Below, one piece after another: positions 1-64,000 of a DNA stretch of 64,000 bases. The first letter of the stretch is position 1. Every line of letters begins with the position of its first letter. The notes under the pieces were generated by a model that did no database searches, was not told where the DNA came from, and was given only the letters and a program-made list of their open reading frames with translations. This stretch comes from an uncultured Opitutaceae bacterium. Its GTDB lineage: Bacteria > Verrucomicrobiota > Verrucomicrobiia > Opitutales > Opitutaceae. Location: positions 1 through 64,000 of the forward strand of contig CAIYUN010000050.1 of the NCBI GenBank assembly GCA_903929355.1. The letters run 5' to 3'. The position numbers were made by a program, and so were the translations under genes.

Positions 1-631
1 GGGGTGAGGGCACCCCGCCTCCAGCAGAATCTTCTCCACCATACTCAAAATTCCTAAACTTCGCGTGCGCCCGCCAGACGCGGGCGGTGAGGGCGTCGAG
101 GTCGGCGTCGGGCGCGACAAGCAGGTTGGCCACGGCAGTGGTCACTTCCCCCGCCCGCGCCACCTGCCAGCGGGGGACAAACACCCGGGCGGCCGGAAAC
201 CTTTCGCCCGGCTCGACGTCGTCCAAAAAGGTGAAGCTGGTGAAAAAATGCGGCCCGCCAAACGGCGCGGCCACGTCGCCGACCGCAATCGTGTGGGCCA
301 GCGTCTCATCAATGAACGCCTGCACGGCGGCGAACCGCCCCGGTCCGTGCGCCTCGTGCGTCAGCACAGCTTCCGCCCCGGCAAGCGCGCTGGCGTGCGC
401 CGGCCGCTCGGCGTAGAAATGCAGCTCCCCCGGCTCGTAGATCGACTCGAGCACCGCCAGCGGATCGAGCGCGTCCACCGCCAGCGAGATGCTGACCAGC
501 TTCGGCCGGCCATCGTGCCGGGCCGCGCCGCCACACTGCGCGAGGAAGGCGCGCAACGCCTCGGGCGACGATTGGTCGGCGGGATGGAGCGGGAGGATGG
601 TCACGGCGGAAAGAGGCCAGATGTCAGCCAT
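1..631 (-). CDS. menF: isochorismate synthase, N-terminal part (cut by window edge)
   Basis: About 210 residues of an open frame that runs off the left edge. It would convert chorismate to isochorismate, the first step of menaquinone (or siderophore) synthesis. The N-terminal part reads like the chorismate-binding enzyme family, with LHFYAERPAHASALAGAEAV followed by FGGPHFF, an FPAARVFVPRWQVAR stretch and a KFRNFEY segment. The conserved catalytic C-terminal half lies outside the window. ATG at 631 (MADIWPLSAVTILPLHP) is preferred; GTG at 604 is an alternative. It lies 49 bases downstream of metG on the same strand and may be co-transcribed. At the edge the frame runs into a GC-rich palindrome found twice more in the window, so the gene could be interrupted there. 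The MenF versus EntC/DhbC assignment is inferred from family resemblance only. Confidence 0.75.
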   Translation of the reverse strand, partial: MADIWPLSAVTILPLHPADQSSPEALRAFLAQCGGAARHDGRPKLVSISLAVDALDPLAVLESIYEPGELHFYAERPAHASALAGAEAVLTHEAHGPGRFAAVQAFIDETLAHTIAVGDVAAPFGGPHFFTSFTFLDDVEPGERFPAARVFVPRWQVARAGEVTTAVANLLVAPDADLDALTARVWRAHAKFRNFEYGGEDSAGGGVPSP

Positions 632-680
632 TGGAGACGAAAGCATTCGCCGCGTATTTGCGTGACCGGGCTTCCCCTCC

Positions 681-2207
681 TCATTTCTTCGTCTCCGGCT
701 TCGGGAAGAGGATCGCGGACTCGGCGACCTTGTGGCCGGTCAGCCGGGTGCCCCAGACCAGCTCCTCCCGCCACACCGGTCCGGGCTGGTGGCCGAGGAC
801 CCCGTAGATTTTCTCCGTCGTACCGGGCATAACGGCGGCGAGCAGGCCGACCCCCAGCCGAAGTGCCTCGGCCATGGTGGCGAGGGACGTGCGCAGCAGC
901 GCCTGATCGGCCGGCTCGGCCGATTTGCCGAGCTTCCACGGCGCGCGTTTCTCGATGTAGGCGTTGGTCGCGGTGACGAACGCAATGACACGCTCCAGCG
1001 CCAGATGGAACTGGAAGGCCTCGTGCAGCGCAATGACCTCGTCGCGGGTGGCGGCCCAAAGCGCGCCCAGCCCAAGTTCCCACTCCCCGGCCGTATCCGC
1101 CGCCGGCACGACCCCCCCCGCGAAGCGGTTGGTCATGTTGAGCACGCGGTTGACCAAGTTGCCGAGATTGTTGGCGAGCTCGCTGTTGTAACGCACCAGG
1201 AATTGCGCGGACGAGAAATCGCTGTCCTGCCCGACACTCATCTCGCGGATGAGGAAATAGCGCAGGGCATCGACCCCATACTGGTCGGCAAACCCGATGG
1301 GATCGACAAAATTGCCGGTGCTCTTGGACATTTTTGCGCCATTGACCGACCACCAGCCGTGGGCGAGCAGGGTGCGCGGCGGGGCGAGGCCGAGCGCCTT
1401 GAGCATGATGGGCCAATAGACGGCATGGGGCGGCACCAGGATGTCCTTGCCGATCACATGGAGATCGGCCGGCCAGACCCCTGGACGGTCCGCCACCGCA
1501 GAGTAGTAGTTCACCAGCGCATCGAACCAGACATAGGTGACATACTGGTCGTCAAACGGCAGGGGGATGCCCCACTCCAACCGTTCCCGCGGGCGCGAGA
1601 TGCAAAGGTCGTTGAGCGGCTCGGCCAGAAATTCCAGAACCTGCTTCTGCCGGTAACGCGGGAAGATGAAATCGTCATGCTCTTTGAGATGCGCGATGAG
1701 CCATTCCTGATAGGCCCGCAGCTTGAAGAAATAGTTCGTCTCGGTGATCTCGGTCACCTCCCCGTAGAGCTCGGGCCAGCTGCCGTCGGGATGGCGGTCC
1801 TTGTCCTGGAGAAACTGCTCCTGCCGCGTGGAATAGAAACCCCGGTATTCCGCCTGGTAGATCTCGCCCTGGTCAAAGAGTTTCTGGAGCAGGGCGCAAA
1901 CAACCGTCTTGTGCCGGTCCTCGGTGGTGCGGATGAAATCGTCGTTGGAGATGTTGAGTTTGGCGCAGAGGGCGCGGAACTCCGGCGTGACCTCGTCACA
2001 AAACTGCTGCGGCGGGATGCCGCGGGCCCGGGCGCTCTGCTGCACCTTCTGGCCATGCTCGTCCACCCCGGTGAGGAAAAAGACCTGGTCGCCCATCAGC
2101 CGGCGGAAGCGCGCGATCACGTCGGCCAGCACCTTTTCGTAGGCGTGGCCGAGATGCGGCGAGCCGTTGACGTAGTCAATGGCGGTCGTGAGGTAGAATG
2201 TCTTCAT
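681..2207 (-). CDS. metG: methionyl-tRNA synthetase
   Basis: A 508-residue class I aminoacyl-tRNA synthetase that charges tRNA-Met in the cytoplasm. The HIGH-type motif HLGH is at residues 18-21 and KMSKS at 292-296, with TGVDEHGQKVQQSA and YVTYVWFDALVNYYSA between them. The region that carries zinc-binding cysteines in other MetRS types reads GFYSTRQEQF, so this looks like the zinc-free short form. It also lacks the C-terminal tRNA-binding domain of longer enzymes. The frame is open upstream to 2465, but homology begins at MKTFYLTT, so the ATG at 2207 is chosen. It is divergent from the kinase gene at 2298, with 90 bases between them. Confidence 0.97.
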   Translation of the reverse strand: MKTFYLTTAIDYVNGSPHLGHAYEKVLADVIARFRRLMGDQVFFLTGVDEHGQKVQQSARARGIPPQQFCDEVTPEFRALCAKLNISNDDFIRTTEDRHKTVVCALLQKLFDQGEIYQAEYRGFYSTRQEQFLQDKDRHPDGSWPELYGEVTEITETNYFFKLRAYQEWLIAHLKEHDDFIFPRYRQKQVLEFLAEPLNDLCISRPRERLEWGIPLPFDDQYVTYVWFDALVNYYSAVADRPGVWPADLHVIGKDILVPPHAVYWPIMLKALGLAPPRTLLAHGWWSVNGAKMSKSTGNFVDPIGFADQYGVDALRYFLIREMSVGQDSDFSSAQFLVRYNSELANNLGNLVNRVLNMTNRFAGGVVPAADTAGEWELGLGALWAATRDEVIALHEAFQFHLALERVIAFVTATNAYIEKRAPWKLGKSAEPADQALLRTSLATMAEALRLGVGLLAAVMPGTTEKIYGVLGHQPGPVWREELVWGTRLTGHKVAESAILFPKPETKK

Positions 2208-2255
2208 GCGCGGGGGGAGGCAGCAGAACGGCGCGCGGGGCAAATGTCGAAGGTT

Positions 2256-2284
2256 TTGACACCCGGCCCGGCCCGGACAGGCTG
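2256..2284 (+). promoter_or_regulatory. putative sigma-70-type promoter for the kinase/regulator pair
   Basis: TTGACA at 2256-2261 is a perfect -35 box. After a 16-base spacer comes CAGGCT at 2278-2283, which resembles a weak -10. The histidine kinase ATG follows at 2298. No transcription data are available. Confidence 0.4.
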
Positions 2285-2297
2285 CGGGGTCGCCGCC

Positions 2298-3308
2298 ATG
2301 CACCCGATCACGCGCCTCTCCCTCATCGCCGGCCTGCTGCTGGCCATCGGCGCGGCGGCGCTGCTGCTGCAGACCTGGGTCGGGATGGCGGCGCCGCCCG
2401 AGGCTCCGGCCCCCGTCGGGGCGCCCGCCGACCCGCACCGCCGCGAATACGAGCACCGGCAGCAACTGGCCGCCGCCACCTTGAGCCTCCTGGCGCTGGC
2501 CGGCATCACCGCCGCCGCCGTGCTACCGCGCCCGTGGGCGCGGCCCACGGGTGACGGGGCGGCCCGGCAGGGCGTCGAGCTGCTGGCCCGTGCCGCCGCC
2601 ACGCAGAGCGAGGCGCTCGCCCGCGAGCGCGATGTGCGCCATCGCACGGAGGAGAATCTGGCAATGGAACAGATGCGCGCCGGCCAGGCGGTCGCCGACA
2701 AGGTCCGGCTCGGACGCGACCTGCACGATGGCATGATCCAATCGCTGTATGCGACCGGCCTCACGCTCACGGCGGCCCGAGGCAAAATCACCGCCGAGCC
2801 CGCGCGCGCCGCGGAACTGCTCGACCGCGGGGTGGAGCTGCTCAACGCCACGATCCGCGACATGCGCGCCGCCATCGGCGGCCTGTCCGCCGCCCGGCAG
2901 CAGGAGCAGAGTTTTCCCGCCGCCGTGGGCCTCGTGCTGGAGATGCTCAGCTCCGGCCGGGCAGTGGTGTTTGACACCCGGCTCGACGCGGAGGCGGCGG
3001 CCCGCGTGGGCGAAGGGCAGTGTGCCGACCTGCTGCAAATCATCCGCGAAGCGGTGAGCAACGCCCTCCGCCACGGCGCGGCCCACACCGTGACCGTGCG
3101 CCTGAATGAAGACCAAGGGAACCTCTGCCTGCTGGTGCAGGACGACGGCCGCGGATTCGATCCCGACCGGGCACCCGCCGTCGGCCAAGGGCTGGGCAAC
3201 CTGCGCGCCCGCGCGGAGCTCCTGCGCGGCGAGCTGGGGGTGACCAGCCGCCCGGGGGCGGGCACGCGGGTCGTACTGACGTTTCCGGTCCCAGCCGCCG
3301 CGCCATGA
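2298..3308 (+). CDS. membrane sensor histidine kinase, NarL/DesK type (HisKA_3)
   Basis: 336 residues. Two hydrophobic segments (about 7-27 and 57-77) enclose a short Pro/Ala-rich periplasmic loop, so there is little room for a folded sensor domain. A linker (about 90-135) leads to the HisKA_3 dimerisation region with H143 in GRDLHDGMIQSLYATGL as the phosphorylated histidine. The HATPase_c domain follows, with REAVSNALRHG as N-box and DDGRGFDP as G-box. The stop overlaps the start of the next gene (ATGA), so translational coupling with its cognate response regulator is likely. ATG 2298 is chosen because it puts the first transmembrane segment at the extreme N-terminus. The signal sensed is unknown. 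Confidence 0.9.
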   Translation: MHPITRLSLIAGLLLAIGAAALLLQTWVGMAAPPEAPAPVGAPADPHRREYEHRQQLAAATLSLLALAGITAAAVLPRPWARPTGDGAARQGVELLARAAATQSEALARERDVRHRTEENLAMEQMRAGQAVADKVRLGRDLHDGMIQSLYATGLTLTAARGKITAEPARAAELLDRGVELLNATIRDMRAAIGGLSAARQQEQSFPAAVGLVLEMLSSGRAVVFDTRLDAEAAARVGEGQCADLLQIIREAVSNALRHGAAHTVTVRLNEDQGNLCLLVQDDGRGFDPDRAPAVGQGLGNLRARAELLRGELGVTSRPGAGTRVVLTFPVPAAAP

Positions 3309-3961
3309 AACCATCCCACCCACCCATCCGCCTGGTGATCGTGGACGACAGCGGGCTCGTGCGTGCCGGTCTCCGCGCGCTCTTGGAAGATGTACCGGGA
3401 TTGCACCTGGCCGGTGAGGCCGGCACAGCCGCCGCCGCGCTGGAGGTGTGCGGCCGGGAAAAGCCCGACGTCGTGCTGCTCGACCTCCGCCTGCCCGATG
3501 GCACCGGCCTGGACGTTTGCCGCCAGCTCCTAAAACAGCGGCCGGACACGCGGGTGGTCTTTCTGACCTCAACCGACGACGAGCAGGCGGTGGACGAGGC
3601 CATCCGGGCCGGGGCGCACGGCTACCTGCTCAAGGATATCAACGGCCCCGGCCTGGTGCAGGCGATCCGCGCCACCGCCGCCGGCCAGTCCATCCTCGAT
3701 CCGCTGATCACGGCGCGCGTGCTGAACCTCATGCGCACCTCCGGTGGGCCGGCCACGCTGGCGGCGCTCTCGCCCCAGGAACGCCGGGTGCTCGCGCTCA
3801 TCGCCGAAGGGCACACCAACAAGGAGGTGGCCACCGCGCTCGGTCTGGCGGAAAAGACGGTGAAAAACTACCTGAGCAATGTCTTTGAAAAATTGCACGT
3901 CACCCGCCGCGCCCAGGCCGCCGCGCTCTATGCCCGGGACCAACGGCCGCCGAAATCCTAG
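3305..3961 (+). CDS. LuxR/NarL-family response regulator
   Basis: 218 residues. The receiver domain covers about 9-125, with acidic pocket VIVDDS and phospho-acceptor D60 in PDVVLLDLRLPDG; the conserved Lys is in GYLLKDI. A C-terminal LuxR-type helix-turn-helix occupies about 153-208 (LSPQERRVLALIAEGHTNKEVA, EKTVKNYLSNVFEKL). It overlaps the upstream kinase gene by four bases and is its evident partner. Targets are unknown. The closest downstream genes are the pseudopilin cassette on the same strand, about 100 bases away, which is a possible but unproven target. Confidence 0.93.
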   Translation: MKPSHPPIRLVIVDDSGLVRAGLRALLEDVPGLHLAGEAGTAAAALEVCGREKPDVVLLDLRLPDGTGLDVCRQLLKQRPDTRVVFLTSTDDEQAVDEAIRAGAHGYLLKDINGPGLVQAIRATAAGQSILDPLITARVLNLMRTSGGPATLAALSPQERRVLALIAEGHTNKEVATALGLAEKTVKNYLSNVFEKLHVTRRAQAAALYARDQRPPKS

Positions 3962-3975
3962 GGCCAAACGGCCCT
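3960..3975 (+). terminator. possible hairpin terminator after the response regulator
   Basis: AGGGCC-aaac-GGCCCT starts on the last base of the stop codon region. The stem is perfect but short and no T-tract follows, so it is a weak candidate. Confidence 0.25.
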
Positions 3976-4063
3976 GGCCGGGCAGGGGCCAATGCGGGCC
4001 GGATTGACTCTGGCAAATTGCCGCGACTCTGCTAGGCTCTCCACCCTGTCCATTTCATCCGCG

Positions 4064-4789
4064 ATGCCCACTTCCACCCTGCGCCCCTCCCGCCAAAAGG
4101 CGATGACCCTCATTGAGGTGCTGATTGCATTGGCGATTCTGGCCCTGAGCATCGCGGGGGTCTATGCCACGCTGATGCAAAGCCGGCGAATGACCGAGGG
4201 CAGCATCGCCCAGAGCACGGCGCTCACCATTGTGGAAGGCTACATGGAGCAGATGAAGAACATGGAGCTCAACCAGATGGTCGGTGGCAGCGACGCCCAG
4301 GGCAATCCCTCAATGGCCGCCGGTTCCTTCACCATCCCGACGCTGCTCAACCAGAGTCTCCCCGATCCGCTCACGGTTTCCACCGGGACGCCACCGGCGC
4401 TCACCAGCCTCAACCCCGGGGTGACGCCGACCGGACTTCAGGACAACCTCAAGAGCTACTCGGTGGACGCTGGCAGCGGCGCCACCAATTTGTTCGGGTC
4501 CGGCAGTGTCAGCACCACCACCCAGGTGCCGTGGACCACCATCTGGCCCCACGCCTTGAATTACGCCAACGCCGAGTCCGATGGCGTGGTGAACGCCACC
4601 AATACCGGGCTAAACGACCTACATCTCAACCTCTGGGTCTGGGTTTCCGACCTCAGCGGCACCACCGCACAGGCCACCAAGGTGTACGGGCTCACGATCA
4701 TCTATACCTTCCAGTTCACCGACGGCGGCCAGACCCACTACAACTCGGGCGAAGTCCGCACGATCCGCTCCAACGTTCCCACCTTTTGA
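4064..4789 (+). CDS. type IV pilin-like (pseudopilin) protein, cassette gene 1
   Basis: 241 residues. A short basic leader ends in SRQKA, followed by MTLIEVLIALAILALSIAG, a class III (prepilin) signal with the conserved Glu at +5 and a hydrophobic helix. The remaining 200 or so residues are Ser/Thr/Gly/Asn-rich, with a C-terminal half rich in beta-type sequence (LHLNLWVWVSDL, GLTIIYTFQFTDG). ATG 4064 is preferred over an upstream start at 3992 because it gives a normal short leader. It is 2 bases from the next pseudopilin gene, so the three genes 4064-8239 form an operon. The arrangement resembles the Verru_Chthon cassettes, but I cannot assign a specific letter. Confidence 0.85.
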   Translation: MPTSTLRPSRQKAMTLIEVLIALAILALSIAGVYATLMQSRRMTEGSIAQSTALTIVEGYMEQMKNMELNQMVGGSDAQGNPSMAAGSFTIPTLLNQSLPDPLTVSTGTPPALTSLNPGVTPTGLQDNLKSYSVDAGSGATNLFGSGSVSTTTQVPWTTIWPHALNYANAESDGVVNATNTGLNDLHLNLWVWVSDLSGTTAQATKVYGLTIIYTFQFTDGGQTHYNSGEVRTIRSNVPTF

Positions 4790-4791
4790 CC

Positions 4792-5496
4792 ATGCCACCC
4801 CTGCCCCGCACGATCCGCTCGTCCTCCCCTGGCTTCACCCTCGTCGAGTTGATGGTGTCGGTGGCGATCCTTGGCTTTGTGGTGCTGGGCGTGCTCCGCT
4901 TCACGATCGCGGCCGAAAACATCCTGAACTACGAAGCCGGCCGGATTTCGATCAACAACGACATCCGCAGTTTCACGCAGGCGATGACGACCAATGCGGT
5001 GTATGCCAATTACTTCCTTATTTACCCCAATTTCACCACCCGCTCCACCACGACCGGCACCGGCAGCAGCGCGGTGACGCTGGATGCCAGCGTGAACGAC
5101 GGCATGTCGGGCGACTTCCTGGTGCTGGTCACCGCCAACACCGACCCCACCACCGGGCTGCTGACCATCAGCAAGCTGGTCGGGTATTACCGCGATCCCG
5201 CCTCCCCCGGGGTGGCGAGCAGCACCGGGCCAGTTCGCACCTTCACCATCAACCTCAACCCGGCCGTCGATCCCTCCATCACTCCGGTTTACAGCCTGCT
5301 CAACTCCTATGTGCCGACCGGCACCGCCCATACCAATCCCATCGTCCTCCAACTCGCCCAAGGCCTGTCCAATGGCACTTTGTTCTACGATTTCTACGAC
5401 CGCAGCGTGATCATCAACGGGCAGGTGATCGAGCAGGGCAACCAGTTCAAACAGGCGGTCAACACCTACGACTTCACCGTGTCGCCCCGAGGCTGA
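4792..5496 (+). CDS. type IV pilin-like (pseudopilin) protein, cassette gene 2
   Basis: 234 residues with a textbook prepilin signal: leader ending in SSSPG, cleavage before FTLVELMVSVAILGFVVLGV, Glu at +5. Residues 40-234 form a globular part rich in Thr, Ser and Asn, without cysteines. It begins 2 bases after the stop of gene 1 and ends 19 bases before gene 3. Processing would need a prepilin peptidase, which is not in this window. It is probably a minor pseudopilin of a type II secretion- or pilus-like machine at the inner membrane. Confidence 0.87.
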   Translation: MPPLPRTIRSSSPGFTLVELMVSVAILGFVVLGVLRFTIAAENILNYEAGRISINNDIRSFTQAMTTNAVYANYFLIYPNFTTRSTTTGTGSSAVTLDASVNDGMSGDFLVLVTANTDPTTGLLTISKLVGYYRDPASPGVASSTGPVRTFTINLNPAVDPSITPVYSLLNSYVPTGTAHTNPIVLQLAQGLSNGTLFYDFYDRSVIINGQVIEQGNQFKQAVNTYDFTVSPRG

Positions 5497-5515
5497 CCCT
5501 AATTCCGGACCCACC

Positions 5516-8239
5516 ATGAGACCACCCGCCTCCTCCCTTCCGTCCCGCCGCCAGCGCGGCTCCGCGTTCATCACCGTGGCGATTTTCACCACCATCCTGA
5601 TGCTGCTGGCCGCCTCCATCATCAGTTGGTCCACGACCGAACGCCGCTTGAATTCCCGCAACAGCTACTGGCTCGAGGCGCGCAACGCGGCCGAGGCCGT
5701 GGCCGAGTATGGCTTCTCCCAGGTGCACAACCAGTTCGCGGTCCAGGCCAGCCCCCCCTCGTTTGATCCGGCAGGCACCAGCCACCTCATTCTGCCGCCC
5801 CTCAGCTTCTTCGCCAACAGCAATATCGATACGAACACCAATTCATCCACCGACGTCCACAGCCTCCAGCTCATCGGCGGGACGGTGCAGAATGTGCCGG
5901 CGTCCGGCGCCCTGTATTATGTCGATCCCAACAACCCCGGCAACGCCACCGACCCCTTGAAGGGCCAATGGGTTTTCCGCCGCGACATCGCCGTGATGGC
6001 CAGCGCCACGGCGGTGCCACCGTCCTATGGCCTCCCGTTCACCGCCTATGTGACCGAAAAAGTCTCCGTCCGCGGCGCGCCGCTTTTTTCCCACGCGATC
6101 TTTTACGCCAACAATGACCTGGAGATCTTTCCCGGCCCCCAGATGGACATCTACGGCCCGGTGCATTGCAACGGCAACATGTTCGTGAGCCCCTCGACCG
6201 GCCTCAATTTTCATGGTCCGGTCAGCCTCACCCAGAACCTCTATCATGCGTATGCCAACAGCAACACCCTGTCGTGGGGCACCGGCAACCAGACCCTGTC
6301 CACCGGTCCGGTGAATTTCAGCACCAGCGCGGGAACCCTCGTCAATCTGAACACCACCGGCACCTCCACGGGCTGGAAGGACAGCACCATGGGGGCCGAC
6401 AACGGCCTCGCCGGCACGGCCACCCTCGCCGCCCTCGTCACCAACACCACCAGCGTGGCCTTCCGTCAATTTGGCGCCCAAACCTATTTCAATGGCATGC
6501 TGCAGACGGGTTCCATGGGCGTGCAGTCTTACAACCCGGTCGCATTCACCGAGGACATTGGTCCCGACAACATCGCCGGCGGCCTCGGGCCCGACCCGCA
6601 TGTGATGATCGAGCCCCCGTTTTCCAGCGCCAGCCTGTCCAGCGGTGCCTTGACCGCCCTGCAACAGGCCAATCTGGCGCAAATCAACCAACAGAAGATT
6701 TCCGAGCAGGCGGGGCTTTACATCACGGTGACCGTCAGCTCCCCGACGGTCGCCAACACTGCCACCAACTCCACCGTCACCGTCCTGACCACCACGAACA
6801 GCGCCCTCGCCGCGCTGGTGCCCGCCGCGAATTCGGCGGCCACCATTGCTTTCTACGGACCGGCCGGTTCGGCCCCCGCCGGCACCCCTTCCTGGTTGGT
6901 GGGCCCGAACGGCGGCATCCTGCTGAATCCCCCGACCAATATAACCAATCCCGCCACCACCACCATCTCCGGTGCCAGCAGTTCCATCAGTCCGCCATTG
7001 GTGACCTACATTCCTTTTCGCCGGGTGCAGACCACCGTCACCAAGTCCGGCGGCACCGCCACCGCCAGCTTCAACGTGCTCAACGCCGCCAATACTATCG
7101 TCGGGACCCTTCCCACCGCCACCGTGACCAGCGCCACCAATGCCTCCACCGGGACCAGCTACTCCGTTTTTCCGTTGTCCGCCACCGGCGCCACCTCGAT
7201 CGCCACCAACGGAACCACCACCATCACGACCACCGGCAGCAGCCTCACCACCACCTATGGCTCCGGTCTCTATGACCAGCGCCGCGGGCAGAGCACCGTC
7301 ACCCCCACCACCGCCACCTTGAATTCCACCCAGGCCGTGGGGGCCATTGACCTCGTGCAGGTGGACATGAAGGCGTTGTCCAATGCGGTCAACGCGATGG
7401 TCACGGGCACCACCTCGGTCCTGAGCGCGAGTTCCGCCATCACCACCTCCATCAGCGCCGGCGGCACCTCCAGTGTCTGGGGCTCGGCGACGGGCCAGTG
7501 GAATGGCGGGGTCTATATTGACGTCGAAGCGCCCGCGGCGGTCGCCGAAACGTCCAACCAGACCACGAGCGTCCGCCTGGTGGACGGCCAAGTCCCCAGC
7601 GGCAGCAGCCTGATTCCGGCCAACGCGCCCAACGACAGCAACACCAATGCCGGCTCCGGGCTCATCGTCGCCACGAACGCCCCCATCTATGTCCTCGGCA
7701 ACTTCAATGCGGACGGATCCAGCGGGAGCGCCACCATGCCCGACGACGGCGGGGCCGGCACCGCCGCCAGCCCGACCAGGGAATGCCCGGTCGCCCTGGC
7801 GGGCGACGCCATCACCATTCTCTCCCCGGCTTGGCAGGACATTAAAAGCCTGACCATCGACAACTCCACCTCGACCAACGTTGAAATTGCGGCGGCGCTG
7901 ATGACGGGGATCTCCCCCACCACCAATACTTCGAACAGCGGTGGCGCGCACAATCTGCCGCGGTTTCTGGAGGCCTGGGGGGCCACGGCTTATCTCCGCG
8001 GTTCACTCGTGACCACTTACAGCTCCAAGGTGGGAGCCCAACCCTATGCCCCGAACGGCAACGGCGCCCCCTATTACGGCGCCCCCACCCGGGCCTGGGG
8101 TTTTGCCAGCGTTTTCGCCAACGGCACCTTCCCCCCTTTGACCCCCAAGGTCCTGTCCTTCCGCCGGGTGGAATTCTCCGAGATCACCCAGAGCTCGTAT
8201 TCGAGCACACTCCACCAGCTCTGGCCCAGATCGTTCTGA
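5516..8239 (+). CDS. very large PilX-like cassette protein, cassette gene 3
   Basis: 907 residues. The N-terminus RRQRGSAFITVAIFTTILML is a PilX/GspK-like membrane anchor lacking the Glu+5 of major pilins, followed by RLNSRNSYWLEARNAAEAVAEYG, typical of PilX-type proteins. The rest is a long secreted region extremely rich in Thr, Ser, Asn, Ala and Gly with many Thr-Thr/Thr-Ser tracts (about residues 400-620). The surface is therefore probably beta-rich and adhesin-like. It ends the cassette and converges on rdgB. The size and architecture fit Verru_Chthon cassette protein A by memory; no alignment could be run. Confidence 0.8.
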   Translation: MRPPASSLPSRRQRGSAFITVAIFTTILMLLAASIISWSTTERRLNSRNSYWLEARNAAEAVAEYGFSQVHNQFAVQASPPSFDPAGTSHLILPPLSFFANSNIDTNTNSSTDVHSLQLIGGTVQNVPASGALYYVDPNNPGNATDPLKGQWVFRRDIAVMASATAVPPSYGLPFTAYVTEKVSVRGAPLFSHAIFYANNDLEIFPGPQMDIYGPVHCNGNMFVSPSTGLNFHGPVSLTQNLYHAYANSNTLSWGTGNQTLSTGPVNFSTSAGTLVNLNTTGTSTGWKDSTMGADNGLAGTATLAALVTNTTSVAFRQFGAQTYFNGMLQTGSMGVQSYNPVAFTEDIGPDNIAGGLGPDPHVMIEPPFSSASLSSGALTALQQANLAQINQQKISEQAGLYITVTVSSPTVANTATNSTVTVLTTTNSALAALVPAANSAATIAFYGPAGSAPAGTPSWLVGPNGGILLNPPTNITNPATTTISGASSSISPPLVTYIPFRRVQTTVTKSGGTATASFNVLNAANTIVGTLPTATVTSATNASTGTSYSVFPLSATGATSIATNGTTTITTTGSSLTTTYGSGLYDQRRGQSTVTPTTATLNSTQAVGAIDLVQVDMKALSNAVNAMVTGTTSVLSASSAITTSISAGGTSSVWGSATGQWNGGVYIDVEAPAAVAETSNQTTSVRLVDGQVPSGSSLIPANAPNDSNTNAGSGLIVATNAPIYVLGNFNADGSSGSATMPDDGGAGTAASPTRECPVALAGDAITILSPAWQDIKSLTIDNSTSTNVEIAAALMTGISPTTNTSNSGGAHNLPRFLEAWGATAYLRGSLVTTYSSKVGAQPYAPNGNGAPYYGAPTRAWGFASVFANGTFPPLTPKVLSFRRVEFSEITQSSYSSTLHQLWPRSF

Positions 8240-8264
8240 GCCCAGATCCCGGGCGGGACGCCGC

Positions 8265-8873
8265 TCACCCGAAAATTTTTCCCCGGATCCATTCCGCCAG
8301 TTGCGCCCACGCGCGGGCGCGATGGCTGATCCCGTTCTTCACGGCGTCACCCAGCTCGGCGAAACTCCGGGTCTGCCCGTCCGGCACAAACAACGGATCG
8401 TAGCCAAACCCGGTGCCTCCCCGGGGTTCGCACAACAGCCACCCCTCGCACCGGCCCTCGAAGACCGGTTCCGCGCCTTCCGGACCGGCGACCAGCAACA
8501 CGCACACGAAACGGGCCCGACGCCCGGCGGCAGGCACGTCCCGCATCAAACCGACGAGTTTGGCCAGATTGGCCGCCGCGTCGCCCTCCGGCCCGGCAAA
8601 ATAGGCCGAATCCACCCCGGGAGCGCCGGCGAGTGCGTCCACGCACAGTCCGCTGTCGTCGGCCAGCACCCACGCGTCGGCCGGCAACCGTGGTTGCAGC
8701 GCGCGCGCCTTTTTCCGCGCGTTGCCCACGAAGGTTCCGGCGTCTTCCACGACCGGCGGCATGCCGCCGAGGGTATTGGCGGACACAATCTGCGCCAGCA
8801 GGCCGTCGCGCACGGCCAGCGCCTGCAGCTCCGCCGCCTTGTGCGGGTTGCCCGAGGCCAGGTAAAGTTTCAT
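8265..8873 (-). CDS. rdgB: XTP/dITP pyrophosphatase (RdgB/HAM1 family)
   Basis: 202 residues, normal for the family. It hydrolyses non-canonical purine nucleoside triphosphates (XTP, dITP, ITP) to keep them out of DNA and RNA. The family start LYLASGNPHKAAELQ, the central VLADDSGLCVDALAGAPGVDSA and the C-terminal FGYDPLFVPDGQTRSFAEL are all present. ATG 8873 begins the conserved core directly. It follows ribD at a 39-base gap on the same strand, in a run ribD-rdgB downstream of a metallo-hydrolase gene. Confidence 0.95.
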   Translation of the reverse strand: MKLYLASGNPHKAAELQALAVRDGLLAQIVSANTLGGMPPVVEDAGTFVGNARKKARALQPRLPADAWVLADDSGLCVDALAGAPGVDSAYFAGPEGDAAANLAKLVGLMRDVPAAGRRARFVCVLLVAGPEGAEPVFEGRCEGWLLCEPRGGTGFGYDPLFVPDGQTRSFAELGDAVKNGISHRARAWAQLAEWIRGKIFG

Positions 8874-8912
8874 GGGCTGGGATGACGGTGGGAGCTTGGC
8901 GGCCGGCCGCCC

Positions 8913-10076
8913 TCAACGGAGTCCGAACACCGACTCGTCAATCAACAGCTTCTCCGGATAGACCACCCGCCCGCGCATCAGCGCGTCATCGCCCAGGATT
9001 TCATGCCGCACCTCCGCGAGCCGCACCGCCTGCTCCGGGCGCTCCGGCCGCAGCCCGCTGAACACCCCCTTGGCCTTGTCGTCGGCGAAGAGGACCGGGG
9101 CCCGGTAGACCAACAGATAGTCGAGCTGCCGGGCGCGGACCAGCTCGCTGACGAGTTGAGCCCCGCCCTCAAACAACACGCCGGAGATCTTCTCATCGGC
9201 GCATTTCCGGCGGAAGTCGGCAAAAGGCACCCGTTGGGTCGCGGACTCGAAGCACCAGACCTTGATGCCCTGCTCGCGGAGCTTGCGCACATAGCCCAGG
9301 CCGCCGTGGGGTGTGGTCACCACGACCGTGCGTTCGCGAAACTCATCGCTGAACACGCGGGGCATGTTTTTGTCCACCACGGTCCGCAGCAACCCGTCGA
9401 ACACGAAGCGCCACGGGCACCACTCCACCACCCCCTCGCACCGTGCCGTCAGACGGGGATTGTCCTTCAGGATGGTCATCGCCCCGACCGCAATGCCCGG
9501 AAACAACCGGCGCCAACGATGCACATCAGCCCGGGCCGTCTCACCCGTGATCCAGCGCGACTCGCCGGTGCGACAGGCGATTTTGCCGTCCAGGGTCACC
9601 GCCGACTTCGCCGCCAGCAAGGGACCGTTTTGGGTGATCCCATGGTTGAAAATCAAATTCAAGTCCGTGCATTCGCGTTCCAGCACCCCGGCCGTGACCT
9701 CCACCCCCGCCGCGCGCAACCCGGTGAGCCCGCGACCCGCGTGCGCCGGGTTGGGGTCGGTGGCTCCGACGACCACCCGCCGGAGGCCGGCCGCCATGAT
9801 GGCTTCCGTGCACGCCCCCGTGCGCCCGGCCGTCGAGCACGGCTCAAGGGTGACGTAGAGGGTCGCACCCGCGGCCGGCCTCCGGCCCAGACCGTCCAGC
9901 GCCACGCGTTCCGCGTGAGGCCCGCCATCCTGCGCATGCCAGCCCTCCGCCACCACCTGTCCGTCTTCGACGATGAGTGCGCCGACCATCGGGTTGGGAT
10001 GCGTCGCCCCCCACCCGCGCCGCGCCAGCGCGAGCGCCTGCCGCATGAAAACCTCCTGTGGTTCGATGGTGATCAT
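8913..10076 (-). CDS. ribD: bifunctional riboflavin biosynthesis deaminase/reductase
   Basis: 387 residues with the two RibD domains. The N-terminal CMP/dCMP-type deaminase (about 8-125) carries the zinc ligands in PHAERVAL and TLEPCSTAGRTGACTEAI. The C-terminal RibD_C reductase (about 150-380) carries KSAVTLDGKIA and FEGGAQL. It catalyses two successive steps on the pyrimidine intermediate of riboflavin synthesis. No other rib genes are adjacent and no FMN riboswitch is recognisable upstream. It starts 9 bases after the stop of the metallo-hydrolase gene, so the two are probably co-transcribed. Confidence 0.95.
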   Translation of the reverse strand: MITIEPQEVFMRQALALARRGWGATHPNPMVGALIVEDGQVVAEGWHAQDGGPHAERVALDGLGRRPAAGATLYVTLEPCSTAGRTGACTEAIMAAGLRRVVVGATDPNPAHAGRGLTGLRAAGVEVTAGVLERECTDLNLIFNHGITQNGPLLAAKSAVTLDGKIACRTGESRWITGETARADVHRWRRLFPGIAVGAMTILKDNPRLTARCEGVVEWCPWRFVFDGLLRTVVDKNMPRVFSDEFRERTVVVTTPHGGLGYVRKLREQGIKVWCFESATQRVPFADFRRKCADEKISGVLFEGGAQLVSELVRARQLDYLLVYRAPVLFADDKAKGVFSGLRPERPEQAVRLAEVRHEILGDDALMRGRVVYPEKLLIDESVFGLR

Positions 10077-10085
10077 GCAATCCCC

Positions 10086-10721
10086 TCACCCGCGCACATG
10101 GGGGTTGCCCGCCTTCTCCGCCCCGACGGTCGTCGCCGGGCCATGTCCGGGATACACCGCCGTACCCTCAGGCAGCGTGTAGATTTGAGTGCGGATGGAT
10201 TGCTCCAGTTGCGCAAAGCTGCCGCCCGGCAGGTCCGTCCGCCCGACGCTCTGCCTGAAGAGCGCGTCGCCGACAAAGGCCGCATGCTGATCCTTGAAAT
10301 AAAACAGCACGCTCCCCGGGCAGTGCCCTGGCACCTGCCGCACCTCCGCCGTGGTGCCCAGCGCGTCGAGCCGGTCGCCTTGGGCGACCCAACGGTCCAC
10401 CTTGACGGGCTCCAGCCCAAGATCCTCGTCCATGAACTTCTTCATCACCTCCGGTGTCTCGATCAGGACTTGGTCGGCCCGATGGGCGCTCACCCGCGCG
10501 CCCGAAGCGCGGACGACCTCGGCCCCGCCCTGCATATGGTCCCAATGGCCGTGGGTGATCCACAACTCCGTGAGCCGGCATTGCTCCGCGTCGAGGATCG
10601 CCCTCACCTGCTCCCAGACCCCACCGGGCGCGTCAATCAAGACCGCCTCGCCCCGGGTCGGGGCGGTGAGGAGATAGGCGTTGGTCTGGATCGGTCCTGC
10701 GGGCAGGACATGGAGCTTCAT
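10086..10721 (-). CDS. MBL-fold metallo-hydrolase (glyoxalase II-like)
   Basis: 211 residues of the metallo-beta-lactamase fold. The metal site is visible as THGHWDH with further histidines in VPGHCPGS, the Asp in FVGDALF and the His in YPGHGP. The proportions match small glyoxalase II-like hydrolases rather than RNases. The substrate cannot be told from sequence; a thioester such as S-lactoylglutathione or a persulfide is possible. It is first in a run with ribD and rdgB. The ATG at 10721 directly begins MKLHVLPAGPIQTNAYLL, the usual family start. Confidence 0.88.
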   Translation of the reverse strand: MKLHVLPAGPIQTNAYLLTAPTRGEAVLIDAPGGVWEQVRAILDAEQCRLTELWITHGHWDHMQGGAEVVRASGARVSAHRADQVLIETPEVMKKFMDEDLGLEPVKVDRWVAQGDRLDALGTTAEVRQVPGHCPGSVLFYFKDQHAAFVGDALFRQSVGRTDLPGGSFAQLEQSIRTQIYTLPEGTAVYPGHGPATTVGAEKAGNPHVRG

Positions 10722-10975
10722 CCCGTTAATCCACGCGGTTTCAACCGCCGTGCAACGCGAAAGCGTTTTCCAAGGGTTGGGCCAGTTCGCTCACTCCAAC
10801 GCCAGCTCCGGCTGCGCCAGATCCGGGCGGCATCCATCAAATCCGCAAGCCGTGCGGTGGAAATGACAAGTATCGAGGAGCACAGGGGCACGATCCGGAT
10901 TACAATCACCATGACCACCAACCATCTGGAATCGAACCTACTTCCTCTCGTCCCTTTCTCGTGTTCCGAGCCCCG

Positions 10976-11643
10976 ATGATCTCCCTCCGTCAACGCTTCC
11001 TCCCGCTGCTTTTGCTGGCGCTCCTGCTGCAGGCCTGCGAAGCCGAGCGGACGGTCAGCTGGGAGCAAATCTCCCACTTTAGTCCGCCTTTGGTTCAAAC
11101 CCGCGAGGATCCGTGGCCAAGTGCGCAAAAAATCGCCGCCTCCGTCCCCAACTCACGTTTTGTGGTCGGCCATGGCAATGGCATGCTCCCGCTCTATCCG
11201 ACCGGAACCGTGCTGGTGCTGCAAAGCTTTCCTGGAATCACCTCCAGTCGGGCATGACCGTCGTTTACGGGTCCGATCCGTCCTCCCCGTTCAGTCTCGT
11301 GTGCCAGATCATTGAGGAACAAACTCAAACCGGCTCCTGGACGGTGCGGGCGCTGTCAGACAACGAGCCATCGGCCGGTCAGGTGACCGAGGCCAATTAC
11401 ATCGGCACCGTGGTGGCCGCGCTCCGTCGCGGCGACGGGGCTCCGCCCACCCCGCTGCCACGCAACCTCGCGCAGACACCGGACGCCTACTGCCTGCTGC
11501 GCTGCCATGTCGGCGGGGAAATCCACCCGCAGGCGCTGCCCCCGCTGGCCCCGGCCCCCGGCGCGGTCGCAATGAGCGGGGCGCAGCCATCACGCCGGAT
11601 CGCGGCCTGGCTGGCCCGGGTGGGGGCCCCCGCCGCCAGATGA
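10976..11643 (+). CDS. lipoprotein with a signal-peptidase-like (S24/S26) domain, apparent frameshift
   Basis: Two overlapping frames make sense only together. The first gives a lipoprotein signal (MISLRQRF, then LLLLALLLQAC) and continues to FVVGHGNGMLPLYPTGTVLVLQSF. The second continues as SWNHLQSGMTVVYGSDP to the end. Adding one base near the TTT at 11228-11230 joins them into about 222 residues. The segment GNGMLPLYPTGTVLVLQ with a following GMTVVY resembles the Ser-containing core of S24/S26 peptidase-like proteins, but the catalytic serine position is occupied by asparagine or glycine here. Function is unknown. A GTG at 10961 is an alternative start. The break may be a sequencing error or real. 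Confidence 0.6.
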
Positions 11644-11794
11644 AGCCCATGGGCAGAACCAAAGGCCGGCCCCCACGGCAAGAAATGGCGAGCAATGCAC
11701 AAATTATGGCGGGCAGCTGAAACCGGGAAAAGCTAGACTGGCCCGGCAGCAACCCCACCGCCCGCCAAACCTCAAACCTGATCCACCCCACCCC

Positions 11795-12085
11795 ATGCTC
11801 ACCAAATACGCCATCGAGTACAGCCCGCGCTTCCGCAAGCACTCGCCTCCCGCGCATCACGTCTATTACTCGGACGACCCGGTCGCCTGCGAAGAGTTTA
11901 CGCAGGAACTCTTGCAGCAGGGGATGGGGATACATGCCATCAAGCGAGAGGGTGTGGACCTGCCCCGGCCCGAGTTTGACCGGATTGTCCGGGTCGCGGC
12001 CGCCCGGCTCGCCGCGCAGCACATCTGCGTTTCGCTCAACATCAAGCCTGACGAGGAGCGATTCCGCTTCGGGTTCGCCGATTGA
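11795..12085 (+). CDS. small conserved-looking protein of unknown function
   Basis: 96 residues, not recognised. The protein is charged and soluble-looking, with no signal peptide or membrane segment. It has an acidic and basic mix, for example EYSPRFRKHSPPAHHVYYSDD at the N-terminus (first 20 quoted region shortened in meaning only) and a repeated pattern of Asp/Glu near the C-terminus. Support for being a real gene: codon use like its neighbours, ATG after a purine-rich stretch, and position as first gene of a same-strand run with the TraR/DksA-like and HPF-like genes. A role in the stress response is inferred only from those neighbours. Confidence 0.6.
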   Translation: MLTKYAIEYSPRFRKHSPPAHHVYYSDDPVACEEFTQELLQQGMGIHAIKREGVDLPRPEFDRIVRVAAARLAAQHICVSLNIKPDEERFRFGFAD

Positions 12086-12147
12086 ACGAAGTCCACTCCA
12101 CTGCGGACCCTGAACCCGCGGACACCCACCCAAGCCACTGCCCGCCC

Positions 12148-12603
12148 ATGCTCGCCAAAAAATCACCCCACCCGTCCCTTCGTGGTGCCAAATTGCATCC
12201 CCGCAAGTTGGCTGTCGCGGCGACGGAAAGCTCACCGCCCGGCTGGGCGTGGCACCGCCGCACTCTGCTCCGGTTGCGTCAGCAACTGGTGGCGGCATGC
12301 GCCTCATTGTTACAGGCAGGCACCGCGCCCGCAGAAACCGGAGGGATGGACCGGGCGGACAGCGCGAACGACCGTGAGAGTCGCGCGGGACTGCTGGCGA
12401 AACTGAATGCCGCGGAGGACCAACTGGGTGAGGTGGACGCTGCCCTGCAACGGCTCATCGACGGCAACTATGGCAGGTGTGCGGAAACCGGCCGACCCAT
12501 CGCCGCTGCACGACTGCGCGCCCTGCCTTGGACCCGGTTCAGCCGGGCCGCCGCAGGGAGGCACGAACGGAAGGGAGTAAAACCCGGAGAAACCACCCCA
12601 TGA
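12148..12603 (+). CDS. TraR/DksA-family-like protein with degenerate zinc site
   Basis: 151 residues. The C-terminal part AALQRLIDGNYGRCAETGRP, followed by IAAARLRALPWTRF, matches the DksA/TraR C4 zinc-finger region. Only the first cysteine is kept; the usual second pair is missing (TRFSRAA). An N-terminal coiled-coil-like segment (about 40-110) precedes it, as in DksA. Proteins of this family bind RNA polymerase through the secondary channel and modulate transcription under stress; this one would have to fold without zinc. ATG 12148 is chosen; a TTG at 12082 overlapping the previous stop is an alternative. The stop overlaps the next gene (ATGA). Confidence 0.7.
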   Translation: MLAKKSPHPSLRGAKLHPRKLAVAATESSPPGWAWHRRTLLRLRQQLVAACASLLQAGTAPAETGGMDRADSANDRESRAGLLAKLNAAEDQLGEVDAALQRLIDGNYGRCAETGRPIAAARLRALPWTRFSRAAAGRHERKGVKPGETTP

Positions 12604-13031
12604 TCACGCCTCTGCAAACCACCTATCGCGGATTGGAACGCTCCACGGCGGTCACCCGCTGCATCCGTGCGCGGACCGACAAGCTGGCAAAGCATTTCGG
12701 ACGCATCATCGCCTGCCGGGTCGTCATCGAGCAGCCCAACCGGCATCAAGTCCGTGGTCGCCTCTTTCACGTCCGCATCGATCTCACGGTTCCGGGTGCG
12801 GAGATTGTTGTGCGCCACGAACCGGCGGCCCATATCCCGCCGGCCGAAGCGGACGGCAGCGACGCGGTCGATCGGATCCCCGAAGCCGCCGCACCCCACA
12901 AGGACGCCTACCTGGCTATCCATGATGCGTTTGACATCGCCCACCGGCGACTGGAGGACCGGGAACGGCGACAACGCAAGAAAGCTCTCCACCAGGCCCC
13001 GCCTTGGCGTGTAGGCAAAGCCGCGGTCTGA
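12600..13031 (+). CDS. ribosome-associated HPF/RaiA-like protein
   Basis: 143 residues. The region TRCIRARTDKLAKHFGRIIA, followed by CRVVIEQPNRHQ and GRLFHVRIDLTVPGAEIVV, fits the beta-alpha-beta-beta-beta-alpha fold of hibernation-promoting factors (S30AE domain). It would stabilise inactive ribosomes in stationary phase or under starvation. It overlaps the TraR/DksA-like gene by four bases, and the pairing of two growth-arrest functions makes sense. The C-terminal tail is basic (RRQRKKALHQAP). It lacks the long dimerisation domain of long-form HPF, so it is the short type. Confidence 0.78.
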   Translation: MITPLQTTYRGLERSTAVTRCIRARTDKLAKHFGRIIACRVVIEQPNRHQVRGRLFHVRIDLTVPGAEIVVRHEPAAHIPPAEADGSDAVDRIPEAAAPHKDAYLAIHDAFDIAHRRLEDRERRQRKKALHQAPPWRVGKAAV

Positions 13032-13131
13032 ATTCATGACTGGTCCGGCGGGAACGCTCCCCCAACCTTTCCTAAGCGAGGCTCGCCGGGCGGACCGTAA
13101 CCGCTGACCAGGTCAACCGGGCAAGCTCCCT

Positions 13132-13719
13132 TCATGGTCCGGCGGGATCCGGGTTGTCATTCTTCCAGCACAGGACATCCGGCGCTTGCCGCGGTGTCGG
13201 TGCGGGAAGTGATGCCGGGTAGCCCACCGTCAGGGGAAAAACGGCGGCGACATCCGACGGAATCCCGAGCTCCTCCTTCACCTCCGGCAGATTCAGCCAG
13301 GGACGCGCGATCCCGATCGGGCAGGTGCCGAGGCCCGCCGCATGCGCGGCCAGCATGAAATTCTGGGCGGCCAGACAGCAATCCTCGGCCGGGTTGAGGC
13401 CCTCGTGCCGGGCGCAGATGACCAACAGGGTGCTGGCGTTGTAGAAGATGTTGTAGGTCGGGTCCGTCAGCGTGTCCCCCCGTTCATGAAACCCAAAGGG
13501 CGCGAGCACCATGGCGAGAAAATGCGCCTTGGCCCTGACCGAATACTCCAGCAGCCGGGGCCGCCCCTGAAAAACCGCGAAGGCCCAAGGCTGATGGTTC
13601 ATCGCGCTCGGAGCCTGAAGAGCGGCGTCGATGAGTTCGTTGAGGGTGGAGGCTGCCACCTTGGCCGAGGTGTAGTCCCGAATGGCCCGGCGCTGGTAGA
13701 TGGCTTCGATGAGTTCCAT
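13132..13719 (-). CDS. nitroreductase-family FMN oxidoreductase
   Basis: 195 residues. The N-terminal IYQRRAIRDYTSAKV and SAMNHQPWAFAVF motifs are those of the NfsA/NfsB-like nitroreductase superfamily, which binds FMN and uses NAD(P)H as donor; AAHAAGLGTCPIG is the usual C-terminal signature. The enzyme is a soluble homodimer in known members. The substrate is not predictable. It lies 27 bases downstream of the universal stress protein gene on the same strand, a pairing common in low-oxygen and stress regulons. Confidence 0.88.
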   Translation of the reverse strand: MELIEAIYQRRAIRDYTSAKVAASTLNELIDAALQAPSAMNHQPWAFAVFQGRPRLLEYSVRAKAHFLAMVLAPFGFHERGDTLTDPTYNIFYNASTLLVICARHEGLNPAEDCCLAAQNFMLAAHAAGLGTCPIGIARPWLNLPEVKEELGIPSDVAAVFPLTVGYPASLPAPTPRQAPDVLCWKNDNPDPAGP

Positions 13720-13746
13720 GGTGGAGGCCTTCGTCCTGACCGTGGG

Positions 13747-14208
13747 TCACTTTGCCGCCTTGGCGGCCTTGGGTTTGGCCGCGGGCACCACGAGCACCGG
13801 GCAGCGGGAGCGTTTGAGCACCCCGCTCGCCGTGCTGCCCGCCAGCAGGTCGTAAAAGGCCGAGTGGCCATGCGAGCCGATCACGATATAGTCCGCGGCG
13901 CATTTCCTGGCCTGGTCAATAATTTCCCTCACCGGCGGCCCGCTCCGGCACACCGCCTCCACCTTGGACACCCGCCGCCCGAGTGATTTCACCAAGGTGG
14001 TGAGGTGCCGGGAAGCGGCCCGCTCGACCCCTGCCGACATCAGGGCGACATCCGTGACCATCAGGTCGTATTCATTGATGATCACCGGTTGCTGGACAAC
14101 GTGCAGCAGCACCACGCGGCCGTTGATCGCGCGCGCCAGCGTGGCCGCCGCCGCCAAAACCGGCCGGCTGACGGTGGAAAAATCAATGGGCACAAGGATG
14201 GTTTTCAT
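13747..14208 (-). CDS. universal stress protein (UspA family)
   Basis: 153 residues, a single Usp domain. The start MKTILVPIDFSTVSRPVLAA and the ATP-binding signature GSHGHSAFYDLLAGSTASGV near residues 118-138 indicate the nucleotide-binding subtype. A Lys/Ala-rich tail (KPKAAKAAK) follows. It lies 115 bases downstream of the LuxR-type response regulator on the same strand and just upstream of the nitroreductase, so a common control is plausible but not shown. Confidence 0.93.
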   Translation of the reverse strand: MKTILVPIDFSTVSRPVLAAAATLARAINGRVVLLHVVQQPVIINEYDLMVTDVALMSAGVERAASRHLTTLVKSLGRRVSKVEAVCRSGPPVREIIDQARKCAADYIVIGSHGHSAFYDLLAGSTASGVLKRSRCPVLVVPAAKPKAAKAAK

Positions 14209-14323
14209 GAGAATGGCCGGAGGATCAAATGACCATGCGGCTGGGTCATGATAATGCCAAGCCCCGCCTGGCACTCCGCAGTATTTCGCAAAAGACCGCC
14301 GTTTTTTGCGGTTCGTCCAGGCG

Positions 14324-15028
14324 TCAGGTGCCACCGTCCTGCGTCTCGACCCAGCGGACAGCGTGGCGGATGAGCGCAGGCATGTCGGCCAGGCCGAGCT
14401 TCTCCTTGATCCTGGCGCGGTGAACATCCACCGTCTTGGGGCTGATATGAAGCTGCCCGGCGACTTCCTTGGTGCCCCGACCGTGACCGATCAGCTTGAA
14501 AACTTCAAACTCGCGGTCACTCAGCTTCTCAATCGGCGAACTGGAGCCACGGGGCCGGCGCCCGGACAACGCCCCGAGAATCTGCGCCGACATCCGGCTG
14601 CTGACATACACCTGTCCGGCGAGCACCTGGCGGATCGCGGCCAGCAGACTTTCGCCGCCGGCTTCTTTCATGATGTAACCCTGCGCGCCGGCCCGGAGCA
14701 CCCGCTCGGCGTAGATCGTCTCGTCATGCATGGACACCACCAGAATGGGCAAACTGGGCCGCTCCGCCCGCAAGTCCTTGATAAACTCAACCCCGCTGCG
14801 ACCCGGCATGGTGAGGTCGGTCAGGACCAGATCCGCCGCCGCCCGGGCCAGCTCGCGCATGGCCTCGGCTGGGCTGCCCGCCTCACCACAGACGGCCAGG
14901 TCGGGCTGCCGCTCAATGAGTTGCGCGAGACCCGAGCGCATAAACGGATGATCGTCCACCAACAGCACGCGTCGCCGGGTTGGCGGGGCGGGATCCGGCT
15001 TCTGTTTGGAGCTAACGACCGGCTTCAT
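14324..15028 (-). CDS. LuxR/NarL-family response regulator of the four-gene signalling operon
   Basis: 234 residues. The receiver domain (about 18-135) has acidic residues in LLVDDHPFM, phospho-acceptor Asp in DLVLTDLTMPG and Lys in GYIMKEA. The LuxR-type DNA-binding helix-turn-helix is near the C-terminus (LSDREFEVFKLIGHGRGTKE, KTVDVHRARIKEKLGL). It is the last gene of the operon and overlaps the REC-kinase gene by four bases, so it is the likely phosphorylation target of that kinase. Candidate targets are the adjacent stress genes and the divergent cytochrome/cupredoxin cluster. Confidence 0.93.
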   Translation of the reverse strand: MKPVVSSKQKPDPAPPTRRRVLLVDDHPFMRSGLAQLIERQPDLAVCGEAGSPAEAMRELARAAADLVLTDLTMPGRSGVEFIKDLRAERPSLPILVVSMHDETIYAERVLRAGAQGYIMKEAGGESLLAAIRQVLAGQVYVSSRMSAQILGALSGRRPRGSSSPIEKLSDREFEVFKLIGHGRGTKEVAGQLHISPKTVDVHRARIKEKLGLADMPALIRHAVRWVETQDGGT

Positions 15029-16095
15029 GGCGGGAGGGGCAATGAGCAGCGGATGGTGACTCCCCGGCCGGACTCCGACACGACATCCAGCCCCGCCCCG
15101 ATTAGGCGGGCGCGGTGTTGCATGACGCCCAATCCCACGCCCTCCGGCTTGGGGGCGCCAGCCGGCAGGCCCGTGCCGTCGTCGGTGATGTCCAGCACCA
15201 GAGTGCTCCCTTTCCGCACCAAGCGGACCAGCACGGATCGGGCACGCGCATGTTTGAGAGCGTTGTTCACCGCCTCTTGGGCGATGCGGTAAAGGTGCAC
15301 GGACCGGACCGGATCGGTCAGGGTGACGGAGTCGGGACACTCGAACCGGCAGCGCAGGCGGCCCAGCGAATTGGTCCGCGCGGCCAGCTCGGCCAGGCTG
15401 GTCTGGAGGGCGTCGGGCCCGCCGCCGATAGGCACCAGGCCGTGGGCCAGCAGCCGCGTCTGCATGACGGCCTCGCGCAAAAGGCGGGCCAGCTCTTCGA
15501 GGCCCCGGGCAAGCGGCGGGTGGCCGGCGGCGTCCATCTTGAGCGCGGAGCACATCAGCTCAATCGCGGTCAGTTGCTGGCCCAGATTGTCGTGCAAATC
15601 CGCCCCGATGCTGTGGCGCTCGCGCTCGCCCACCGAGATGATCTCCGCCTCGAGCCGCCGATGCTCCCGCTGCGCGGCGACGAGCTCCTCGCCTTGCGTG
15701 ATCGCGGTCAGCGCGCGCCGGACGACGTTGGGCAGCAGGTCGAGCAGGCCGGTGCTCTTCATCACATAGTCGAGTGCGCCCTGGCGCATCATTTCAACCG
15801 CAGCCTTCTCGTCCCCCTGGCCGGTCACGACGACAAACGGCACCGGGCGTTCGTCGCGCCGCAGCCGCTCCAGCAAAACCGGCGCATCCAAGTCGGACAG
15901 CTTCAGATCGAGCAGCATCAGACTGGGGCGGTGGCTCTCCAGCCATTTGAGTGCCGCGTGGCCGGAGCCGGCGGTGGCGACCTCATACCCCTCGGCGCGC
16001 AGGGACTCGGCCATCAGGATGAGCAGGCCCTCGTCGTCGTCCACGACCAGGATTCGCGGCAATGATTTGGGACCGGACACGGCGGGCGGTTTCAA
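15025..16095 (-). CDS. receiver-histidine kinase (REC + HisKA_3 + HATPase)
   Basis: 356 residues without membrane segments. An N-terminal receiver domain (about 12-130; VVDDDEGLL, LMLLDLKLSD, YVMKSTG) is joined by a coiled coil to a HisKA_3 region (ERERHSIGADLHDNLGQQLT, phospho-His in DLHDN) and an HATPase domain (RIAQEAVNNALKHA, DDGTGLP). It is a cytoplasmic kinase gated by phosphorylation of its own receiver, a design that links the upstream kinase to the downstream LuxR regulator. Start: TTG at 16095 overlaps the previous stop; GTG at 16080 is an alternative. Both ends overlap neighbours, which suggests tight co-translation. Confidence 0.9.
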   Translation of the reverse strand: MKPPAVSGPKSLPRILVVDDDEGLLILMAESLRAEGYEVATAGSGHAALKWLESHRPSLMLLDLKLSDLDAPVLLERLRRDERPVPFVVVTGQGDEKAAVEMMRQGALDYVMKSTGLLDLLPNVVRRALTAITQGEELVAAQREHRRLEAEIISVGERERHSIGADLHDNLGQQLTAIELMCSALKMDAAGHPPLARGLEELARLLREAVMQTRLLAHGLVPIGGGPDALQTSLAELAARTNSLGRLRCRFECPDSVTLTDPVRSVHLYRIAQEAVNNALKHARARSVLVRLVRKGSTLVLDITDDGTGLPAGAPKPEGVGLGVMQHRARLIGAGLDVVSESGRGVTIRCSLPLPP

Positions 16096-16535
16096 GCGGT
16101 GCCGACTGAGGGGATGTGGAGCAGCATGAGGAACAGTCCCAGGCGCCGGATGGCCTCGCTGAACCGATCAAAGTCCACCGGCTTTTGGATGTAGACGTTG
16201 CACCCCAGCCGGTGGCAGCGTTCCACCTCGCGAATGTCGTCGGTGGTGGTGAGCATGATGACGGGCAGCTGGCGCAGCACCGGGTGTTCCTTGAGGCGGC
16301 GCAGCACCTCGATCCCGTCCACCTTGGGCATGCGGATGTCGAGCAGAACCAGATAGGTTTCGCCGTCCACCCTCGACGGGCCCGGCCCGGTTTGGAAAAA
16401 GAAATCCAGCGCCGACTGCCCGTCGCGCAGATGTTGGATGCGGTTGCGGAATCCGGCGATCTCCAGGCTTTCGCGCGCCAGGATGGCATGGCCTTCGTCG
16501 TCATCCACGATGATGATGGTGGGAGCCTGGTGCAT
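16092..16535 (-). CDS. single-domain response regulator
   Basis: 147 residues, a receiver domain only: TIIIVDDDEGHAILARESLE, phospho-Asp in YLVLLDIRMPKVDG, switch Thr in IMLTTTDD, Lys in YIQKPVD. There is no output domain. The type matches the Rcp1-like regulators that follow phytochrome- or PAS-kinases. ATG 16535 shares a base with the stop codon of the PAS kinase gene. It may shuttle phosphate from the PAS kinase to the REC-kinase next door, or act by protein contact. Confidence 0.92.
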   Translation of the reverse strand: MHQAPTIIIVDDDEGHAILARESLEIAGFRNRIQHLRDGQSALDFFFQTGPGPSRVDGETYLVLLDIRMPKVDGIEVLRRLKEHPVLRQLPVIMLTTTDDIREVERCHRLGCNVYIQKPVDFDRFSEAIRRLGLFLMLLHIPSVGTA

Positions 16536-18247
16536 CAGGGCGGGGACGCGGGGGTGGCGGGCAGGGACACGCAAAAGGTTGAACCCGCCCCGGCCCGGCT
16601 CTCAACCCAAATTTTGCCCTGCTGGCGCTCCAGCACCCGTTGGGCAATGGTGAGCCCCAGCCCCTCGCCGGCCGTGGCCTCGGGGTCGAGCCGGTGGAAG
16701 ATTTCGAAAATTTTTGCCTGATGCTCGGGGGCGATGCCGATGCCGTTGTCGGCCACGGCATAGACGGCGGTGTCCTGCTCGATCCGGCCGCCGAGTCTGA
16801 CGCGCAACGGACGGTCGGCGGCCCGGTATTTGAGCGCGTTGTCGAGCAGGTTGGCAAAAACCTGGCTGGTCTGGACCGCGTCCCCCAGGCACGGCGGCAG
16901 CGGCGCCACCTGCACCTCGGCCCCGGCCTCATCGAGCTGGAATTTCATCGCCGCCACGACTTCCGCCACGATCGAGTCCATGTCGAGCACCCGGATGGTC
17001 AGCTCCACCCGCCCGTAGCGCGAATAACGCAGCAAACCCGCCAGCAACGCCTCCATCTTGCGCACGCCGGCGTTGATGAAGCGCAGTGCCCTGGGAATCG
17101 CCACCTCGACCGGCGGCCGCAGGTCGTCGGCCGGGACCGCGCCGGTGCCGGCCCGCGCGAGGGCCGCCTGAATGGTGTCGCAGGCACGGGTGAGCTGCCG
17201 GCCGAAGCCCTGCACGTTCACCAGCGGCGACCGCAGGTCGTGCGACACGGTGTAGACGATCGCCTCCAGCTCCTTGTTCTTTTGCGCCAGATCGGCCGAC
17301 GTGTGCCGCAGGGCGGCCTCGTCGGCCTTGCGCTGGGTGATGTCGGTCCGGATGGCGACATACTGGCACGGTCTCCCCGCCTCGTCGAGGAGGGGACAGA
17401 TGGTGGTGTCCACCCAGTAGAGCGCGCCGTCCTTGGCGCGGTTCCTGATCTCGCCGTGCCACACCCGGCCGCGGCTGATCGTGCCCCACAGCTCGCGGAA
17501 AAACTCCTTCGGATGGTGCCGCGAGTTGATGATCCGGTGATCCTGCCCGAGCAGTTCCTCCCGTGCATACTTCGAAATCGCGCAAAACTTGTCGTTGACA
17601 TGGGTGATCCGCCCGGCGGCATCGGTGATGGCGACAATCGAGTGCTCGTCGAGGGCCGCCTTCACATCGCGCAGCTCATGAAGGGTCGCCAGGAGCCTTT
17701 GCTCCTCCTGCTTCTGCCCCGTGATGTCCCGCCCGACGCTCGCGGCTCCGATGATCCGACCGGCGGCGTCGCGGATCGGGGAGATGGCCATCGACACATG
17801 GACCACCGAGCCGTCCCGGCGGACGCGCACGGTGTCGAAATGCTCCACCCGCTCGCCGCGCGCGATCCGGGCAAGGACTTCCGCCTCTTCGGCCCGGCGC
17901 CCGGGGGGGAAGAGCAGTTGCATCGGCCGGCCGATGATCTCCTCCGCTCGGTAGCCGAAGATTTTCTCCGCCCCCGCATTCCACGAGGTGATGACCCCCG
18001 TGGTGGTCTTGGTGATGATCGCGTCGGTGGAGGATTCGGCGATCGCGGCGAACCTCTGGCGGGCCTCGTCGTCGGGATCGTCCGCGCCATGAGGTCCGGC
18101 CGCCGGCAGTACCTGCTGCCGGGCCGGCAGCTCATCCCTTGACCTGCTTTCATCATTCGGGGTTGGCACAGCCGCGGTTAATGGCGGCCTGGGCGCGGGG
18201 AGGCAAGCAAGTTGGCGGCCTTCGCCATCGGTCGGGATAGACCCCAT
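16535..18247 (-). CDS. cytoplasmic PAS-PAS sensor histidine kinase
   Basis: 570 residues, no membrane segment. A disordered N-terminus (1-60) is followed by PAS 1 (about 63-185: AIAESSTDAIITKTTTGVIT), PAS 2 (about 200-315: DEHSIVAITDAAGRITHVND with a PAC-type tail), HisKA (about 340-420; EAIVYTVSHDLRSPLVNVQG, phospho-His in SHDLR) and HATPase (about 450-565; FANLLDNALKYR, DNGIGI, GEGLGLTIAQ). PAS domains often sense redox state, oxygen or small ligands; no cofactor-binding residues can be assigned. It is the first gene of the four-gene operon and divergent from the PocR/AraC-type regulator gene. Confidence 0.92.
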   Translation of the reverse strand: MGSIPTDGEGRQLACLPAPRPPLTAAVPTPNDESRSRDELPARQQVLPAAGPHGADDPDDEARQRFAAIAESSTDAIITKTTTGVITSWNAGAEKIFGYRAEEIIGRPMQLLFPPGRRAEEAEVLARIARGERVEHFDTVRVRRDGSVVHVSMAISPIRDAAGRIIGAASVGRDITGQKQEEQRLLATLHELRDVKAALDEHSIVAITDAAGRITHVNDKFCAISKYAREELLGQDHRIINSRHHPKEFFRELWGTISRGRVWHGEIRNRAKDGALYWVDTTICPLLDEAGRPCQYVAIRTDITQRKADEAALRHTSADLAQKNKELEAIVYTVSHDLRSPLVNVQGFGRQLTRACDTIQAALARAGTGAVPADDLRPPVEVAIPRALRFINAGVRKMEALLAGLLRYSRYGRVELTIRVLDMDSIVAEVVAAMKFQLDEAGAEVQVAPLPPCLGDAVQTSQVFANLLDNALKYRAADRPLRVRLGGRIEQDTAVYAVADNGIGIAPEHQAKIFEIFHRLDPEATAGEGLGLTIAQRVLERQQGKIWVESRAGAGSTFCVSLPATPASPP

Positions 18248-18304
18248 GGAGCCCGGGCGCGAACCTGCTACGCTGCGGCCACCATATCCGTCCAGTCCGG
18301 GGGG

Positions 18305-18319
18305 TAGGGAAAATCCCTA
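18305..18319. promoter_or_regulatory. palindromic operator candidate between divergent operons
   Basis: TAGGGA-AAA-TCCCTA is a perfect 6-bp palindrome with a 3-base centre. It sits in the 133-base gap between the PAS kinase operon (minus) and the AraC-type regulator (plus), 62 bases from the plus-strand ATG. A weak promoter candidate for the plus side is TTACGG at 18343 with TAGCCT at 18366. Either the LuxR-type or the AraC-type regulator could bind here. Confidence 0.5.
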
Positions 18320-18380
18320 GCGTGATCCAGCATCGGCCCCAATTACGGCCGCCAGCGGGACCTGCTAGCCTCACCATGAC

Positions 18381-19340
18381 ATGAGAAACGAATCCAGCAC
18401 CACCACCTCCTCCACCTACCCCGAGACCGCGCTGGTCGCGACGCGCCAGTCGCGTGACTTCGTCACGCACCTGCAGAAGTCCGCTCTTTTCCGGGACTAC
18501 CAACGGGCTTACGAGACAACTACCGGTTTGCCTCTGGCGGTCCGCGCCATCGGGACTTTCCAACTCCCGTTTCAAGGCTCGCGCAAGGCGGGTGCCTTCT
18601 GCGCCCTCATGGCTGGGCGCAACAAGACCTGCGCCGCCTGCCTTCGCGCCCAGCAACAGTTGGAGGAGAAGGCCGACGCCAGGACGCAGACGGTAGAGTG
18701 CTTCGCCGGGCTCAGCGAGTCGGCGGTGCCGGTCCGCGTCGGGGACAAGACCCTCGCCCACCTCCAAACCGGCCAGGTGTTGCTGCGACCGCCGACCCGG
18801 GCGGGTTTCCAGCGCATCCGCCGTCAGCTCGACCGCTGGAAGACGGACCTTGACCGGAAGAAACTCTCGGCCGCCTACTTCCAAATTCGCGTCGTCAGCC
18901 GGGCTCAATACGGCTCCATCCTGCGGCTGCTCGGCATCTTCGGCGAGCATCTTTCCTCACTCAGCAACCAGCTCATGGTCCGCGAGGCCGGGGCCGAGCT
19001 GCCCGCCGTGGCGCGGGCGCGCCAGTTCATCGCCGCCAACCTGTCCGAGGCGCTTTCGCTGGGCCAGGTCGCGCGTGCCGTGGGGATGAGCCCGTGCTAC
19101 TTTTGCCGGGTGTTCAAGCAGACCACGGGGCTGACCTTCACCGCCTATGTCGCACGCCTGCGGGTGGAACGGGTGAAACACCTCCTCGATCAGCCCCATG
19201 CGCGCGTCAGCGAGGCCGCCTTTGCCGCGGGATTCCAGTCGCTTTCGCAGTTCAACCGGGTCTTCCGCGATGTCACCGGCCAGGTGCCGTCAGGTTACCG
19301 GGCGCAACCCGGCCTGGAAGCCCTTTCCCATGCCGCCTGA
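18381..19340 (+). CDS. PocR-domain AraC-family transcription regulator
   Basis: 319 residues. The N-terminal half (about 25-170) looks like a PocR ligand-binding domain: FRDYQRAYETTTGLPLAVRA, cysteines in GRNKTCAACLRAQ and TVECFAGLSESAVPV, then LAHLQTGQVL. The C-terminal AraC domain (about 215-312) has two helix-turn-helix units (SLGQVARAVGMSPCYFCRVF; VSEAAFAAGFQSLSQFNRVF). The cluster of cysteines could bind a metal or respond to redox, which is an inference. It stands 45 bases upstream of the cytochrome-porin gene on the same strand and is the likely regulator of that cluster. Confidence 0.9.
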   Translation: MRNESSTTTSSTYPETALVATRQSRDFVTHLQKSALFRDYQRAYETTTGLPLAVRAIGTFQLPFQGSRKAGAFCALMAGRNKTCAACLRAQQQLEEKADARTQTVECFAGLSESAVPVRVGDKTLAHLQTGQVLLRPPTRAGFQRIRRQLDRWKTDLDRKKLSAAYFQIRVVSRAQYGSILRLLGIFGEHLSSLSNQLMVREAGAELPAVARARQFIAANLSEALSLGQVARAVGMSPCYFCRVFKQTTGLTFTAYVARLRVERVKHLLDQPHARVSEAAFAAGFQSLSQFNRVFRDVTGQVPSGYRAQPGLEALSHAA

Positions 19341-19384
19341 TTTCGGCCTCCGTCCCCCCACCACTCCCTTCGCCCCCTCCACCC

Positions 19385-20761
19385 ATGAAAAATAACGCCC
19401 TCCGCTCCGTCTCCCTTCTCCTGGCCGGCCTTGCCCTGGCCCCGCTGGCCGCCGAGGCCGTGCCCAGTTTTGCCCGGCAGATGGACATGCAGTGCATCGC
19501 GTGCCACACCGAGTTTCCCCTGCTCAACAACTTTGGCCGCTTGTTCAAGCTCAGCGGCTACACCCTGAGCGTCGGACAGAGTGAGCTGCCACCGATCGCA
19601 GTGATGCTCCAACCCTCGTTCACCCACACCCAGCAAGGCCAGGCGGGCGGCGCGGCCCCGGGGTTCAAAGACAACAACAACCCGGCGCTAACCCAGGCGA
19701 GCCTCTTTTACGCCGGCCGGCTGTTCGGCCCCTATGCGACCAATTTGTTCGGCCCGGACGGCGCCGCGATAGCCAACAAATTCGGGGTCTTCATCCAGGC
19801 AACCGACGATGGCGTGGCCAAGCAATGGCATTGGGACAACACCGAGCTGCGCTTCGCGAGCACCGGTGAGGTGGCGGGACTGCCGGTGACCTATGGCGTC
19901 TATGCGAACAACAACCCCATGATGCAGGATGCCTGGAACAGCACGCCCGCCTGGGGGTTCCCCTTCACGGGCAGCAGTCTCGCTCCCACGCCCGCGGCGG
20001 CCCCGCTGCTGCAAGGCGGACTGGCCCAGCAAGTGGGCGGCGTTGGGGCCTATGCGCTCGTGGCTGAATCCTATTATATCGATGTCGGCGGTTATCAGGC
20101 ATTGAACTCACAGTTCCAGAAATCGGTTGGGATTGATCCCACGGGCCAAACCCAGCTCGCCGGTACCGCGCCCTACTGGCGCGCCGCCTATACCAAGACA
20201 GTGAACAACAGCTCCTTTGAAATTGGCACCTTCGGGCTGGTCGCCAACACCTTTCCCGGCCGCGACTCCAGCGCCGGGCAGGACCGGATGGCAGACATCG
20301 GAATCGACGCCCAGGCCCAGACCTCGTTCGACCAGCATGACTTCACCGCGATGCTGACCTGGATCAACGAGCGCGAGAACTGGAACGCCAGCCAGACACT
20401 CGGCAACACCACCAACAGCGCCGACAACCTGCACAGTTTCAAAGCCACGGTGGACTATCTTTACGACAAGACCTGCGGCGGAGCCGTGCAGCTCTTCTCC
20501 GTGGATGGCAGCACGGACCCTCTGCTGTATGGCGGCAGCGCGACCGGCTCGCCCCGCAGCAACGGGATGGTGCTCCAGCTCAACTACCTGCCGTTCAATA
20601 AAGCCGGCGGACCGGCCCTCTGGCCCCGGAGCAACGTGAAGTTCTCCCTCCAATACACGATCTACCGCTGTTTCGACGGCGCCAGCCGGAATTATGACGG
20701 CCTGGGTCACAACGCCTCGGACAACAACACCCTCTATCTGGAGGCTTGGATCGCATTCTGA
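19385..20761 (+). CDS. outer-membrane cytochrome-porin fusion, Cyc2-like
   Basis: 458 residues. A signal peptide (about 1-25) is followed at once by one c-type heme site, CIACH (37-41), inside AVPSFARQMDMQCIACHTEF and NNFGRLFKLSGYTL. The remaining 390 residues have the alternating pattern, Gly/Asn-rich turns and terminal aromatic residue (EAWIAF) of an outer-membrane beta-barrel. One heme at the N-terminus plus a barrel is the architecture of Cyc2, the outer-membrane iron oxidase of some Fe(II) oxidisers, and the heme-flanking residues look similar. Related proteins of unknown function also occur in non-iron-oxidisers, so metal oxidation is only a hypothesis. The next two genes encode blue-copper proteins. 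Confidence 0.75.
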   Translation: MKNNALRSVSLLLAGLALAPLAAEAVPSFARQMDMQCIACHTEFPLLNNFGRLFKLSGYTLSVGQSELPPIAVMLQPSFTHTQQGQAGGAAPGFKDNNNPALTQASLFYAGRLFGPYATNLFGPDGAAIANKFGVFIQATDDGVAKQWHWDNTELRFASTGEVAGLPVTYGVYANNNPMMQDAWNSTPAWGFPFTGSSLAPTPAAAPLLQGGLAQQVGGVGAYALVAESYYIDVGGYQALNSQFQKSVGIDPTGQTQLAGTAPYWRAAYTKTVNNSSFEIGTFGLVANTFPGRDSSAGQDRMADIGIDAQAQTSFDQHDFTAMLTWINERENWNASQTLGNTTNSADNLHSFKATVDYLYDKTCGGAVQLFSVDGSTDPLLYGGSATGSPRSNGMVLQLNYLPFNKAGGPALWPRSNVKFSLQYTIYRCFDGASRNYDGLGHNASDNNTLYLEAWIAF

Positions 20762-20802
20762 CCCGGCCCGAACGTCCCGGCAGCCCCCCAAAACTTCCTC
20801 CC

Positions 20803-21267
20803 ATGAAAACCAAACCAACCGTCATGCTTCTGCTTCTCGCGTTCGGCGCGATCCCGGGTCTCCGGGCTGATCCCGCCCCGGCGGCCCCCTTGGTGGTCAC
20901 GATCAGCGCCAATGACGCCATGAAGTACACGGTCACCAAGATCGAGGCCCATCCGGGCCAGATGATCACCCTGCATTTCAAGAACGCCGGGACCCTGCCC
21001 AAGGAGGTCATGGGGCACAACTGGATCCTGCTCAAGCTGGGTGTGACCAACGACGCCTATGCCACCCCCGCCGCCGCCGCCAAGACGGAGGGCTTCGAGC
21101 CCAAGGCCCTCGCGGACCAAGTGCTCGCCTCGGTTCCCCTGCTCGGGGCCGGGCAATCGGCCGACGTCACCTTCCCCTGCCCGACCGCGCCCGGAACCTA
21201 CAACTATCTCTGCTCCTTCCCCGGGCACGCCATGCTGGGAATGAAGGGTGTCCTGATCGTCAAGTGA
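20803..21267 (+). CDS. periplasmic blue-copper protein (azurin-like cupredoxin)
   Basis: 154 residues with a signal peptide (about 1-22). Copper ligands are visible: H72 in EVMGHNW, C137 and H142 in YLCSFPGH and M147. The spacing is C-x4-H-x4-M, one longer than in azurin (C-x4-H-x3-M) and, as I recall, the same as in rusticyanin and auracyanin. The core NDAMKYTVTKIEAHPG and LHFKNAGTLPKEVMGHN is azurin-like. It should carry single electrons in the periplasm. It begins 41 bases after the cytochrome-porin gene and could accept electrons from it or donate to it. Confidence 0.92.
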   Translation: MKTKPTVMLLLLAFGAIPGLRADPAPAAPLVVTISANDAMKYTVTKIEAHPGQMITLHFKNAGTLPKEVMGHNWILLKLGVTNDAYATPAAAAKTEGFEPKALADQVLASVPLLGAGQSADVTFPCPTAPGTYNYLCSFPGHAMLGMKGVLIVK

Positions 21268-21364
21268 CGCCCGCGCCACCCTCCCAGCTCCCGGACCACA
21301 GAACCAACCTCGCCCACCAACCCAACCGACGCTTCGCCCGCTTCGCCCGCTCCTCCCTCCTCCC

Positions 21365-21848
21365 ATGAAACGAACCCTCCTGCTCCTCGCCGCTGCGCTC
21401 GCGCTCACGGCGTGCGCCCCGAAATCCTCCGCCCCCGACACCGGCCCGGCCGCGTCCGCCTCCGGCCCCCCGTGAGATTGATCTCACAGGCGGCGACACC
21501 ATGAAATACAACCTCACCCGCATCGAGGCCACCCCCGGCGAAGCGCTGAAACTGGTCCTCAAGAACATCGGCTCGGTCCCCAAGGAGGTGATGGGCCACA
21601 ACTTCGTCCTGCTCAAAAAGGGCACCGACATCGCGGCCTTCGCGCAGACGGCCGCCACTGACAAGGCCAGCAGCTATCTGCCCCCCGCGCTGCTGGACCA
21701 GGTGCTCGTCCACACCAAGCAACTCGGCCCGCAGCAGACCGAGGAGCTGGACTTCAACGCCCCCACCGAGCCGGGCGAATATGACTACCTCTGCACTTTC
21801 CCCGGCCACTACCTCATCGGCATGAAAGGCGTGCTGGTGGTGAAGTAA
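21365..21848 (+). CDS. lipoprotein blue-copper protein (azurin-like), apparent frameshift
   Basis: A lipoprotein leader (MKRTLLLLAAALALTAC, lipobox LTAC) is followed by a Ser/Pro/Ala linker and a TGA. Removing one C from the run of six at 21466-21471 continues the frame as REIDLTGGDTMKYNLTRIEA into a full cupredoxin domain of about 160 residues in total. Ligands: His in EVMGHNFV, then Cys, His and Met in YLCTFPGHYLIGM with the same C-x4-H-x4-M spacing as its neighbour. Without correction, only a leaderless 115-residue frame from ATG 21501 remains, which could not reach the periplasm. The corrected product would be tethered to a membrane. Confidence 0.8.
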
Positions 21849-21872
21849 CCAGACCAACCCACCCATGACCTC

Positions 21873-22382
21873 ATGAAAAAATCTCTCCTCACCCTTACCC
21901 TCGGCCTGACGCTGGCCTTCGTCCTCGCGCTCGCCGCCACCCGGGCCGGAGCGGCGGCGGAAGCCACCGGGACGGACAACCAGGCCCTCGGGCAGCAGCA
22001 GGTGGAGCGGCTCTGGGCCGGTTTTTCGAGGATTGATCTCGCGGCCCTCGACGAGTTCGTCGCGCCCGGCTTTCAAAGCCTGCACGAGGACGGGGCGCGG
22101 GACTGGCCCCAGGAGAGGATGTTGGTCGCCATGCTCAAACTCTCCCCCTACGTCCTGACCGACTACAAGGTCACCCGCAGCGGCGACGTGCTGGTGGTCA
22201 CCTACCAATGCAAAGTCGGTGAGACCATCGTGGCCGCCCGCCTCGCCAAGGTGTCCACCCCGCGCCTGGATGTATTCCAGCAGACTGGCTCCGGGTGGAA
22301 GCTCCTCTCGCATGTGAACGTCCGCAAGCTGACCCCGGTGCCCGGTGAGCCCCCGATGATGATCGCGGGCCCACTGGACTGA
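21873..22382 (+). CDS. secreted NTF2-like (DUF4440-type) protein
   Basis: 169 residues with a signal peptide (about 1-30). The mature part has the NTF2/SnoaL-like alternation: QQQVERLWAGFSRIDLAALD, FVAPGFQSLHEDG, then beta strands DVLVVTYQCKVG and WKLLSHVNV. Such proteins form small cone-shaped barrels that bind or modify small ligands; no catalytic residues can be named. It lies 24 bases after the second cupredoxin gene and is probably in the same transcript. A link with electron transfer is suggested only by position. Confidence 0.75.
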   Translation: MKKSLLTLTLGLTLAFVLALAATRAGAAAEATGTDNQALGQQQVERLWAGFSRIDLAALDEFVAPGFQSLHEDGARDWPQERMLVAMLKLSPYVLTDYKVTRSGDVLVVTYQCKVGETIVAARLAKVSTPRLDVFQQTGSGWKLLSHVNVRKLTPVPGEPPMMIAGPLD

Positions 22383-22426
22383 ACCATCAACGCCAGGGGC
22401 ATCGACCAAGCAACTAACCATCCCTC

Positions 22427-22804
22427 ATGAACTCAACCAAGCAAACCTCACCCCGGATGCCTGACATCCCGGAACATCTGATTCGCGAGCGCGCCTATTT
22501 CCTCTGGCTGGAGCGGGGCTCCCCGCATGGTGCCGACGGTGACGATTGGTTCACCGCGCAGCAGGAACTGCAGGCCACCGTCACCCCCGACACCAATGGA
22601 CAGCCGCACCACGCCGAAGCCACCGCGCACTTCTCCATCCGCCAGACGGTGGCGGAGCACCTCAGCGACCCCACCCACCGGTTTCACGCCCCGGGGGCAA
22701 CCCACGATGACCGCCGCGACATTGTGGCCGGTGAGGCGGCTCAGCGCGTGCGCGGCCGGCGCCTCGGCGGCTCGCTGCGGGCCGATCAGAAAAAGGCGAA
22801 ATGA
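22427..22804 (+). CDS. DUF2934-domain protein
   Basis: 125 residues. Residues 16-45 (HLIRERAYFLWLERGSPHGA, then DDWFTAQQEL) are the DUF2934 signature, a short helical motif of unknown function. The rest is polar and probably partly disordered, with a basic C-terminus. There is no signal peptide, so the protein is cytoplasmic, unlike its upstream neighbours. It lies 44 bases after the NTF2-like gene and 33 bases before the desaturase. Confidence 0.8.
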   Translation: MNSTKQTSPRMPDIPEHLIRERAYFLWLERGSPHGADGDDWFTAQQELQATVTPDTNGQPHHAEATAHFSIRQTVAEHLSDPTHRFHAPGATHDDRRDIVAGEAAQRVRGRRLGGSLRADQKKAK

Positions 22805-22837
22805 CCGTCCAGCCTGATCGTGTTGCAAGCACCAGAC

Positions 22838-23902
22838 ATGAACCCGCCGGTCGATCCAGCCACCACCGCGCCCCCTTACGCCCCGGCCGCATGGAAAGCG
22901 GCAGTGCTCAAATACCAGCAGCCTAGCCGTGGGCGGGCGCTCTGGCAACTGACCAACACGCTGGGTCTGTATGCACTGCTGTGGTATCTGGTCGACCGCA
23001 GCCTGTCGGTTTCATGGTGGCTGGCGGCTCCGCTCGCCATCCTGGCCGGGGGCGTCCTGATCCGCGTTTTCATCATCTTCCACGACTGCGGGCATGGATC
23101 ATTCTACAAGTCCAAGACGGCCAATGATGTGATCGGATTCATCACCGGCATGCTCACCTTCACCCCCTACTACCATTGGCGGTGGGAGCACTCCGTCCAC
23201 CATGCCAGCAACGGCAACCTGGACCAGCGCGGCACGGGGGATGTCTGGACGCTGACCGTGCAGGAATACCTGGAGGCTTCGCGCGGGCAGCGTTTTGCCT
23301 ACCGGCTGGCCCGCAACCCGGTGGTGCTGTTTTTGCTTGCGCCGCTTTTCCTGTTTATTGTTCTCCAGCGTTTTCCCTCCCGGGGGGCCAAACCGCGCGA
23401 ACGCCTCTCGGTTCATTGGATGAACCTGGCGATCCTGGCCATGGCGGCGACGATGGTCGCGCTCGTCGGACTGAAGGTTTATGTGCTGGTCCAGCTCACG
23501 ATGATGGCCGTCGCCAGCTCGGCCGGCATCTGGATGTTTTATGTGCAGCATCAATTTGAGGAGGTGCAATGGCAGCGCGCCGACGACTGGGATTTTGCGG
23601 CGGCGGCGCTGCAGGGCAGCTCCTATTACAAACTGCCCCGGATCCTGCAGTGGTTCACGGGCAACATCGGCTTTCATCATATCCACCACCTGAGCGCGCG
23701 CATTCCGAACTACAACTTGGAGCGCTGTCATCGGGAGATGGAGGCCACCCTGGTGGTGAAGCCGATCACCCCGGCCTCCAGCCTGCGGTCGCTCTTTCTC
23801 CGCCTGTGGGACGAGGAACAAAAGCAACTGGTGGGGTGGCGCACCATGCGAGCCCGTCGGCGGGCGCTCAAGGCGGCGGCCGCGGGAAAATTGAAACCCT
23901 GA
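22838..23902 (+). CDS. membrane fatty acid desaturase
   Basis: 354 residues with four or more membrane helices. The three histidine boxes of the di-iron desaturase family are present: HDCGH, HSVHH and HHIHH. The order and spacing fit acyl-lipid desaturases that introduce a double bond into membrane fatty acids using oxygen. ATG 22838 is preferred over GTG 22820. It follows the DUF2934 gene on the same strand; whether it belongs to the redox cluster or is separate is open. Adjacent envelope redox genes could provide reducing power, which is speculation. Confidence 0.9.
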   Translation: MNPPVDPATTAPPYAPAAWKAAVLKYQQPSRGRALWQLTNTLGLYALLWYLVDRSLSVSWWLAAPLAILAGGVLIRVFIIFHDCGHGSFYKSKTANDVIGFITGMLTFTPYYHWRWEHSVHHASNGNLDQRGTGDVWTLTVQEYLEASRGQRFAYRLARNPVVLFLLAPLFLFIVLQRFPSRGAKPRERLSVHWMNLAILAMAATMVALVGLKVYVLVQLTMMAVASSAGIWMFYVQHQFEEVQWQRADDWDFAAAALQGSSYYKLPRILQWFTGNIGFHHIHHLSARIPNYNLERCHREMEATLVVKPITPASSLRSLFLRLWDEEQKQLVGWRTMRARRRALKAAAAGKLKP

Positions 23903-23942
23903 ACGGGTTGTCACTCAGAACCGCCGGGAGATTTCTCATTAA

Positions 23943-25277
<1,335 letters not shown>

Positions 25278-25308
25278 TCCCCCCGTTGGACCGGGATCGA
25301 CGGGGGAT

Positions 25309-25968
25309 TCAGCCCATGCCGAGAGGTCGGAGGGTCTCGGCGTATTCGTGACAGACACAAATGGGGCACAGGCCATGGCTGAAGCGGAGACCGAGGTGCT
25401 CGTCAAAGTAGCTCTCCAAGGGGACCCATTCGCTCTTTTCGTTGCGGATTTTTTTGCAACTGGCGCAAATCGGCACCACCGGTCCGGACCGGAGCCGGTT
25501 GCGCAGGGTGAGCAGCTCCGCGTGCAGGTTCACCCGCTCCCGCTCCAGCCAGCGCATCCGGCGCCGCTCGTCCGCCCGCCGCAGCGCCCGCCGCACGGCC
25601 GGAAGCAGATCAGCGAGCCGGTTCTTGCTGACCCAGTCGTCCGCCCCGCGCGCCAACGCCCGGGACATCAGTTCCTCCCCGGGCATCCCGGTGACGACGA
25701 CAAAAGGCACGTCGGGCAGAACGGCCCGCACCCGGGCCAGGGCGCCAAAGCTGTCGAACGCGACCCCGCCATGATCGCAGAGCACCAGATCGGGGGCCTG
25801 CTGCGCCAGGGCGGCGACCAACCCCGCCTCCGTCTCGACGCGCGTCGGCGCCAGGTGGAGCTCGCCTTTGCCCAGCTCATGCAAGACCAGCTCGAAATCT
25901 TCCGGACGGTCCTCGACCATGAGGAGGTGAAGCGCGTCGCGCGCGCCGGGGTCGGTGGTCGGGGTCAT
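25309..25968 (-). CDS. receiver-domain protein with C-terminal cysteine module
   Basis: 219 residues. The receiver domain is at about 12-135 (LMVEDRPEDFELVL, phospho-Asp in PDLVLCDHGG, Lys in WVSKNRL). A coiled-coil linker follows (RRMRWLERERVNLHAELL). The C-terminus has VPICASCKKIRNEKSEWVPL and SHGLCPICV, a paired-cysteine module usually found after receiver or PAS domains in two-component proteins and probably metal-binding. There is no DNA-binding domain, so output is likely by protein contact. It lies 111 bases downstream of the hybrid kinase on the same strand and is a candidate partner. Confidence 0.87.
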   Translation of the reverse strand: MTPTTDPGARDALHLLMVEDRPEDFELVLHELGKGELHLAPTRVETEAGLVAALAQQAPDLVLCDHGGVAFDSFGALARVRAVLPDVPFVVVTGMPGEELMSRALARGADDWVSKNRLADLLPAVRRALRRADERRRMRWLERERVNLHAELLTLRNRLRSGPVVPICASCKKIRNEKSEWVPLESYFDEHLGLRFSHGLCPICVCHEYAETLRPLGMG

Positions 25969-26079
25969 GGTCAGCAACAAAGCCGCCCCCGGCGGTTTAT
26001 CAAAAAGGTTTCTCCCTTATTTCCGGGAAGGAGATTCCCCTATCGGCCGGGCGGCCGGCCACCGGGGCGAAACCAGGCC

Positions 26080-28765
26080 TCAGGCCTGGCCGCCGGCGGG
26101 AGGTGGCGACTCGCGGGTCAGGATCTTGCGCAGGGTGTTGAGGATCACGTCGGCGGTGTAGGGCTTCGGGATGAAACATCCCAAACCGATGCCGGCCGCC
26201 CGGGCCATGGCGCTGTGGCTGCCCGAACCCATGCCACTTGATCCGATGATTTTCACGTGGGGGTCAATGGTCCGGAGCGCCACGATCGTCGCGGCCCCGT
26301 CCATGACCGGCATCGACATGTCGGTGATCACGACGGCGATTTTCTCCCGATGTTGCGCGAAAAGCGAGACCGCCTCGGCCCCGTTGGCCGCGAGCAGCAC
26401 CTTGTAGCCGAAACGCTCGAGCGTCTTGCGGGAAATCTCGCGCACGGCCTCCTCGTCATCCGCCAGCAACACCAGCTCGCCGTTGCCCTGCGGCAGACCG
26501 GTGCTGGCGAGCGCGACGCCCTCCGCCGCACCCGGGGTGGTGACGGCCGGCAGGTAGACCTTGAAGGTGCTCCCCTTGCCCGGCTCGCTGTAGAAGTTGA
26601 CGAAACCCCCGTGGCTCCGGACCAGCGCCCGTACGCTGGACAAGCCCAGCCCCGTGCCTTTTCCCACCGCCTTGGTGGTGAAAAAACGGCTCAAATATCT
26701 TCTCGTGGAGGCCTGGCGGAACGCCGGTGCCAGTGTCGGTCACGCTGAGGAGGACGTACGGACCGGGCCGGGATTCCGGATTGAGCCCGGCGTAGGTCTC
26801 ATCGATTGCCGTGTTTTCCAACCGGAGCGAAAGCACGCCGCCGTCGGGCATCGCATCGCGGGCGTTTACACAAAGGTTGAGCAAAACCTGGTGCAGCTCC
26901 GTCGGATCGCCGGTGACCGGCCAGGGGTCCGGGGCGGTCTCGGACGCGCAGCGGATGGATTTGGGGAAGGTGTCGTGCACAATCTGCGCCACCTCGCGGA
27001 CGACATGCACCGGAGACACCACCACCCGCACCCCCTCGCCGCCGCCCCGCCCGAAAGCCAGCATCTGCCGGAGCATCTGGGCGCCGCGCCGCCCGTTGGT
27101 CTCCAGCATCGCCAGCAACCGCTGCGTGTCCGCGTCGTCGTGCTTGAGCCGGAGGAGCTCAATGGCCATGAGCATGGGCGCGAGCACGTTGTTGAGGTCG
27201 TGCGCGATGCCGCCGGCCAGGGTGCCGATGCTGTCGAGGCGCTGGATGCGGTGAAACTGGGCCGCGAGTTTCTTCTTCTCGGTGATGTCGGTGTTGATGG
27301 ACATGAAGGACGACGGCCGTCCCTCCTGGTCCCGCACCAGCGTCCAGCTGGAGTCCACGATGATCTCGCCGCCGTCTTTCCGCACCTGGCGCAGCTCGCC
27401 CGCCCAGCCGCCGTGTTGGACGACGGCGGTCGCCGCCTTTTTGAACTCCAGATCGTCGAAATAAATGAGCTCGGTGACCCGGCGGCCCACGGCCTCTGCC
27501 GCGGTCCAGCCGTAAATCTGCTCGGCGCTTCGGTTCCAAAATCGGACACGGTGGTCGAGATCGCGCACGATGATGGCGTCATGGGCCTTGTCCAACAGCG
27601 CGGCCTGCTCGCGCAGCTGATCCTCGGCCTTCTGCCGCGCGGTGATATCCTGCTGCACGGTGACAAAATGGGTGGTCGCGCCGCTGTCATCCTTCACCGG
27701 TGCGATGGTCTGTTCGGCGATGTAGAGCCGCCCCTCCCGGCTGCGGTTGGTGATCCGCCCCTGCCAGACCTTGCCCGCCAGGATGGTGGCCCATAGCTCC
27801 CGGTAGAATCCCTGGTCATGCGCGCCTGATTTCACGAGGCTCGGTTTCCGGCCGACGATCTCGGCCATTGGGAAGCCGCTGAGGGTGACGAAGGCGGAGT
27901 TGGCCCAGAGGATCACCCCGGAGTGGTCCGTGATGAAAATCGCGTTGGCCGCCGCCTCCAGCGCGGCGCTCCGCAGCTTGAGCTGCTCCTCGGCGAGTTT
28001 GCGCCCGGTGATGTCCGTGATCACCGCCACGCTTTCCACCAAGACTCCCTGGGCGTCAAACCGCGGCCGGGGCGTGACCAAGGTGTTGACGAGCCCTCCG
28101 TCCTTGCGCAGCCAGGCGATCTCATAATCGTCCCGGGCTCCTTTTAACCGCCGGGCCATTTGCTCGCGGAGAATGGCCTGGTTTTCCGGGTCAAACAGGC
28201 CGGCCACCGGCCGCCCGACCAATTCCCCCATGGTATAACCGAGCATTTCGCACGCCCGCCGGTTCATAAACGTGAGGCGACCATCCCGATCCTGCACCGC
28301 CACCCCCTCGCTCATGGCCTCGATCAGGTTGCGGTGGATTTCTTCGCTGCGGCGCAAGGCCGCCATCATCCGCAGGCTTTCCTGCCGCCGCTTGGTCTCC
28401 TCCATGGCGTGAAGGACGGCCTGGCCCAGGCGCGCGAGCCGGTCCTTCAACAGGTAATCACTGGCTCCGTGCTTCAACGCCGTGACCGCCAGATCCTCGC
28501 CCCCGGTGTCGGAGATGATGATGAACGGCAGGTCCAGGCCGCTCTGCTGCAAAACCCGCCAGGCCACGGGGGGATCGATTCCGCTCACCGCGTCATCGCA
28601 CAACACCACGTCCCATGGATTCGTCGACAAGGCCGCGCGCATCGCCTCCACCGTCCGGACGCATTCAGCCACCGGGTCGAAGCCATCCCGCCGCAGTACC
28701 GCCAGGAGCAATCCGGCGTCGGCCTCGCAGTTCTCGATGAGCAAAACGTGGAGCAACTTCTTCAT
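26080..28765 (-). CDS. large hybrid histidine kinase (REC-PAS-PAS-PAS-HisKA-HATPase-REC), apparent frameshift
   Basis: About 894 residues after one correction. Order: N-terminal receiver (VLLIENCEADAGLL, CDDAVSG), PAS domains at roughly 135-255, 265-380 and 390-505 (GHRVTELIYFDDLEF region), HisKA (HRIQRLDSIGTLAGGIAHDL, phospho-His in AHDLNN), HATPase (LNLCVNARDAMPDGG) and a C-terminal receiver (LLADDEEAVREISRKT, VITDMSMPVMDG). The frame breaks at the A6 run 26681-26686 (T6 on the coding strand), within the G2-box: EPFFHHQGG versus the expected EPFFTTKAVGKGTGLGL. Deleting one T restores it. ATG 28765 is chosen as the start of the first receiver. Soluble; signal unknown. Confidence 0.85.
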
Positions 28766-29207
28766 CTCGGGCGGAGGTGATCGTGGATCAACAGCACCGC
28801 TCCCGGTGCGACAGGGAAGTTCGCACCGGCAGTTTCTATCCAAACCGACAGGGTTTGAGGTTGGCCCATGGAGAACTTGGGGGAGGGAAATGTCAGTGGA
28901 GACCGACATTTTGGGCAGGGAGAAGAAGGGGAGGACCCGGGGAAAACGGTTCACTTTCGCTGACAGAAACCGGTCATCGACCAGCTAAGATCACGACCGA
29001 CTGGGGATTCAGCTCTAGGACTGGGTGCCGGAAACGACAACCGATTTGCGTTACGAAGACAAGTCTTTTACTAATATTTTACGTTATTTTAGCAAATAGC
29101 ACCAACACCTCGTGATTTCTAGTCGACGGGCGCAGTAACGCGGTGGGGACGGACCGCTGGGCCGTGCGTTTTAACGCGGCCCGCCCAGTCAGTCGTCCTT
29201 GCCTTCC
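28766..29207. other. 442-base gene-free region with AT-rich island and hairpin
   Basis: No gene is supported here on either strand. A hairpin at 29159-29182 (GGGCCG-T-GCGTT-TT-AACGC-GGCCC) lies just after the aldo/keto reductase stop on the minus strand and may terminate it, but it has no T-tract. About 29035-29110 is strikingly AT-rich for this genome (for example TTTTACTAATATTTTACG) and probably holds the promoter of the hybrid kinase, which starts at 28765 on the minus strand. Confidence 0.5.
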
Positions 29208-30239
29208 TCACACGGGCGACGGATTCCGCTCCTCAAAGCCGGTCTGATGCCAGTAGGGATAGACTTTGGTCCGGGCACTGGCAGCGTCCAATCGGGCCAC
29301 CTGCCCCGGGGTGAGATTCCAGCCGACGGCCCCGAGATTTTGCCGCAATTGCTCCTCGTTGCGCGCCCCGATGATGAGGCTCGCCACCGTGGGTCGTTGC
29401 AGCAGCCAGTTGAGTGCGACCTGCGGGACGGTCTTCCCGGTTTCGCGGGCGACCGCCTCCAATGCATCCACCACCGTGAACAAATATTCATCCTCCACCG
29501 GCGGACCAAGGTCGATCACCACCTTGGCATGCAACCGGCTGTGCGGTGGCAGCGGGACACCGCGGCGGATTTTTCCGGTCAGGCGTCCCCAGCCGAGCGG
29601 GCTCCACACGACGGCGCCGAGCCCCTGGTCGAGCCCGAGCGGCATCAGCTCCCACTCATAGTCGCGGCCGATGAGGGAATAATAGGTTTGGTTGGCGACA
29701 TAGCGGGCGAGCCCGTGCCGGTCGGAGGCCGCGAGCGATTTCATCAGGTGCCAGCCGGAGAAATTTGAGACCCCCAGGTAGCGGATTTTACCCGCCCGCA
29801 CCAGTTCATCCAAGGTGCCGAGGGTTTCCTCGACCGGCGTTTGCGCGTCGAAGCCGTGCAGTTGGTAAAGGTCGATGTAATCGGTGCCCAGCCGCCGCAG
29901 ACTGCCCTCGACCGCCTTGAGCAGATGAAACCGCGACGAACCGACGTCGTTGGGCCCGTCGCCGTGGCGAAACGTGCCCTTGGTGGAGATGATCACCTGG
30001 TCCCGTCGGCCCTTGAGGGCCTGACCGAGAATGCTCTCGGCCGCGCCGTCCGAATAGATGTCGGCCGAATCAAACATGTTGAGGCCGGCCTCGAGACAGA
30101 TGTCCACGAGGCGGGTGGCCTCGGCCACATCGCTCGCGCCCCAGGCTTTGAAAAACTCGCCCTTGCCGCCAAAGGTGCCGGTGCCGAGGCAGAGGACGGG
30201 GACTTTGAAGCCGGAAGCGCCGAGTTTTCTGTGTTCCAT
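29208..30239 (-). CDS. aldo/keto reductase
   Basis: 343 residues, TIM-barrel family. Catalytic tetrad: D57 and Y62 in MFDSADIYSDG, K87 in IISTKG and His in YQLHGFD. The C-terminal NADPH-binding segment is SLIIGARNEEQLRQNLGAV. It most resembles the YajO/PhnA-like group (GASGFKVPVLCLGTGTFGG, ILGQALKGRRDQVIISTKG). Substrate unknown, probably a small aldehyde or sugar. It is the only gene of its strand between pilT and the hybrid kinase. Confidence 0.93.
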   Translation of the reverse strand: MEHRKLGASGFKVPVLCLGTGTFGGKGEFFKAWGASDVAEATRLVDICLEAGLNMFDSADIYSDGAAESILGQALKGRRDQVIISTKGTFRHGDGPNDVGSSRFHLLKAVEGSLRRLGTDYIDLYQLHGFDAQTPVEETLGTLDELVRAGKIRYLGVSNFSGWHLMKSLAASDRHGLARYVANQTYYSLIGRDYEWELMPLGLDQGLGAVVWSPLGWGRLTGKIRRGVPLPPHSRLHAKVVIDLGPPVEDEYLFTVVDALEAVARETGKTVPQVALNWLLQRPTVASLIIGARNEEQLRQNLGAVGWNLTPGQVARLDAASARTKVYPYWHQTGFEERNPSPV

Positions 30240-30283
30240 GGAATTGGATGGGGGGCGGAAGGGATGGGCGGCGTGGAGGGATG

Positions 30284-30318
30284 AGTCAGGAGTCAGAAGC
30301 CAGAGAACGGAAGCAGGA
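30284..30318. repeat. period-7 degenerate tandem array
   Basis: Five consecutive heptamers: AGTCAGG, AGTCAGA, AGCCAGA, GAACGGA, AGCAGGA. The array lies between pilT and the aldo/keto reductase. It is related in sequence to the arrays at 33924 and 45756. Confidence 0.65.
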
Positions 30319-30391
30319 GGCAAAACCACTTATGGGCGAGGAGGGACATTCATGGAATGAGATCACCGAACCCCGCGCGCCTGGCCCGGGC

Positions 30392-31480
30392 TCAGGTCTT
30401 GAAAAAGATGCCCTTGAGGTTCATCTCGAGGGCCTGGGGGTTGGCGGAGTAGCGCAGGGCGTCGGCCTTGCTGATGCGGTGCGCGTTGACCAGGCGGAGC
30501 AGGTCGCGGTTGAAGGAGAAGCTCGCCGAGTCCGTGCCGGCCTCCAGGAGGCCCTGGATTTTCTCGTTATGCCCGTCGAGGATGAGGTTTTTGATCGTGG
30601 AGTCGGCGTTGAGGATCTCGTTGGCCGGAACCCGGCCGCCACCCTCGAGCGCGGGGATGAGTTTCTGGCAGATGAAGCCGCGGAGCGACCCGGCGATCTG
30701 GCGGCGGGCCTGCGCCAGCTGCTCGGGCGGAAAAAACTCGAAGAGACGGGTGAGCGACTGCGCCACGGTTGCGGCGTGCATCGTGGAAAACACCAGGTGC
30801 CCCGTCTCCGCCGCGCTGATCGCGGTCTCGAACGTCTCGCGGTCGCGCATTTCGCCGATGAGGATGATGTCCGGATTCTGCCGGAGGACGGCCTTGATCG
30901 CCAGCTCGAAGCTCGGCACATCGAGCCCGATCTCGCGCTGCTGAAACACGGACTTGTCGTCAATGAAGGTGTATTCGATCGGGTCCTCGATGGTGACGAT
31001 GTGCTTTTCCTGGTTGCGGTTGATCCAGTTGAGCATCGCCGCCATGGTGGAACTCTTGCCCGAGCCGGTCGCGCCGCAGATGAGGAGGATGCCATCCTTG
31101 GCCTTGGCGAGGTTGAGCAAGGGCTCGGCCTGGATGCCCAGTTCCTCAAACTCGGGCACGCGGGCCTTGATGTGCCGCAGCACGATGCTCACCGCGCCGC
31201 GCTGGTGAAAGGCGTTCACCCGGAACCGGCCGATGCCCTCCGCCGCATAGGCAAAGTCCACCTGGCCGAGGTCGTCCCAGTTCTTTCGGAAAACCCGCGG
31301 CACATGCTCGTCCACGAACGCCTGCGCCTCCGGACCGGCGATGGGCTCCATGTCGACCGGCTTGAGCCGGTTGGAAATGCGGTAGTAGGCCGGCTTGCCG
31401 GTCTTGATGATGACATCGCTCGCGCCGCTCTCCACGGCGAGCTTGAGGAGGTCGTTGAAAACTTCGGTGTGCGGGGTCAT
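30392..31480 (-). CDS. pilT: twitching motility retraction ATPase
   Basis: 362 residues, a hexameric secretion ATPase that depolymerises type IV pili at the cytoplasmic face of the inner membrane. Walker A GATGSGKSST, the Asp box region TIEDPIEY, Walker B LIGEMRDRET and the His box (GHLVFSTMHA) are in order. The length and N-terminus (LLKLAVESGASDVIIKTGKP) separate PilT from PilB. It is isolated from pilB at 60.3 kb and the pseudopilin cassette at 4-8 kb. A likely promoter lies upstream. Confidence 0.95.
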   Translation of the reverse strand: MTPHTEVFNDLLKLAVESGASDVIIKTGKPAYYRISNRLKPVDMEPIAGPEAQAFVDEHVPRVFRKNWDDLGQVDFAYAAEGIGRFRVNAFHQRGAVSIVLRHIKARVPEFEELGIQAEPLLNLAKAKDGILLICGATGSGKSSTMAAMLNWINRNQEKHIVTIEDPIEYTFIDDKSVFQQREIGLDVPSFELAIKAVLRQNPDIILIGEMRDRETFETAISAAETGHLVFSTMHAATVAQSLTRLFEFFPPEQLAQARRQIAGSLRGFICQKLIPALEGGGRVPANEILNADSTIKNLILDGHNEKIQGLLEAGTDSASFSFNRDLLRLVNAHRISKADALRYSANPQALEMNLKGIFFKT

Positions 31481-31510
31481 GGGCGCGAGGGATGAAAAAA
31501 CGTGATGGAT

Positions 31511-31539
31511 TTGCTAGCCGGAGTCGTTTTGCTGCGCAA
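31511..31539 (-). promoter_or_regulatory. possible pilT promoter
   Basis: On the minus strand TTGCGC, then 17 bases, then TAGCAA. The spacing is ideal and the boxes are moderate. It is in the pilT-dapA divergent gap and ends about 31 bases before the pilT ATG. Confidence 0.3.
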
Positions 31540-31560
31540 GGTAACATTCCACGTCCCTCC

Positions 31561-32448
31561 ATGAAGCACCGCCCGCTGACCGGCGCGATCACCGCGCTCG
31601 CCACCCCGTTTCGCCATGAAGCCGTCGACCACGACGGCCTGTGCAAGCTCGTGGAGTTTCAGATCAAGGCGGGCATCAATGGCCTGGTGCCGGTCGGAAC
31701 CACGGGCGAGTCCCCCACCCTCGACCACGCCGAGCACCTGGACGTGATCCGGGCGGTCATCGCGGCGGCGCGCGGGCGCGTGCCGGTGATCGCCGGCACC
31801 GGCTCCAACTCCACCGCCGAGGCCGTGGACCTCACGCGGCTCTCGCACGAGGCCGGGGCTGACGCGATGCTGGTGGTCGCGCCCTACTACAACAAGCCCA
31901 GCCAGGAGGGCCTGTTCCGCCACTTCGCCGCCATCGCCGACACGACCGACCGCCCGATCATCCTCTATTCGATCCCCGGCCGCTGCGGCATCGAGATCGG
32001 TGTGCCGGTGGTCGAGCGGCTGCGGGCCAAGTATGCCCATGTGCGCTGGATCAAGGAGGCGGGCGGGTCGGTGGACCGCGTGGACCAGCTCAAGCAGGCG
32101 CTGGGTGCGGACATCACGGTGCTGTGCGGCGACGACTCGCTCACGCTGCCGTTCATGGCGGTGGGCGCGGAGGGCGTCATCAGCGTGGCGTCGAATCTGC
32201 TCGCCCGGGAGGTGGTGCAGTTGGTGCGGCTGGCCGGCGCGGGCGATTACGCCCGGGCGCGCAGGCTGCACCAGAAGCTCTACCCCGTGTTCCGGGCGTG
32301 CTTTCTCGAACCCAACCCGGTGCCGATCAAGGCCGCGCTGGCCCGCGCCGGGATCATCGGCAGCGCCGAGGTGCGCCTGCCGCTGACCGAGCTGACCCCG
32401 GCCAACGAAAAAATCCTCTTTGCCGCGCTCGCGGCCATCGGCCGATGA
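31561..32448 (+). CDS. dapA: 4-hydroxy-tetrahydrodipicolinate synthase
   Basis: 295 residues, usual length. It condenses pyruvate with aspartate semialdehyde in lysine and diaminopimelate synthesis. The Schiff-base lysine is K165 in VRWIKEAGG; Y136 (ILYSIPGR) and the GTTGESPTL loop are conserved. It heads a dapA-dapB pair whose genes overlap by four bases. ATG 31561 follows 80 bases of gap shared with the divergent pilT. Confidence 0.97.
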   Translation: MKHRPLTGAITALATPFRHEAVDHDGLCKLVEFQIKAGINGLVPVGTTGESPTLDHAEHLDVIRAVIAAARGRVPVIAGTGSNSTAEAVDLTRLSHEAGADAMLVVAPYYNKPSQEGLFRHFAAIADTTDRPIILYSIPGRCGIEIGVPVVERLRAKYAHVRWIKEAGGSVDRVDQLKQALGADITVLCGDDSLTLPFMAVGAEGVISVASNLLAREVVQLVRLAGAGDYARARRLHQKLYPVFRACFLEPNPVPIKAALARAGIIGSAEVRLPLTELTPANEKILFAALAAIGR

Positions 32449-33188
32449 GCACCAAGCCCAACCTCCGCCTGGTCCTGGTCGGCGCGCGCGGCCGCATGGG
32501 CCAGGCCGTGGCCACCGCCGCGGCCGCCGCCGGCGCGACCGTGGTCGCGTCGCTCGACGACGGGGACAATCTCGCGGCCGGCATGGCGGCGGGCGACGTG
32601 GTGATTGATTTCAGCTCGCATGCGGCCACCGCCGAGGTCATCCGGCTGGCCGTGGCCGCGCGCAAGCCCCTCGTCATCGGCACCACCGGCCATCCGGCGG
32701 CCGAGAAAAAGCGGCTGCTCGCGAAGGCCGCCAAGGTGCCGTGCGTGTGGGCGGGCAATTTTTCCGTGGGGGTCAACCTGCTGTTCGCGCTGACACGCCG
32801 CGCCACGAAGATCCTCGGGGCGGAGTATGACACCGAGGTGGTCGAAATGCATCACCGGCTCAAAAAGGACGCGCCGAGCGGCACGGCCGCGCGGCTGCTC
32901 GAGATCATCCTGGAGGAACGCAAGCTCACGGCCGCCGCCCTCCGCCACGGGCGGTCCGGCATCACCGGCGCGCGGACGGCCACCGAGGTGGGCGTGCACG
33001 CGCTGCGCGGCGGCGACGTGGTGGGTGACCACACGGTGATGTTTGCCGGACCGGGCGAGCGGATCGAGCTGACGCACAAGGCGAGCGACCGCGGTATCTT
33101 CGCCCGCGGGGCGCTCCGCGCCGCACGGTGGGTGGTCGGACAGCAGCCCGGGCTTTACGACATGCAGGACGTGCTGGGCTTGAAATGA
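32445..33188 (+). CDS. dapB: 4-hydroxy-tetrahydrodipicolinate reductase
   Basis: 247 residues. It reduces the DapA product with NAD(P)H, the next step of lysine synthesis. Nucleotide-binding VGARGRMGQAVA is at the N-terminus; VVIDFSSHAAT, IGTTGH and the catalytic EMHHRLKKDAPSGTA are present. ATGA overlap with dapA shows translational coupling. ruvA follows 115 bases later behind a repeat array. Confidence 0.97.
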   Translation: MSTKPNLRLVLVGARGRMGQAVATAAAAAGATVVASLDDGDNLAAGMAAGDVVIDFSSHAATAEVIRLAVAARKPLVIGTTGHPAAEKKRLLAKAAKVPCVWAGNFSVGVNLLFALTRRATKILGAEYDTEVVEMHHRLKKDAPSGTAARLLEIILEERKLTAAALRHGRSGITGARTATEVGVHALRGGDVVGDHTVMFAGPGERIELTHKASDRGIFARGALRAARWVVGQQPGLYDMQDVLGLK

Positions 33189-33200
33189 AGGGAGCTGGCA

Positions 33201-33299
33201 AGTAGTGGGTCGCGAGTAGCGTGTATTCGGATTCCCGACCTTCGCTCTCACTGCCGCCGTTTTTCTACTCGCTACCCGCTGCTCGCTACCCGCTACTTC
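33201..33299. repeat. two facing period-7 arrays before ruvA
   Basis: The left array (33201-33235) reads AGTAGTG, GGTCGCG, AGTAGCG, TGTATTC, GGATTCC. The right array (33265-33299) reads CTACTCG, CTACCCG, CTGCTCG, CTACCCG, CTACTTC. They are roughly complementary to each other (AGTAGCG versus CGCTACT), so the pair could fold as a long imperfect hairpin. The right one stops 4 bases before the ruvA start codon and occupies its leader, including the place of a ribosome binding site. Confidence 0.7.
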
Positions 33300-33303
33300 C
33301 CCT

Positions 33304-33912
33304 ATGATAACCTCGCTCCAGGGCACGCTCGCCGCCGCCACCCCGCTCCACGCGGTCGTCGAGCTGAACGGGCTCGGCTACGAAGTGAACATCCCGGTCA
33401 CGACGGCGGAAAGACTGCCCGCCCTCGGCGCGCAGGTGAAGCTGCACACCCTCGTGATCTACCGCGAGGACGCGCAGACGCTCTACGGTTTTGCCACGCC
33501 GGCGGAGCGGGATTTTTTCCGGCTGATGATCGAGCATGTGACCGGCATCGGCCCCAAAAGCGCGCTGAACATCATGAGCCGCCTGTCGCTGCCGCTGCTC
33601 GAAAACGCGATCCGCGACGGCGATGTGGGCACGCTCGCGAAATCCCCGGGCATTGGCAAGAAAACCGCCGAACGGCTGGTGATTGAGCTGCGCGCGAAGG
33701 TGGGGGCGACGAACGCGGGCCTGCCCACCGGGTCCGGATCGGCGTCCTCGTCCAGCCCCCCGGGTGACCGCCGCATCCACGACGCGGTGCTCGCGCTCAC
33801 GGCCCTGGGCTACAAAACCGCCGACGCCGACGAGGCCGTCCGCCATGCGACCCTCGCCCTCGGCCCGGCTGCAACGACCGAGCAACTGATCAAAAAGGCG
33901 CTGGGTCGGTGA
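33304..33912 (+). CDS. ruvA: Holliday junction branch migration protein RuvA
   Basis: 202 residues. It binds four-way DNA junctions and loads the RuvB helicase. OB-fold N-terminus (MITSLQGTLAAATPLHAVVE), tandem HhH motifs (VTGIGPKSALNIMS; SPGIGKKTAERLVIEL), an acidic and Ser-rich flexible linker (TGSGSASSSSPPG) and the C-terminal RuvB-binding domain (VLALTALGYKTADADEAVRH) are all present. No ruvB or ruvC in the window. The leader is made of a period-7 array, so expression may be affected by changes in it. Confidence 0.96.
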   Translation: MITSLQGTLAAATPLHAVVELNGLGYEVNIPVTTAERLPALGAQVKLHTLVIYREDAQTLYGFATPAERDFFRLMIEHVTGIGPKSALNIMSRLSLPLLENAIRDGDVGTLAKSPGIGKKTAERLVIELRAKVGATNAGLPTGSGSASSSSPPGDRRIHDAVLALTALGYKTADADEAVRHATLALGPAATTEQLIKKALGR

Positions 33913-34258
33913 GGGGCGGCCGAGAGGCCAGAGGTCAGATGTCAGAGACCAGAGGCCGGAAGTCAGAGGGCGGAGGGTGGAATTTGGAATTTGGATTGCG
34001 GATTGCGGATTGCGCAAGGCGGGGAGCGGAGGGCGGACCAACGTTTCATAGTATCCAGATGATCAGTGCGGCAGGGAGGGGCCGCCGGGCCGGCCGCCAC
34101 AACCTAACGGCGCGCCCAGTGTGTCACGCCCCACCTCCTCCTTCGCCAATAGCTTCGGAGGACAAGTTGATCGGGCCGGCCGGAGGGAGTCCGGACCGCT
34201 GAGGTGAAATCTGGCTTTGCCATGCGGGGGCAAACCGGCCGATGCTGCGCCCGCTCCC
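33913..34258. other. 346-base gene-free region between ruvA and the oxoamine synthase gene
   Basis: The first third holds the 16-unit heptamer array described separately. The remainder (34036-34258) has short GC palindromes such as GCCGGGCCGGC but no coding sequence, tRNA or recognisable promoter. Confidence 0.5.
33924..34035. repeat. 16-unit period-7 tandem array
   Basis: Sixteen contiguous heptamers with no gap, nearly all beginning with GA: for example GAGGCCA, GAGGTCA, GATGTCA, GAGACCA, then GAATTTG twice and GATTGCG three times. The register is exact over 112 bases while the unit sequence drifts. It is the longest array of this kind in the window. Confidence 0.8.
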
Positions 34259-35455
34259 ATGGCGCTTTCCCTTTTCTCCTCCAGCCCGCCTACCATCCGC
34301 GAACGTTGCCGCTCCGACGCCGCCACCAAGCTGCGGTTGAAATACGCGCCCTACTACCACGCGATGTCGGCCCAGAGCGGCCCGAACATCCGGCTCGACG
34401 GGCGGGACCTGATCATGCTGGCGAGCAACGATTACCTCGGCCTGTCGTTTCATCCCAAGGTCATCGAAGCCGCCAGCGCCGCGCCCCGGCAGTGGGGCAC
34501 CAGCACCACCGGGGCCCGCACCGCCAACGGCTCGCGGGCCTGCCACCTCGAGCTCGAGGCCAGGCTCGCCGCCTTTCTCGGGCGCGAGGCGTGTCATGTC
34601 CACTCCGCCGGCTACCTGTCGTGCCTCTCCGGGGTCGCCGCGTTCGCCCAGAAGGGCGATGTGATCTTTGCCGACAAGAACATTCACTCCTGCCTGTGGG
34701 ACGGCATCCGGCTTTCGACCGCCACCGTCGAGCGTTTTTCGCACAACAGCCCGGAGGACTTCCGCGCGGTCGCGGCCACCGCCGCCGCCGACACCCCCAA
34801 GATGCTCGTGATCGAGGGGGTCTACTCGATGGAAGGCCACATCGCGCGCCTGCCCGGGCTCATGGCGGTCGCCCGCGAGCATCGCTGTTTCACCGTGCTG
34901 GACGACGCGCATGGCTTTGGCGTGCTCGGCCGCGGGGGACGCGGGACAGTGGACCATTTCAACCTAAACGCCGACGTGGACCTCGTCTGTGGCAGCCTCT
35001 CGAAGTCGCTGGCCAGCACCGGCGGGTTTGTCGCCGGCTCGCGCGACCTGATCGAGTATCTCCGCACCCACGGCAAACAGACAATTTTCAGCGCCGCGCT
35101 CAGCCCCGGCCAGACAGCGGCCGCCAGCGCCGCGCTTGAGGTGATGCAGACCGAGCCCGAGCACCTCGAGCGCCTGTGGCGCAACACTAAAAAGTACACC
35201 GCGATGCTCCACGCGCTCGGCCTCGACACCTGGGAGAGCGAGACGCCGGCCGTGCCCATCGTGCTGGGCTCAAAGGAACGCGCGTACCGCTTCTGGCAGG
35301 CGCTGCTCGCGCAGGGGGTTTTCACGGTTATGTCCATCTCCCCCGCGGTACCGGCCGGCAAAGACCTCATCCGCACCGCCATCTCCGCGCTGCACACCGA
35401 CGAGCACCTGGCGCGGATCGGCGACGCGATGGCCGCCGCGCTGAAGAAGATCTGA
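34259..35455 (+). CDS. PLP-dependent alpha-oxoamine synthase (BioF/KBL/SPT family)
   Basis: 398 residues. PLP lysine K249 in CGSLSKSLASTGGF; the Asp and His that contact the cofactor are in TVLDDAHGFGVLG; the N-terminal LASNDYLGLSFHPKV and GTSTTGARTANGS are family signatures. The family condenses an amino acid with an acyl-CoA: 8-amino-7-oxononanoate synthase (biotin), 2-amino-3-ketobutyrate ligase or serine palmitoyltransferase. No biotin, threonine or sphingolipid gene is adjacent, so the specific member cannot be chosen. ATG 34259 gives the family-typical N-terminus. Confidence 0.9.
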   Translation: MALSLFSSSPPTIRERCRSDAATKLRLKYAPYYHAMSAQSGPNIRLDGRDLIMLASNDYLGLSFHPKVIEAASAAPRQWGTSTTGARTANGSRACHLELEARLAAFLGREACHVHSAGYLSCLSGVAAFAQKGDVIFADKNIHSCLWDGIRLSTATVERFSHNSPEDFRAVAATAAADTPKMLVIEGVYSMEGHIARLPGLMAVAREHRCFTVLDDAHGFGVLGRGGRGTVDHFNLNADVDLVCGSLSKSLASTGGFVAGSRDLIEYLRTHGKQTIFSAALSPGQTAAASAALEVMQTEPEHLERLWRNTKKYTAMLHALGLDTWESETPAVPIVLGSKERAYRFWQALLAQGVFTVMSISPAVPAGKDLIRTAISALHTDEHLARIGDAMAAALKKI

Positions 35456-35489
35456 GAACGCATCCGGTGACTGAAGCAACAGGGGCGAA

Positions 35490-35575
35490 CCGGAGGTTTT
35501 AACAGGAGGGAACAGAGAGAGGAGACCGGAAGAGGATTTAGCGCGGAGGCGCCAAGACGCAGAGGCGCAATGCCC
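35490..35575. repeat. purine-rich short-period repeats
   Basis: A TTTTAACAGGAGGGAACAGA stretch followed by nonamers GGAGGCGCC, AAGACGCAG, AGGCGCAAT (35545-35571). The period is about 9 and the register is looser than in the heptamer arrays. The same nonamer type occurs at 37155. Confidence 0.55.
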
Positions 35576-35666
35576 TATATCCCCCTCTACGTCTTTGCCC
35601 CTTGCATTGATGGATTGCTCGGCGGTTTTGGAACAGTGAACGTCAGCCTTGGGCCCCGCCCGCCCG

Positions 35667-35697
35667 TTGACACCCTGCCCGGTCGGGGCGGTATGCT
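35667..35697 (+). promoter_or_regulatory. putative promoter of the MATE gene
   Basis: TTGACA (35667-35672) and TATGCT (35692-35697) with a 19-base spacer, 17 bases before the ATG at 35715. The boxes are good; the spacing is slightly long. Confidence 0.4.
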
Positions 35698-35714
35698 GTC
35701 TGCTTTTGCCCAGC

Positions 35715-37098
35715 ATGACCGTCTCCTCCGCCGCCAAACCCAGCCTGATGCGCCTCGCCTGGCCGATTTTCATCGAGCAGGGGCTGCGCCTGCTCATCGG
35801 CACGGTGGACACGTTCATGGTGAGCCATGTGTCCGACGGCGCGGTCGCGGCCCTCGGGGTGGCCAATCAGGTGGTGGTGCTGTTCCTGATCGTCTTCAAC
35901 TTCATCGCCATCGGCACCAGCGTCGTGATCACGCACCACCTCGGCGCGCGCGACCGCGCGGGGGCGGACCAGATCGCCAGCAACGCCATCGCGGTGAACA
36001 CCTGGATGGGCCTCGCGGTGAGCCTCGTCGTGTATGGCTGCGCGGCGCAGCTGCTGCACCTCATGCTCCTGCCCCCTGAGCTCACGGAGTACGCGCTGCC
36101 TTTCCTCACCCTGATGGGCGGCACCCTGTTCATGGAGTCGATGAACATGTCCATCGGCGCCGTGCTGCGGGCGCACCACCACACCCGCGACGCCATGCTG
36201 GTGTCGGTCGGGCAGAACATCCTCAACGTCACCGGCAACTGCATCACCCTGTTCGGGCTCTTCGGCTGCCCGAAGCTGGGGGTGACCGGGGTCGCCATTT
36301 CCAGCGTGTGCAGCCGGGCGGCCGCCTGCGTGGCGTTGTGGATCCTGCTCGACTACCGCACCCACCTGCGGCTGCGGGCGCGGGATTTTGTAGCCATCGT
36401 CTGGTCCAAGGTGGGCCGCATCCTGCGGATCGGGCTCCCCGCCGCCGGCGAAAACATGAACTACTGGCTGGCCTTCATGGTCGTCACCACCTTCACCGCC
36501 CGGCTGGGGGGGTGACAGCCTGGCCATCCAGTCCTACTCCCTGCAAATTGAGCGCGTGGTCCTGCTGTTCAGCCTGGCGCTCGGCCTGGGCACGGAAATC
36601 CTGATCGGCCATCTGGTTGGAGCGGGACAGTTCGAGGAGGCCTACCACACCCTGCTCAAGAGCGTGCGCACCGGCCTGCTGCTCGTTTCCTGCGCCATCC
36701 TGCCCATCGCGCTGCTCGCGCCGTACGCCCTCGGCGGTTTCACCCATGACGCGGTCATCATCACCGAGGGCACGCTGCTGCTGCGGCTTGCCATCGTGCT
36801 CGAACCCGGAAGGGTCTGCAACATTATCGTCATCAACTCGCTCCGGGCCACGGGCGACGTGTGGTTTCCCATCTCGATGTGCGCGTTTTCGACCTGGTGC
36901 GTGTGGGTGCCGCTCGCCTGGCTGCTCGGGATCAAGTTGGGCCTCGGCCTCACCGGCATCTGGATCTCGATGATCGTGGACGAGTGGCTGCGCGGCCTGA
37001 TGATGTACCGCCGCTGGAAACAGCGCCACTGGATGAAGTCCGCCCGGCGCAGCCATGCGATCGTCGCCGGCGGCGCGGGTGACACGGCGCTGGTGTGA
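35715..37098 (+). CDS. MATE-family multidrug efflux transporter, apparent frameshift
   Basis: About 460 residues and 12 membrane helices after one correction, normal for MATE proteins, which export cationic drugs or metabolites using Na+ or H+ gradients. The N-terminal half (MRLAWPIFIEQGLRLLIGTV, VDTFMVSHV) ends prematurely in TARLGG at a TGA. Deleting one G from the G7 run 36506-36512 continues as GDSLAIQSYSLQIERVVLLF into the second half to TALV. Without the correction only half a transporter is made. ATG 35715 is preferred over an upstream start because it sets a normal N-terminus. Confidence 0.85.
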
Positions 37099-37109
37099 GG
37101 GGAGAAGTT

Positions 37110-37181
37110 ACTGGTGCTTGGTTGGGGCACCCGAGGAGCGGAGTTTTTAACACGGAGGGCGCAGAGGACGCAGAGGCTGAG
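37110..37181. repeat. mixed short-period repeats
   Basis: Positions 37110-37127 read as a minus-strand heptamer array of the CCAAGCA type found at 43564. At 37155-37181 three nonamers follow: GAGGGCGCA, GAGGACGCA, GAGGCTGAG. Confidence 0.55.
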
Positions 37182-37231
37182 GTAGAATCCTTGTGCGCAG
37201 GCTGATTCCTGACGCGCGCTGAACGCGCCTG

Positions 37232-37262
37232 CCCATGTGGGCGGGGTGCCCTCACCCCGCCT
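37232..37262. repeat. GC palindrome overlapping a gene end
   Basis: Contains GGCGGGGTGCCCTCACCCCG, a near-palindrome also found at 1-22 and, as a pair of long arms, at 43490-43554. The stop codon of the hydrolase gene on the minus strand lies inside it. Confidence 0.65.
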
Positions 37263-38028
37263 GCACACCCACTACGGCGCACCCAAACTCCGCCCGCGTC
37301 TCCATGTGCGGGTTGTGGCCGGAAGTGGCGATCGTGATGATCTCCGCCGCGGGAAAATGCCGCCGGATGGTCTCGGTGTCCTGCGGACGCACATAGTGCG
37401 ACTTGCCGCCGACGATGAAACGCGCGGGTCCGTCGAACCGGTCATCGGGCGTGAGCGGATTGCCCACGAGGTCCGGGAGGGCGGCGGTAAGCGCGGGGAG
37501 GTTGATCATCCAGCGCCACGTTCCATCCGGCCCCTGCTCCAGGTTCGTCGCGAGGAACTTCCGCATGGCCCAGTCCGGCACCTGCGGCTCGAAAAACCTC
37601 TCGGCCTCGCTGCGGGACTTCAGCGTGGCCAGCGGCAGGGTGTTCATGGCGGCGAACTCCGCCCGGTCGGCGTGGGCCGGGTAATCCCGGGGCGCGATGT
37701 CCACGACCACGAGCCGCCCCACGCGGTCCGGAAACCGGCACGCCAATTGCATGGCAACCTTTCCCCCCAGACTGTGGCCCAGCAACGTCACCTGCGCCAG
37801 CCCCTGCGTGTCGAGCCAGCCGAGCACGTCATCCACCATCGCCGGATAGCTCATCTCCCCCGCATGCGGCGAGCGACCGTGATTCCGTAGATCCAGAGCG
37901 AAGACATGATGGTGGGGCGCCAAATCCGCCCCGGCGGCCTGCCAGTTGCGCGACGAGCCGAGCATCCCGTGCAGGATGACCAGGGGCGGCAGGCCAACTC
38001 CGCCGAGGTCGCGATGAAAGAGAGTCAC
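37252..38028 (-). CDS. alpha/beta-hydrolase (YbfF-like esterase)
   Basis: 258 residues. Nucleophile elbow LLGHSLGGKVAMQL (Ser), oxyanion region LHGMLGSSRNW, catalytic Asp likely in the LTPDDRF or FIVGGKSHY region and His in TSGHNPHMETR. The small size and DLRNHGRSPHAGEMSYPAM match the YbfF/MhpC-like group of acyl esterases. The last residues (GCAVVGVQAG) do not look like the family's usual C-terminus and are encoded by the edge of the GC palindrome, which also supplies the stop codon, so the true end may have been replaced. Substrate unknown. Confidence 0.9.
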   Translation of the reverse strand: MTLFHRDLGGVGLPPLVILHGMLGSSRNWQAAGADLAPHHHVFALDLRNHGRSPHAGEMSYPAMVDDVLGWLDTQGLAQVTLLGHSLGGKVAMQLACRFPDRVGRLVVVDIAPRDYPAHADRAEFAAMNTLPLATLKSRSEAERFFEPQVPDWAMRKFLATNLEQGPDGTWRWMINLPALTAALPDLVGNPLTPDDRFDGPARFIVGGKSHYVRPQDTETIRRHFPAAEIITIATSGHNPHMETRAEFGCAVVGVQAG

Positions 38029-38033
38029 GCAGT

Positions 38034-38131
38034 TCAGATGTCAGAAGTCTGAGACCGGAGGCCAGATTTTTCGCCGCCGGCCGGGGTGCTGGCTTGCTTC
38101 CCGGGCGTCCGGCCTCTGGCATCTGGCCTCC
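38034..38131. repeat. facing period-7 arrays with 11-bp inverted repeat
   Basis: The left array (38034-38068): TCAGATG, TCAGAAG, TCTGAGA, CCGGAGG, CCAGATT. The right array (38111-38131): GGCCTCT, GGCATCT, GGCCTCC. GGAGGCCAGAT at 38057-38067 is exactly complementary to ATCTGGCCTCC at 38121-38131. It fills the gap between the hydrolase and mutS and could form a cruciform or RNA hairpin. Confidence 0.7.
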
Positions 38132-38137
38132 GATCCC

Positions 38138-40708
<2,571 letters not shown>

Positions 40709-40732
40709 GCCGGTCTTACCGGAAAATGGGGA

Positions 40733-40785
40733 CGCGACGCCCCCGTCGCGTGGTTTCAATTCGGACCGCGACGAGGGCGTCGCGG
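40733..40785. repeat. pair of GC palindromes after mutS
   Basis: CGCGACG-ccccc-type loop-CGTCGCG (40733-40750) and CCGCGACG-AGGG-CGTCGCGG (40766-40785). The two stems have the same arms. They lie 25 bases after the mutS stop and may act as a terminator, although no T-tract follows. Confidence 0.65.
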
Positions 40786-40912
40786 CTCCATGGTGACCGC
40801 AACCCCACGCCGGACCGACCACAGACGGGGTAGATTTCATCGCGATTTCACCCTCACTTCACACGGGCTTCATGGGGCGGGGGCAGCATGGCGCCCGCTG
40901 TGCAGCCCACCC

Positions 40913-41845
40913 ATGCAAATCCTCATCGAATCCATTATCAAAATCCTGGTTTATCTTCTGCCACTGGGTGCACTCCTCCTGCCGCTGGCAATGCCGGTCA
41001 CGATCTGGTGGCGGCCACGACCGCGATTTTTTCGCGCCGTGATCCTAGCCATCGGCCTGATCGTGCCGTTCATCATTTTTCTGCTCAGCACCTTGGCCCA
41101 GGATGCCGAGTGGAAAGGTGACTGTCCGCACGGTTGGCTTGATTGCTTCCTGGTTGGGAAGCTGTGGCTGACACCCTTGGTGTTGTGGGCCAGCTCCGCG
41201 TGGTGGGGCTTCGAACTACGTCGCACGCCCGGGAATCCGCCCACTCCGCCATGGATCGTGCTGGGGCTGTTCCATGGCGCGGTCGTGAGCTTTGTCTGTC
41301 TACTGTCCGGAATTCTCACCTTGGGTTCGCGGGGGGGACGCCAAACTATCTGGCTGCTGGTGCCATTCCTGGTCGCGGCGAGCTACTCCACCCGGACCTG
41401 GCAACTGATCAGGACTTCGAGCCTGGCATTCACGACCTATGTGGGGAGCTTCGTGCTCGCCGCACCCGTCTGGATCGCCAGCGTGATCTGGTCTAAACAA
41501 ATTTACGCCGCTCTTCCGGACCAGCGGCCCGACGGTTGTTTCGTGGTCACAGCCGCGGCCCGGGGACATCCGGCGCTGGTCGGCCCGTTTTTCGAAACCA
41601 GCCATCGCGGCCGCCGCCGGCCCGCCAACCGGCAGCTCGTGACGTTTTGGGAATTTGAGGAGCTCTGGCGGCGGCGCGCGCCGGTGAGCCATGCGGCGTT
41701 CCGCAAACTCTATGGGCGCGCCGGGCCGGTGATCGCGCGGCGTATCACTCGGCGCTGGGTGGCCGACCTCGTTTATCTCGCACTCAAGCCCGCCGAGCTG
41801 CTGGCCGCCCTTGCCACCCGCACCCGCCGCAACTACCCGGCATGA
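40913..41845 (+). CDS. membrane protein of unknown function (DUF6688-like)
   Basis: 310 residues. Five or six hydrophobic helices in the first two thirds (for example LLPLGALLLPLAMPVTIWW, AVILAIGLIVPFIIFLLSTL) are followed by a cytoplasmic-looking domain with the sequence CFVVTAAARGHPALVGPFFE near residue 205. This resembles the CFIATAA...GH pattern in bacterial proteins of unknown function; the match to DUF6688 is from memory. ATG 40913 is chosen since it precedes the first helix. It stands alone between mutS and a minus-strand gene. Confidence 0.7.
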   Translation: MQILIESIIKILVYLLPLGALLLPLAMPVTIWWRPRPRFFRAVILAIGLIVPFIIFLLSTLAQDAEWKGDCPHGWLDCFLVGKLWLTPLVLWASSAWWGFELRRTPGNPPTPPWIVLGLFHGAVVSFVCLLSGILTLGSRGGRQTIWLLVPFLVAASYSTRTWQLIRTSSLAFTTYVGSFVLAAPVWIASVIWSKQIYAALPDQRPDGCFVVTAAARGHPALVGPFFETSHRGRRRPANRQLVTFWEFEELWRRRAPVSHAAFRKLYGRAGPVIARRITRRWVADLVYLALKPAELLAALATRTRRNYPA

Positions 41846-41953
41846 CAGCATCCCTGCGTGCGCCGAAGGCAGGGCGGTGCCGCGGGGACCGGCCCCTCCG
41901 GGTTTTCAGAGGACGCAGCGAGAAGGGGAAGGGGGCGGCGGCGAGCAACGCCC

Positions 41954-43444
41954 CTACGGTGAGGCCGGAGCGGTGAGCGGCGCATACTTCCGCGCCGCCG
42001 CCGTGCCGGCGAACCAGCTTTCCTCGTCCCTGCCCAAGCCGTGGTCGTTGAACTTCCCGTCTTCGCGCCCACCCTGCCCGAGGCTGTAGACCACGGCCCC
42101 GCCCGGCTCGGTCCGGTAGATGAGCGGCTTGTCCGTGAACGGATCGGCCGGCACCACCGGCAGGAAATCCGGCACCAGCGCCGTGAGTGTCGCAGGATAT
42201 GCTCCCTTCGCCTGCCGGTATAGCTCCAGCGCCAACCCAACCTGGGTCGAAACTATCTTCGCGCGCATCCCCCACATTAACTTTGCGTGCATCGTATCGA
42301 ATGGATAGAGAAACAGCTCCTTAAATATCAGGTCATGCAGGAAAAGCCGCCTCTGCAATTGCTCCGAAAGAACCGACTTCATCTTTAGATCCATCGCCTG
42401 ATAACCTATCGAGGTTTGGACCACGATACTTTTCTCCTCCCTCAACAAGTCGATGTTGTCCGCAGATAAGAGACGAAGCACCCCAGGGACATGATAAGGG
42501 AGCAGCTTGAACCACTCGATCCACTCCTTCCAATTGTGGGGCTCGAAGTCGTGAGGGGGCGGAGGCTCACCCAGGGTGATAATGATACGTAACGATCCGA
42601 CCAATTTATTTACCGAAGTCTCACCAGCGAGAATCTTGCCGGAATTATCCTCAACCCGCGTGCCATCCAAAGCGCGGGCGAGACCCGCCGCCGGATTAAA
42701 ACCAGCCAAACGGATGGAAAATTTCTGGTTCCAAACCGGCGGCATCGGCGCGGCCGCCGCCACCTGCTCAAGCTCCTTCATTGCCAGGCCCCACCCCCCC
42801 CAGCGCATGCTTTGAGCAAACAGCAGCGGCTCATCGCCAAGCTGATCGGCCAGCACCATCATGTTCCAGATATCGGCGCACGCCTCGTCGATTTGGCCCT
42901 GGCTGACCGCCAGTCGGGCGTGCCAACCAAGGAGCTCGGCCGAATAGGTGAACAGACCTGGGATTGAATAAATTGGATAATGATTGTTCCAGCCTTCGTT
43001 TGTCACCGGAATCTTCTTCCACCCATCAAAGCGCGGCTTGCCCAGTGCCTCCCGGATCAGGCCCATTATCTCGCGGACCCGTTGCGATTCCAAAACCGCA
43101 GCGAGCTCCTTGATGCCTGCGGAGTCGAGCCGGTAGGTGGGATGGGGGTGGGCAGATTGATCGTGAGGCCTTCGCCCGTAAACAAACGACTGCTCCAATT
43201 CAAGGAGCTCCGGAGAGTCCTTGAGCAGGGGTTGCAGCTTTTCCAGTACCCGCGCCGCGTTGTCCGCATCGGGCACGGGTGCCGGATGGAGGTCCTCTGC
43301 TGTCATCGGCAGCCCGGCGGCGCGACAACGTTCCTGCGCCGCCGCCAGCGCAGTCTTGGTCGAGGCATCCCACCACCAATAGCCGGCACCCAGCGCCAGC
43401 AGCGCCACCGATCCGGCGAGCAAGAGTTTCGTCCGCAGTCTCAT
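41954..43444 (-). CDS. membrane-anchored protein of unknown function
   Basis: 496 residues. A single N-terminal anchor (LLLAGSVALLALGAGYWWW) is followed by a large extracytoplasmic domain without cysteine pairs. The helical middle is not recognised. The last 100 residues (QVGLALELYRQAKGAYPATL, LVPADPFTDKPLIYRTEPGG) look like the C-terminal domain common in verrucomicrobial and planctomycete proteins that resemble pseudopilin G. No catalytic residues can be named. Codon use fits a real gene, though the middle (42250-42650) is less GC-rich than its surroundings. Confidence 0.75.
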   Translation of the reverse strand: MRLRTKLLLAGSVALLALGAGYWWWDASTKTALAAAQERCRAAGLPMTAEDLHPAPVPDADNAARVLEKLQPLLKDSPELLELEQSFVYGRRPHDQSAHPHPTYRLDSAGIKELAAVLESQRVREIMGLIREALGKPRFDGWKKIPVTNEGWNNHYPIYSIPGLFTYSAELLGWHARLAVSQGQIDEACADIWNMMVLADQLGDEPLLFAQSMRWGGWGLAMKELEQVAAAAPMPPVWNQKFSIRLAGFNPAAGLARALDGTRVEDNSGKILAGETSVNKLVGSLRIIITLGEPPPPHDFEPHNWKEWIEWFKLLPYHVPGVLRLLSADNIDLLREEKSIVVQTSIGYQAMDLKMKSVLSEQLQRRLFLHDLIFKELFLYPFDTMHAKLMWGMRAKIVSTQVGLALELYRQAKGAYPATLTALVPDFLPVVPADPFTDKPLIYRTEPGGAVVYSLGQGGREDGKFNDHGLGRDEESWFAGTAAARKYAPLTAPASP

Positions 43445-43489
43445 GGGGTGGGGCCATTGGAAGCATTAACACGGGTGTTGGCGAGGATT

Positions 43490-43554
43490 TGTGGGCGGGG
43501 TGCCCCACCCCCCCGCGCCCGCACCAGAAGCGGGGTGAGGGCACCCCGCCCACA
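43490..43554. repeat. 15-bp perfect inverted repeat
   Basis: TGTGGGCGGGGTGCC (43490-43504) pairs with GGCACCCCGCCCACA (43540-43554) around a 35-base loop. This is the fullest copy of the palindrome at 1-22 and 37232-37262. Confidence 0.8.
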
Positions 43555-43563
43555 TGGAACTTC

Positions 43564-43654
43564 AACCAAGAACCAAGCACCAAGAACAAGGCCTGGGAAC
43601 TCCGCCTTCATTCCTTCAGCCTTTCAGCCCTTCAGTCATTCAGCTTTTCAAGCC
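43564..43654. repeat. heptamer array followed by an octamer array
   Basis: 43564-43591: AACCAAG, AACCAAG, CACCAAG, AACAAGG (period 7). 43615-43654: TTCAGCCT, TTCAGCCC, TTCAGTCA, TTCAGCTT, TTCAAGCC (period 8, exact register). They sit upstream of greA. Confidence 0.75.
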
Positions 43655-43665
43655 AAACCCCCCTG

Positions 43666-43694
43666 TTGACATTGCGGGCGGGCCGCGTGTGACT
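43666..43694 (+). promoter_or_regulatory. putative greA promoter
   Basis: TTGACA at 43666-43671 is a perfect -35; the -10 region around 43688-43694 (TGTGACT) is weak. The start codon follows at 43723. Confidence 0.4.
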
Positions 43695-43722
43695 TGTCGG
43701 TTCACACGTCGAAACCACCCAT

Positions 43723-45561
43723 ATGAACTCCGAAGCCGTTGCCGCATTGATTGCCAAAACCCCGACCCTCAAGGCCGCCAAAGCCCGCCTGGAGGCGATG
43801 GAGCCGGGAGCCTACTGCATCCACCGCAGCTGGGGCTTCGGCCAGATCAAGAAATATGACGCGGGCACCGGGAAGCTCCTGATCGATTTCGCCGGCAAGA
43901 AGGCCCACCCGATGGACCCCGCGTTCTGCCTCACCACCCTCGAGATCCTGCCCCCCAAGCACCTCCTCGTCCGCCAGCAGACCGAGCCCAAGGTAATTGA
44001 CGCCCTCATCGCCGACGATCCCGCGCAATTGGTCGCCGAGGGCCTGGAGGCTTACCCCGGCAAGGCGACCACCGCCATTGACCTGGAGATCACCCTCGCC
44101 CAGGTCGTCGGCGCCGAGAAGTTCAAGAAGTGGTGGGCCGTCGCCAAGAAGGCCCTCGCCAAGGACCCCCGCATCGCCGTGCCGGTGAAAAAAATCGAGT
44201 GCTACGTCCTCCGCGAGACGCCAATCTCCAGCGAGAACGAGCTGATTGAGTCGTTTGGCGCGACACGCTCCGCCCGCCGCCGCATCATCCTGGCCGAGAA
44301 ACTCGTCACCGGCGCCGCCAAGGATTTCAAGGGCGACCTCAAGGTTCTCCTCAAGGAGCTCGCCGAGGCCGTCAAGGACAGCAACCAGCTCAGCCCCGCC
44401 GAGCGCCTCCACGGCGCGGCCGTGCGCGACGACCTGGCCAAGCTCGCCGGCGTGGACGCCGCGACGTTCGAGCCCGCGCAGACCGCGCTGGTCGCCAACG
44501 TGCGCGACCTGCCCGCCATCGCCGAGAAGATCTCCGTCCACTTCCAGGGCCGCCTGCTCGAGCTGGTCAAGACCGCCCATCCCGCCGAACACCGCGACAT
44601 CGTCTTCACGCTGCTCAAGACGAGCCAGGGCAAGTTCACCACCGAGTGCATCAACTTCCTCATGGAGCAGGGCCACGCCGACGACCTCGCCGCCGCCCTC
44701 AAGCGCTGGCAGGTCGAGCAGAACCTGCGCGCCCCGGTGCTGCTGTGGGTGGTGAAGAACCGCCACACCAAGAAATTCGCCAAGCTCCTCCACGACCTGA
44801 TCACCCCGCGGCTCCTGGGCGCGATCTTCTTCGCCATCGACTACGAGGCCCTCCAGGCCGCCACCGCCCGCCGCATCCCTCTGGCCGACATCCTCAGCGA
44901 AGACACCGACCTCATCTCCGACCTGCTCTCGACCGCCGACCCCGAGACCGCCCGCGATCTCGCCAACACCCTCCTGCTCAACCAGGGCTTCGAGGAGCTC
45001 ACCAAAAAGTCTCTGCTGGCCCGTTTCATCAAGATTTTCCCCAAGATCCAGTCGCTGGTCGCCGCCGACGCGGAGAGCAAGGAGGAGCAGCTCCTCGTCT
45101 CGCGCGAGAGCTTCGAGCGCAAACGCGAGGAATACGAGATCATCGTCTCCAAGAAGATCCCGGAGAACTCCCGCGCCATTGCCGCCGCGCGCGAGCACGG
45201 CGATTTGCGCGAGAACGCCGAATACAAGATGTCGAAGGACGACCAGCGCGTCCTCATGGCGCAGAAGTCGCAGCTCGAGAAGGAGCTCGGTCGCGCCCGC
45301 ATCACCGACTTCAAGGAGGCCACGGTGGACCAGGTCAGCGTCGGCAGCGTGGTCGATGTGGTCATCGCCTCCAACGGCCAGACGGCGCGCTACACGGTGC
45401 TCGGCGCGTGGGACAGCGTGCCGGACAAAAACATCATCGCCTACAAGACGCCCCTCGGCCTCGCCCTGCTCGGCAAAAAGGTCGGCGAGCGCATCACCGT
45501 GAAGATCGGCGGCACCGAGGAAAGCTACCAGGTCGCCGGCATCGCGCGGCATGTTTCTTGA
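43723..45561 (+). CDS. greA: GreA transcript cleavage factor with long N-terminal extension
   Basis: 612 residues, about four times normal GreA. The last 150 are a full GreA: coiled coil with acidic tip (SRAIAAAREHGDLRENAEYK) and the FKBP-like C-terminal domain (VSVGSVVDVVIASNGQTARY, KTPLGLALLGKKVGERITVK). It would enter the secondary channel of RNA polymerase and trigger cleavage of backtracked RNA. The first 450 residues are not recognised as a known domain in other GreA proteins; they are helical and charged with a CIHRSWGFGQIKKY start. Chlamydial GreA also has a long extension, so this is likely a PVC trait. Confidence 0.88.
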   Translation: MNSEAVAALIAKTPTLKAAKARLEAMEPGAYCIHRSWGFGQIKKYDAGTGKLLIDFAGKKAHPMDPAFCLTTLEILPPKHLLVRQQTEPKVIDALIADDPAQLVAEGLEAYPGKATTAIDLEITLAQVVGAEKFKKWWAVAKKALAKDPRIAVPVKKIECYVLRETPISSENELIESFGATRSARRRIILAEKLVTGAAKDFKGDLKVLLKELAEAVKDSNQLSPAERLHGAAVRDDLAKLAGVDAATFEPAQTALVANVRDLPAIAEKISVHFQGRLLELVKTAHPAEHRDIVFTLLKTSQGKFTTECINFLMEQGHADDLAAALKRWQVEQNLRAPVLLWVVKNRHTKKFAKLLHDLITPRLLGAIFFAIDYEALQAATARRIPLADILSEDTDLISDLLSTADPETARDLANTLLLNQGFEELTKKSLLARFIKIFPKIQSLVAADAESKEEQLLVSRESFERKREEYEIIVSKKIPENSRAIAAAREHGDLRENAEYKMSKDDQRVLMAQKSQLEKELGRARITDFKEATVDQVSVGSVVDVVIASNGQTARYTVLGAWDSVPDKNIIAYKTPLGLALLGKKVGERITVKIGGTEESYQVAGIARHVS

Positions 45562-45670
45562 GCAGGGGTTTGGCCACAAAAAGCACCAGGCTCACAAAGG
45601 GGCCGGAGGCTGGCTTTCTCCGGGTGGATGGATAGCGACACTTTTTGAAACGCCACGCCAATGGCAGGGG

Positions 45671-45711
45671 CGGCTCTCCGAGCCGTCCGCGGACGCCACG
45701 GAGTGGCGTCC
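45671..45711. repeat. two GC palindromes after greA
   Basis: CGGCT-ctccg-AGCCG (45671-45685) and GGACGCCAC-GGA-GTGGCGTCC (45691-45711), the second with perfect 9-bp arms. They may contribute to termination or belong to a repeat family. Confidence 0.7.
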
Positions 45712-45755
45712 CGACCCAAAGCCGGCAAAATGCGCCACCACCGGTGTATGGAGCC

Positions 45756-45804
45756 CTTTGACTTTGGACCTCCGACCTTTGACCTTTGACTTTCGACCTC
45801 TGAC
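45756..45804. repeat. 7-unit period-7 array
   Basis: Seven exact units, each ending in GAC: CTTTGAC, TTTGGAC, CTCCGAC, CTTTGAC, CTTTGAC, TTTCGAC, CTCTGAC. Read on the minus strand the units are GTCAGAG-like and match the array at 33924. It ends 22 bases before the rhamnosidase ATG. Confidence 0.8.
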
Positions 45805-45826
45805 GGCGAACGTCTGATGTCTGAAA

Positions 45827-48800
45827 ATGAGCCCCTTTTCGCGTTGGTTGTTGGTGGCGTTGCTCGTGCTCGCCGGTCCCCTCGGCGCGCAGACGATCTC
45901 GCCGGTCCGGGTGGACGCCCTCACCACCGAGCATTTTGTCAACCCGGTCGGCCTCGGCGATGCCGTGCCGCGCCTGTCGTGGAAACTGCGCTCTGCCCGG
46001 CCCGGAGAAGTGCAGACCGCCTACGAAATCCACGCCTCGTCCACGGCTTTCACCAAGGCCATGACCGGCGACCTGTGGGAGTCCGGCAGGGTCGCCTCCG
46101 ACCAGTCGGTCCTCGTGTCGTGGGGCGGCCAGCCCCTCGTCTCGCGTTCGCAGGTTTTCTGGAGCGTGCGTGTCTGGGACAAAGACGGTGTGCCATCGCC
46201 ATGGAGCGAGCCCGCGAGCTTCGAACTGGGCCTGCTCCACCCCGCCGACGACTGGAAGGGCCGGTGGATCACCGCCGACCTGCCCCGCGTGGATCTGGAG
46301 CAGGACACGCTCGCCCGCGCCAGTTGGATCAGCGCCGGCTCCGCCGCGAACCAGGCCGCCGCTGTCCGCTTCGTGCTGGAGTTGCCCGCCGACGCCAAAA
46401 TCGCCGGGGCGACTTTGGACGCCATCGCCGACGGAGTTGTCTCCCTCTACGCCAACGGCCACCCCACCCTGCAGGGTCCGAGCAGCCACGCGGCGCCGTT
46501 TCACGCGAATTTCGGTCAGCAGCTCCAGCCGGGCCGGAACCTGATCGCGCTCGGCGCGGCCCCCGTCCACAACGCCCGGGGTGGCGGACGCAACGCGTTC
46601 GCGGCCCACGGGGTGGTCGAGCTGGCGGACGGCACGCGGATCGAGTTCAACACCGACGCCACCTGGAAGGCAGCCATCATCGCCACCCCGGCCGACCGCC
46701 GGGGCGGGCCGGCCGCAATCGGGGTCAGTTGGTCCGATCCTGCGTTTGACGACTCCACCTGGAAACAAGCCACCGTGCATGGACCCTATCTCGCCCAACC
46801 GCTGACCGGTGACAACGGCAGCACCGTCGGGCCGGGCCGGTATCTGAGAAAATCCTTCACGGTGCGGGGCCCGGTCGCCAAGGCCCGGCTTTACGCGACC
46901 GCGCTGGGCACCTACGAGGCCTCGCTCAACGGGCAGCCCGTCAATGACCACCAGCTCGACCCGGGCTTCACCGATTACACCAAGCGCGTGATGGTGCAGG
47001 TCACGGACGTCACTGGGTTGCTCACCCCGGGCCGCAACACCCTTGGCGCGCTCTTGAACGACGGCTGGTTTGCCGGGCGGGTCGGCTGGATGGGCCTCGC
47101 CCAGTTCAAACAGGTCGGCACCCGCCCGCTGTTCAACGCCCAGCTCGAAATCACCTACACCGATGCCACCTCCGAGGTGGTCGCCACCGACGCCTCCTGG
47201 CGGGGCGGAGCCGGCGAGGTCGTCGGTTCCGACGAACAGCTTGGCGAAGTGCTGGACGCCCGCCAGGCGTCCACGTGGAACCAGACCGGGTTTGATGACA
47301 CCCCCTGGGCCCCCGCCGTCACCGAGGACCATCCCGAGGTCGCTCTCGACCCGCAGCGCGGCCCGCCGGTGCGCCAGCTCGCGATGCTCGACGCCGTCAA
47401 GATCACCCGGCAGGGCAATGTGTGGCTGGTGGACTTTGGCCAGAACATGGTCGGCCATGTCCGCCTCGCCGCGCGGGGCCCGGCCGGCGCGACCATCACC
47501 GTGACCCACGGCGAGATGCTCAACCCCGACGGGACCCTGTTTACGGAAAACCTGCGCCCCGCGCTCGCGCTCGACCGCTTCATGCTGAAAGGCGGCGGCA
47601 CGATGGAGACTTTTGAGCCGCGCTTCACGTTCCACGGCTTCCGCTATGCCGCGGTCACGGGCTATCCCGGCGAGCTGACGTCCGCCGACATCCAGGGCAT
47701 TGTCGTCGGCTCCGACACCCCGCGCATCGGTCGGTGGGAGTCCTCCAACCCCGACCTGAACCAGCTTTACTCCAACATCATCTGGGGCCAGCGCGGGAAT
47801 TTTCTCAGCATTCCCACCGACTGCCCGCAGCGCGACGAACGGCTGGGCTGGATGGGCGACGCGCAGGTCTTTGCCCCGACCGCAGCACTCAATACCGACG
47901 CCTCCGGCTTTTTTTCCAAATGGCTGCTGGACGTGCGCGACAGCCAGAATGCCACCGGCGCCTACTCGACCGTCGCCCCGCGCGCCAACCAGGCCAACGC
48001 CTATCCCGTGTGGGGCGATGCGGGCGTCATCATCCCCTGGGTGATGTACACCAGCTACGGGGACCGCCGGTTTCTGGAGGATGGCTACGACAGCATGGAG
48101 CATTGGATGATTTATTCCGCCAGCGGCGGTAATCTCATCCTCAGCGGCGGCGTCGGCGATCACCTCGCGCCCCTCCCGACCGCCACACCGATTGTGGACA
48201 CCGCCTACTTTGCCAACTCCGCCAACCTCATGGCCAAGACTGCGGCCGTCCTGGGCAAGACCGACGATGTCGCCAAATACCAGGAGCTGCGCGCGTTGAT
48301 CCTGGCCTCATTCAACCAAAGCTTCGTCAAGCCCGATGGCTCGGTCATCTCCGCCACGGGCCCGGGGGAAACACTCCACGGCACCCAGACCGCCCTCCTC
48401 CTCGCACTGAAGTTTGACTTGGCGCCCGCGTCGCTGCGCCCCCGCCTCGCGGAAAATCTCGCGGCCGAGGTGGAGCGCACGGGCCACCTCACCACCGGAT
48501 TCCCTGGCACCGGCCTGCTCAACCCCACCCTCACCTCCATCGGCCGCTCCGACCTCGCGTGGCAGCTCATGCTCACCGACACCTATCCCTCTTGGCTCTT
48601 TCCCGTGAAGAACGGCGCGACGACCATGTGGGAGCGCTGGGACGCCTGGACGCCCGAGCGGGGCTTCCAAGCCTCCTCGATGAATTCCTTCAACCACTAC
48701 TCCTTTGGCGCCGTGGGTCAGTGGATGTTTTCCGGCGCGGCCGGCATCGGGCTCGATGAGGGCCACCCCGGCTACAAGCACTTCTTTCTCGCGCCCCAGT

Positions 48801-49084
48801 TCACCGATCGCGTCAGCTACGTGAAGGCCAGCCTCGACTCCCCCTACGGCCTGATCGCCTCCCACTGGCACACCGAAGGCGACCAGATGCTCTACGACGT
48901 GACGGTTCCGCCCAACACCTCCGCCGACCTGATACTCCCCGTGCCGCCGGCCAAGGTCAGTCAGGACGGACAGCCGCTGGTGACGGTGGTGGACAAAACT
49001 GCCCTCACCACCCACCTCTCGCTGGCCGCCGGCACCCACCAGTTTGCCTTCGCCCGGGCGCTGCTCGCTGGTGGCAAGCCATGA
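45827..49084 (+). CDS. secreted alpha-L-rhamnosidase (GH78)
   Basis: 1085 residues with a signal peptide (about 1-21). It would release terminal L-rhamnose from pectin-type polymers or glycosides outside the cytoplasm. Domains in order: N-terminal beta domains (to about 380), the concanavalin-like domain with YLRKSFTVRGPVAKARLYAT, then the (alpha/alpha)6 barrel with the family signature TDCPQRDERLGWMGDAQVF and VIIPWVMYTSYGDRR, TTMWERWDAW and NSFNHYSFGAVGQWMF. General acid and base are in the DERLGWMGD and WERW regions. It sits near a GH127 remnant, GH43 enzyme and esterase, so a plant-polysaccharide role is likely. Confidence 0.94.
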   Translation: MSPFSRWLLVALLVLAGPLGAQTISPVRVDALTTEHFVNPVGLGDAVPRLSWKLRSARPGEVQTAYEIHASSTAFTKAMTGDLWESGRVASDQSVLVSWGGQPLVSRSQVFWSVRVWDKDGVPSPWSEPASFELGLLHPADDWKGRWITADLPRVDLEQDTLARASWISAGSAANQAAAVRFVLELPADAKIAGATLDAIADGVVSLYANGHPTLQGPSSHAAPFHANFGQQLQPGRNLIALGAAPVHNARGGGRNAFAAHGVVELADGTRIEFNTDATWKAAIIATPADRRGGPAAIGVSWSDPAFDDSTWKQATVHGPYLAQPLTGDNGSTVGPGRYLRKSFTVRGPVAKARLYATALGTYEASLNGQPVNDHQLDPGFTDYTKRVMVQVTDVTGLLTPGRNTLGALLNDGWFAGRVGWMGLAQFKQVGTRPLFNAQLEITYTDATSEVVATDASWRGGAGEVVGSDEQLGEVLDARQASTWNQTGFDDTPWAPAVTEDHPEVALDPQRGPPVRQLAMLDAVKITRQGNVWLVDFGQNMVGHVRLAARGPAGATITVTHGEMLNPDGTLFTENLRPALALDRFMLKGGGTMETFEPRFTFHGFRYAAVTGYPGELTSADIQGIVVGSDTPRIGRWESSNPDLNQLYSNIIWGQRGNFLSIPTDCPQRDERLGWMGDAQVFAPTAALNTDASGFFSKWLLDVRDSQNATGAYSTVAPRANQANAYPVWGDAGVIIPWVMYTSYGDRRFLEDGYDSMEHWMIYSASGGNLILSGGVGDHLAPLPTATPIVDTAYFANSANLMAKTAAVLGKTDDVAKYQELRALILASFNQSFVKPDGSVISATGPGETLHGTQTALLLALKFDLAPASLRPRLAENLAAEVERTGHLTTGFPGTGLLNPTLTSIGRSDLAWQLMLTDTYPSWLFPVKNGATTMWERWDAWTPERGFQASSMNSFNHYSFGAVGQWMFSGAAGIGLDEGHPGYKHFFLAPQFTDRVSYVKASLDSPYGLIASHWHTEGDQMLYDVTVPPNTSADLILPVPPAKVSQDGQPLVTVVDKTALTTHLSLAAGTHQFAFARALLAGGKP

Positions 49085-49139
49085 GGGTGATTGGGTTTTA
49101 CGGGAGGCAATTGCGGAACGGGGCGGGCGGAAGGCAGGA

Positions 49140-50321
49140 TCACACCATCTTCCAATAGATGCTGTGGCGCTCGTGGGCCATCTTCCAGTAGGGGATGAGG
49201 CTGATGTCGTGGGGGCGGCCCAGGCCGTTGGTGGTGAAAGTCAGCGGGGCATCGTTGGACTTGGTGATTTTCCCCAGGAAGGTGGCCGGATCACCGGCCA
49301 GCTCCGGCACCTCGACCTGGGTGTTCAGCGGGATGAACGTGTGCCGCATGATGTCGTGCGTCAGGCTAAAGGCCTTGGCGATGGCGGCGCGGTCATTCTG
49401 AAACCCGGCCGGAACGATGGGGAACCGGTCCAGCGGGTAGGCCTTGAGCCATGCCGCAAGGTTGGGCTGGATCGTCACGTTGCGCTTCAACTTCAACTTG
49501 GACACACCGGGCTCGATGAGGACGACCCCGGTGTCGAGCCGGACGTGCTCCGGCCGGAGCTTGGCGATCTCCCCGGACCGGACGCACGGGCGGATGCCCG
49601 CAAACAGCGCCAGGGCGAAAAAGGGGACGAACGCCCCGCCCTCCAGCTGCTCGACATGGCGCATGAGCTTTTCGGCCTGCTCGGCCGTCAGGGTGGCCGC
49701 AGAGCCGCGCCGATGGGCGAGCCGAAACTTTGGCACCTTGGCCATGGGGTTGACGGCAACCCAATCCCGCTCCTTGGCGAATTTGAAGAACGTCGAGAGG
49801 ATGCCCCGGCGGTTGTTGGTGGTCTTCGGGCTGGCGGCGCCGCGCTGGCAATGGGCCGTGAGGCGGTCCACCGGGAGCTGGTCAACCCCGAGGCCGGGGA
49901 AATGCTCCTCCCGCGCCTTCAGACCATGGGTGATGTTGTAGAGCTGCCGGGTGTTCAGGTAGCCTTGAGTCCGCTCCTGCTCCTTGGCGGCCAGATAGAC
50001 CTTCACAGCATCCGACAGCGCACGGGTGCGCTCCGGTGCCCGGTAGTTGCCCAGCGCGTAGTCGAGGTAGAAGCCAAGGGACTCTGGCGCGGCCGTGAGG
50101 CGACGGAACGCTCCCCCCGCCTCGCGGAGCTGGTCGTCGGTCAGGAAAGTCGAGACCATGCGGACGCCGCCGGCGGCGCTCTGGATGGCCTGGAGCTGTA
50201 GGGCGGTCTTCCCTACGGCCGCTTCCTCGCGGGTCTTGAAGTTGCGGCGGAGGCGGATCCCGGCGAGGTAGCCGGAGACACGCCATGAGCGGGCGCCGTT
50301 GCGGTTTTGGAAACGTGACAG
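49140..50321 (-). pseudogene. tyrosine recombinase remnant fused to GH127-like C-terminus
   Basis: One open frame joins two unrelated proteins. The first part (50321 to about 49332) is a phage-type integrase: the N-terminal GARSWRVSGYLAGIRLRRNF arm upstream of the ATG at 50159, a SAM-like domain (NNRRGILSTFFKFAKERDW) and the catalytic Arg in FAGIRPCVRSGEIAKLRPEH and HxxR in THDIMRHTFI. It lacks the nucleophilic Tyr. The last 63 residues (VEVPELAGDPATFL, APLTFTTNGLGRPHDISLIP, YWKMAHERHSIYWKMV) resemble the end of GH127 beta-L-arabinofuranosidases. There is no good start codon: the arm reads upstream to 50321 without ATG or GTG. It is best read as a deletion scar. Confidence 0.75.
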
Positions 50322-50340
50322 GGCAAACGTGGTCGGGTTC

Positions 50341-50376
50341 AGGCTTAGGTTGCCACGTCAACTGGCAACCTAGCCT
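50341..50376. other. 14-bp hairpin next to the recombinase remnant
   Basis: AGGCTTAGGTTGCCA-CGTCAAC-TGGCAACCTAGCCT; the arms pair over 14 bp with one unpaired T. It may be a terminator for the DUF1552 gene (minus strand), or a remnant of an attachment or core site next to the former integrase. Confidence 0.6.
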
Positions 50377-50414
50377 CGGAAAAATGCCCCTCAGAGGAGG
50401 ATTTTGATGGTAAG

Positions 50415-50434
50415 CGCAGGCAGGGATGCCTGCG
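50415..50434. repeat. CGCAGGCA-GGGA-TGCCTGCG palindrome
   Basis: Perfect 8-bp stem with GGGA loop, 7 bases after the DUF1552 stop. A close copy lies at 63828-63848. It may terminate the DUF1592/DUF1552 operon. Confidence 0.65.
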
Positions 50435-50440
50435 TACTTC

Positions 50441-51841
50441 TCAGATCCCCACCAACCGGCCGGTCGAGTCGCCGAAACGGTCCACGCCGGTGATGCCCAT
50501 GCGGTCGGCCATGCTGAGATAGAGGTTGGTGATCGGCTGGCCGCCGTTGTCGCCGCCCACATCCACAAACCGGCCGGGTTTCAACGTGCCGCCGCCGCCG
50601 CCGGCGAGGATGATCGGCAGGTTCGCGTGGGTGTGCCGGTTGCCGTCCAAAATACCGCTGCCATACACCAGCTGGGTGTTGTGCAGCAGGGAACTGCCAT
50701 CGATGTCCTTCGCGTCCTCCATCTTCTTCATGAACTTCGCGAACTGCGTGACATACCACAGGTCAATGGCCGCGACTTTCGAGACCAGCTCGGGCTTGTT
50801 GCCGTGGTGCGAGATGTCGTGGTGCCCCTCGGGGATGCCGATGTCGCCGAACGAACGGTTGCTGCCGTCGTGCGCGAGCATGAGGCTGATGACCCGGGTG
50901 GAGTCCGTCTGCAGGGCCAGCACCATCATGTCGTACATCATCGCGACGTATTCCTCGTAACTCACCGGGATGCCCGGTGGCGTGTCCACGCCGGGATCTT
51001 TGGGCAGACCCATCTGCTCCGCCTTTTGAATGCGGATTTCCAGTTCCCGGACCCCCGTCAGGTATTGGTCCAACTTGGCCTGATCCTTGGTCGTAAGCTT
51101 GTGCTGCATGGTCCGGGCATCGGCGCGGACGAAGTCCAGCACCGAGCTCTGGTCCTGCTGGCGGCGCTGCAGGTCGGCCGTGCGCTGGCCGGGGCCACCG
51201 GTGCCAAACAGGCGCTCAAAGAGCAGCCGGGGGTTCTCCTCGGGCGCCACCGGGGTCGTGGGCGAGCTCCACGAGATGTTGAACTGGTAGGCGCAGGCGT
51301 AATTCGAGTCGCAGTTGCCGGACTTCTTGATCGGGTCCGAGGCCAGCTCCAGCGAGGGGAACCGGGTAAGGTGGCCGACATTCTGCGCCATCAACTGGTC
51401 GATCGAGGTGCCGTTGTGCATGTCGGTCGCGCTCTTCTTCAGGCGCATCCCGGTCAGAAACGTCCCGTTGGCCCGCGCATGATCGCCGCCACCGTCCGGG
51501 CCGCCATCGGCCGGATGATCGTCGAGCCCGGCGAGCACCTGGATGGACTGCCGGTGGGACTCGAGGGGGGCCAGGGTCGGGCCGAGCTTGAAATCCTTCT
51601 CCCCGCCGGTCGGCCACCAGTTGGCGGGGATCGCCCCCTGCGGGAAATAGACAAAGGCCGAGCGCAGCGGGGCCGCCGCGGCTGACACCGCCTGCCTGGC
51701 CGCCTCCGCCCCCAGCAGCCGGCTCGTGCACAGCGACTCAAAGGCCGGCAGGGCGACACAGGCTCCGAGTCCGCGCAAAAAATTGCGGCGGCTGAAGGCG
51801 GCATGACGCTGGGCGGCGCGGGTCGGGTGGTTCATATTCAT
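50441..51841 (-). CDS. secreted DUF1552 (HXXSHH motif) protein
   Basis: 466 residues with a twin-arginine signal (SRRNFLRGLGACVALPAFES), so it is exported folded. The HXXSHH signature of DUF1552 appears as GHHDISHH. Family members are widespread in Planctomycetes and Verrucomicrobia and always follow a DUF1592-type cytochrome protein; their exact job is unknown. Start overlaps the upstream gene stop by four bases (ATGA), which fits a two-gene operon. Its C-terminus SMADRMGITGVDRFGDSTGR is typical of the family. Confidence 0.9.
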   Translation of the reverse strand: MNMNHPTRAAQRHAAFSRRNFLRGLGACVALPAFESLCTSRLLGAEAARQAVSAAAAPLRSAFVYFPQGAIPANWWPTGGEKDFKLGPTLAPLESHRQSIQVLAGLDDHPADGGPDGGGDHARANGTFLTGMRLKKSATDMHNGTSIDQLMAQNVGHLTRFPSLELASDPIKKSGNCDSNYACAYQFNISWSSPTTPVAPEENPRLLFERLFGTGGPGQRTADLQRRQQDQSSVLDFVRADARTMQHKLTTKDQAKLDQYLTGVRELEIRIQKAEQMGLPKDPGVDTPPGIPVSYEEYVAMMYDMMVLALQTDSTRVISLMLAHDGSNRSFGDIGIPEGHHDISHHGNKPELVSKVAAIDLWYVTQFAKFMKKMEDAKDIDGSSLLHNTQLVYGSGILDGNRHTHANLPIILAGGGGGTLKPGRFVDVGGDNGGQPITNLYLSMADRMGITGVDRFGDSTGRLVGI

Positions 51842-54468
51842 GGGAGCGGTGGGGACGCGGGGCTTTGCAGAGCCACGCTAGGGTTAGTGACGGACATTGC
51901 AACCGCTTCGTTACGGTCTTCCCGGCGTTTCTGGAAGGGCGCGGACTCGATCACGCCCAGGAGCAGCGCGGAGAACTTCCCGTTCGCCTGCTCGATCCGG
52001 GTGACGATCTGGTCCACCGTCAGAACATCGCGGTCCTCCAGGCCGCGGCCGAGTGCGTAGGTCAGGAGTTTTTCCGTCAGGCAGCGGTAGAAATCCTCGC
52101 GGTGGCTGGTGACGAGCACGTGCTTGAGCTCGGTCATGTCCTTGAAGGATTCCCCGGTGACGAGCTTGCCGGAGGCGTCAATCGGCTGGTTGCGCTCCGT
52201 GGTGCGATACATGCCCATCGCGTTGAAATTCTCCAGCGCCAGCCCGATCGGATCCATGCGCTGGTGGCAGGAGGCGCAGAGCGGCTGGGTGCGGTGGGCC
52301 TCCAGGGACTCGCGCAGCAACGGCTGGTGATCGGTGATGGATTTCGCCGCGACATCCAGCGCGGGGACATTCGGCGGCGGCGGCGGGACCGGCGTGCCGA
52401 GGATGTTGTCCAGAATGAAGAGGCCGCGCTTGACCGGGGAGGTGCGGGTGGGGTTGGAGGTGACGACCAGCACCGTACCCTGGGTGATGACTCCTCCCCG
52501 CGGGCTGTCGGGCGGCAACTGCACCAGCTTCATGTCCGCCCCGGTGACGCCCGGAACCCCATAGTATTGCGCGAGGCTTTGGTTCAGGAAGGTGTAGTTG
52601 CTGTCAATGAAGTCGTCCAGCGGACGGTCCGCCCGCATGATGTGGTCGAAAAACATCTCCGTCTCCTGGCGCATGGCGACGCGCAGGTCGGGGGTGAGGC
52701 CCGGCCCTGTGCCACCGCCCCGGCCACCCCGCCGGCCACCCCGGCCATTGGCCGGAGCCGCTGCCGCCGGGAGCGCCCCGGCCGCGCCCACCCGCGGGGC
52801 CGCCACTGCCACGGCGGCGGGCGCCCCGGCACCCCGGGCGGCGGACACGGGAACAGCGGGTGTGGCGGGTCCGGGAGTGGCGGCGGGCGGAGTCGCCGCG
52901 GGCGGCGCCGTCTCACGGGCCAACACCGCCTGGGGATCGATGGGCACGCTCTCGATGTCACGCGACTCCAGCCATTGCCCGGCAAAATTCGCGACCAACC
53001 CGCGCTGCCCGGCGGTGGCGCGCGGGTCGTCCAGCATCCGCTGCACCTGTGCGGTCAGGTTCGCCCGAAGCTTCCCCTCGCCCGCCAGCTTGCTCAGCTC
53101 GTCGTCCGGCATGGTGGACCAGAGGAAATACGAGAGCCGGGACGCCAGCGCATACTCGTCCACCAGCGGGTCAGTCGCGCCGACGGTCAGCGGTTCCGCC
53201 GCTTCCTGCCGGAAGAGAAAACGCGGGGAGGCGAGCACCGCCACCATCGCCTGGGCCAGGCCGGCCTCAAAGGTCTGGCCGGGCCGCAGATAGACACTCT
53301 GTGCCATCACGACCAGGCGCTTCACCGTGTCGTCGTCCACGGGACGCCGGTAAGCCTTCCCCGCGAAATTGCGCAGGAGGTCGGCGGCGTATTGGTCGCG
53401 GTCGTTGGCCTTGACCGCTTCGATCCCCGGGAAAAACCGGTCGAGGTTCTTCGACGCGATCCAGTGCTCCAGCTCCATCGGGCCGCGGAAGGTCAGGGAG
53501 TTGATCTTCAGGTTCAGTGCGCGGATCTGTTGCTGGGCCGGGGCAACGGGGGTGACCTCGAACGACAGCTCATGTTTGCCCGCCTTGATCTCGTGGTCGA
53601 AGTCGAAGGTGAAGTCCAGGTTGTTCTCCCGGTTCCAGTCCCGTTCGAACACGGTCTCGCCATCCACCTTGAACACAAAGTGGCAGCGGTTCTCGTCGAA
53701 CCGGTCGCCCACGTAGGTCTCCGCTCCCGTCATGGCCAGCACGAGGTGATAGCGGCCGCCCTGCGCGAGTTCGACGGTGTGCGCGGCCTTGCCCGCAGTG
53801 TAGTAGGACAGGCTGATGAGGTTGCCCTGGTCGTTGGCCAGCGTGCGGGCGTTCAACACCTGCTCGGCCGGCACCCGCGGCGCCGTCGGCACGGTCTGGC
53901 CCACGATGGTGCGGGCGGCATTCACATATTTCTCCAGCAGCATGGTGGGCAGGGTGAGCGCGTCGGCGATGTCGTCGAACCCGGAGCCCGTGTCGTCGTT
54001 GGGGAACTCCTTCTCGGTGTCGAAATCCACCCCCATCAGGTCGCGAATGGTGTTGCGGTATTCCACGCGGTTCAGGCGGCGCACGGTGACGCGGCCGGGG
54101 TCCGGGTTGGCCGGATCGAGCCCGAGCGCGCCAAACTTGATCCAGTTGGCCAGGCGGTCGGTCTCGGCGGCGGTGAGTTTTGGGCCGGAGGCCGGCATGA
54201 GCCCGGCCCGCACGTTCTTCAGCACCGCGACCCACAGCGAGGAGTTGGCGAGCATCGCCTGGTCGGAGCCCAGCTTGTCGAACGCGACCTTGCCCTTGCT
54301 CTCGCCCTCGCCGTGGCAGTCGTAGCAATGCTCTTTGAGCATCGGCTCGATGTTCTGGTGGAAATCCACCGCCGCCTTGGCGGCAGCCGCCGCAGACGCG
54401 CCAGACAGGCCGGTGGTCGTCAGCGCGGCCACCACGCCAAGGAGGAAAGGGGAGGAACGGAGGGGCAT
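51838..54468 (-). CDS. secreted planctomycete-type cytochrome protein (DUF1587/1592/1588/1585 domains)
   Basis: 876 residues. A signal peptide (about 1-27) is followed by an N-terminal heme site CYDCH, then the domain string typical of this family: DUF1587 (RRLNRVEYRNTIRDLMGVDF), DUF1595/1592 (KAYRRPVDDDTVKRLVVMAQ, YALASRLSYFLWSTMPDDEL), DUF1588 (RRGVFxLDNILGTP-like: KRGLFILDNILGTPVPPPPP) and DUF1585 with a second CXXCH (LCASCHQRMDP). A Pro/Ala/Gly-rich insert with GRGGRRGGRG (about residues 555-635) interrupts DUF1592. It forms an operon with DUF1552. Role unknown; likely periplasmic or surface redox. Confidence 0.9.
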   Translation of the reverse strand: MPLRSSPFLLGVVAALTTTGLSGASAAAAAKAAVDFHQNIEPMLKEHCYDCHGEGESKGKVAFDKLGSDQAMLANSSLWVAVLKNVRAGLMPASGPKLTAAETDRLANWIKFGALGLDPANPDPGRVTVRRLNRVEYRNTIRDLMGVDFDTEKEFPNDDTGSGFDDIADALTLPTMLLEKYVNAARTIVGQTVPTAPRVPAEQVLNARTLANDQGNLISLSYYTAGKAAHTVELAQGGRYHLVLAMTGAETYVGDRFDENRCHFVFKVDGETVFERDWNRENNLDFTFDFDHEIKAGKHELSFEVTPVAPAQQQIRALNLKINSLTFRGPMELEHWIASKNLDRFFPGIEAVKANDRDQYAADLLRNFAGKAYRRPVDDDTVKRLVVMAQSVYLRPGQTFEAGLAQAMVAVLASPRFLFRQEAAEPLTVGATDPLVDEYALASRLSYFLWSTMPDDELSKLAGEGKLRANLTAQVQRMLDDPRATAGQRGLVANFAGQWLESRDIESVPIDPQAVLARETAPPAATPPAATPGPATPAVPVSAARGAGAPAAVAVAAPRVGAAGALPAAAAPANGRGGRRGGRGGGTGPGLTPDLRVAMRQETEMFFDHIMRADRPLDDFIDSNYTFLNQSLAQYYGVPGVTGADMKLVQLPPDSPRGGVITQGTVLVVTSNPTRTSPVKRGLFILDNILGTPVPPPPPNVPALDVAAKSITDHQPLLRESLEAHRTQPLCASCHQRMDPIGLALENFNAMGMYRTTERNQPIDASGKLVTGESFKDMTELKHVLVTSHREDFYRCLTEKLLTYALGRGLEDRDVLTVDQIVTRIEQANGKFSALLLGVIESAPFQKRREDRNEAVAMSVTNPSVALQSPASPPLP

Positions 54469-54600
54469 GGGCAAAAAAGTTTTCGAGCGGGGTGAAACGG
54501 GCGGCGCCCACGGGGAAACGGGCGCAAGCGGATCGAAATTTGGCCACCCTGGGTGCGATGGCAAATGGATTTTGCGCCCGGATTCCAACCTCAGCAATAC

Positions 54601-55431
54601 CTACACGACCTTGGCGGCATGATGGGGCGCGATACACCGGCGATAAAACCCGCCGCCGGCCACCGCTCCAACCACCGGAGCGAGCACATAGACCGTCAGC
54701 CAGCCCGTGCCATTGGCCGAAAACGGCACCCCGCCCCACCCCGCCAGCGCACTGAACAACCGCGGGGCCAGGTCGCGTGCCGGATTGAAGTCCGCCATGG
54801 TGAGCGGCCCGAACAGCGAGATCAGGATCGTGATCGTCAGCCCGATGGTGAGCGCAGTCATCTCCCGGGGCCGCGACGGATTTTGTCGGTCACTGCAGCC
54901 GAAGATCACCAACACGAGAAGGCCAGTCCCCAGCGTCTCGATGAAAAACGCCGTCGGCATTGACACCGCCTCTCGCGCCAGCGCAGTCAGCGGGTGCCCG
55001 CCCGGGTTCGGAAAGTACTCTCCGAAGATCATCGCGGTCGCCTCGCTGCCGGGCGCCCCCCGCACGATCTGGTGCGCGGTTTCATAGGCAGAAATTTCAC
55101 CGTGATAGACCGCGTAAAGGGCCAGGCTGGCGGCAAAGGCCCCGCCAAACTGGGCCGCGATGTAGCCCGGGACCCGTTTCCAGGAAAAGCCGTTCCAAAC
55201 CGCCAGCGCGATGGTAACCGCAGGATTGAGCTGCGCTCCGCTCAGCCCGCCGGTAAGATAGATCGCCGTGGCGATCCCGAGGCCCCAGACAATCGCCACC
55301 TGGAAAACGCCGACCTGCGCGCCGGTCAGGACGGCAGTCGCCACGCAGCCGCAGCCAAAAAAGACCAGGAGGAAGGTGCCCAGAAACTCCCCGACCAGCC
55401 AGGCCGGCATCAACGGCCGACCCGCCCTCAT
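54601..55431 (-). CDS. aquaglyceroporin in an arsenic operon (AqpS-like)
   Basis: 276 residues, six membrane helices and two half-helices with the paired motifs LNPAVT and FNPARD; the second has Asp-Leu beyond the Arg, as in glycerol facilitators. It would let arsenite leave the cell, as AqpS does in Sinorhizobium, in place of an ArsB or Acr3 pump. Its ATG overlaps the arsC stop by four bases, and arsR is upstream, so the three genes form one operon, arsR-arsC-aqp. No pump gene is present in the operon. Confidence 0.9.
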   Translation of the reverse strand: MRAGRPLMPAWLVGEFLGTFLLVFFGCGCVATAVLTGAQVGVFQVAIVWGLGIATAIYLTGGLSGAQLNPAVTIALAVWNGFSWKRVPGYIAAQFGGAFAASLALYAVYHGEISAYETAHQIVRGAPGSEATAMIFGEYFPNPGGHPLTALAREAVSMPTAFFIETLGTGLLVLVIFGCSDRQNPSRPREMTALTIGLTITILISLFGPLTMADFNPARDLAPRLFSALAGWGGVPFSANGTGWLTVYVLAPVVGAVAGGGFYRRCIAPHHAAKVV

Positions 55432-55940
55432 GAGTGGGCCTCCGGCCGGCCCTCGGCATCGACGTTGTATTGTTCACCGATGGCACGGAGTTGCGGGGCC
55501 AGGAGCTGCTCTTCCGGCAAGGCGCACAACAGGTCCACCCGGCGGGCGATTTGGGCGGCGACCCGAACAAAAAGCTGTTTCTTGAGTTCCTCCGGGCCCT
55601 CGTAGGCGGCCGGATCCGGCGAACCCCAGTGCGCGACCACCGGCTGGCCGGGCCAGACCGGGCAGGTTTCCCGCGCGTGGTCGCAAACCGTGACGACGAG
55701 ATCAAACTTCACGTCTTTGAACTCATCCCAAGATTTGCTCCGGGCTTCGCCGGCCTCGATCCCATAATGGCGGTGCAGCACCCAGAGGGCCAGCGGGTTG
55801 ACCCGCCCGGTGGGCTTGGCCCCGGCACTATGGACCTCGAACCGCCCGGCACCCCGGGCGCGCAGCAGATATTCGGCGATGATGGACCGGGCGGAATTTC
55901 CGGTGCAGAGAATCAGGACCTTGAAGGGGGGCTTGGTCAT
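55428..55940 (-). CDS. arsC: thioredoxin-type arsenate reductase
   Basis: 170 residues of the low-molecular-weight phosphatase-like fold. Active site CX5R: C12 to R18 in LILCTGNSARS. C86 and C93 in TVCDHARETCPVWPG are the redox cysteines of the thioredoxin-coupled type. It reduces arsenate to arsenite. The C-terminal HWGSPDPAAYEGPEELKK stretch is also family-typical. Four-base overlap with arsR upstream and with the aquaglyceroporin downstream. Confidence 0.95.
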   Translation of the reverse strand: MTKPPFKVLILCTGNSARSIIAEYLLRARGAGRFEVHSAGAKPTGRVNPLALWVLHRHYGIEAGEARSKSWDEFKDVKFDLVVTVCDHARETCPVWPGQPVVAHWGSPDPAAYEGPEELKKQLFVRVAAQIARRVDLLCALPEEQLLAPQLRAIGEQYNVDAEGRPEAHS

Positions 55941-56332
55941 GGGCGTGCGAGTTGGGTGGAAGCAGGCTTTGAGATCGGCGGGGTGCAGCACTGCGGGCCG
56001 GAGCGGGCCTTCCGGCCCCGGAGGCGGCGGCCCTGGAGCAGGTCACGGCGGAAAATCGGGTCCCCGCGCACGCACTCCTCCAAGCAGGCCAGGTGCGCGG
56101 CCAGCTCCGGCGCGAGCTGGTCCGGCAGACGGTAGATCATCCAGTTGGCCTCGCGCCGGACCTCGACCAGCGCGCGCGCGCGCAGGTAGGCGAGGTGCTT
56201 GGAAATCTGCACCTGCGACGCGCCGAGGATCTCCTGAAAGTGGCACACACACAGCTCCCCATTCCGCAGCAGGCACAGGATGCGCCGGCGCAGCCCGTCG
56301 TGCAGGCCCTCGTAGATGCCATCAAGCTTCAT
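55937..56332 (-). CDS. arsR: ArsR-family arsenic-responsive repressor
   Basis: 131 residues. Winged helix-turn-helix with the metal-binding ELCVCHFQEILGASQVQISK segment, C28 and C30 being the As(III) ligands. Further cysteines near the C-terminus (QCC) could supply a third ligand. It represses its own operon until arsenite or antimonite binds. The gene is first in the operon and the AT-rich operator lies just upstream. Confidence 0.94.
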   Translation of the reverse strand: MKLDGIYEGLHDGLRRRILCLLRNGELCVCHFQEILGASQVQISKHLAYLRARALVEVRREANWMIYRLPDQLAPELAAHLACLEECVRGDPIFRRDLLQGRRLRGRKARSGPQCCTPPISKPASTQLARP

Positions 56333-56342
56333 ACCATCATAA

Positions 56343-56370
56343 GAATATATCTATATCGGTATATACAATC
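56343..56370 (-). promoter_or_regulatory. ars operon promoter/operator
   Basis: Very AT-rich in a GC-rich genome: GAATATATCTATATCGGTAT then ATACAATC on the plus strand. The repeated ATAT blocks give partial dyad symmetry as in known ArsR sites. It begins 11 bases upstream of the arsR ATG. Confidence 0.6.
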
Positions 56371-56410
56371 AAAAAAGGCGGGGTTGTTGCGGCTACCCGA
56401 GGCGGAATCG

Positions 56411-58018
56411 TCAAGGCGGACCGGCCGGACCGGCGTAGTCATAATGGAACCAGTCCGCATCCACATACCCGGCCTCACCTTCGTTGTTGAAGGTAAAAAT
56501 CCCAATGTGGTCGCCCCGGTAGCTGCCCCAAGCGAGCTGGTAGGACTCGCCGAACGGCACCCAGGCCGCACCGTCGAGGCTGTAGGCATACTGGCTCCGG
56601 CCATCCGACCCCCAGGTGGAGCGCAGCCAGATCTTCCCACCTGTGACCACCGGGCCGGAGGTGACCTTTTTGGCATGGGTGAACTCCACCATCCGTACGG
56701 AACCCGTCTGGCGGACGGCCAGGGTGCTGTTGTCCTTGGCAAAATGACAGAGACCCGCCACCTGGCCGGGCATCATGCCGCCGAGGTCGAGTGCCAGCGA
56801 GACGGTGTTGGCCGTGGTGCGCATCACGCGTTGGGTCAGCGTGTCGCCCGCGGCCATCAGGTCGTCGGGTCGCAGGGGCTTGAAGGCGTGCAGGCGCAGG
56901 AACCCGGGCCGCTCCGTCAGCGACCACATCCCCGCGCGGGGCTGGTAGTTCCACTCCCACTGGGGCGGCAGAGTCGTCTCGTTGAACTCGTCGCTGCTTT
57001 GCGGGCTCACCACCGTCAGGCCGGTGAGCGGCAGCGGGCCGGACCACACCATGCGGCCGATGCCGTCAGCGCCCACCTGGCCGATGATGGGCCAGCCGTC
57101 CACCCAGGTGACGGGCAGCAGGCTGGCACAGCGGCCTTCCCACGCGCCCGTGCCGTGGTGGGTGAAGAAGTACCAGCGGCCGGCCTCGGTCTGCACGATT
57201 CCTCCCTGGTTGGGCTCCATCGCCGCTTTTTCAGCGTGATTGAGCTGCCGCGACTCGGTGTAAGGGCCGAAAATGTTCGCCGACCGCTCCATCATCACCG
57301 CCCGGCCCTCCGCCTTCACCTCGCTGAAGAGATGATAATAGAGCCCGTTGAATTTGTAGAGCTTGTTGGCCTCGCTGCCTTTGGACTGGTGGATGACATG
57401 GTCCGAGTCCGCCACCAGATCGCGGCCGTCGGGCGTCAGTTGCCAGAGGTGGATCTTGTAACCGTCGCGAAAGTTGCTCCCGACCAGATATCCCCTCCCG
57501 TCATCGTCCCAAAAAGGGCAGCAGTCATCCCAGCCACCACCCTTAAGCACGGGATGGAGCGGAGCCCACGGCCCGGCCGGGTTGGCTGCCGTGCTCATAA
57601 AATAACCCTCGTCGGGCGTGCCAAAGAAAACCCAGAACTTCCCGTCGTGATACCGGATCGCCCCCGCCCAGACTCCCTTGCCGTAGCGGTTCATCCTCGT
57701 CCAGTCGAGGTCCGGCCCGATCTGGTTCAGGTCGCTGACGACATGCCCAAGGATGCTCCAACTGACCAGATCCTTGGAGTGCAGGATGACCACCCCGGGT
57801 GAAAACTGAAACGTGGACGAAATGGCATAGTAGTCCGACCCAGCCCGAATGCAGTCGAGGTCGCTGTAATCGCCCGGCACAACCGGGTTCAAATAAGTGC
57901 CGTCGGCCTGGGCGCCCCACTGCGGCCAGTTGCCCCAGTTGGGCGGCGGAGCGGACGCGGCCCCGGCGAGGCCCGCGCCCAGCAGCCACAGGGTCGAGAG
58001 GTGGAATATCCGCGTCAT
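56411..58018 (-). CDS. secreted GH43 glycosidase
   Basis: 535 residues with a signal peptide (about 1-22). The five-bladed propeller of GH43 begins at NPVVPGDYSDLDCIRAGSDY (catalytic base Asp in PGDYSDLD), continues through FWVFFGTPDEGYFMSTA and the second acidic region GWDDCCPFWDDDGRGYLVGS; the general acid Glu is probably in MEPNQGGIVQTE. The C-terminal 200 residues are a beta-sandwich (SSDEFNETTLPPQWEWNYQP). The composition resembles beta-xylosidase/arabinofuranosidase members. ATGA overlap with the upstream esterase implies joint action on an esterified arabinoxylan- or pectin-type substrate. Confidence 0.9.
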   Translation of the reverse strand: MTRIFHLSTLWLLGAGLAGAASAPPPNWGNWPQWGAQADGTYLNPVVPGDYSDLDCIRAGSDYYAISSTFQFSPGVVILHSKDLVSWSILGHVVSDLNQIGPDLDWTRMNRYGKGVWAGAIRYHDGKFWVFFGTPDEGYFMSTAANPAGPWAPLHPVLKGGGWDDCCPFWDDDGRGYLVGSNFRDGYKIHLWQLTPDGRDLVADSDHVIHQSKGSEANKLYKFNGLYYHLFSEVKAEGRAVMMERSANIFGPYTESRQLNHAEKAAMEPNQGGIVQTEAGRWYFFTHHGTGAWEGRCASLLPVTWVDGWPIIGQVGADGIGRMVWSGPLPLTGLTVVSPQSSDEFNETTLPPQWEWNYQPRAGMWSLTERPGFLRLHAFKPLRPDDLMAAGDTLTQRVMRTTANTVSLALDLGGMMPGQVAGLCHFAKDNSTLAVRQTGSVRMVEFTHAKKVTSGPVVTGGKIWLRSTWGSDGRSQYAYSLDGAAWVPFGESYQLAWGSYRGDHIGIFTFNNEGEAGYVDADWFHYDYAGPAGPP

Positions 58019-59133
58019 TGGGCGACCGGAGCGCCGCGCCCGGCTGTAGCCTGGGTCGCTGACCCCGGTCCGCTGGCTGGAGCCGTGCTGCCGGCGCCCG
58101 GCGCGGCCCCGCGACCTCCCCTGCGACCACCGCGGCCGGCCCCACCAGCCGTTGCCGCGACCGGCGCCTGCTGGGACGCGGCACCCACCTTGGTGGACAC
58201 ACCGGGCTTGTTCAGAAAACCGAGGTCTCGAAACCAATCCACAAACCGGTTCTGCCAGGTGCCGAGTGGGCTGCCGTCGCGGTCCTTCATCCCGTCACCG
58301 TGCGCGCCATAGGCATAGAGGTGCAGCTCGACGAATTTCACCCCGGCGTTCATCAGGTTTGTCGCCTGACCGAGGGTGGCGCTCACATGCCCGGTGTCCT
58401 CCGCCGAAACGACAAAGAAGCCGGGCGGCGCGTTGGCCGGCACCGAGGGGTTGGAACCCGACGGGTAGATGCCTGCCACAAAGTCCGGCCGCGAGCTCGC
58501 CCGGGCCACCGGGTCGGTGGAGCCGGGGTCGCCGGCGTCGAAGTTGGCCGTCACATAGGCGACCCGCTCGCCGCCGGCGGAGAATCCCATCACGCCGATC
58601 TTCTTCGGGTCCACGCCCCACTCCGTCGCGTGGGCCCGGACCATCCGGACGGCCTGCGCGGTGTCGGCGTTCGCGTCCGCCCCGGAGTAAGGGCGCAACC
58701 GATACCGCAGCACAAAGGTGTTGACGTTGTGGTCGTAGAAGAACGGGACCATGTCGGTGCCCTCCGTGCCGACGACGAGCGAGGTGTCACCGCCGCCGGG
58801 CGCCAAAATGACCGCTGCGCCGTTGTTGTAGCGCTTGTCGGCCAGGTGGACCTCGATCGAGGGGTTGTGGACATTGGTGACGCCTGCGACGCGGCCGGGG
58901 GTGCCGTCAGTCGGGCCCAGCTTCTCGGGCTGGTCAAAGCCAGGGGTGTCCGGTTTGAGCATCGGCGAACCCGCCGGCCAGAGCGGGACCACCGTCTCGC
59001 CGGCGATCAGTGGGGCCGGCGGCAGGGGCGCGAGGACTGGCGTGCCTTGGGCGAGAACTGCAGTCGGAGCGAGCGCGCCAAGGAAGACGGCGGCGGCGGT
59101 GAGAGGGCCGGACAGGTAGGCGGTAAGCTTCAT
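58015..59133 (-). CDS. secreted alpha/beta-hydrolase, likely carbohydrate esterase
   Basis: 372 residues with signal peptide (about 1-27). Nucleophile Ser in KIGVMGFSAGGERVAYV; LAPGGGDTSL provides the oxyanion region; the catalytic His is probably in the YAYGAHGDGMKDRDG stretch. It resembles the secreted acetyl-xylan esterase-like BD-FAE group. The last 50 residues are a low-complexity tail (GGAGRGGRRGGRGAAPGAGS) unlike the enzyme domain, with a motif shared with the DUF1592 protein. Stop overlaps the GH43 start by four bases. Confidence 0.86.
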   Translation of the reverse strand: MKLTAYLSGPLTAAAVFLGALAPTAVLAQGTPVLAPLPPAPLIAGETVVPLWPAGSPMLKPDTPGFDQPEKLGPTDGTPGRVAGVTNVHNPSIEVHLADKRYNNGAAVILAPGGGDTSLVVGTEGTDMVPFFYDHNVNTFVLRYRLRPYSGADANADTAQAVRMVRAHATEWGVDPKKIGVMGFSAGGERVAYVTANFDAGDPGSTDPVARASSRPDFVAGIYPSGSNPSVPANAPPGFFVVSAEDTGHVSATLGQATNLMNAGVKFVELHLYAYGAHGDGMKDRDGSPLGTWQNRFVDWFRDLGFLNKPGVSTKVGAASQQAPVAATAGGAGRGGRRGGRGAAPGAGSTAPASGPGSATQATAGRGAPVAQ

Positions 59134-59192
59134 GGGGGAAAAGCAGCGGGCGGGGTGAAAGGACCGAAAAGAGAAGGAGAACGAGGGGGCAT

Positions 59193-60293
59193 TTACCTTT
59201 GCAGGTCGCCAGGGATTTCAGGAACGCCTGGTTCCTCCAGCACCTGGAGCGCCGTCGCGGGGCCGAGGTCGGTCCAGTCTTTCAGAGCCCAGGCAATCTT
59301 CTTGTCCGGTGTGACCTCGAGCAACTGGCAGGCCTGGCCGTTGGCGCCCTGGGAGCAGAGGATCGTGTTGCCATTGGCCAGACGGAGACAGGTCTGGGAG
59401 CCGGGAAACTTGATCTCCGGTGGCAAATCCGTTGCGAGTTTGAACTCCCACACCGTCTCGCCTTTCGGGTTCACCTCGCGGGTGAGCTTGTCCTTCTCAT
59501 CGGTAATGAGGGTGTTGCCGTTGTGCAGGCGGACGGCCGCCCAAGGCGAAGTCACTGGGTAGGTCCAGATCACATTGAACGCCTGGTCATACTCGACCAC
59601 CTTGTTTGCCTCCAGATAGGGCACGAGGTAGGTGCCGCTGGCGGTCATCCGGACGCGGCGGAATTGCGGATGCACGCTGGTGCCGGCGTCGGGCAGCGCA
59701 TGGTCCACCTCGGTCGCGCCGGTTTTCTGGTTGATGACCAGCAGATGGGCGGGCGTGCCGTTTTCTATCAGGAGGACCTTCTCCAGTCCGATCGGCTGGA
59801 CGGTGTGAATTTCCATCCCCTTGGGCGCGTCGAGATGCCAGACCACCTGTTTTTGTGGCGTCACCTCCTCGGCGTAAGCCATGCGGGAGAAGAGGATGTT
59901 GCCGTTGGACAGCAGCCAGGCGTCATCAAACTCTCCCCCTTTGCCCGTGGAGTAGGTCCAGATGACTTTACCGCCATTGACCAGGAACATTTTGTTGCAG
60001 CCCTCGCCGATGAAAAGCATCGCATGCCTCGCGAGGCCACCCCCCGGCAGGCTGGGGTCGAGGGGCGACACTTTCCACCCCGGCGGGTTGATCGCAATCT
60101 CCTTGGGCCCCAGCGCCGGCACAGCTGTGGCCGTGAACCGGGACAGCACGTCCAGCGCCGGCGTGGCCGCCGATCTCGCCGTTCCAGACGAATCGCTGAC
60201 GCAGCCCGTCAGGAGAAGCACCAAACCCGAGGCGACCGCCACCACTTGGGCCATGATTGGGCAACGAGCCGTGGAATTGGCGGGGAGATTCAT
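59193..60293 (-). CDS. lipoprotein with PQQ-like beta-propeller repeats
   Basis: 366 residues. A lipobox is present in LVLLLTGC; the true start may be the Met before AQVVAVASG (60254). The mature part has repeating blade-like motifs ending in W-x-Y/F (GKVIWTYSTGKGG, KQVVWHLDAPKG, FNVIWTYPVTS, GETVWEFKLA, KKIAWALKD) and NGN repeats (SNGNILFSRM, HNGNTLITDE, ANGNTILCSQ), as in PQQ-like WD40-type propellers. It may bind carbohydrate or act as a surface scaffold; no cofactor-binding residues can be named. Located between the esterase/GH43 pair and pilB. Confidence 0.8.
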   Translation of the reverse strand: MNLPANSTARCPIMAQVVAVASGLVLLLTGCVSDSSGTARSAATPALDVLSRFTATAVPALGPKEIAINPPGWKVSPLDPSLPGGGLARHAMLFIGEGCNKMFLVNGGKVIWTYSTGKGGEFDDAWLLSNGNILFSRMAYAEEVTPQKQVVWHLDAPKGMEIHTVQPIGLEKVLLIENGTPAHLLVINQKTGATEVDHALPDAGTSVHPQFRRVRMTASGTYLVPYLEANKVVEYDQAFNVIWTYPVTSPWAAVRLHNGNTLITDEKDKLTREVNPKGETVWEFKLATDLPPEIKFPGSQTCLRLANGNTILCSQGANGQACQLLEVTPDKKIAWALKDWTDLGPATALQVLEEPGVPEIPGDLQR

Positions 60294-60328
60294 GGGGTAA
60301 AATCCTTGGGAATCCAGTCGAGACGAAC

Positions 60329-62035
60329 CTACAGATCCGGCGGGACGTTCGCGATGGCCTCGGCGAGGGTGCTCAGACCTTCCTTCACCTTCAGAAAACT
60401 GTCCTGATGCAGGGTCTTCATGCCTGCCCGGACGGCGATTTTTTTCAGGTCCGAGGTCTCGCGGCCCTTGTTGATGGCCTCCATCAGCTCCTCGTTCGTG
60501 ATCATCAGCTCATGGATGCCCACCCGGCCCTTGTAGCCGGAACCGCCGCACTTGGGGCAGCCTTCCGGTTTCGCCCGGTAAACGGGGCCGCTCCAGCCTC
60601 CGAGCGCCTTTTGCATCAACTCCTTTTCCCGGCCCTCCGGCTCATACTGCTGGCGGCACTGCTTGCAGACGCGGCGGATCAGGCGCTGCGCGCACACGCA
60701 AAGCAGCGACGAGGAGATCATGAAGGGCTCCACGCCCATGTCGGTGAGGCGCGCGACCGTCGAGGGCGCGTCGTTGGTGTGCAGGGTCGAGATGAGCAGA
60801 TGGCCCGTGAGCGCCGCCTCGACCGCGATGTTGGCGGTCTCCTTGTCGCGGATTTCGCCCACGAGGATGATGTCGGGATCCTGCCGGAGAAAGGCCCGGA
60901 GCGCCGCGGCAAACGTCAGGCCGATGTGCCGGTGCATCTGCATCTGGTTGATGCCCGCGAGCGTATATTCGATCGGGTCCTCGGCTGTGCGGATGACGAT
61001 GTCGGGCGTGTTGATCTCGTTGAGCGCCGAATACAGCGTCATGGACTTGCCCGAGCCGGTCGGGCCGCAGTGCAGGATCATGCCGTAGGGCTGCCGGATG
61101 GCCTCGCGGTATTTGACCAGGTTCTCCTCGGAGAAGCCCAGCGCCGTCATCGGCAGCGTGGACTTCTGTTTGTCGAGGATACGCATGACAATGCCCTCCC
61201 CGTGGTTGAGTGGGGCGGTCGAGACGCGCAAATCAATGTCGAGCCCCTTCTTGGTGAACTGCTTGAAGACAATGCGGCCGTCCTGCGGCATGCGGCGCTC
61301 CGCGATGTCCAGATTGCACATAATCTTGAAGCGGGCGATGAGCGCGGGGCCGACCTTCCCGGGCAGACGGAGCTTCTCGTGGCACACCCCGTCGATGCGG
61401 TTGCGGATGACGATCTCCTTCTCCTGCGGCTCGAGGTGGATGTCGGAGGTGCCATTGTAATAGGCGTCCTCGATGATGCGGTTGGCCAGCTGGATGATCG
61501 GGCCGGACTCCTCGGTGACATCCTCGCCGGTGACGGTTGCCTCGGTCGCGAATTCGGCGCCGATGCGCTCAATGACGTCGTCAAAACCGGCCACCCCGTG
61601 CTGATCCTTGGCAAACTTGTCGCGAATATCCTTCTCGCGCGCCAGCATGCGGATGATTTTTTTGCCGGTGAGCTCCTTCAGCTTGGCGGCCAGCGTGCCG
61701 TCGAAAGGGTTGGCCACCGCGACGAGCAACAGGTCGCCGATCACGCCGGCGGGAAATACCAGGTTCTGCTGGCAGAATTCCTGCGGAATGCGCTCAAAGG
61801 TCTGCCCGGTGGTCTTGAGGCGGGCGACATTGCAGGGCGCCAGACCGTGGGAACGCGCGCGCGCCACAAAAATCGCAAAAGGCGGGAGACCGTACTCTTC
61901 CTGGAGCACCTTTTCCAAGGCCGGCCCGTTCAGATCGTCCGGACGCGCGGCCAACGCCGCCCGTTGGTCAGCGGTGAGGCGGGCCATCTTGCCGAGTTCG
62001 GCGATAATCTGCAACTGGGCTTTTCCAAGCGGCAT
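60329..62035 (-). CDS. pilB: type IV pilus assembly ATPase PilB/GspE
   Basis: 568 residues. N-terminal MshEN domain (about 1-150: LGKAQLQIIAELGKMARLTA, IPQEFCQQNLVFPAG), then Walker A GPTGSGKSMTLYSAL, Asp box TAEDPIEYTLA, Walker B ILVGEIRDKET and His box GHLLISTLHTNDAPST. A tetracysteine zinc site (CKQCRQQ...CPKCGGSGYKGR) near residues 465-510 is typical of GspE/PilB. ATG 62035 is preferred over an upstream extension that lacks homology. It powers assembly of pili or a type II-like pseudopilus; the pseudopilin cassette at 4-8 kb and pilT at 30.4 kb are possible partners. Confidence 0.95.
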   Translation of the reverse strand: MPLGKAQLQIIAELGKMARLTADQRAALAARPDDLNGPALEKVLQEEYGLPPFAIFVARARSHGLAPCNVARLKTTGQTFERIPQEFCQQNLVFPAGVIGDLLLVAVANPFDGTLAAKLKELTGKKIIRMLAREKDIRDKFAKDQHGVAGFDDVIERIGAEFATEATVTGEDVTEESGPIIQLANRIIEDAYYNGTSDIHLEPQEKEIVIRNRIDGVCHEKLRLPGKVGPALIARFKIMCNLDIAERRMPQDGRIVFKQFTKKGLDIDLRVSTAPLNHGEGIVMRILDKQKSTLPMTALGFSEENLVKYREAIRQPYGMILHCGPTGSGKSMTLYSALNEINTPDIVIRTAEDPIEYTLAGINQMQMHRHIGLTFAAALRAFLRQDPDIILVGEIRDKETANIAVEAALTGHLLISTLHTNDAPSTVARLTDMGVEPFMISSSLLCVCAQRLIRRVCKQCRQQYEPEGREKELMQKALGGWSGPVYRAKPEGCPKCGGSGYKGRVGIHELMITNEELMEAINKGRETSDLKKIAVRAGMKTLHQDSFLKVKEGLSTLAEAIANVPPDL

Positions 62036-62038
62036 GAG

Positions 62039-62070
62039 GAAGAAAAGGCTAAAAGCTGAAAAAGTACGAA
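62039..62070. repeat. period-8 array at the pilB start
   Basis: GAAGAAAA, GGCTAAAA, GCTGAAAA, AGTACGAA. On the coding strand this is a run of TTTTCAGC-type octamers directly before the pilB ATG, matching the TTCAGCNN array at 43615. Confidence 0.55.
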
Positions 62071-62076
62071 GGGCCG

Positions 62077-62598
62077 TCAGGGGGCGGGTTTGGGGGGAAG
62101 GGGCGGGTTGGCGGCGCGGGCGGTCTCGAGCTTTTCGAGCTGGTCCGCGATCCCCTCGATGGTCGCGCCGTACCAGATGATGGGGCCGTCGAGATGCTTT
62201 TCCCAATAGGTGCGCGCCGCGGAACTGAGGAAACACGCGGTGGCGACTGAGGTGAAGCCCTCCTCACGGTCAAAGGGCAAAGTCCAGGTCGCCCAGCACA
62301 CTCCCGGGTCGAGGCTCAGCCGCAGTTCCTCCGCCAGCTCATGGTTCCGCAGATCCACCAGGCCGGCGCCGTGCTCGTCCGCCAGATGCTGGAGCACGTC
62401 CTCCTCGCGGAGCACCTTCATCTCATAGGCGAGGACGCCGAGCACGTTGCTCTGGCGGGCCACGCCCGCGGTGACGAACTGCAGCAGCCGCTCGGTGGCC
62501 GCCTCCAAGTTCGGCAGCGTCACCAGGTCGGCCTCGACCAGCGAGGCCCCGAGGTAGCGGTTCGAGCGCAGCAGCAGGTTGCGGTGGGCGGGTTTCAT
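62077..62598 (-). CDS. small protein of unknown function next to pilB
   Basis: 173 residues, cytoplasmic, with no recognised catalytic motif. Residues 15-70 (LGASLVEADLVTLPNLEAAT) and the later EEDVLQHLADEHGAGLVDLR could be two MshEN-type helical-bundle units, as in PilB N-termini and related regulators. A proline-rich tail ends the protein (NPPLPPKPAP). It is 16 bases after obgE and 41 bases before pilB on the same strand, so it may be a partner of PilB, but this is an inference from position and faint resemblance. Confidence 0.65.
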   Translation of the reverse strand: MKPAHRNLLLRSNRYLGASLVEADLVTLPNLEAATERLLQFVTAGVARQSNVLGVLAYEMKVLREEDVLQHLADEHGAGLVDLRNHELAEELRLSLDPGVCWATWTLPFDREEGFTSVATACFLSSAARTYWEKHLDGPIIWYGATIEGIADQLEKLETARAANPPLPPKPAP

Positions 62599-62614
62599 GT
62601 TCCGGGGTCGGAAT

Positions 62615-63643
62615 TCACTTGGCGGGGCTGATGGCGGTCCGTGGTTGGCCGCCGGCGGCGATGACCCGGCGACGCAACGTGGACTTCAGCGTCTCCAAGC
62701 CGGTGCCCGAGAGGCAGGAGACCGGCAGCACCGTCACCTTGAAGCGGCGCTTGAACTTGGCCAGATTGGACTTGGCGGCCGGCAGGTCCATCTTGTTCGC
62801 GACCACCACCCGGGGCTTTTTCACCAGCGCGGGGTCGTAGAGCTTCAGTTCGCGCAGGAGGGTCGAGTAGTCCTCGCGCGGATCGCGTCCGTCGGCGCCG
62901 GCCATGTCCACGAGGAGCATGAGGAGGGGGCAGCGCTCGAGGTGGCGGAGAAAACGGTGGCCGAGACCCCGGTTCTCGCTGGCCCCGGCGATGAGGCCGG
63001 GCACATCGGCCAGCAGCAGTCGGTCATAGCTTTTCGGATACTCGATGACGCCGATCTGAGGGTGCAGGGTGGTGAACGGATAGGCCGCAGTCTTCGGCCG
63101 GGCGCGGGTGAAGCGGCTGGTGAGCGAGGATTTGCCGGCATTGGGGAATCCGACCAGGCCGATGTCAGCGATGGTCTTGAGCACGAGGCGGAACTCGCCG
63201 CGGCCGCCCTCCTGGCCGGGATTGGCGCGGCGCGGCGCCTGGGCGACCGAGGACTTGAAATGGGTGTTGCCCCAGCCGCCGTTGCCGCCGGCGCAGAGCA
63301 CCACGCTGGCGCCCTGGGTGGTGAGCTCGGCGACGACCCTCCCCGTGGCCAGATCGGTCACGACCGTGCCGAGCGGCAGGCGAAGGATGGCGGGCTTGCC
63401 CTCGCGGCCGTTGCAATCCTTGCCCAGGCCGTGTTCGCCGCGCCCGCCCGACCAATGGGGGCGGAATTTGAAATCCACCAGGTTGTTGGTGTTTTCGTCG
63501 CCGATCAGGACGACGTCGCCACCCTTGCCACCATCGCCACCGTTGGGCCCCCCCCATGGTTCATATTTCTCGCGGCGGAAGGATACGCAACCGCGTCCGC
63601 CGTCGCCAGCCTGGGCCTTGATGGTGCATTCGTCGACAAACAT
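62615..63643 (-). CDS. obgE: GTPase Obg/CgtA
   Basis: 342 residues. The glycine-rich Obg fold (VDECTIKAQAGDGGRGCVSF, GGPNGGDGGKGGDVVL) precedes the G domain with G1 GFPNAGKSS, G3 DVPGLIAGA and G4 NKMD (VVVANKMDLPA). The C-terminal OCT domain of longer Obg proteins is missing. It is needed for 50S ribosome assembly and stress response. Here it is the gene nearest the rRNA operon, with about 330 bases in between. ATG 63643 begins the family motif. Confidence 0.96.
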   Translation of the reverse strand: MFVDECTIKAQAGDGGRGCVSFRREKYEPWGGPNGGDGGKGGDVVLIGDENTNNLVDFKFRPHWSGGRGEHGLGKDCNGREGKPAILRLPLGTVVTDLATGRVVAELTTQGASVVLCAGGNGGWGNTHFKSSVAQAPRRANPGQEGGRGEFRLVLKTIADIGLVGFPNAGKSSLTSRFTRARPKTAAYPFTTLHPQIGVIEYPKSYDRLLLADVPGLIAGASENRGLGHRFLRHLERCPLLMLLVDMAGADGRDPREDYSTLLRELKLYDPALVKKPRVVVANKMDLPAAKSNLAKFKRRFKVTVLPVSCLSGTGLETLKSTLRRRVIAAGGQPRTAISPAK

Positions 63644-63786
63644 GGTGCCATGGTGCAGAAACCGGGGCGCTTGCCAAGCGGTCGCATGCGGGAAAAAAAA
63701 GTAAATTCCGAGGGCACGGACGAAGTGGGCCTGCTCCGGGTAAGCGCCACCGGGTAAAATTGAACCGGCCAAAGCCTCTGACCCGG

Positions 63787-63848
63787 CGCGTTGGGGACAA
63801 CGCGCACCGCCCCGGCCATCACGGGTGCAGGCAGGGGATGCCTGTGCT
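63787..63848. repeat. two GC palindromes between obgE and 5S rRNA
   Basis: GCGCGTT-ggggac-AACGCGC (63787-63806) and a GCAGGCAGGGGATGCCTG hairpin (63828-63848) whose sequence matches the one at 50415. A related GGCAGGGATGCATGC follows at 63902. Confidence 0.65.
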
Positions 63849-63924
63849 CCACCAACCGGATCAAAGCGGCGGGCCCAGCGGACCCGCCCCACCCCGAAAC
63901 CGGCAGGGATGCATGCGGTACCTT

Positions 63925-63965
63925 GAAAAAAAGAAGGCCCGGATGCTCTTTCGAGCATCCGGGCC
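63925..63965 (-). terminator. rho-independent terminator of the rRNA operon
   Basis: On the minus strand GGCCCGGATGCTC-GAAA-GAGCATCCGGGCC is a perfect 13-bp stem with a GAAA loop, followed by TTCTTTTTTT. It comes just after the 5S rRNA 3' end. Confidence 0.95.
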
Positions 63966-63970
63966 AAAAA

Positions 63971-64000
63971 CCTGGCAACAACCTACTCTCGCGGGACCTA
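63971..64000 (-). rRNA. rrf: 5S ribosomal RNA, 3' end (cut by window edge)
   Basis: The minus strand reads GCGAGAGTAGGTTGTTGCCAGG, shortened here to its key part GAGAGTAGG...TGCCAGG, the conserved 3' end of bacterial 5S rRNA. Only about 30 bases are in the window. The rest of the rRNA operon lies beyond the right edge. Confidence 0.9.

Follow-up and report, generated by a model that had tools for sequence, protein, structure and literature searches.

The window analyzed here, a stretch of 64,000 nucleotides from an uncultured Opitutaceae bacterium, carries on its + strand, to which all features below belong, the gene of a Cyc2-like outer-membrane cytochrome-porin of 458 aa (19385..20761) with a single CXXCH and a predicted 16-strand barrel, hereafter the heme-porin. 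It is preceded by the gene of a PocR-sensor/AraC-type regulator of 319 aa (18381..19340; Pfam PocR E 4.3e-21, HTH_18 E 1.6e-23), which ends 44 bp before it, and followed by two cupredoxin loci, CUP1 and CUP2. A preliminary description of this DNA had placed the heme-porin and both cupredoxin loci here and noted one CXXCH near the heme-porin N-terminus, and these observations hold. The regulator shares 32–37% identity with the PocR genes opening a seven-gene operon of relatives (7/7 operons), and 54–57% identity with both PocR genes of the relative L048. Membership in the module was considered for the DUF4440, DUF2934 and desaturase genes that follow at 21873-23902 and rejected, because they have no relatives in the gene clusters from relatives’ loci. 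A search for sigma-70 promoters found none, and 6 terminator-like sites were observed vs 4.0 in shuffles.

The heme-porin starts with a signal peptide at residues 1–25 (19385..19459), assigned by eye from the sequence and ending in AEA before VPS; the N-terminus is hydrophobic, and A25 and P27, which come next, are invariant among the 22 sequences aligned. A heme mini-domain, AVPSFARQMDMQCIACHTEFPLL (19457..19525), combines an AXPXFAR motif, the CXXCH (19493-19507, residues 37–41) and PXL, as established by motif count over 38 sequences; C37, C40 and H41 are invariant in 38/38 of them. The CXXCH at 19493 is the sole one in six frames of window positions 10000-30000. Residues 71–457 (19595..20755) are predicted to form a 16-strand porin barrel, based on the secondary structure of the model and on structure matches. 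The AlphaFold2 model built from 38 sequences reached a mean pLDDT of 87.7 and a pTM of 0.85 with 16 long strands; it superseded a model from 22 sequences (pLDDT 68.4, pTM 0.72; weak over residues 1–47). Matches to solved structures gave Z 21.0–22.3 over 291–321 residues, nearly all of the 50 entries listed being general porins, so that the barrel proposed earlier folds as a porin in the model. The absence of a cytochrome-porin among the Foldseek/VIA matches listed is not evidence of absence. No Pfam or NCBIfam family matched the heme-porin at E up to 0.1, and a search for PDB sequence relatives of the barrel gave none that were meaningful (best E 1.4).

Cyc2 of iron oxidizers is described as a protein of >365 aa with a single CXXCH, AXPXFAR[QK] upstream and PXL downstream of it, and a 16-strand barrel (PMC8406198, PMC7029218), and a published Cyc2 collection used PXFAR[Q/K][T/Y] as its inclusion filter (PMC8406198); published Cyc2 sequences, for which a tree of 1,593 exists, fall into three clusters. 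The window protein is likewise above the length limit of at least 365 aa, appears to be exported, has one N-terminal CXXCH in a heme domain that the model joins to a 16-strand porin barrel, and carries PXL four residues past the CXXCH (CH-TEF-PLL). It departs from AXPXFAR[Q/K][T/Y] at the last position, reading AVPSFARQM with M, not T/Y. Across the 22 Opitutales sequences, 18 fail the motif solely at T/Y and three satisfy the motif, CXXCH and PXL fully, while the remaining one (L093) has the T and is missing PXL. In hhalign, run against proteobacterial cytochrome-porins taken for Cyc2, with no named, biochemically tested Cyc2 among them, the heme-porin profile matched the FARQTGAACLSCHF-type cytochrome-porins of the phylum of genome G550 at 99.2% (E 2e-19, 280 columns) and the FARKY-type at 98.3% over 60 columns, the heme domain only. 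On the unrooted tree, the SCHF and FARKY groups, which bear no cluster names, branch apart from the Opitutales and FARQT rows. As judged from these sequences, a comparison without any named Cyc2, the window barrel is a clade of its own among Cyc2-like cytochrome-porins. The interpretation given in the preliminary description is supported in part. Its likeness to Cyc2 is borne out: the protein joins Cyc2-like families by profile and motif. It lacks the final T/Y of the motif and stands in a separate clade.

CUP1 (20803..21267; PF00127 E 2.4e-14) is an azurin/auracyanin-type cupredoxin of 154 aa with a signal peptide recognized by eye and the ligands H72, C137, H142 and M147. The second cupredoxin is split across frames in this assembly: a 36-aa lipoprotein signal peptide with an LTAC lipobox (21365..21475) lies in one frame and the copper domain, CUP2 (21477..21848; PF00127 E 1.2e-12), in another, and the CUP2 ORF, with its start at 21501, lacks an export signal. 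CUP2 shares 55% identity over 123 columns with AZ3, the azurin lipoprotein of the bacterium’s own genome. With 54 and 48.5 bits, CUP1 and CUP2 pass the gathering score of Pfam Copper-bind PF00127 (21.2), the four copper ligands (His/Cys/His/Met) are present in 16/16 aligned cupredoxins, and both copper loops read C-x4-H-x4-M. The expected pair of cupredoxins behind the barrel is thus present by family and loop, but CUP2 does not form a clean gene.

The copper loop of rusticyanin has the same C-x4-H-x4-M spacing, and the two proteins had initially been likened to it on this ground. The spacing is unspecific, being found as well in the auracyanin B loop, CTFPGHYLAGM; that of azurin is C-x4-H-x3-M. 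The NCBIfam rusticyanin model (TIGR03095) gave 26.3 bits for CUP1 and 26.8 for CUP2, far under its equivalog cut-off of 146.7, and the azurin model (TIGR02695) was the best for both with 71.8 and 62.1 bits, under its equivalog cut-off of 105.1. On the low TIGR03095 scores, azurin as best model and the loop shared with auracyanin B, the likeness to rusticyanin is not supported and a rusticyanin identity was rejected.

The heme-porin family shows a patchy spread, occurring in 20 of 200 family genomes, and a scan of genome contigs returned 2 loci only. An azurin gene lies directly 3' of the heme-porin in 14/26 Opitutales loci, so that relatives do keep a cupredoxin beside the barrel, a point on which the preliminary description had staked its proposal. 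In 7/26 loci, the heme-porin is instead the last gene of a conserved bc-type operon, in the order PocR regulator, monoheme c, FAD/4Fe-4S protein, Rieske, cytochrome b, hexaheme c, heme-porin. One further locus has a c-type cytochrome as carrier. No carrier was seen at four, of which L046 is complete, L052 and L053 are fragments, and L051, a divergent sequence, has only 66 bp of contig behind its heme-porin. Of the 13 azurin genes in 23 loci scored by script, 12 stand immediately 3' of the heme-porin vs 1.3 expected under random placement within the locus. An ordinary artefact was ruled out, because other genomes hold full-length homologues with the same neighbor. The pairing of heme-porin and azurin in Opitutales is real, though not obligatory. 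On the tree, whose root is not fixed, the azurin label needs 4 changes and the bc operon label 2, and azurin is only a candidate for the ancestral type in Opitutales; the c-type label is not clustered (9 changes vs a shuffled mean of 9.1).

A plastocyanin-type cupredoxin, c-type cytochrome or HiPIP-like gene adjoins the heme-porin at 11/16 proteobacterial genome loci, an adjacent carrier not being found at the other 5/16. In 6/7 plasmid regions, the gene that follows encodes a c-type cytochrome. The gene after L110, a possible c-type lipoprotein, matched no Pfam family. A plasmid of A. cryptum JF-5 encodes a homologue 33% identical to the heme-porin. Stress-type genes (universal stress protein, hemerythrin, BON) lie nearby in 2/7 plasmid regions opened, and a more distant relative, L094, has as its neighbor a gene for a di-heme peroxidase of CCP/MauG type (Pfam E 5e-60). 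These neighbors, like the lack of a named family for the heme-porin, would fit a non-respiratory protein whose heme serves in sensing, detoxification (NO, peroxide) or heme/metal handling, with the azurin as a local redox or copper-handling protein. We regard this as improbable: the neighbors that recur are either small electron carriers, drawn from several unrelated families, or a respiratory set, and electron transfer is therefore the likely shared need.

Given that many relatives keep the pairing, the heme-porin is probably an electron wire across the cell envelope. We favor, as reasonably likely, an envelope electron conduit between the surface and a periplasmic azurin, in which net flow from a putative external donor would more likely run in, toward an oxidase. 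The heme-porin, exported according to its sequence, is predicted to fold into an outer-membrane barrel of 16 strands; its small N-terminal single-heme domain, by analogy with Cyc2, would trade electrons with something at or beyond the outer membrane. The conserved pairing suggests that these would pass to CUP1, an azurin-type carrier in the periplasm, and from there to a terminal oxidase, perhaps via an anchored azurin, either CUP2 or its intact relative AZ3 by the caa3 genes. Such inward flow could supplement heterotrophy with electrons drawn from dissolved Fe(II) or reduced humics, and the PocR/AraC regulator may control the genes. In its own genome, AZ3 adjoins a caa3 oxidase operon, and three COX1 genes are present; RuBisCO was not found there, and thus there is no sign of the RuBisCO route of autotrophy. 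At L044, the porin–cupredoxin pair comes after ActD, COX1 and cytochrome c genes.

The same conduit might run outward, CUP1 feeding respiratory electrons to the heme-porin, which would reduce Fe(III), humics or an electrode when oxygen is short; we consider this unlikely. The relatives’ operon, with its cytochrome b, Rieske, hexaheme and FAD/4Fe-4S proteins, could send quinol or NAD(P)H electrons out. Matches that all stay under cut-off liken its cytochrome b to ExtP/ExtQ, and its hexaheme protein to ExtS, from an operon for selenite/tellurite reduction. Verrucomicrobial porin-multiheme clusters have been proposed to deliver electrons to humics (PMC5615132), an outward direction during Fe(III) reduction has been suggested for Cyc2 and rusticyanin, and A. 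cryptum JF-5, with its plasmid homologue, is reported as an Fe(III) reducer (PMC8790237). However, oxidase genes precede the pair in L044 and adjoin AZ3, and a cytochrome b query did not recover the hexaheme/b/Rieske set from the bacterium’s own genome (best 39%, a b-c fusion). Azurins are generally of high potential, which suits acceptors more than donors to humics.

In other Opitutaceae, the genes that accompany the same barrel are instead those of a hexaheme cytochrome and of a cytochrome b/Rieske/flavoprotein set. Tentatively, and with somewhat less than even confidence, we suggest that the single-heme porin may be a general outer-membrane electron port with a swappable periplasmic partner: azurin in Opitutales, and a plastocyanin-type cupredoxin, c-type cytochrome or HiPIP in Proteobacteria; the second Opitutaceae form would be a complete seven-gene operon possibly linking the surface to quinone and NAD(P)H. 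If so, the outer-membrane heme port would stay constant while the periplasmic carrier changes, and heterotrophic Verrucomicrobia would include electron-uptake (or export) organisms overlooked by surveys, because the published filter demands a residue absent from 18/22 sequences examined. Cyc2-type porins serve as markers of microbial iron oxidation, and Verrucomicrobia are better known as polymer-degrading heterotrophs; a separate verrucomicrobial clade whose copper partner is conserved, and which has a second form joined to a bc-like complex, would widen extracellular electron exchange to that phylum. The heme domain and azurin make a two-protein system suited to direct electron-transfer measurement.

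The initial view that verrucomicrobia have no described system of this kind was too strong, since published work reports porin-multiheme systems in Verrucomicrobia, Opitutus terrae among them (PMC5615132), and one study reports 0–2 ‘oxiEET’ genes in Verrucomicrobiota (PMC12285243). A literature search on Opitutaceae and Cyc2 found no work on the single-heme porin type in Opitutaceae. The porin-multiheme complexes are likewise a proposed outer-membrane electron conduit of the same phylum, but in them, as reported, the porin and an eight-heme cytochrome are separate partners (PMC5615132), whereas in the window one heme is fused to the barrel; an arrangement of the Mtr/Pcc type, in which a multiheme cytochrome sits next to the porin or within it, was not found in six frames of window positions 10000-30000. 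Acetobacteraceae Cyc2-Cyc1 pairs also set a cytochrome-porin beside a small periplasmic carrier, there described as a mono- or diheme c-type cytochrome and here an azurin (PMC10715153). In Acidithiobacillus ferrooxidans, a cupredoxin partners an outer-membrane single-heme porin, rusticyanin being reported to shuttle electrons from Cyc2 to cytochrome c, and a further cupredoxin, AcoP, sits at the oxidase (PMC4059628); unlike rusticyanin, the window cupredoxins are of azurin/auracyanin type by sequence. CUP1 and CUP2 share family and ligand set with auracyanin and azurin, and the loop with auracyanin B, but they score below the azurin equivalog cut-off and their genes adjoin a heme-porin. With Cyc2, the heme-porin has in common the export signal, single CXXCH, AXPXFAR[QK], PXL, length >365 aa and, as predicted, the 16-strand barrel; it differs in the M for T/Y, its own clade and its azurin neighbor, and Cyc2 is linked to iron oxidation, while the window protein is known here from sequence and model. 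The probable conduit is of a kind related to, yet distinct from, the known iron-oxidizing pores.

The heme-porin, a Cyc2-like cytochrome-porin encoded at 19385-20761 of the window (+ strand), comprises 458 residues with a signal peptide recognized by eye and one CXXCH at residues 37-41; a six-frame scan of window positions 10000-30000 revealed no further CXXCH. Searches of Pfam and NCBIfam at E-values up to 0.1 matched no family, and no meaningful relative was found among PDB sequences. AlphaFold2 modeling from 22 family sequences gave a pLDDT of 68.4 and a pTM of 0.72, with Z-scores of 17.2-19.1 against solved porins and a best Foldseek E-value of 1.9e-7. The model from 38 sequences (pLDDT 87.7, pTM 0.85) has 16 long strands within residues 71-457, behind a predicted heme mini-domain, and aligned with solved porins at Z-scores of 21.0-22.3 (rmsd 3.3-4.7 over 291-321 residues, among the 50 entries listed). 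A porin fold is hence predicted behind a single N-terminal CXXCH, in line with the single-heme barrel proposed in the preliminary description.

The genomic context was compared across 26 Opitutales loci from 21 genomes, covering all matches of the family and phylum draws beyond N-terminal ones. The pairing of barrel and cupredoxin genes suspected from the window proved recurrent, an azurin-type gene lying directly 3' of the heme-porin gene in 14 of the 26 loci (the window, L030, L031, L032, L035, L040, L042, L043, L044, L045, L048, L049, L050 and L093; the pairs of L049 and L093 were read separately, and the L050 heme-porin gene is interrupted). A scripted count over 23 of the loci had 12 of its 13 azurin genes immediately 3' of the heme-porin gene, the exception being CUP2, the second cupredoxin of the window; 20,000 random placements within the locus averaged 1.3 and never exceeded 6. 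A c-type cytochrome gene occupies the 3' position at L041, and no carrier gene was seen at L046, at the fragments L052 and L053, or at L051 (36% identity), where the contig ends 66 bp past the heme-porin gene. Near the L053 fragment, Pfam identified NiFe-hydrogenase large and small subunit genes (6162-8935). In the window, a PAS histidine kinase and response regulators (14324-18247, - strand) diverge from the gene for PocR, a PocR-sensor/AraC-type regulator, and L039 and L048 likewise have members of these kinase and regulator clusters close to the heme-porin. A fatty-acid desaturase at 22820-23902 comes close to DesA, the Delta(5) desaturase of NCBIfam (425.8 bits against a cut-off of 500); the gene clusters of the other loci contained no relative of it.

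CUP1 (20803-21267, + strand), the first cupredoxin 3' of the heme-porin gene, matched PF00127 (Copper-bind) with 54 bits versus a cut-off of 21.2, and its ligands H72, C137, H142 and M147 were read off the sequence. The best NCBIfam model was azurin (71.8 bits, below the cut-off of 105.1). The copper domain of CUP2 (21477-21848, + strand; PF00127, 48.5 bits) lies in a different frame from its lipoprotein signal peptide (21365-21475, + strand) in this assembly; the report of two cupredoxins beside the barrel stands as regards PF00127 and the C-x4-H-x4-M loop, with the CUP2 signal out of frame. The likeness to rusticyanin drawn from that loop was not upheld: the spacing is not diagnostic, because auracyanin B has the same loop (that of azurin is one residue shorter), and the rusticyanin model scored CUP1 at 26.3 bits, far behind azurin and the cut-off of 146.7. 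CUP2 is 50% identical to CUP1 and 55% to AZ3 (L112:9754-10299), a third azurin lipoprotein and intact CUP2 relative, which adjoins a caa3-type oxidase operon at another site of the same genome. In a same-genus genome, a 40-residue cupredoxin fragment 3' of the azurin gene (L030:3724-3843), 70% identical to CUP1, looks like a decayed duplicate.

Heme-porin matches were detected in 20 of 200 family genomes (10 of 49 genera), 13 of 372 genomes of the order draw (five N-terminal only) and 7 of 387 of the phylum draw (two N-terminal only). Opitutaceae also harbor a distant second kind of single-heme protein (L095:8549-10119; VPAWSR...CMSCH), matching in its N-terminal part only and also present in G116, G160 and G043; in L095 a small CXXCH protein gene precedes it. 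Elsewhere in the phylum, a distant genome has at L094:8446-10661 a heme-porin of the FARKY type, a group named by its heme-domain motif, directly followed by a CCP/MauG di-heme peroxidase gene.

Among 385 genomes of the proteobacterial class of L029, 14 matched at 17 places, of which 16 were read (15 regions and L029; a weak fragment in G789 was left out). Directly 3' of the heme-porin gene, Pfam supported a plastocyanin-type cupredoxin in five of these (L101, L104, L106, L107, L108) and a c-type cytochrome in four (L096, L102, L103, L109). A HiPIP-like gene lies 5' in L029 and L105 (20.8 and 19.7 bits, slightly below Pfam's 22). No adjacent carrier was found at the other five (L097, L098, L099, L100, L110), with a c-type cytochrome gene at greater distance in L097 and L100. 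Nine plasmid records contained homologs; in six of seven regions examined the next 3' gene was annotated as a c-type cytochrome, L089 and L092 being closely alike, and a Caballeronia plasmid additionally carries a HiPIP gene 5'.

In a 44-row tree, the 22 Opitutales sequences formed one clade (100/100). The azurin label required 4 changes versus 11.3 in shuffles and the plastocyanin label, in another region of the tree, 2 versus 4.8; the c-type label did not cluster (9 versus 9.1). With the labels clustering in different parts of the tree, the azurin pairing of Opitutales and the plastocyanin-type pairing of Proteobacteria look independent. A 61-row tree built with a quick method, with four rows dropped (L034, L035, L036, L051), placed the Opitutales (100), FARKY (100) and 'FARQTGAACLSCHF' (96) groups each on one side of a branch, and joined Opitutales to the proteobacterial FARQT group with a program warning that long branches meet.

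In seven Opitutaceae loci (L033, 8483-16667 on the - strand; L034, L036, L037, L038, L039, L047), the heme-porin is the final gene of an operon of constant order: PocR, monoheme c-type cytochrome, 640-aa FAD/4Fe-4S protein, Rieske protein, cytochrome b, hexaheme cytochrome and heme-porin. This operon, which may stand out even more than the locus in the window, possibly encodes a full path from the surface to quinone or NAD(P)H. Its cytochrome b resembles ExtP/ExtQ and its hexaheme protein ExtS of a selenite/tellurite reduction operon, with scores below cut-off; the hexaheme protein exceeds the SoxX cut-off (89.6 versus 61 bits), which we read as reflecting its c-type domains. Both the operon and the azurin-paired form occur in G131 and G021. 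The window PocR shares 32-37% identity with its counterparts in the seven operons and 54-57% with two PocR proteins of L048. Searching the window's genome with the operon cytochrome b yielded only a 39% identical b-c fusion adjoining a Rieske gene; this genome encodes three COX1 proteins and no RuBisCO. At L044:1949-9915, ActD, COX1 and c-type cytochrome genes precede the heme-porin-azurin pair. Complex I subunit genes (Oxidored_q4, Oxidored_q6; Pfam) adjoin the heme-porin at L038:10094-11103.

Cyc2 is defined, in the available text of PMC8406198, as a porin of at least 365 aa with AXPXFAR[Q/K][T/Y], CXXCH and PXL. The window heme-porin differs only at the last motif residue, M instead of T/Y; among 22 Opitutales sequences, 3 carry the full motif with CXXCH and PXL, 18 deviate at T/Y alone, and L093 at PXL. 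The Opitutales profile aligned with the SCHF group at 99.2% (280 columns) and with the FARKY group at 98.3% (60-column heme domain). These two groups come from a set of 398 genomes, 84 of which gave matches, chiefly to the N-terminal part; we infer that the groups include the neutrophilic Cyc2 clusters. Since the motif agrees almost throughout and the profiles align, the heme-porin is probably homologous to Cyc2-type porins and works like them; the early suggestion of Cyc2 likeness thus keeps the heme-domain motif and profile alignment and fails at the T/Y residue, so the protein is not classed as Cyc2 proper. Because the published collection was screened on PXFAR[Q/K][T/Y], most of the Opitutales clade would have been left out of it, judging from the filter stated in that text. 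Our literature search, covering few subscription papers, found no work linking Opitutaceae and Cyc2.

The heme of the heme-porin would exchange electrons with an external partner and with CUP1 as the next carrier, and CUP1 would pass them to an oxidase, perhaps via an anchored azurin. We favor inward flow, because azurins usually have a high potential and oxidase genes lie near the L044 pair and AZ3. In the available parts of the literature, outward flow in Fe(III) reduction has also been proposed for Cyc2 with rusticyanin (PMC8790237), Cyc2 is assigned to phyla other than Verrucomicrobiota (PMC11312239, PMC10367259), 0-2 unspecified oxiEET genes are given for Verrucomicrobiota (PMC12285243), and Cyc2 adjoins mono- or diheme cytochromes (PMC10715153). 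Nowhere in the accessible portions of PMC4059628, PMC12016527, PMC5371394, PMC10367259 and PMC10654088 is a cytochrome-porin gene paired with one for an azurin. The proposed path from heme-porin through CUP1 to an oxidase is drawn by analogy with the A. ferrooxidans chain, in which, according to the available text of PMC4059628, rusticyanin links Cyc2 to cytochrome c, and a further cupredoxin, AcoP, is located at the oxidase.
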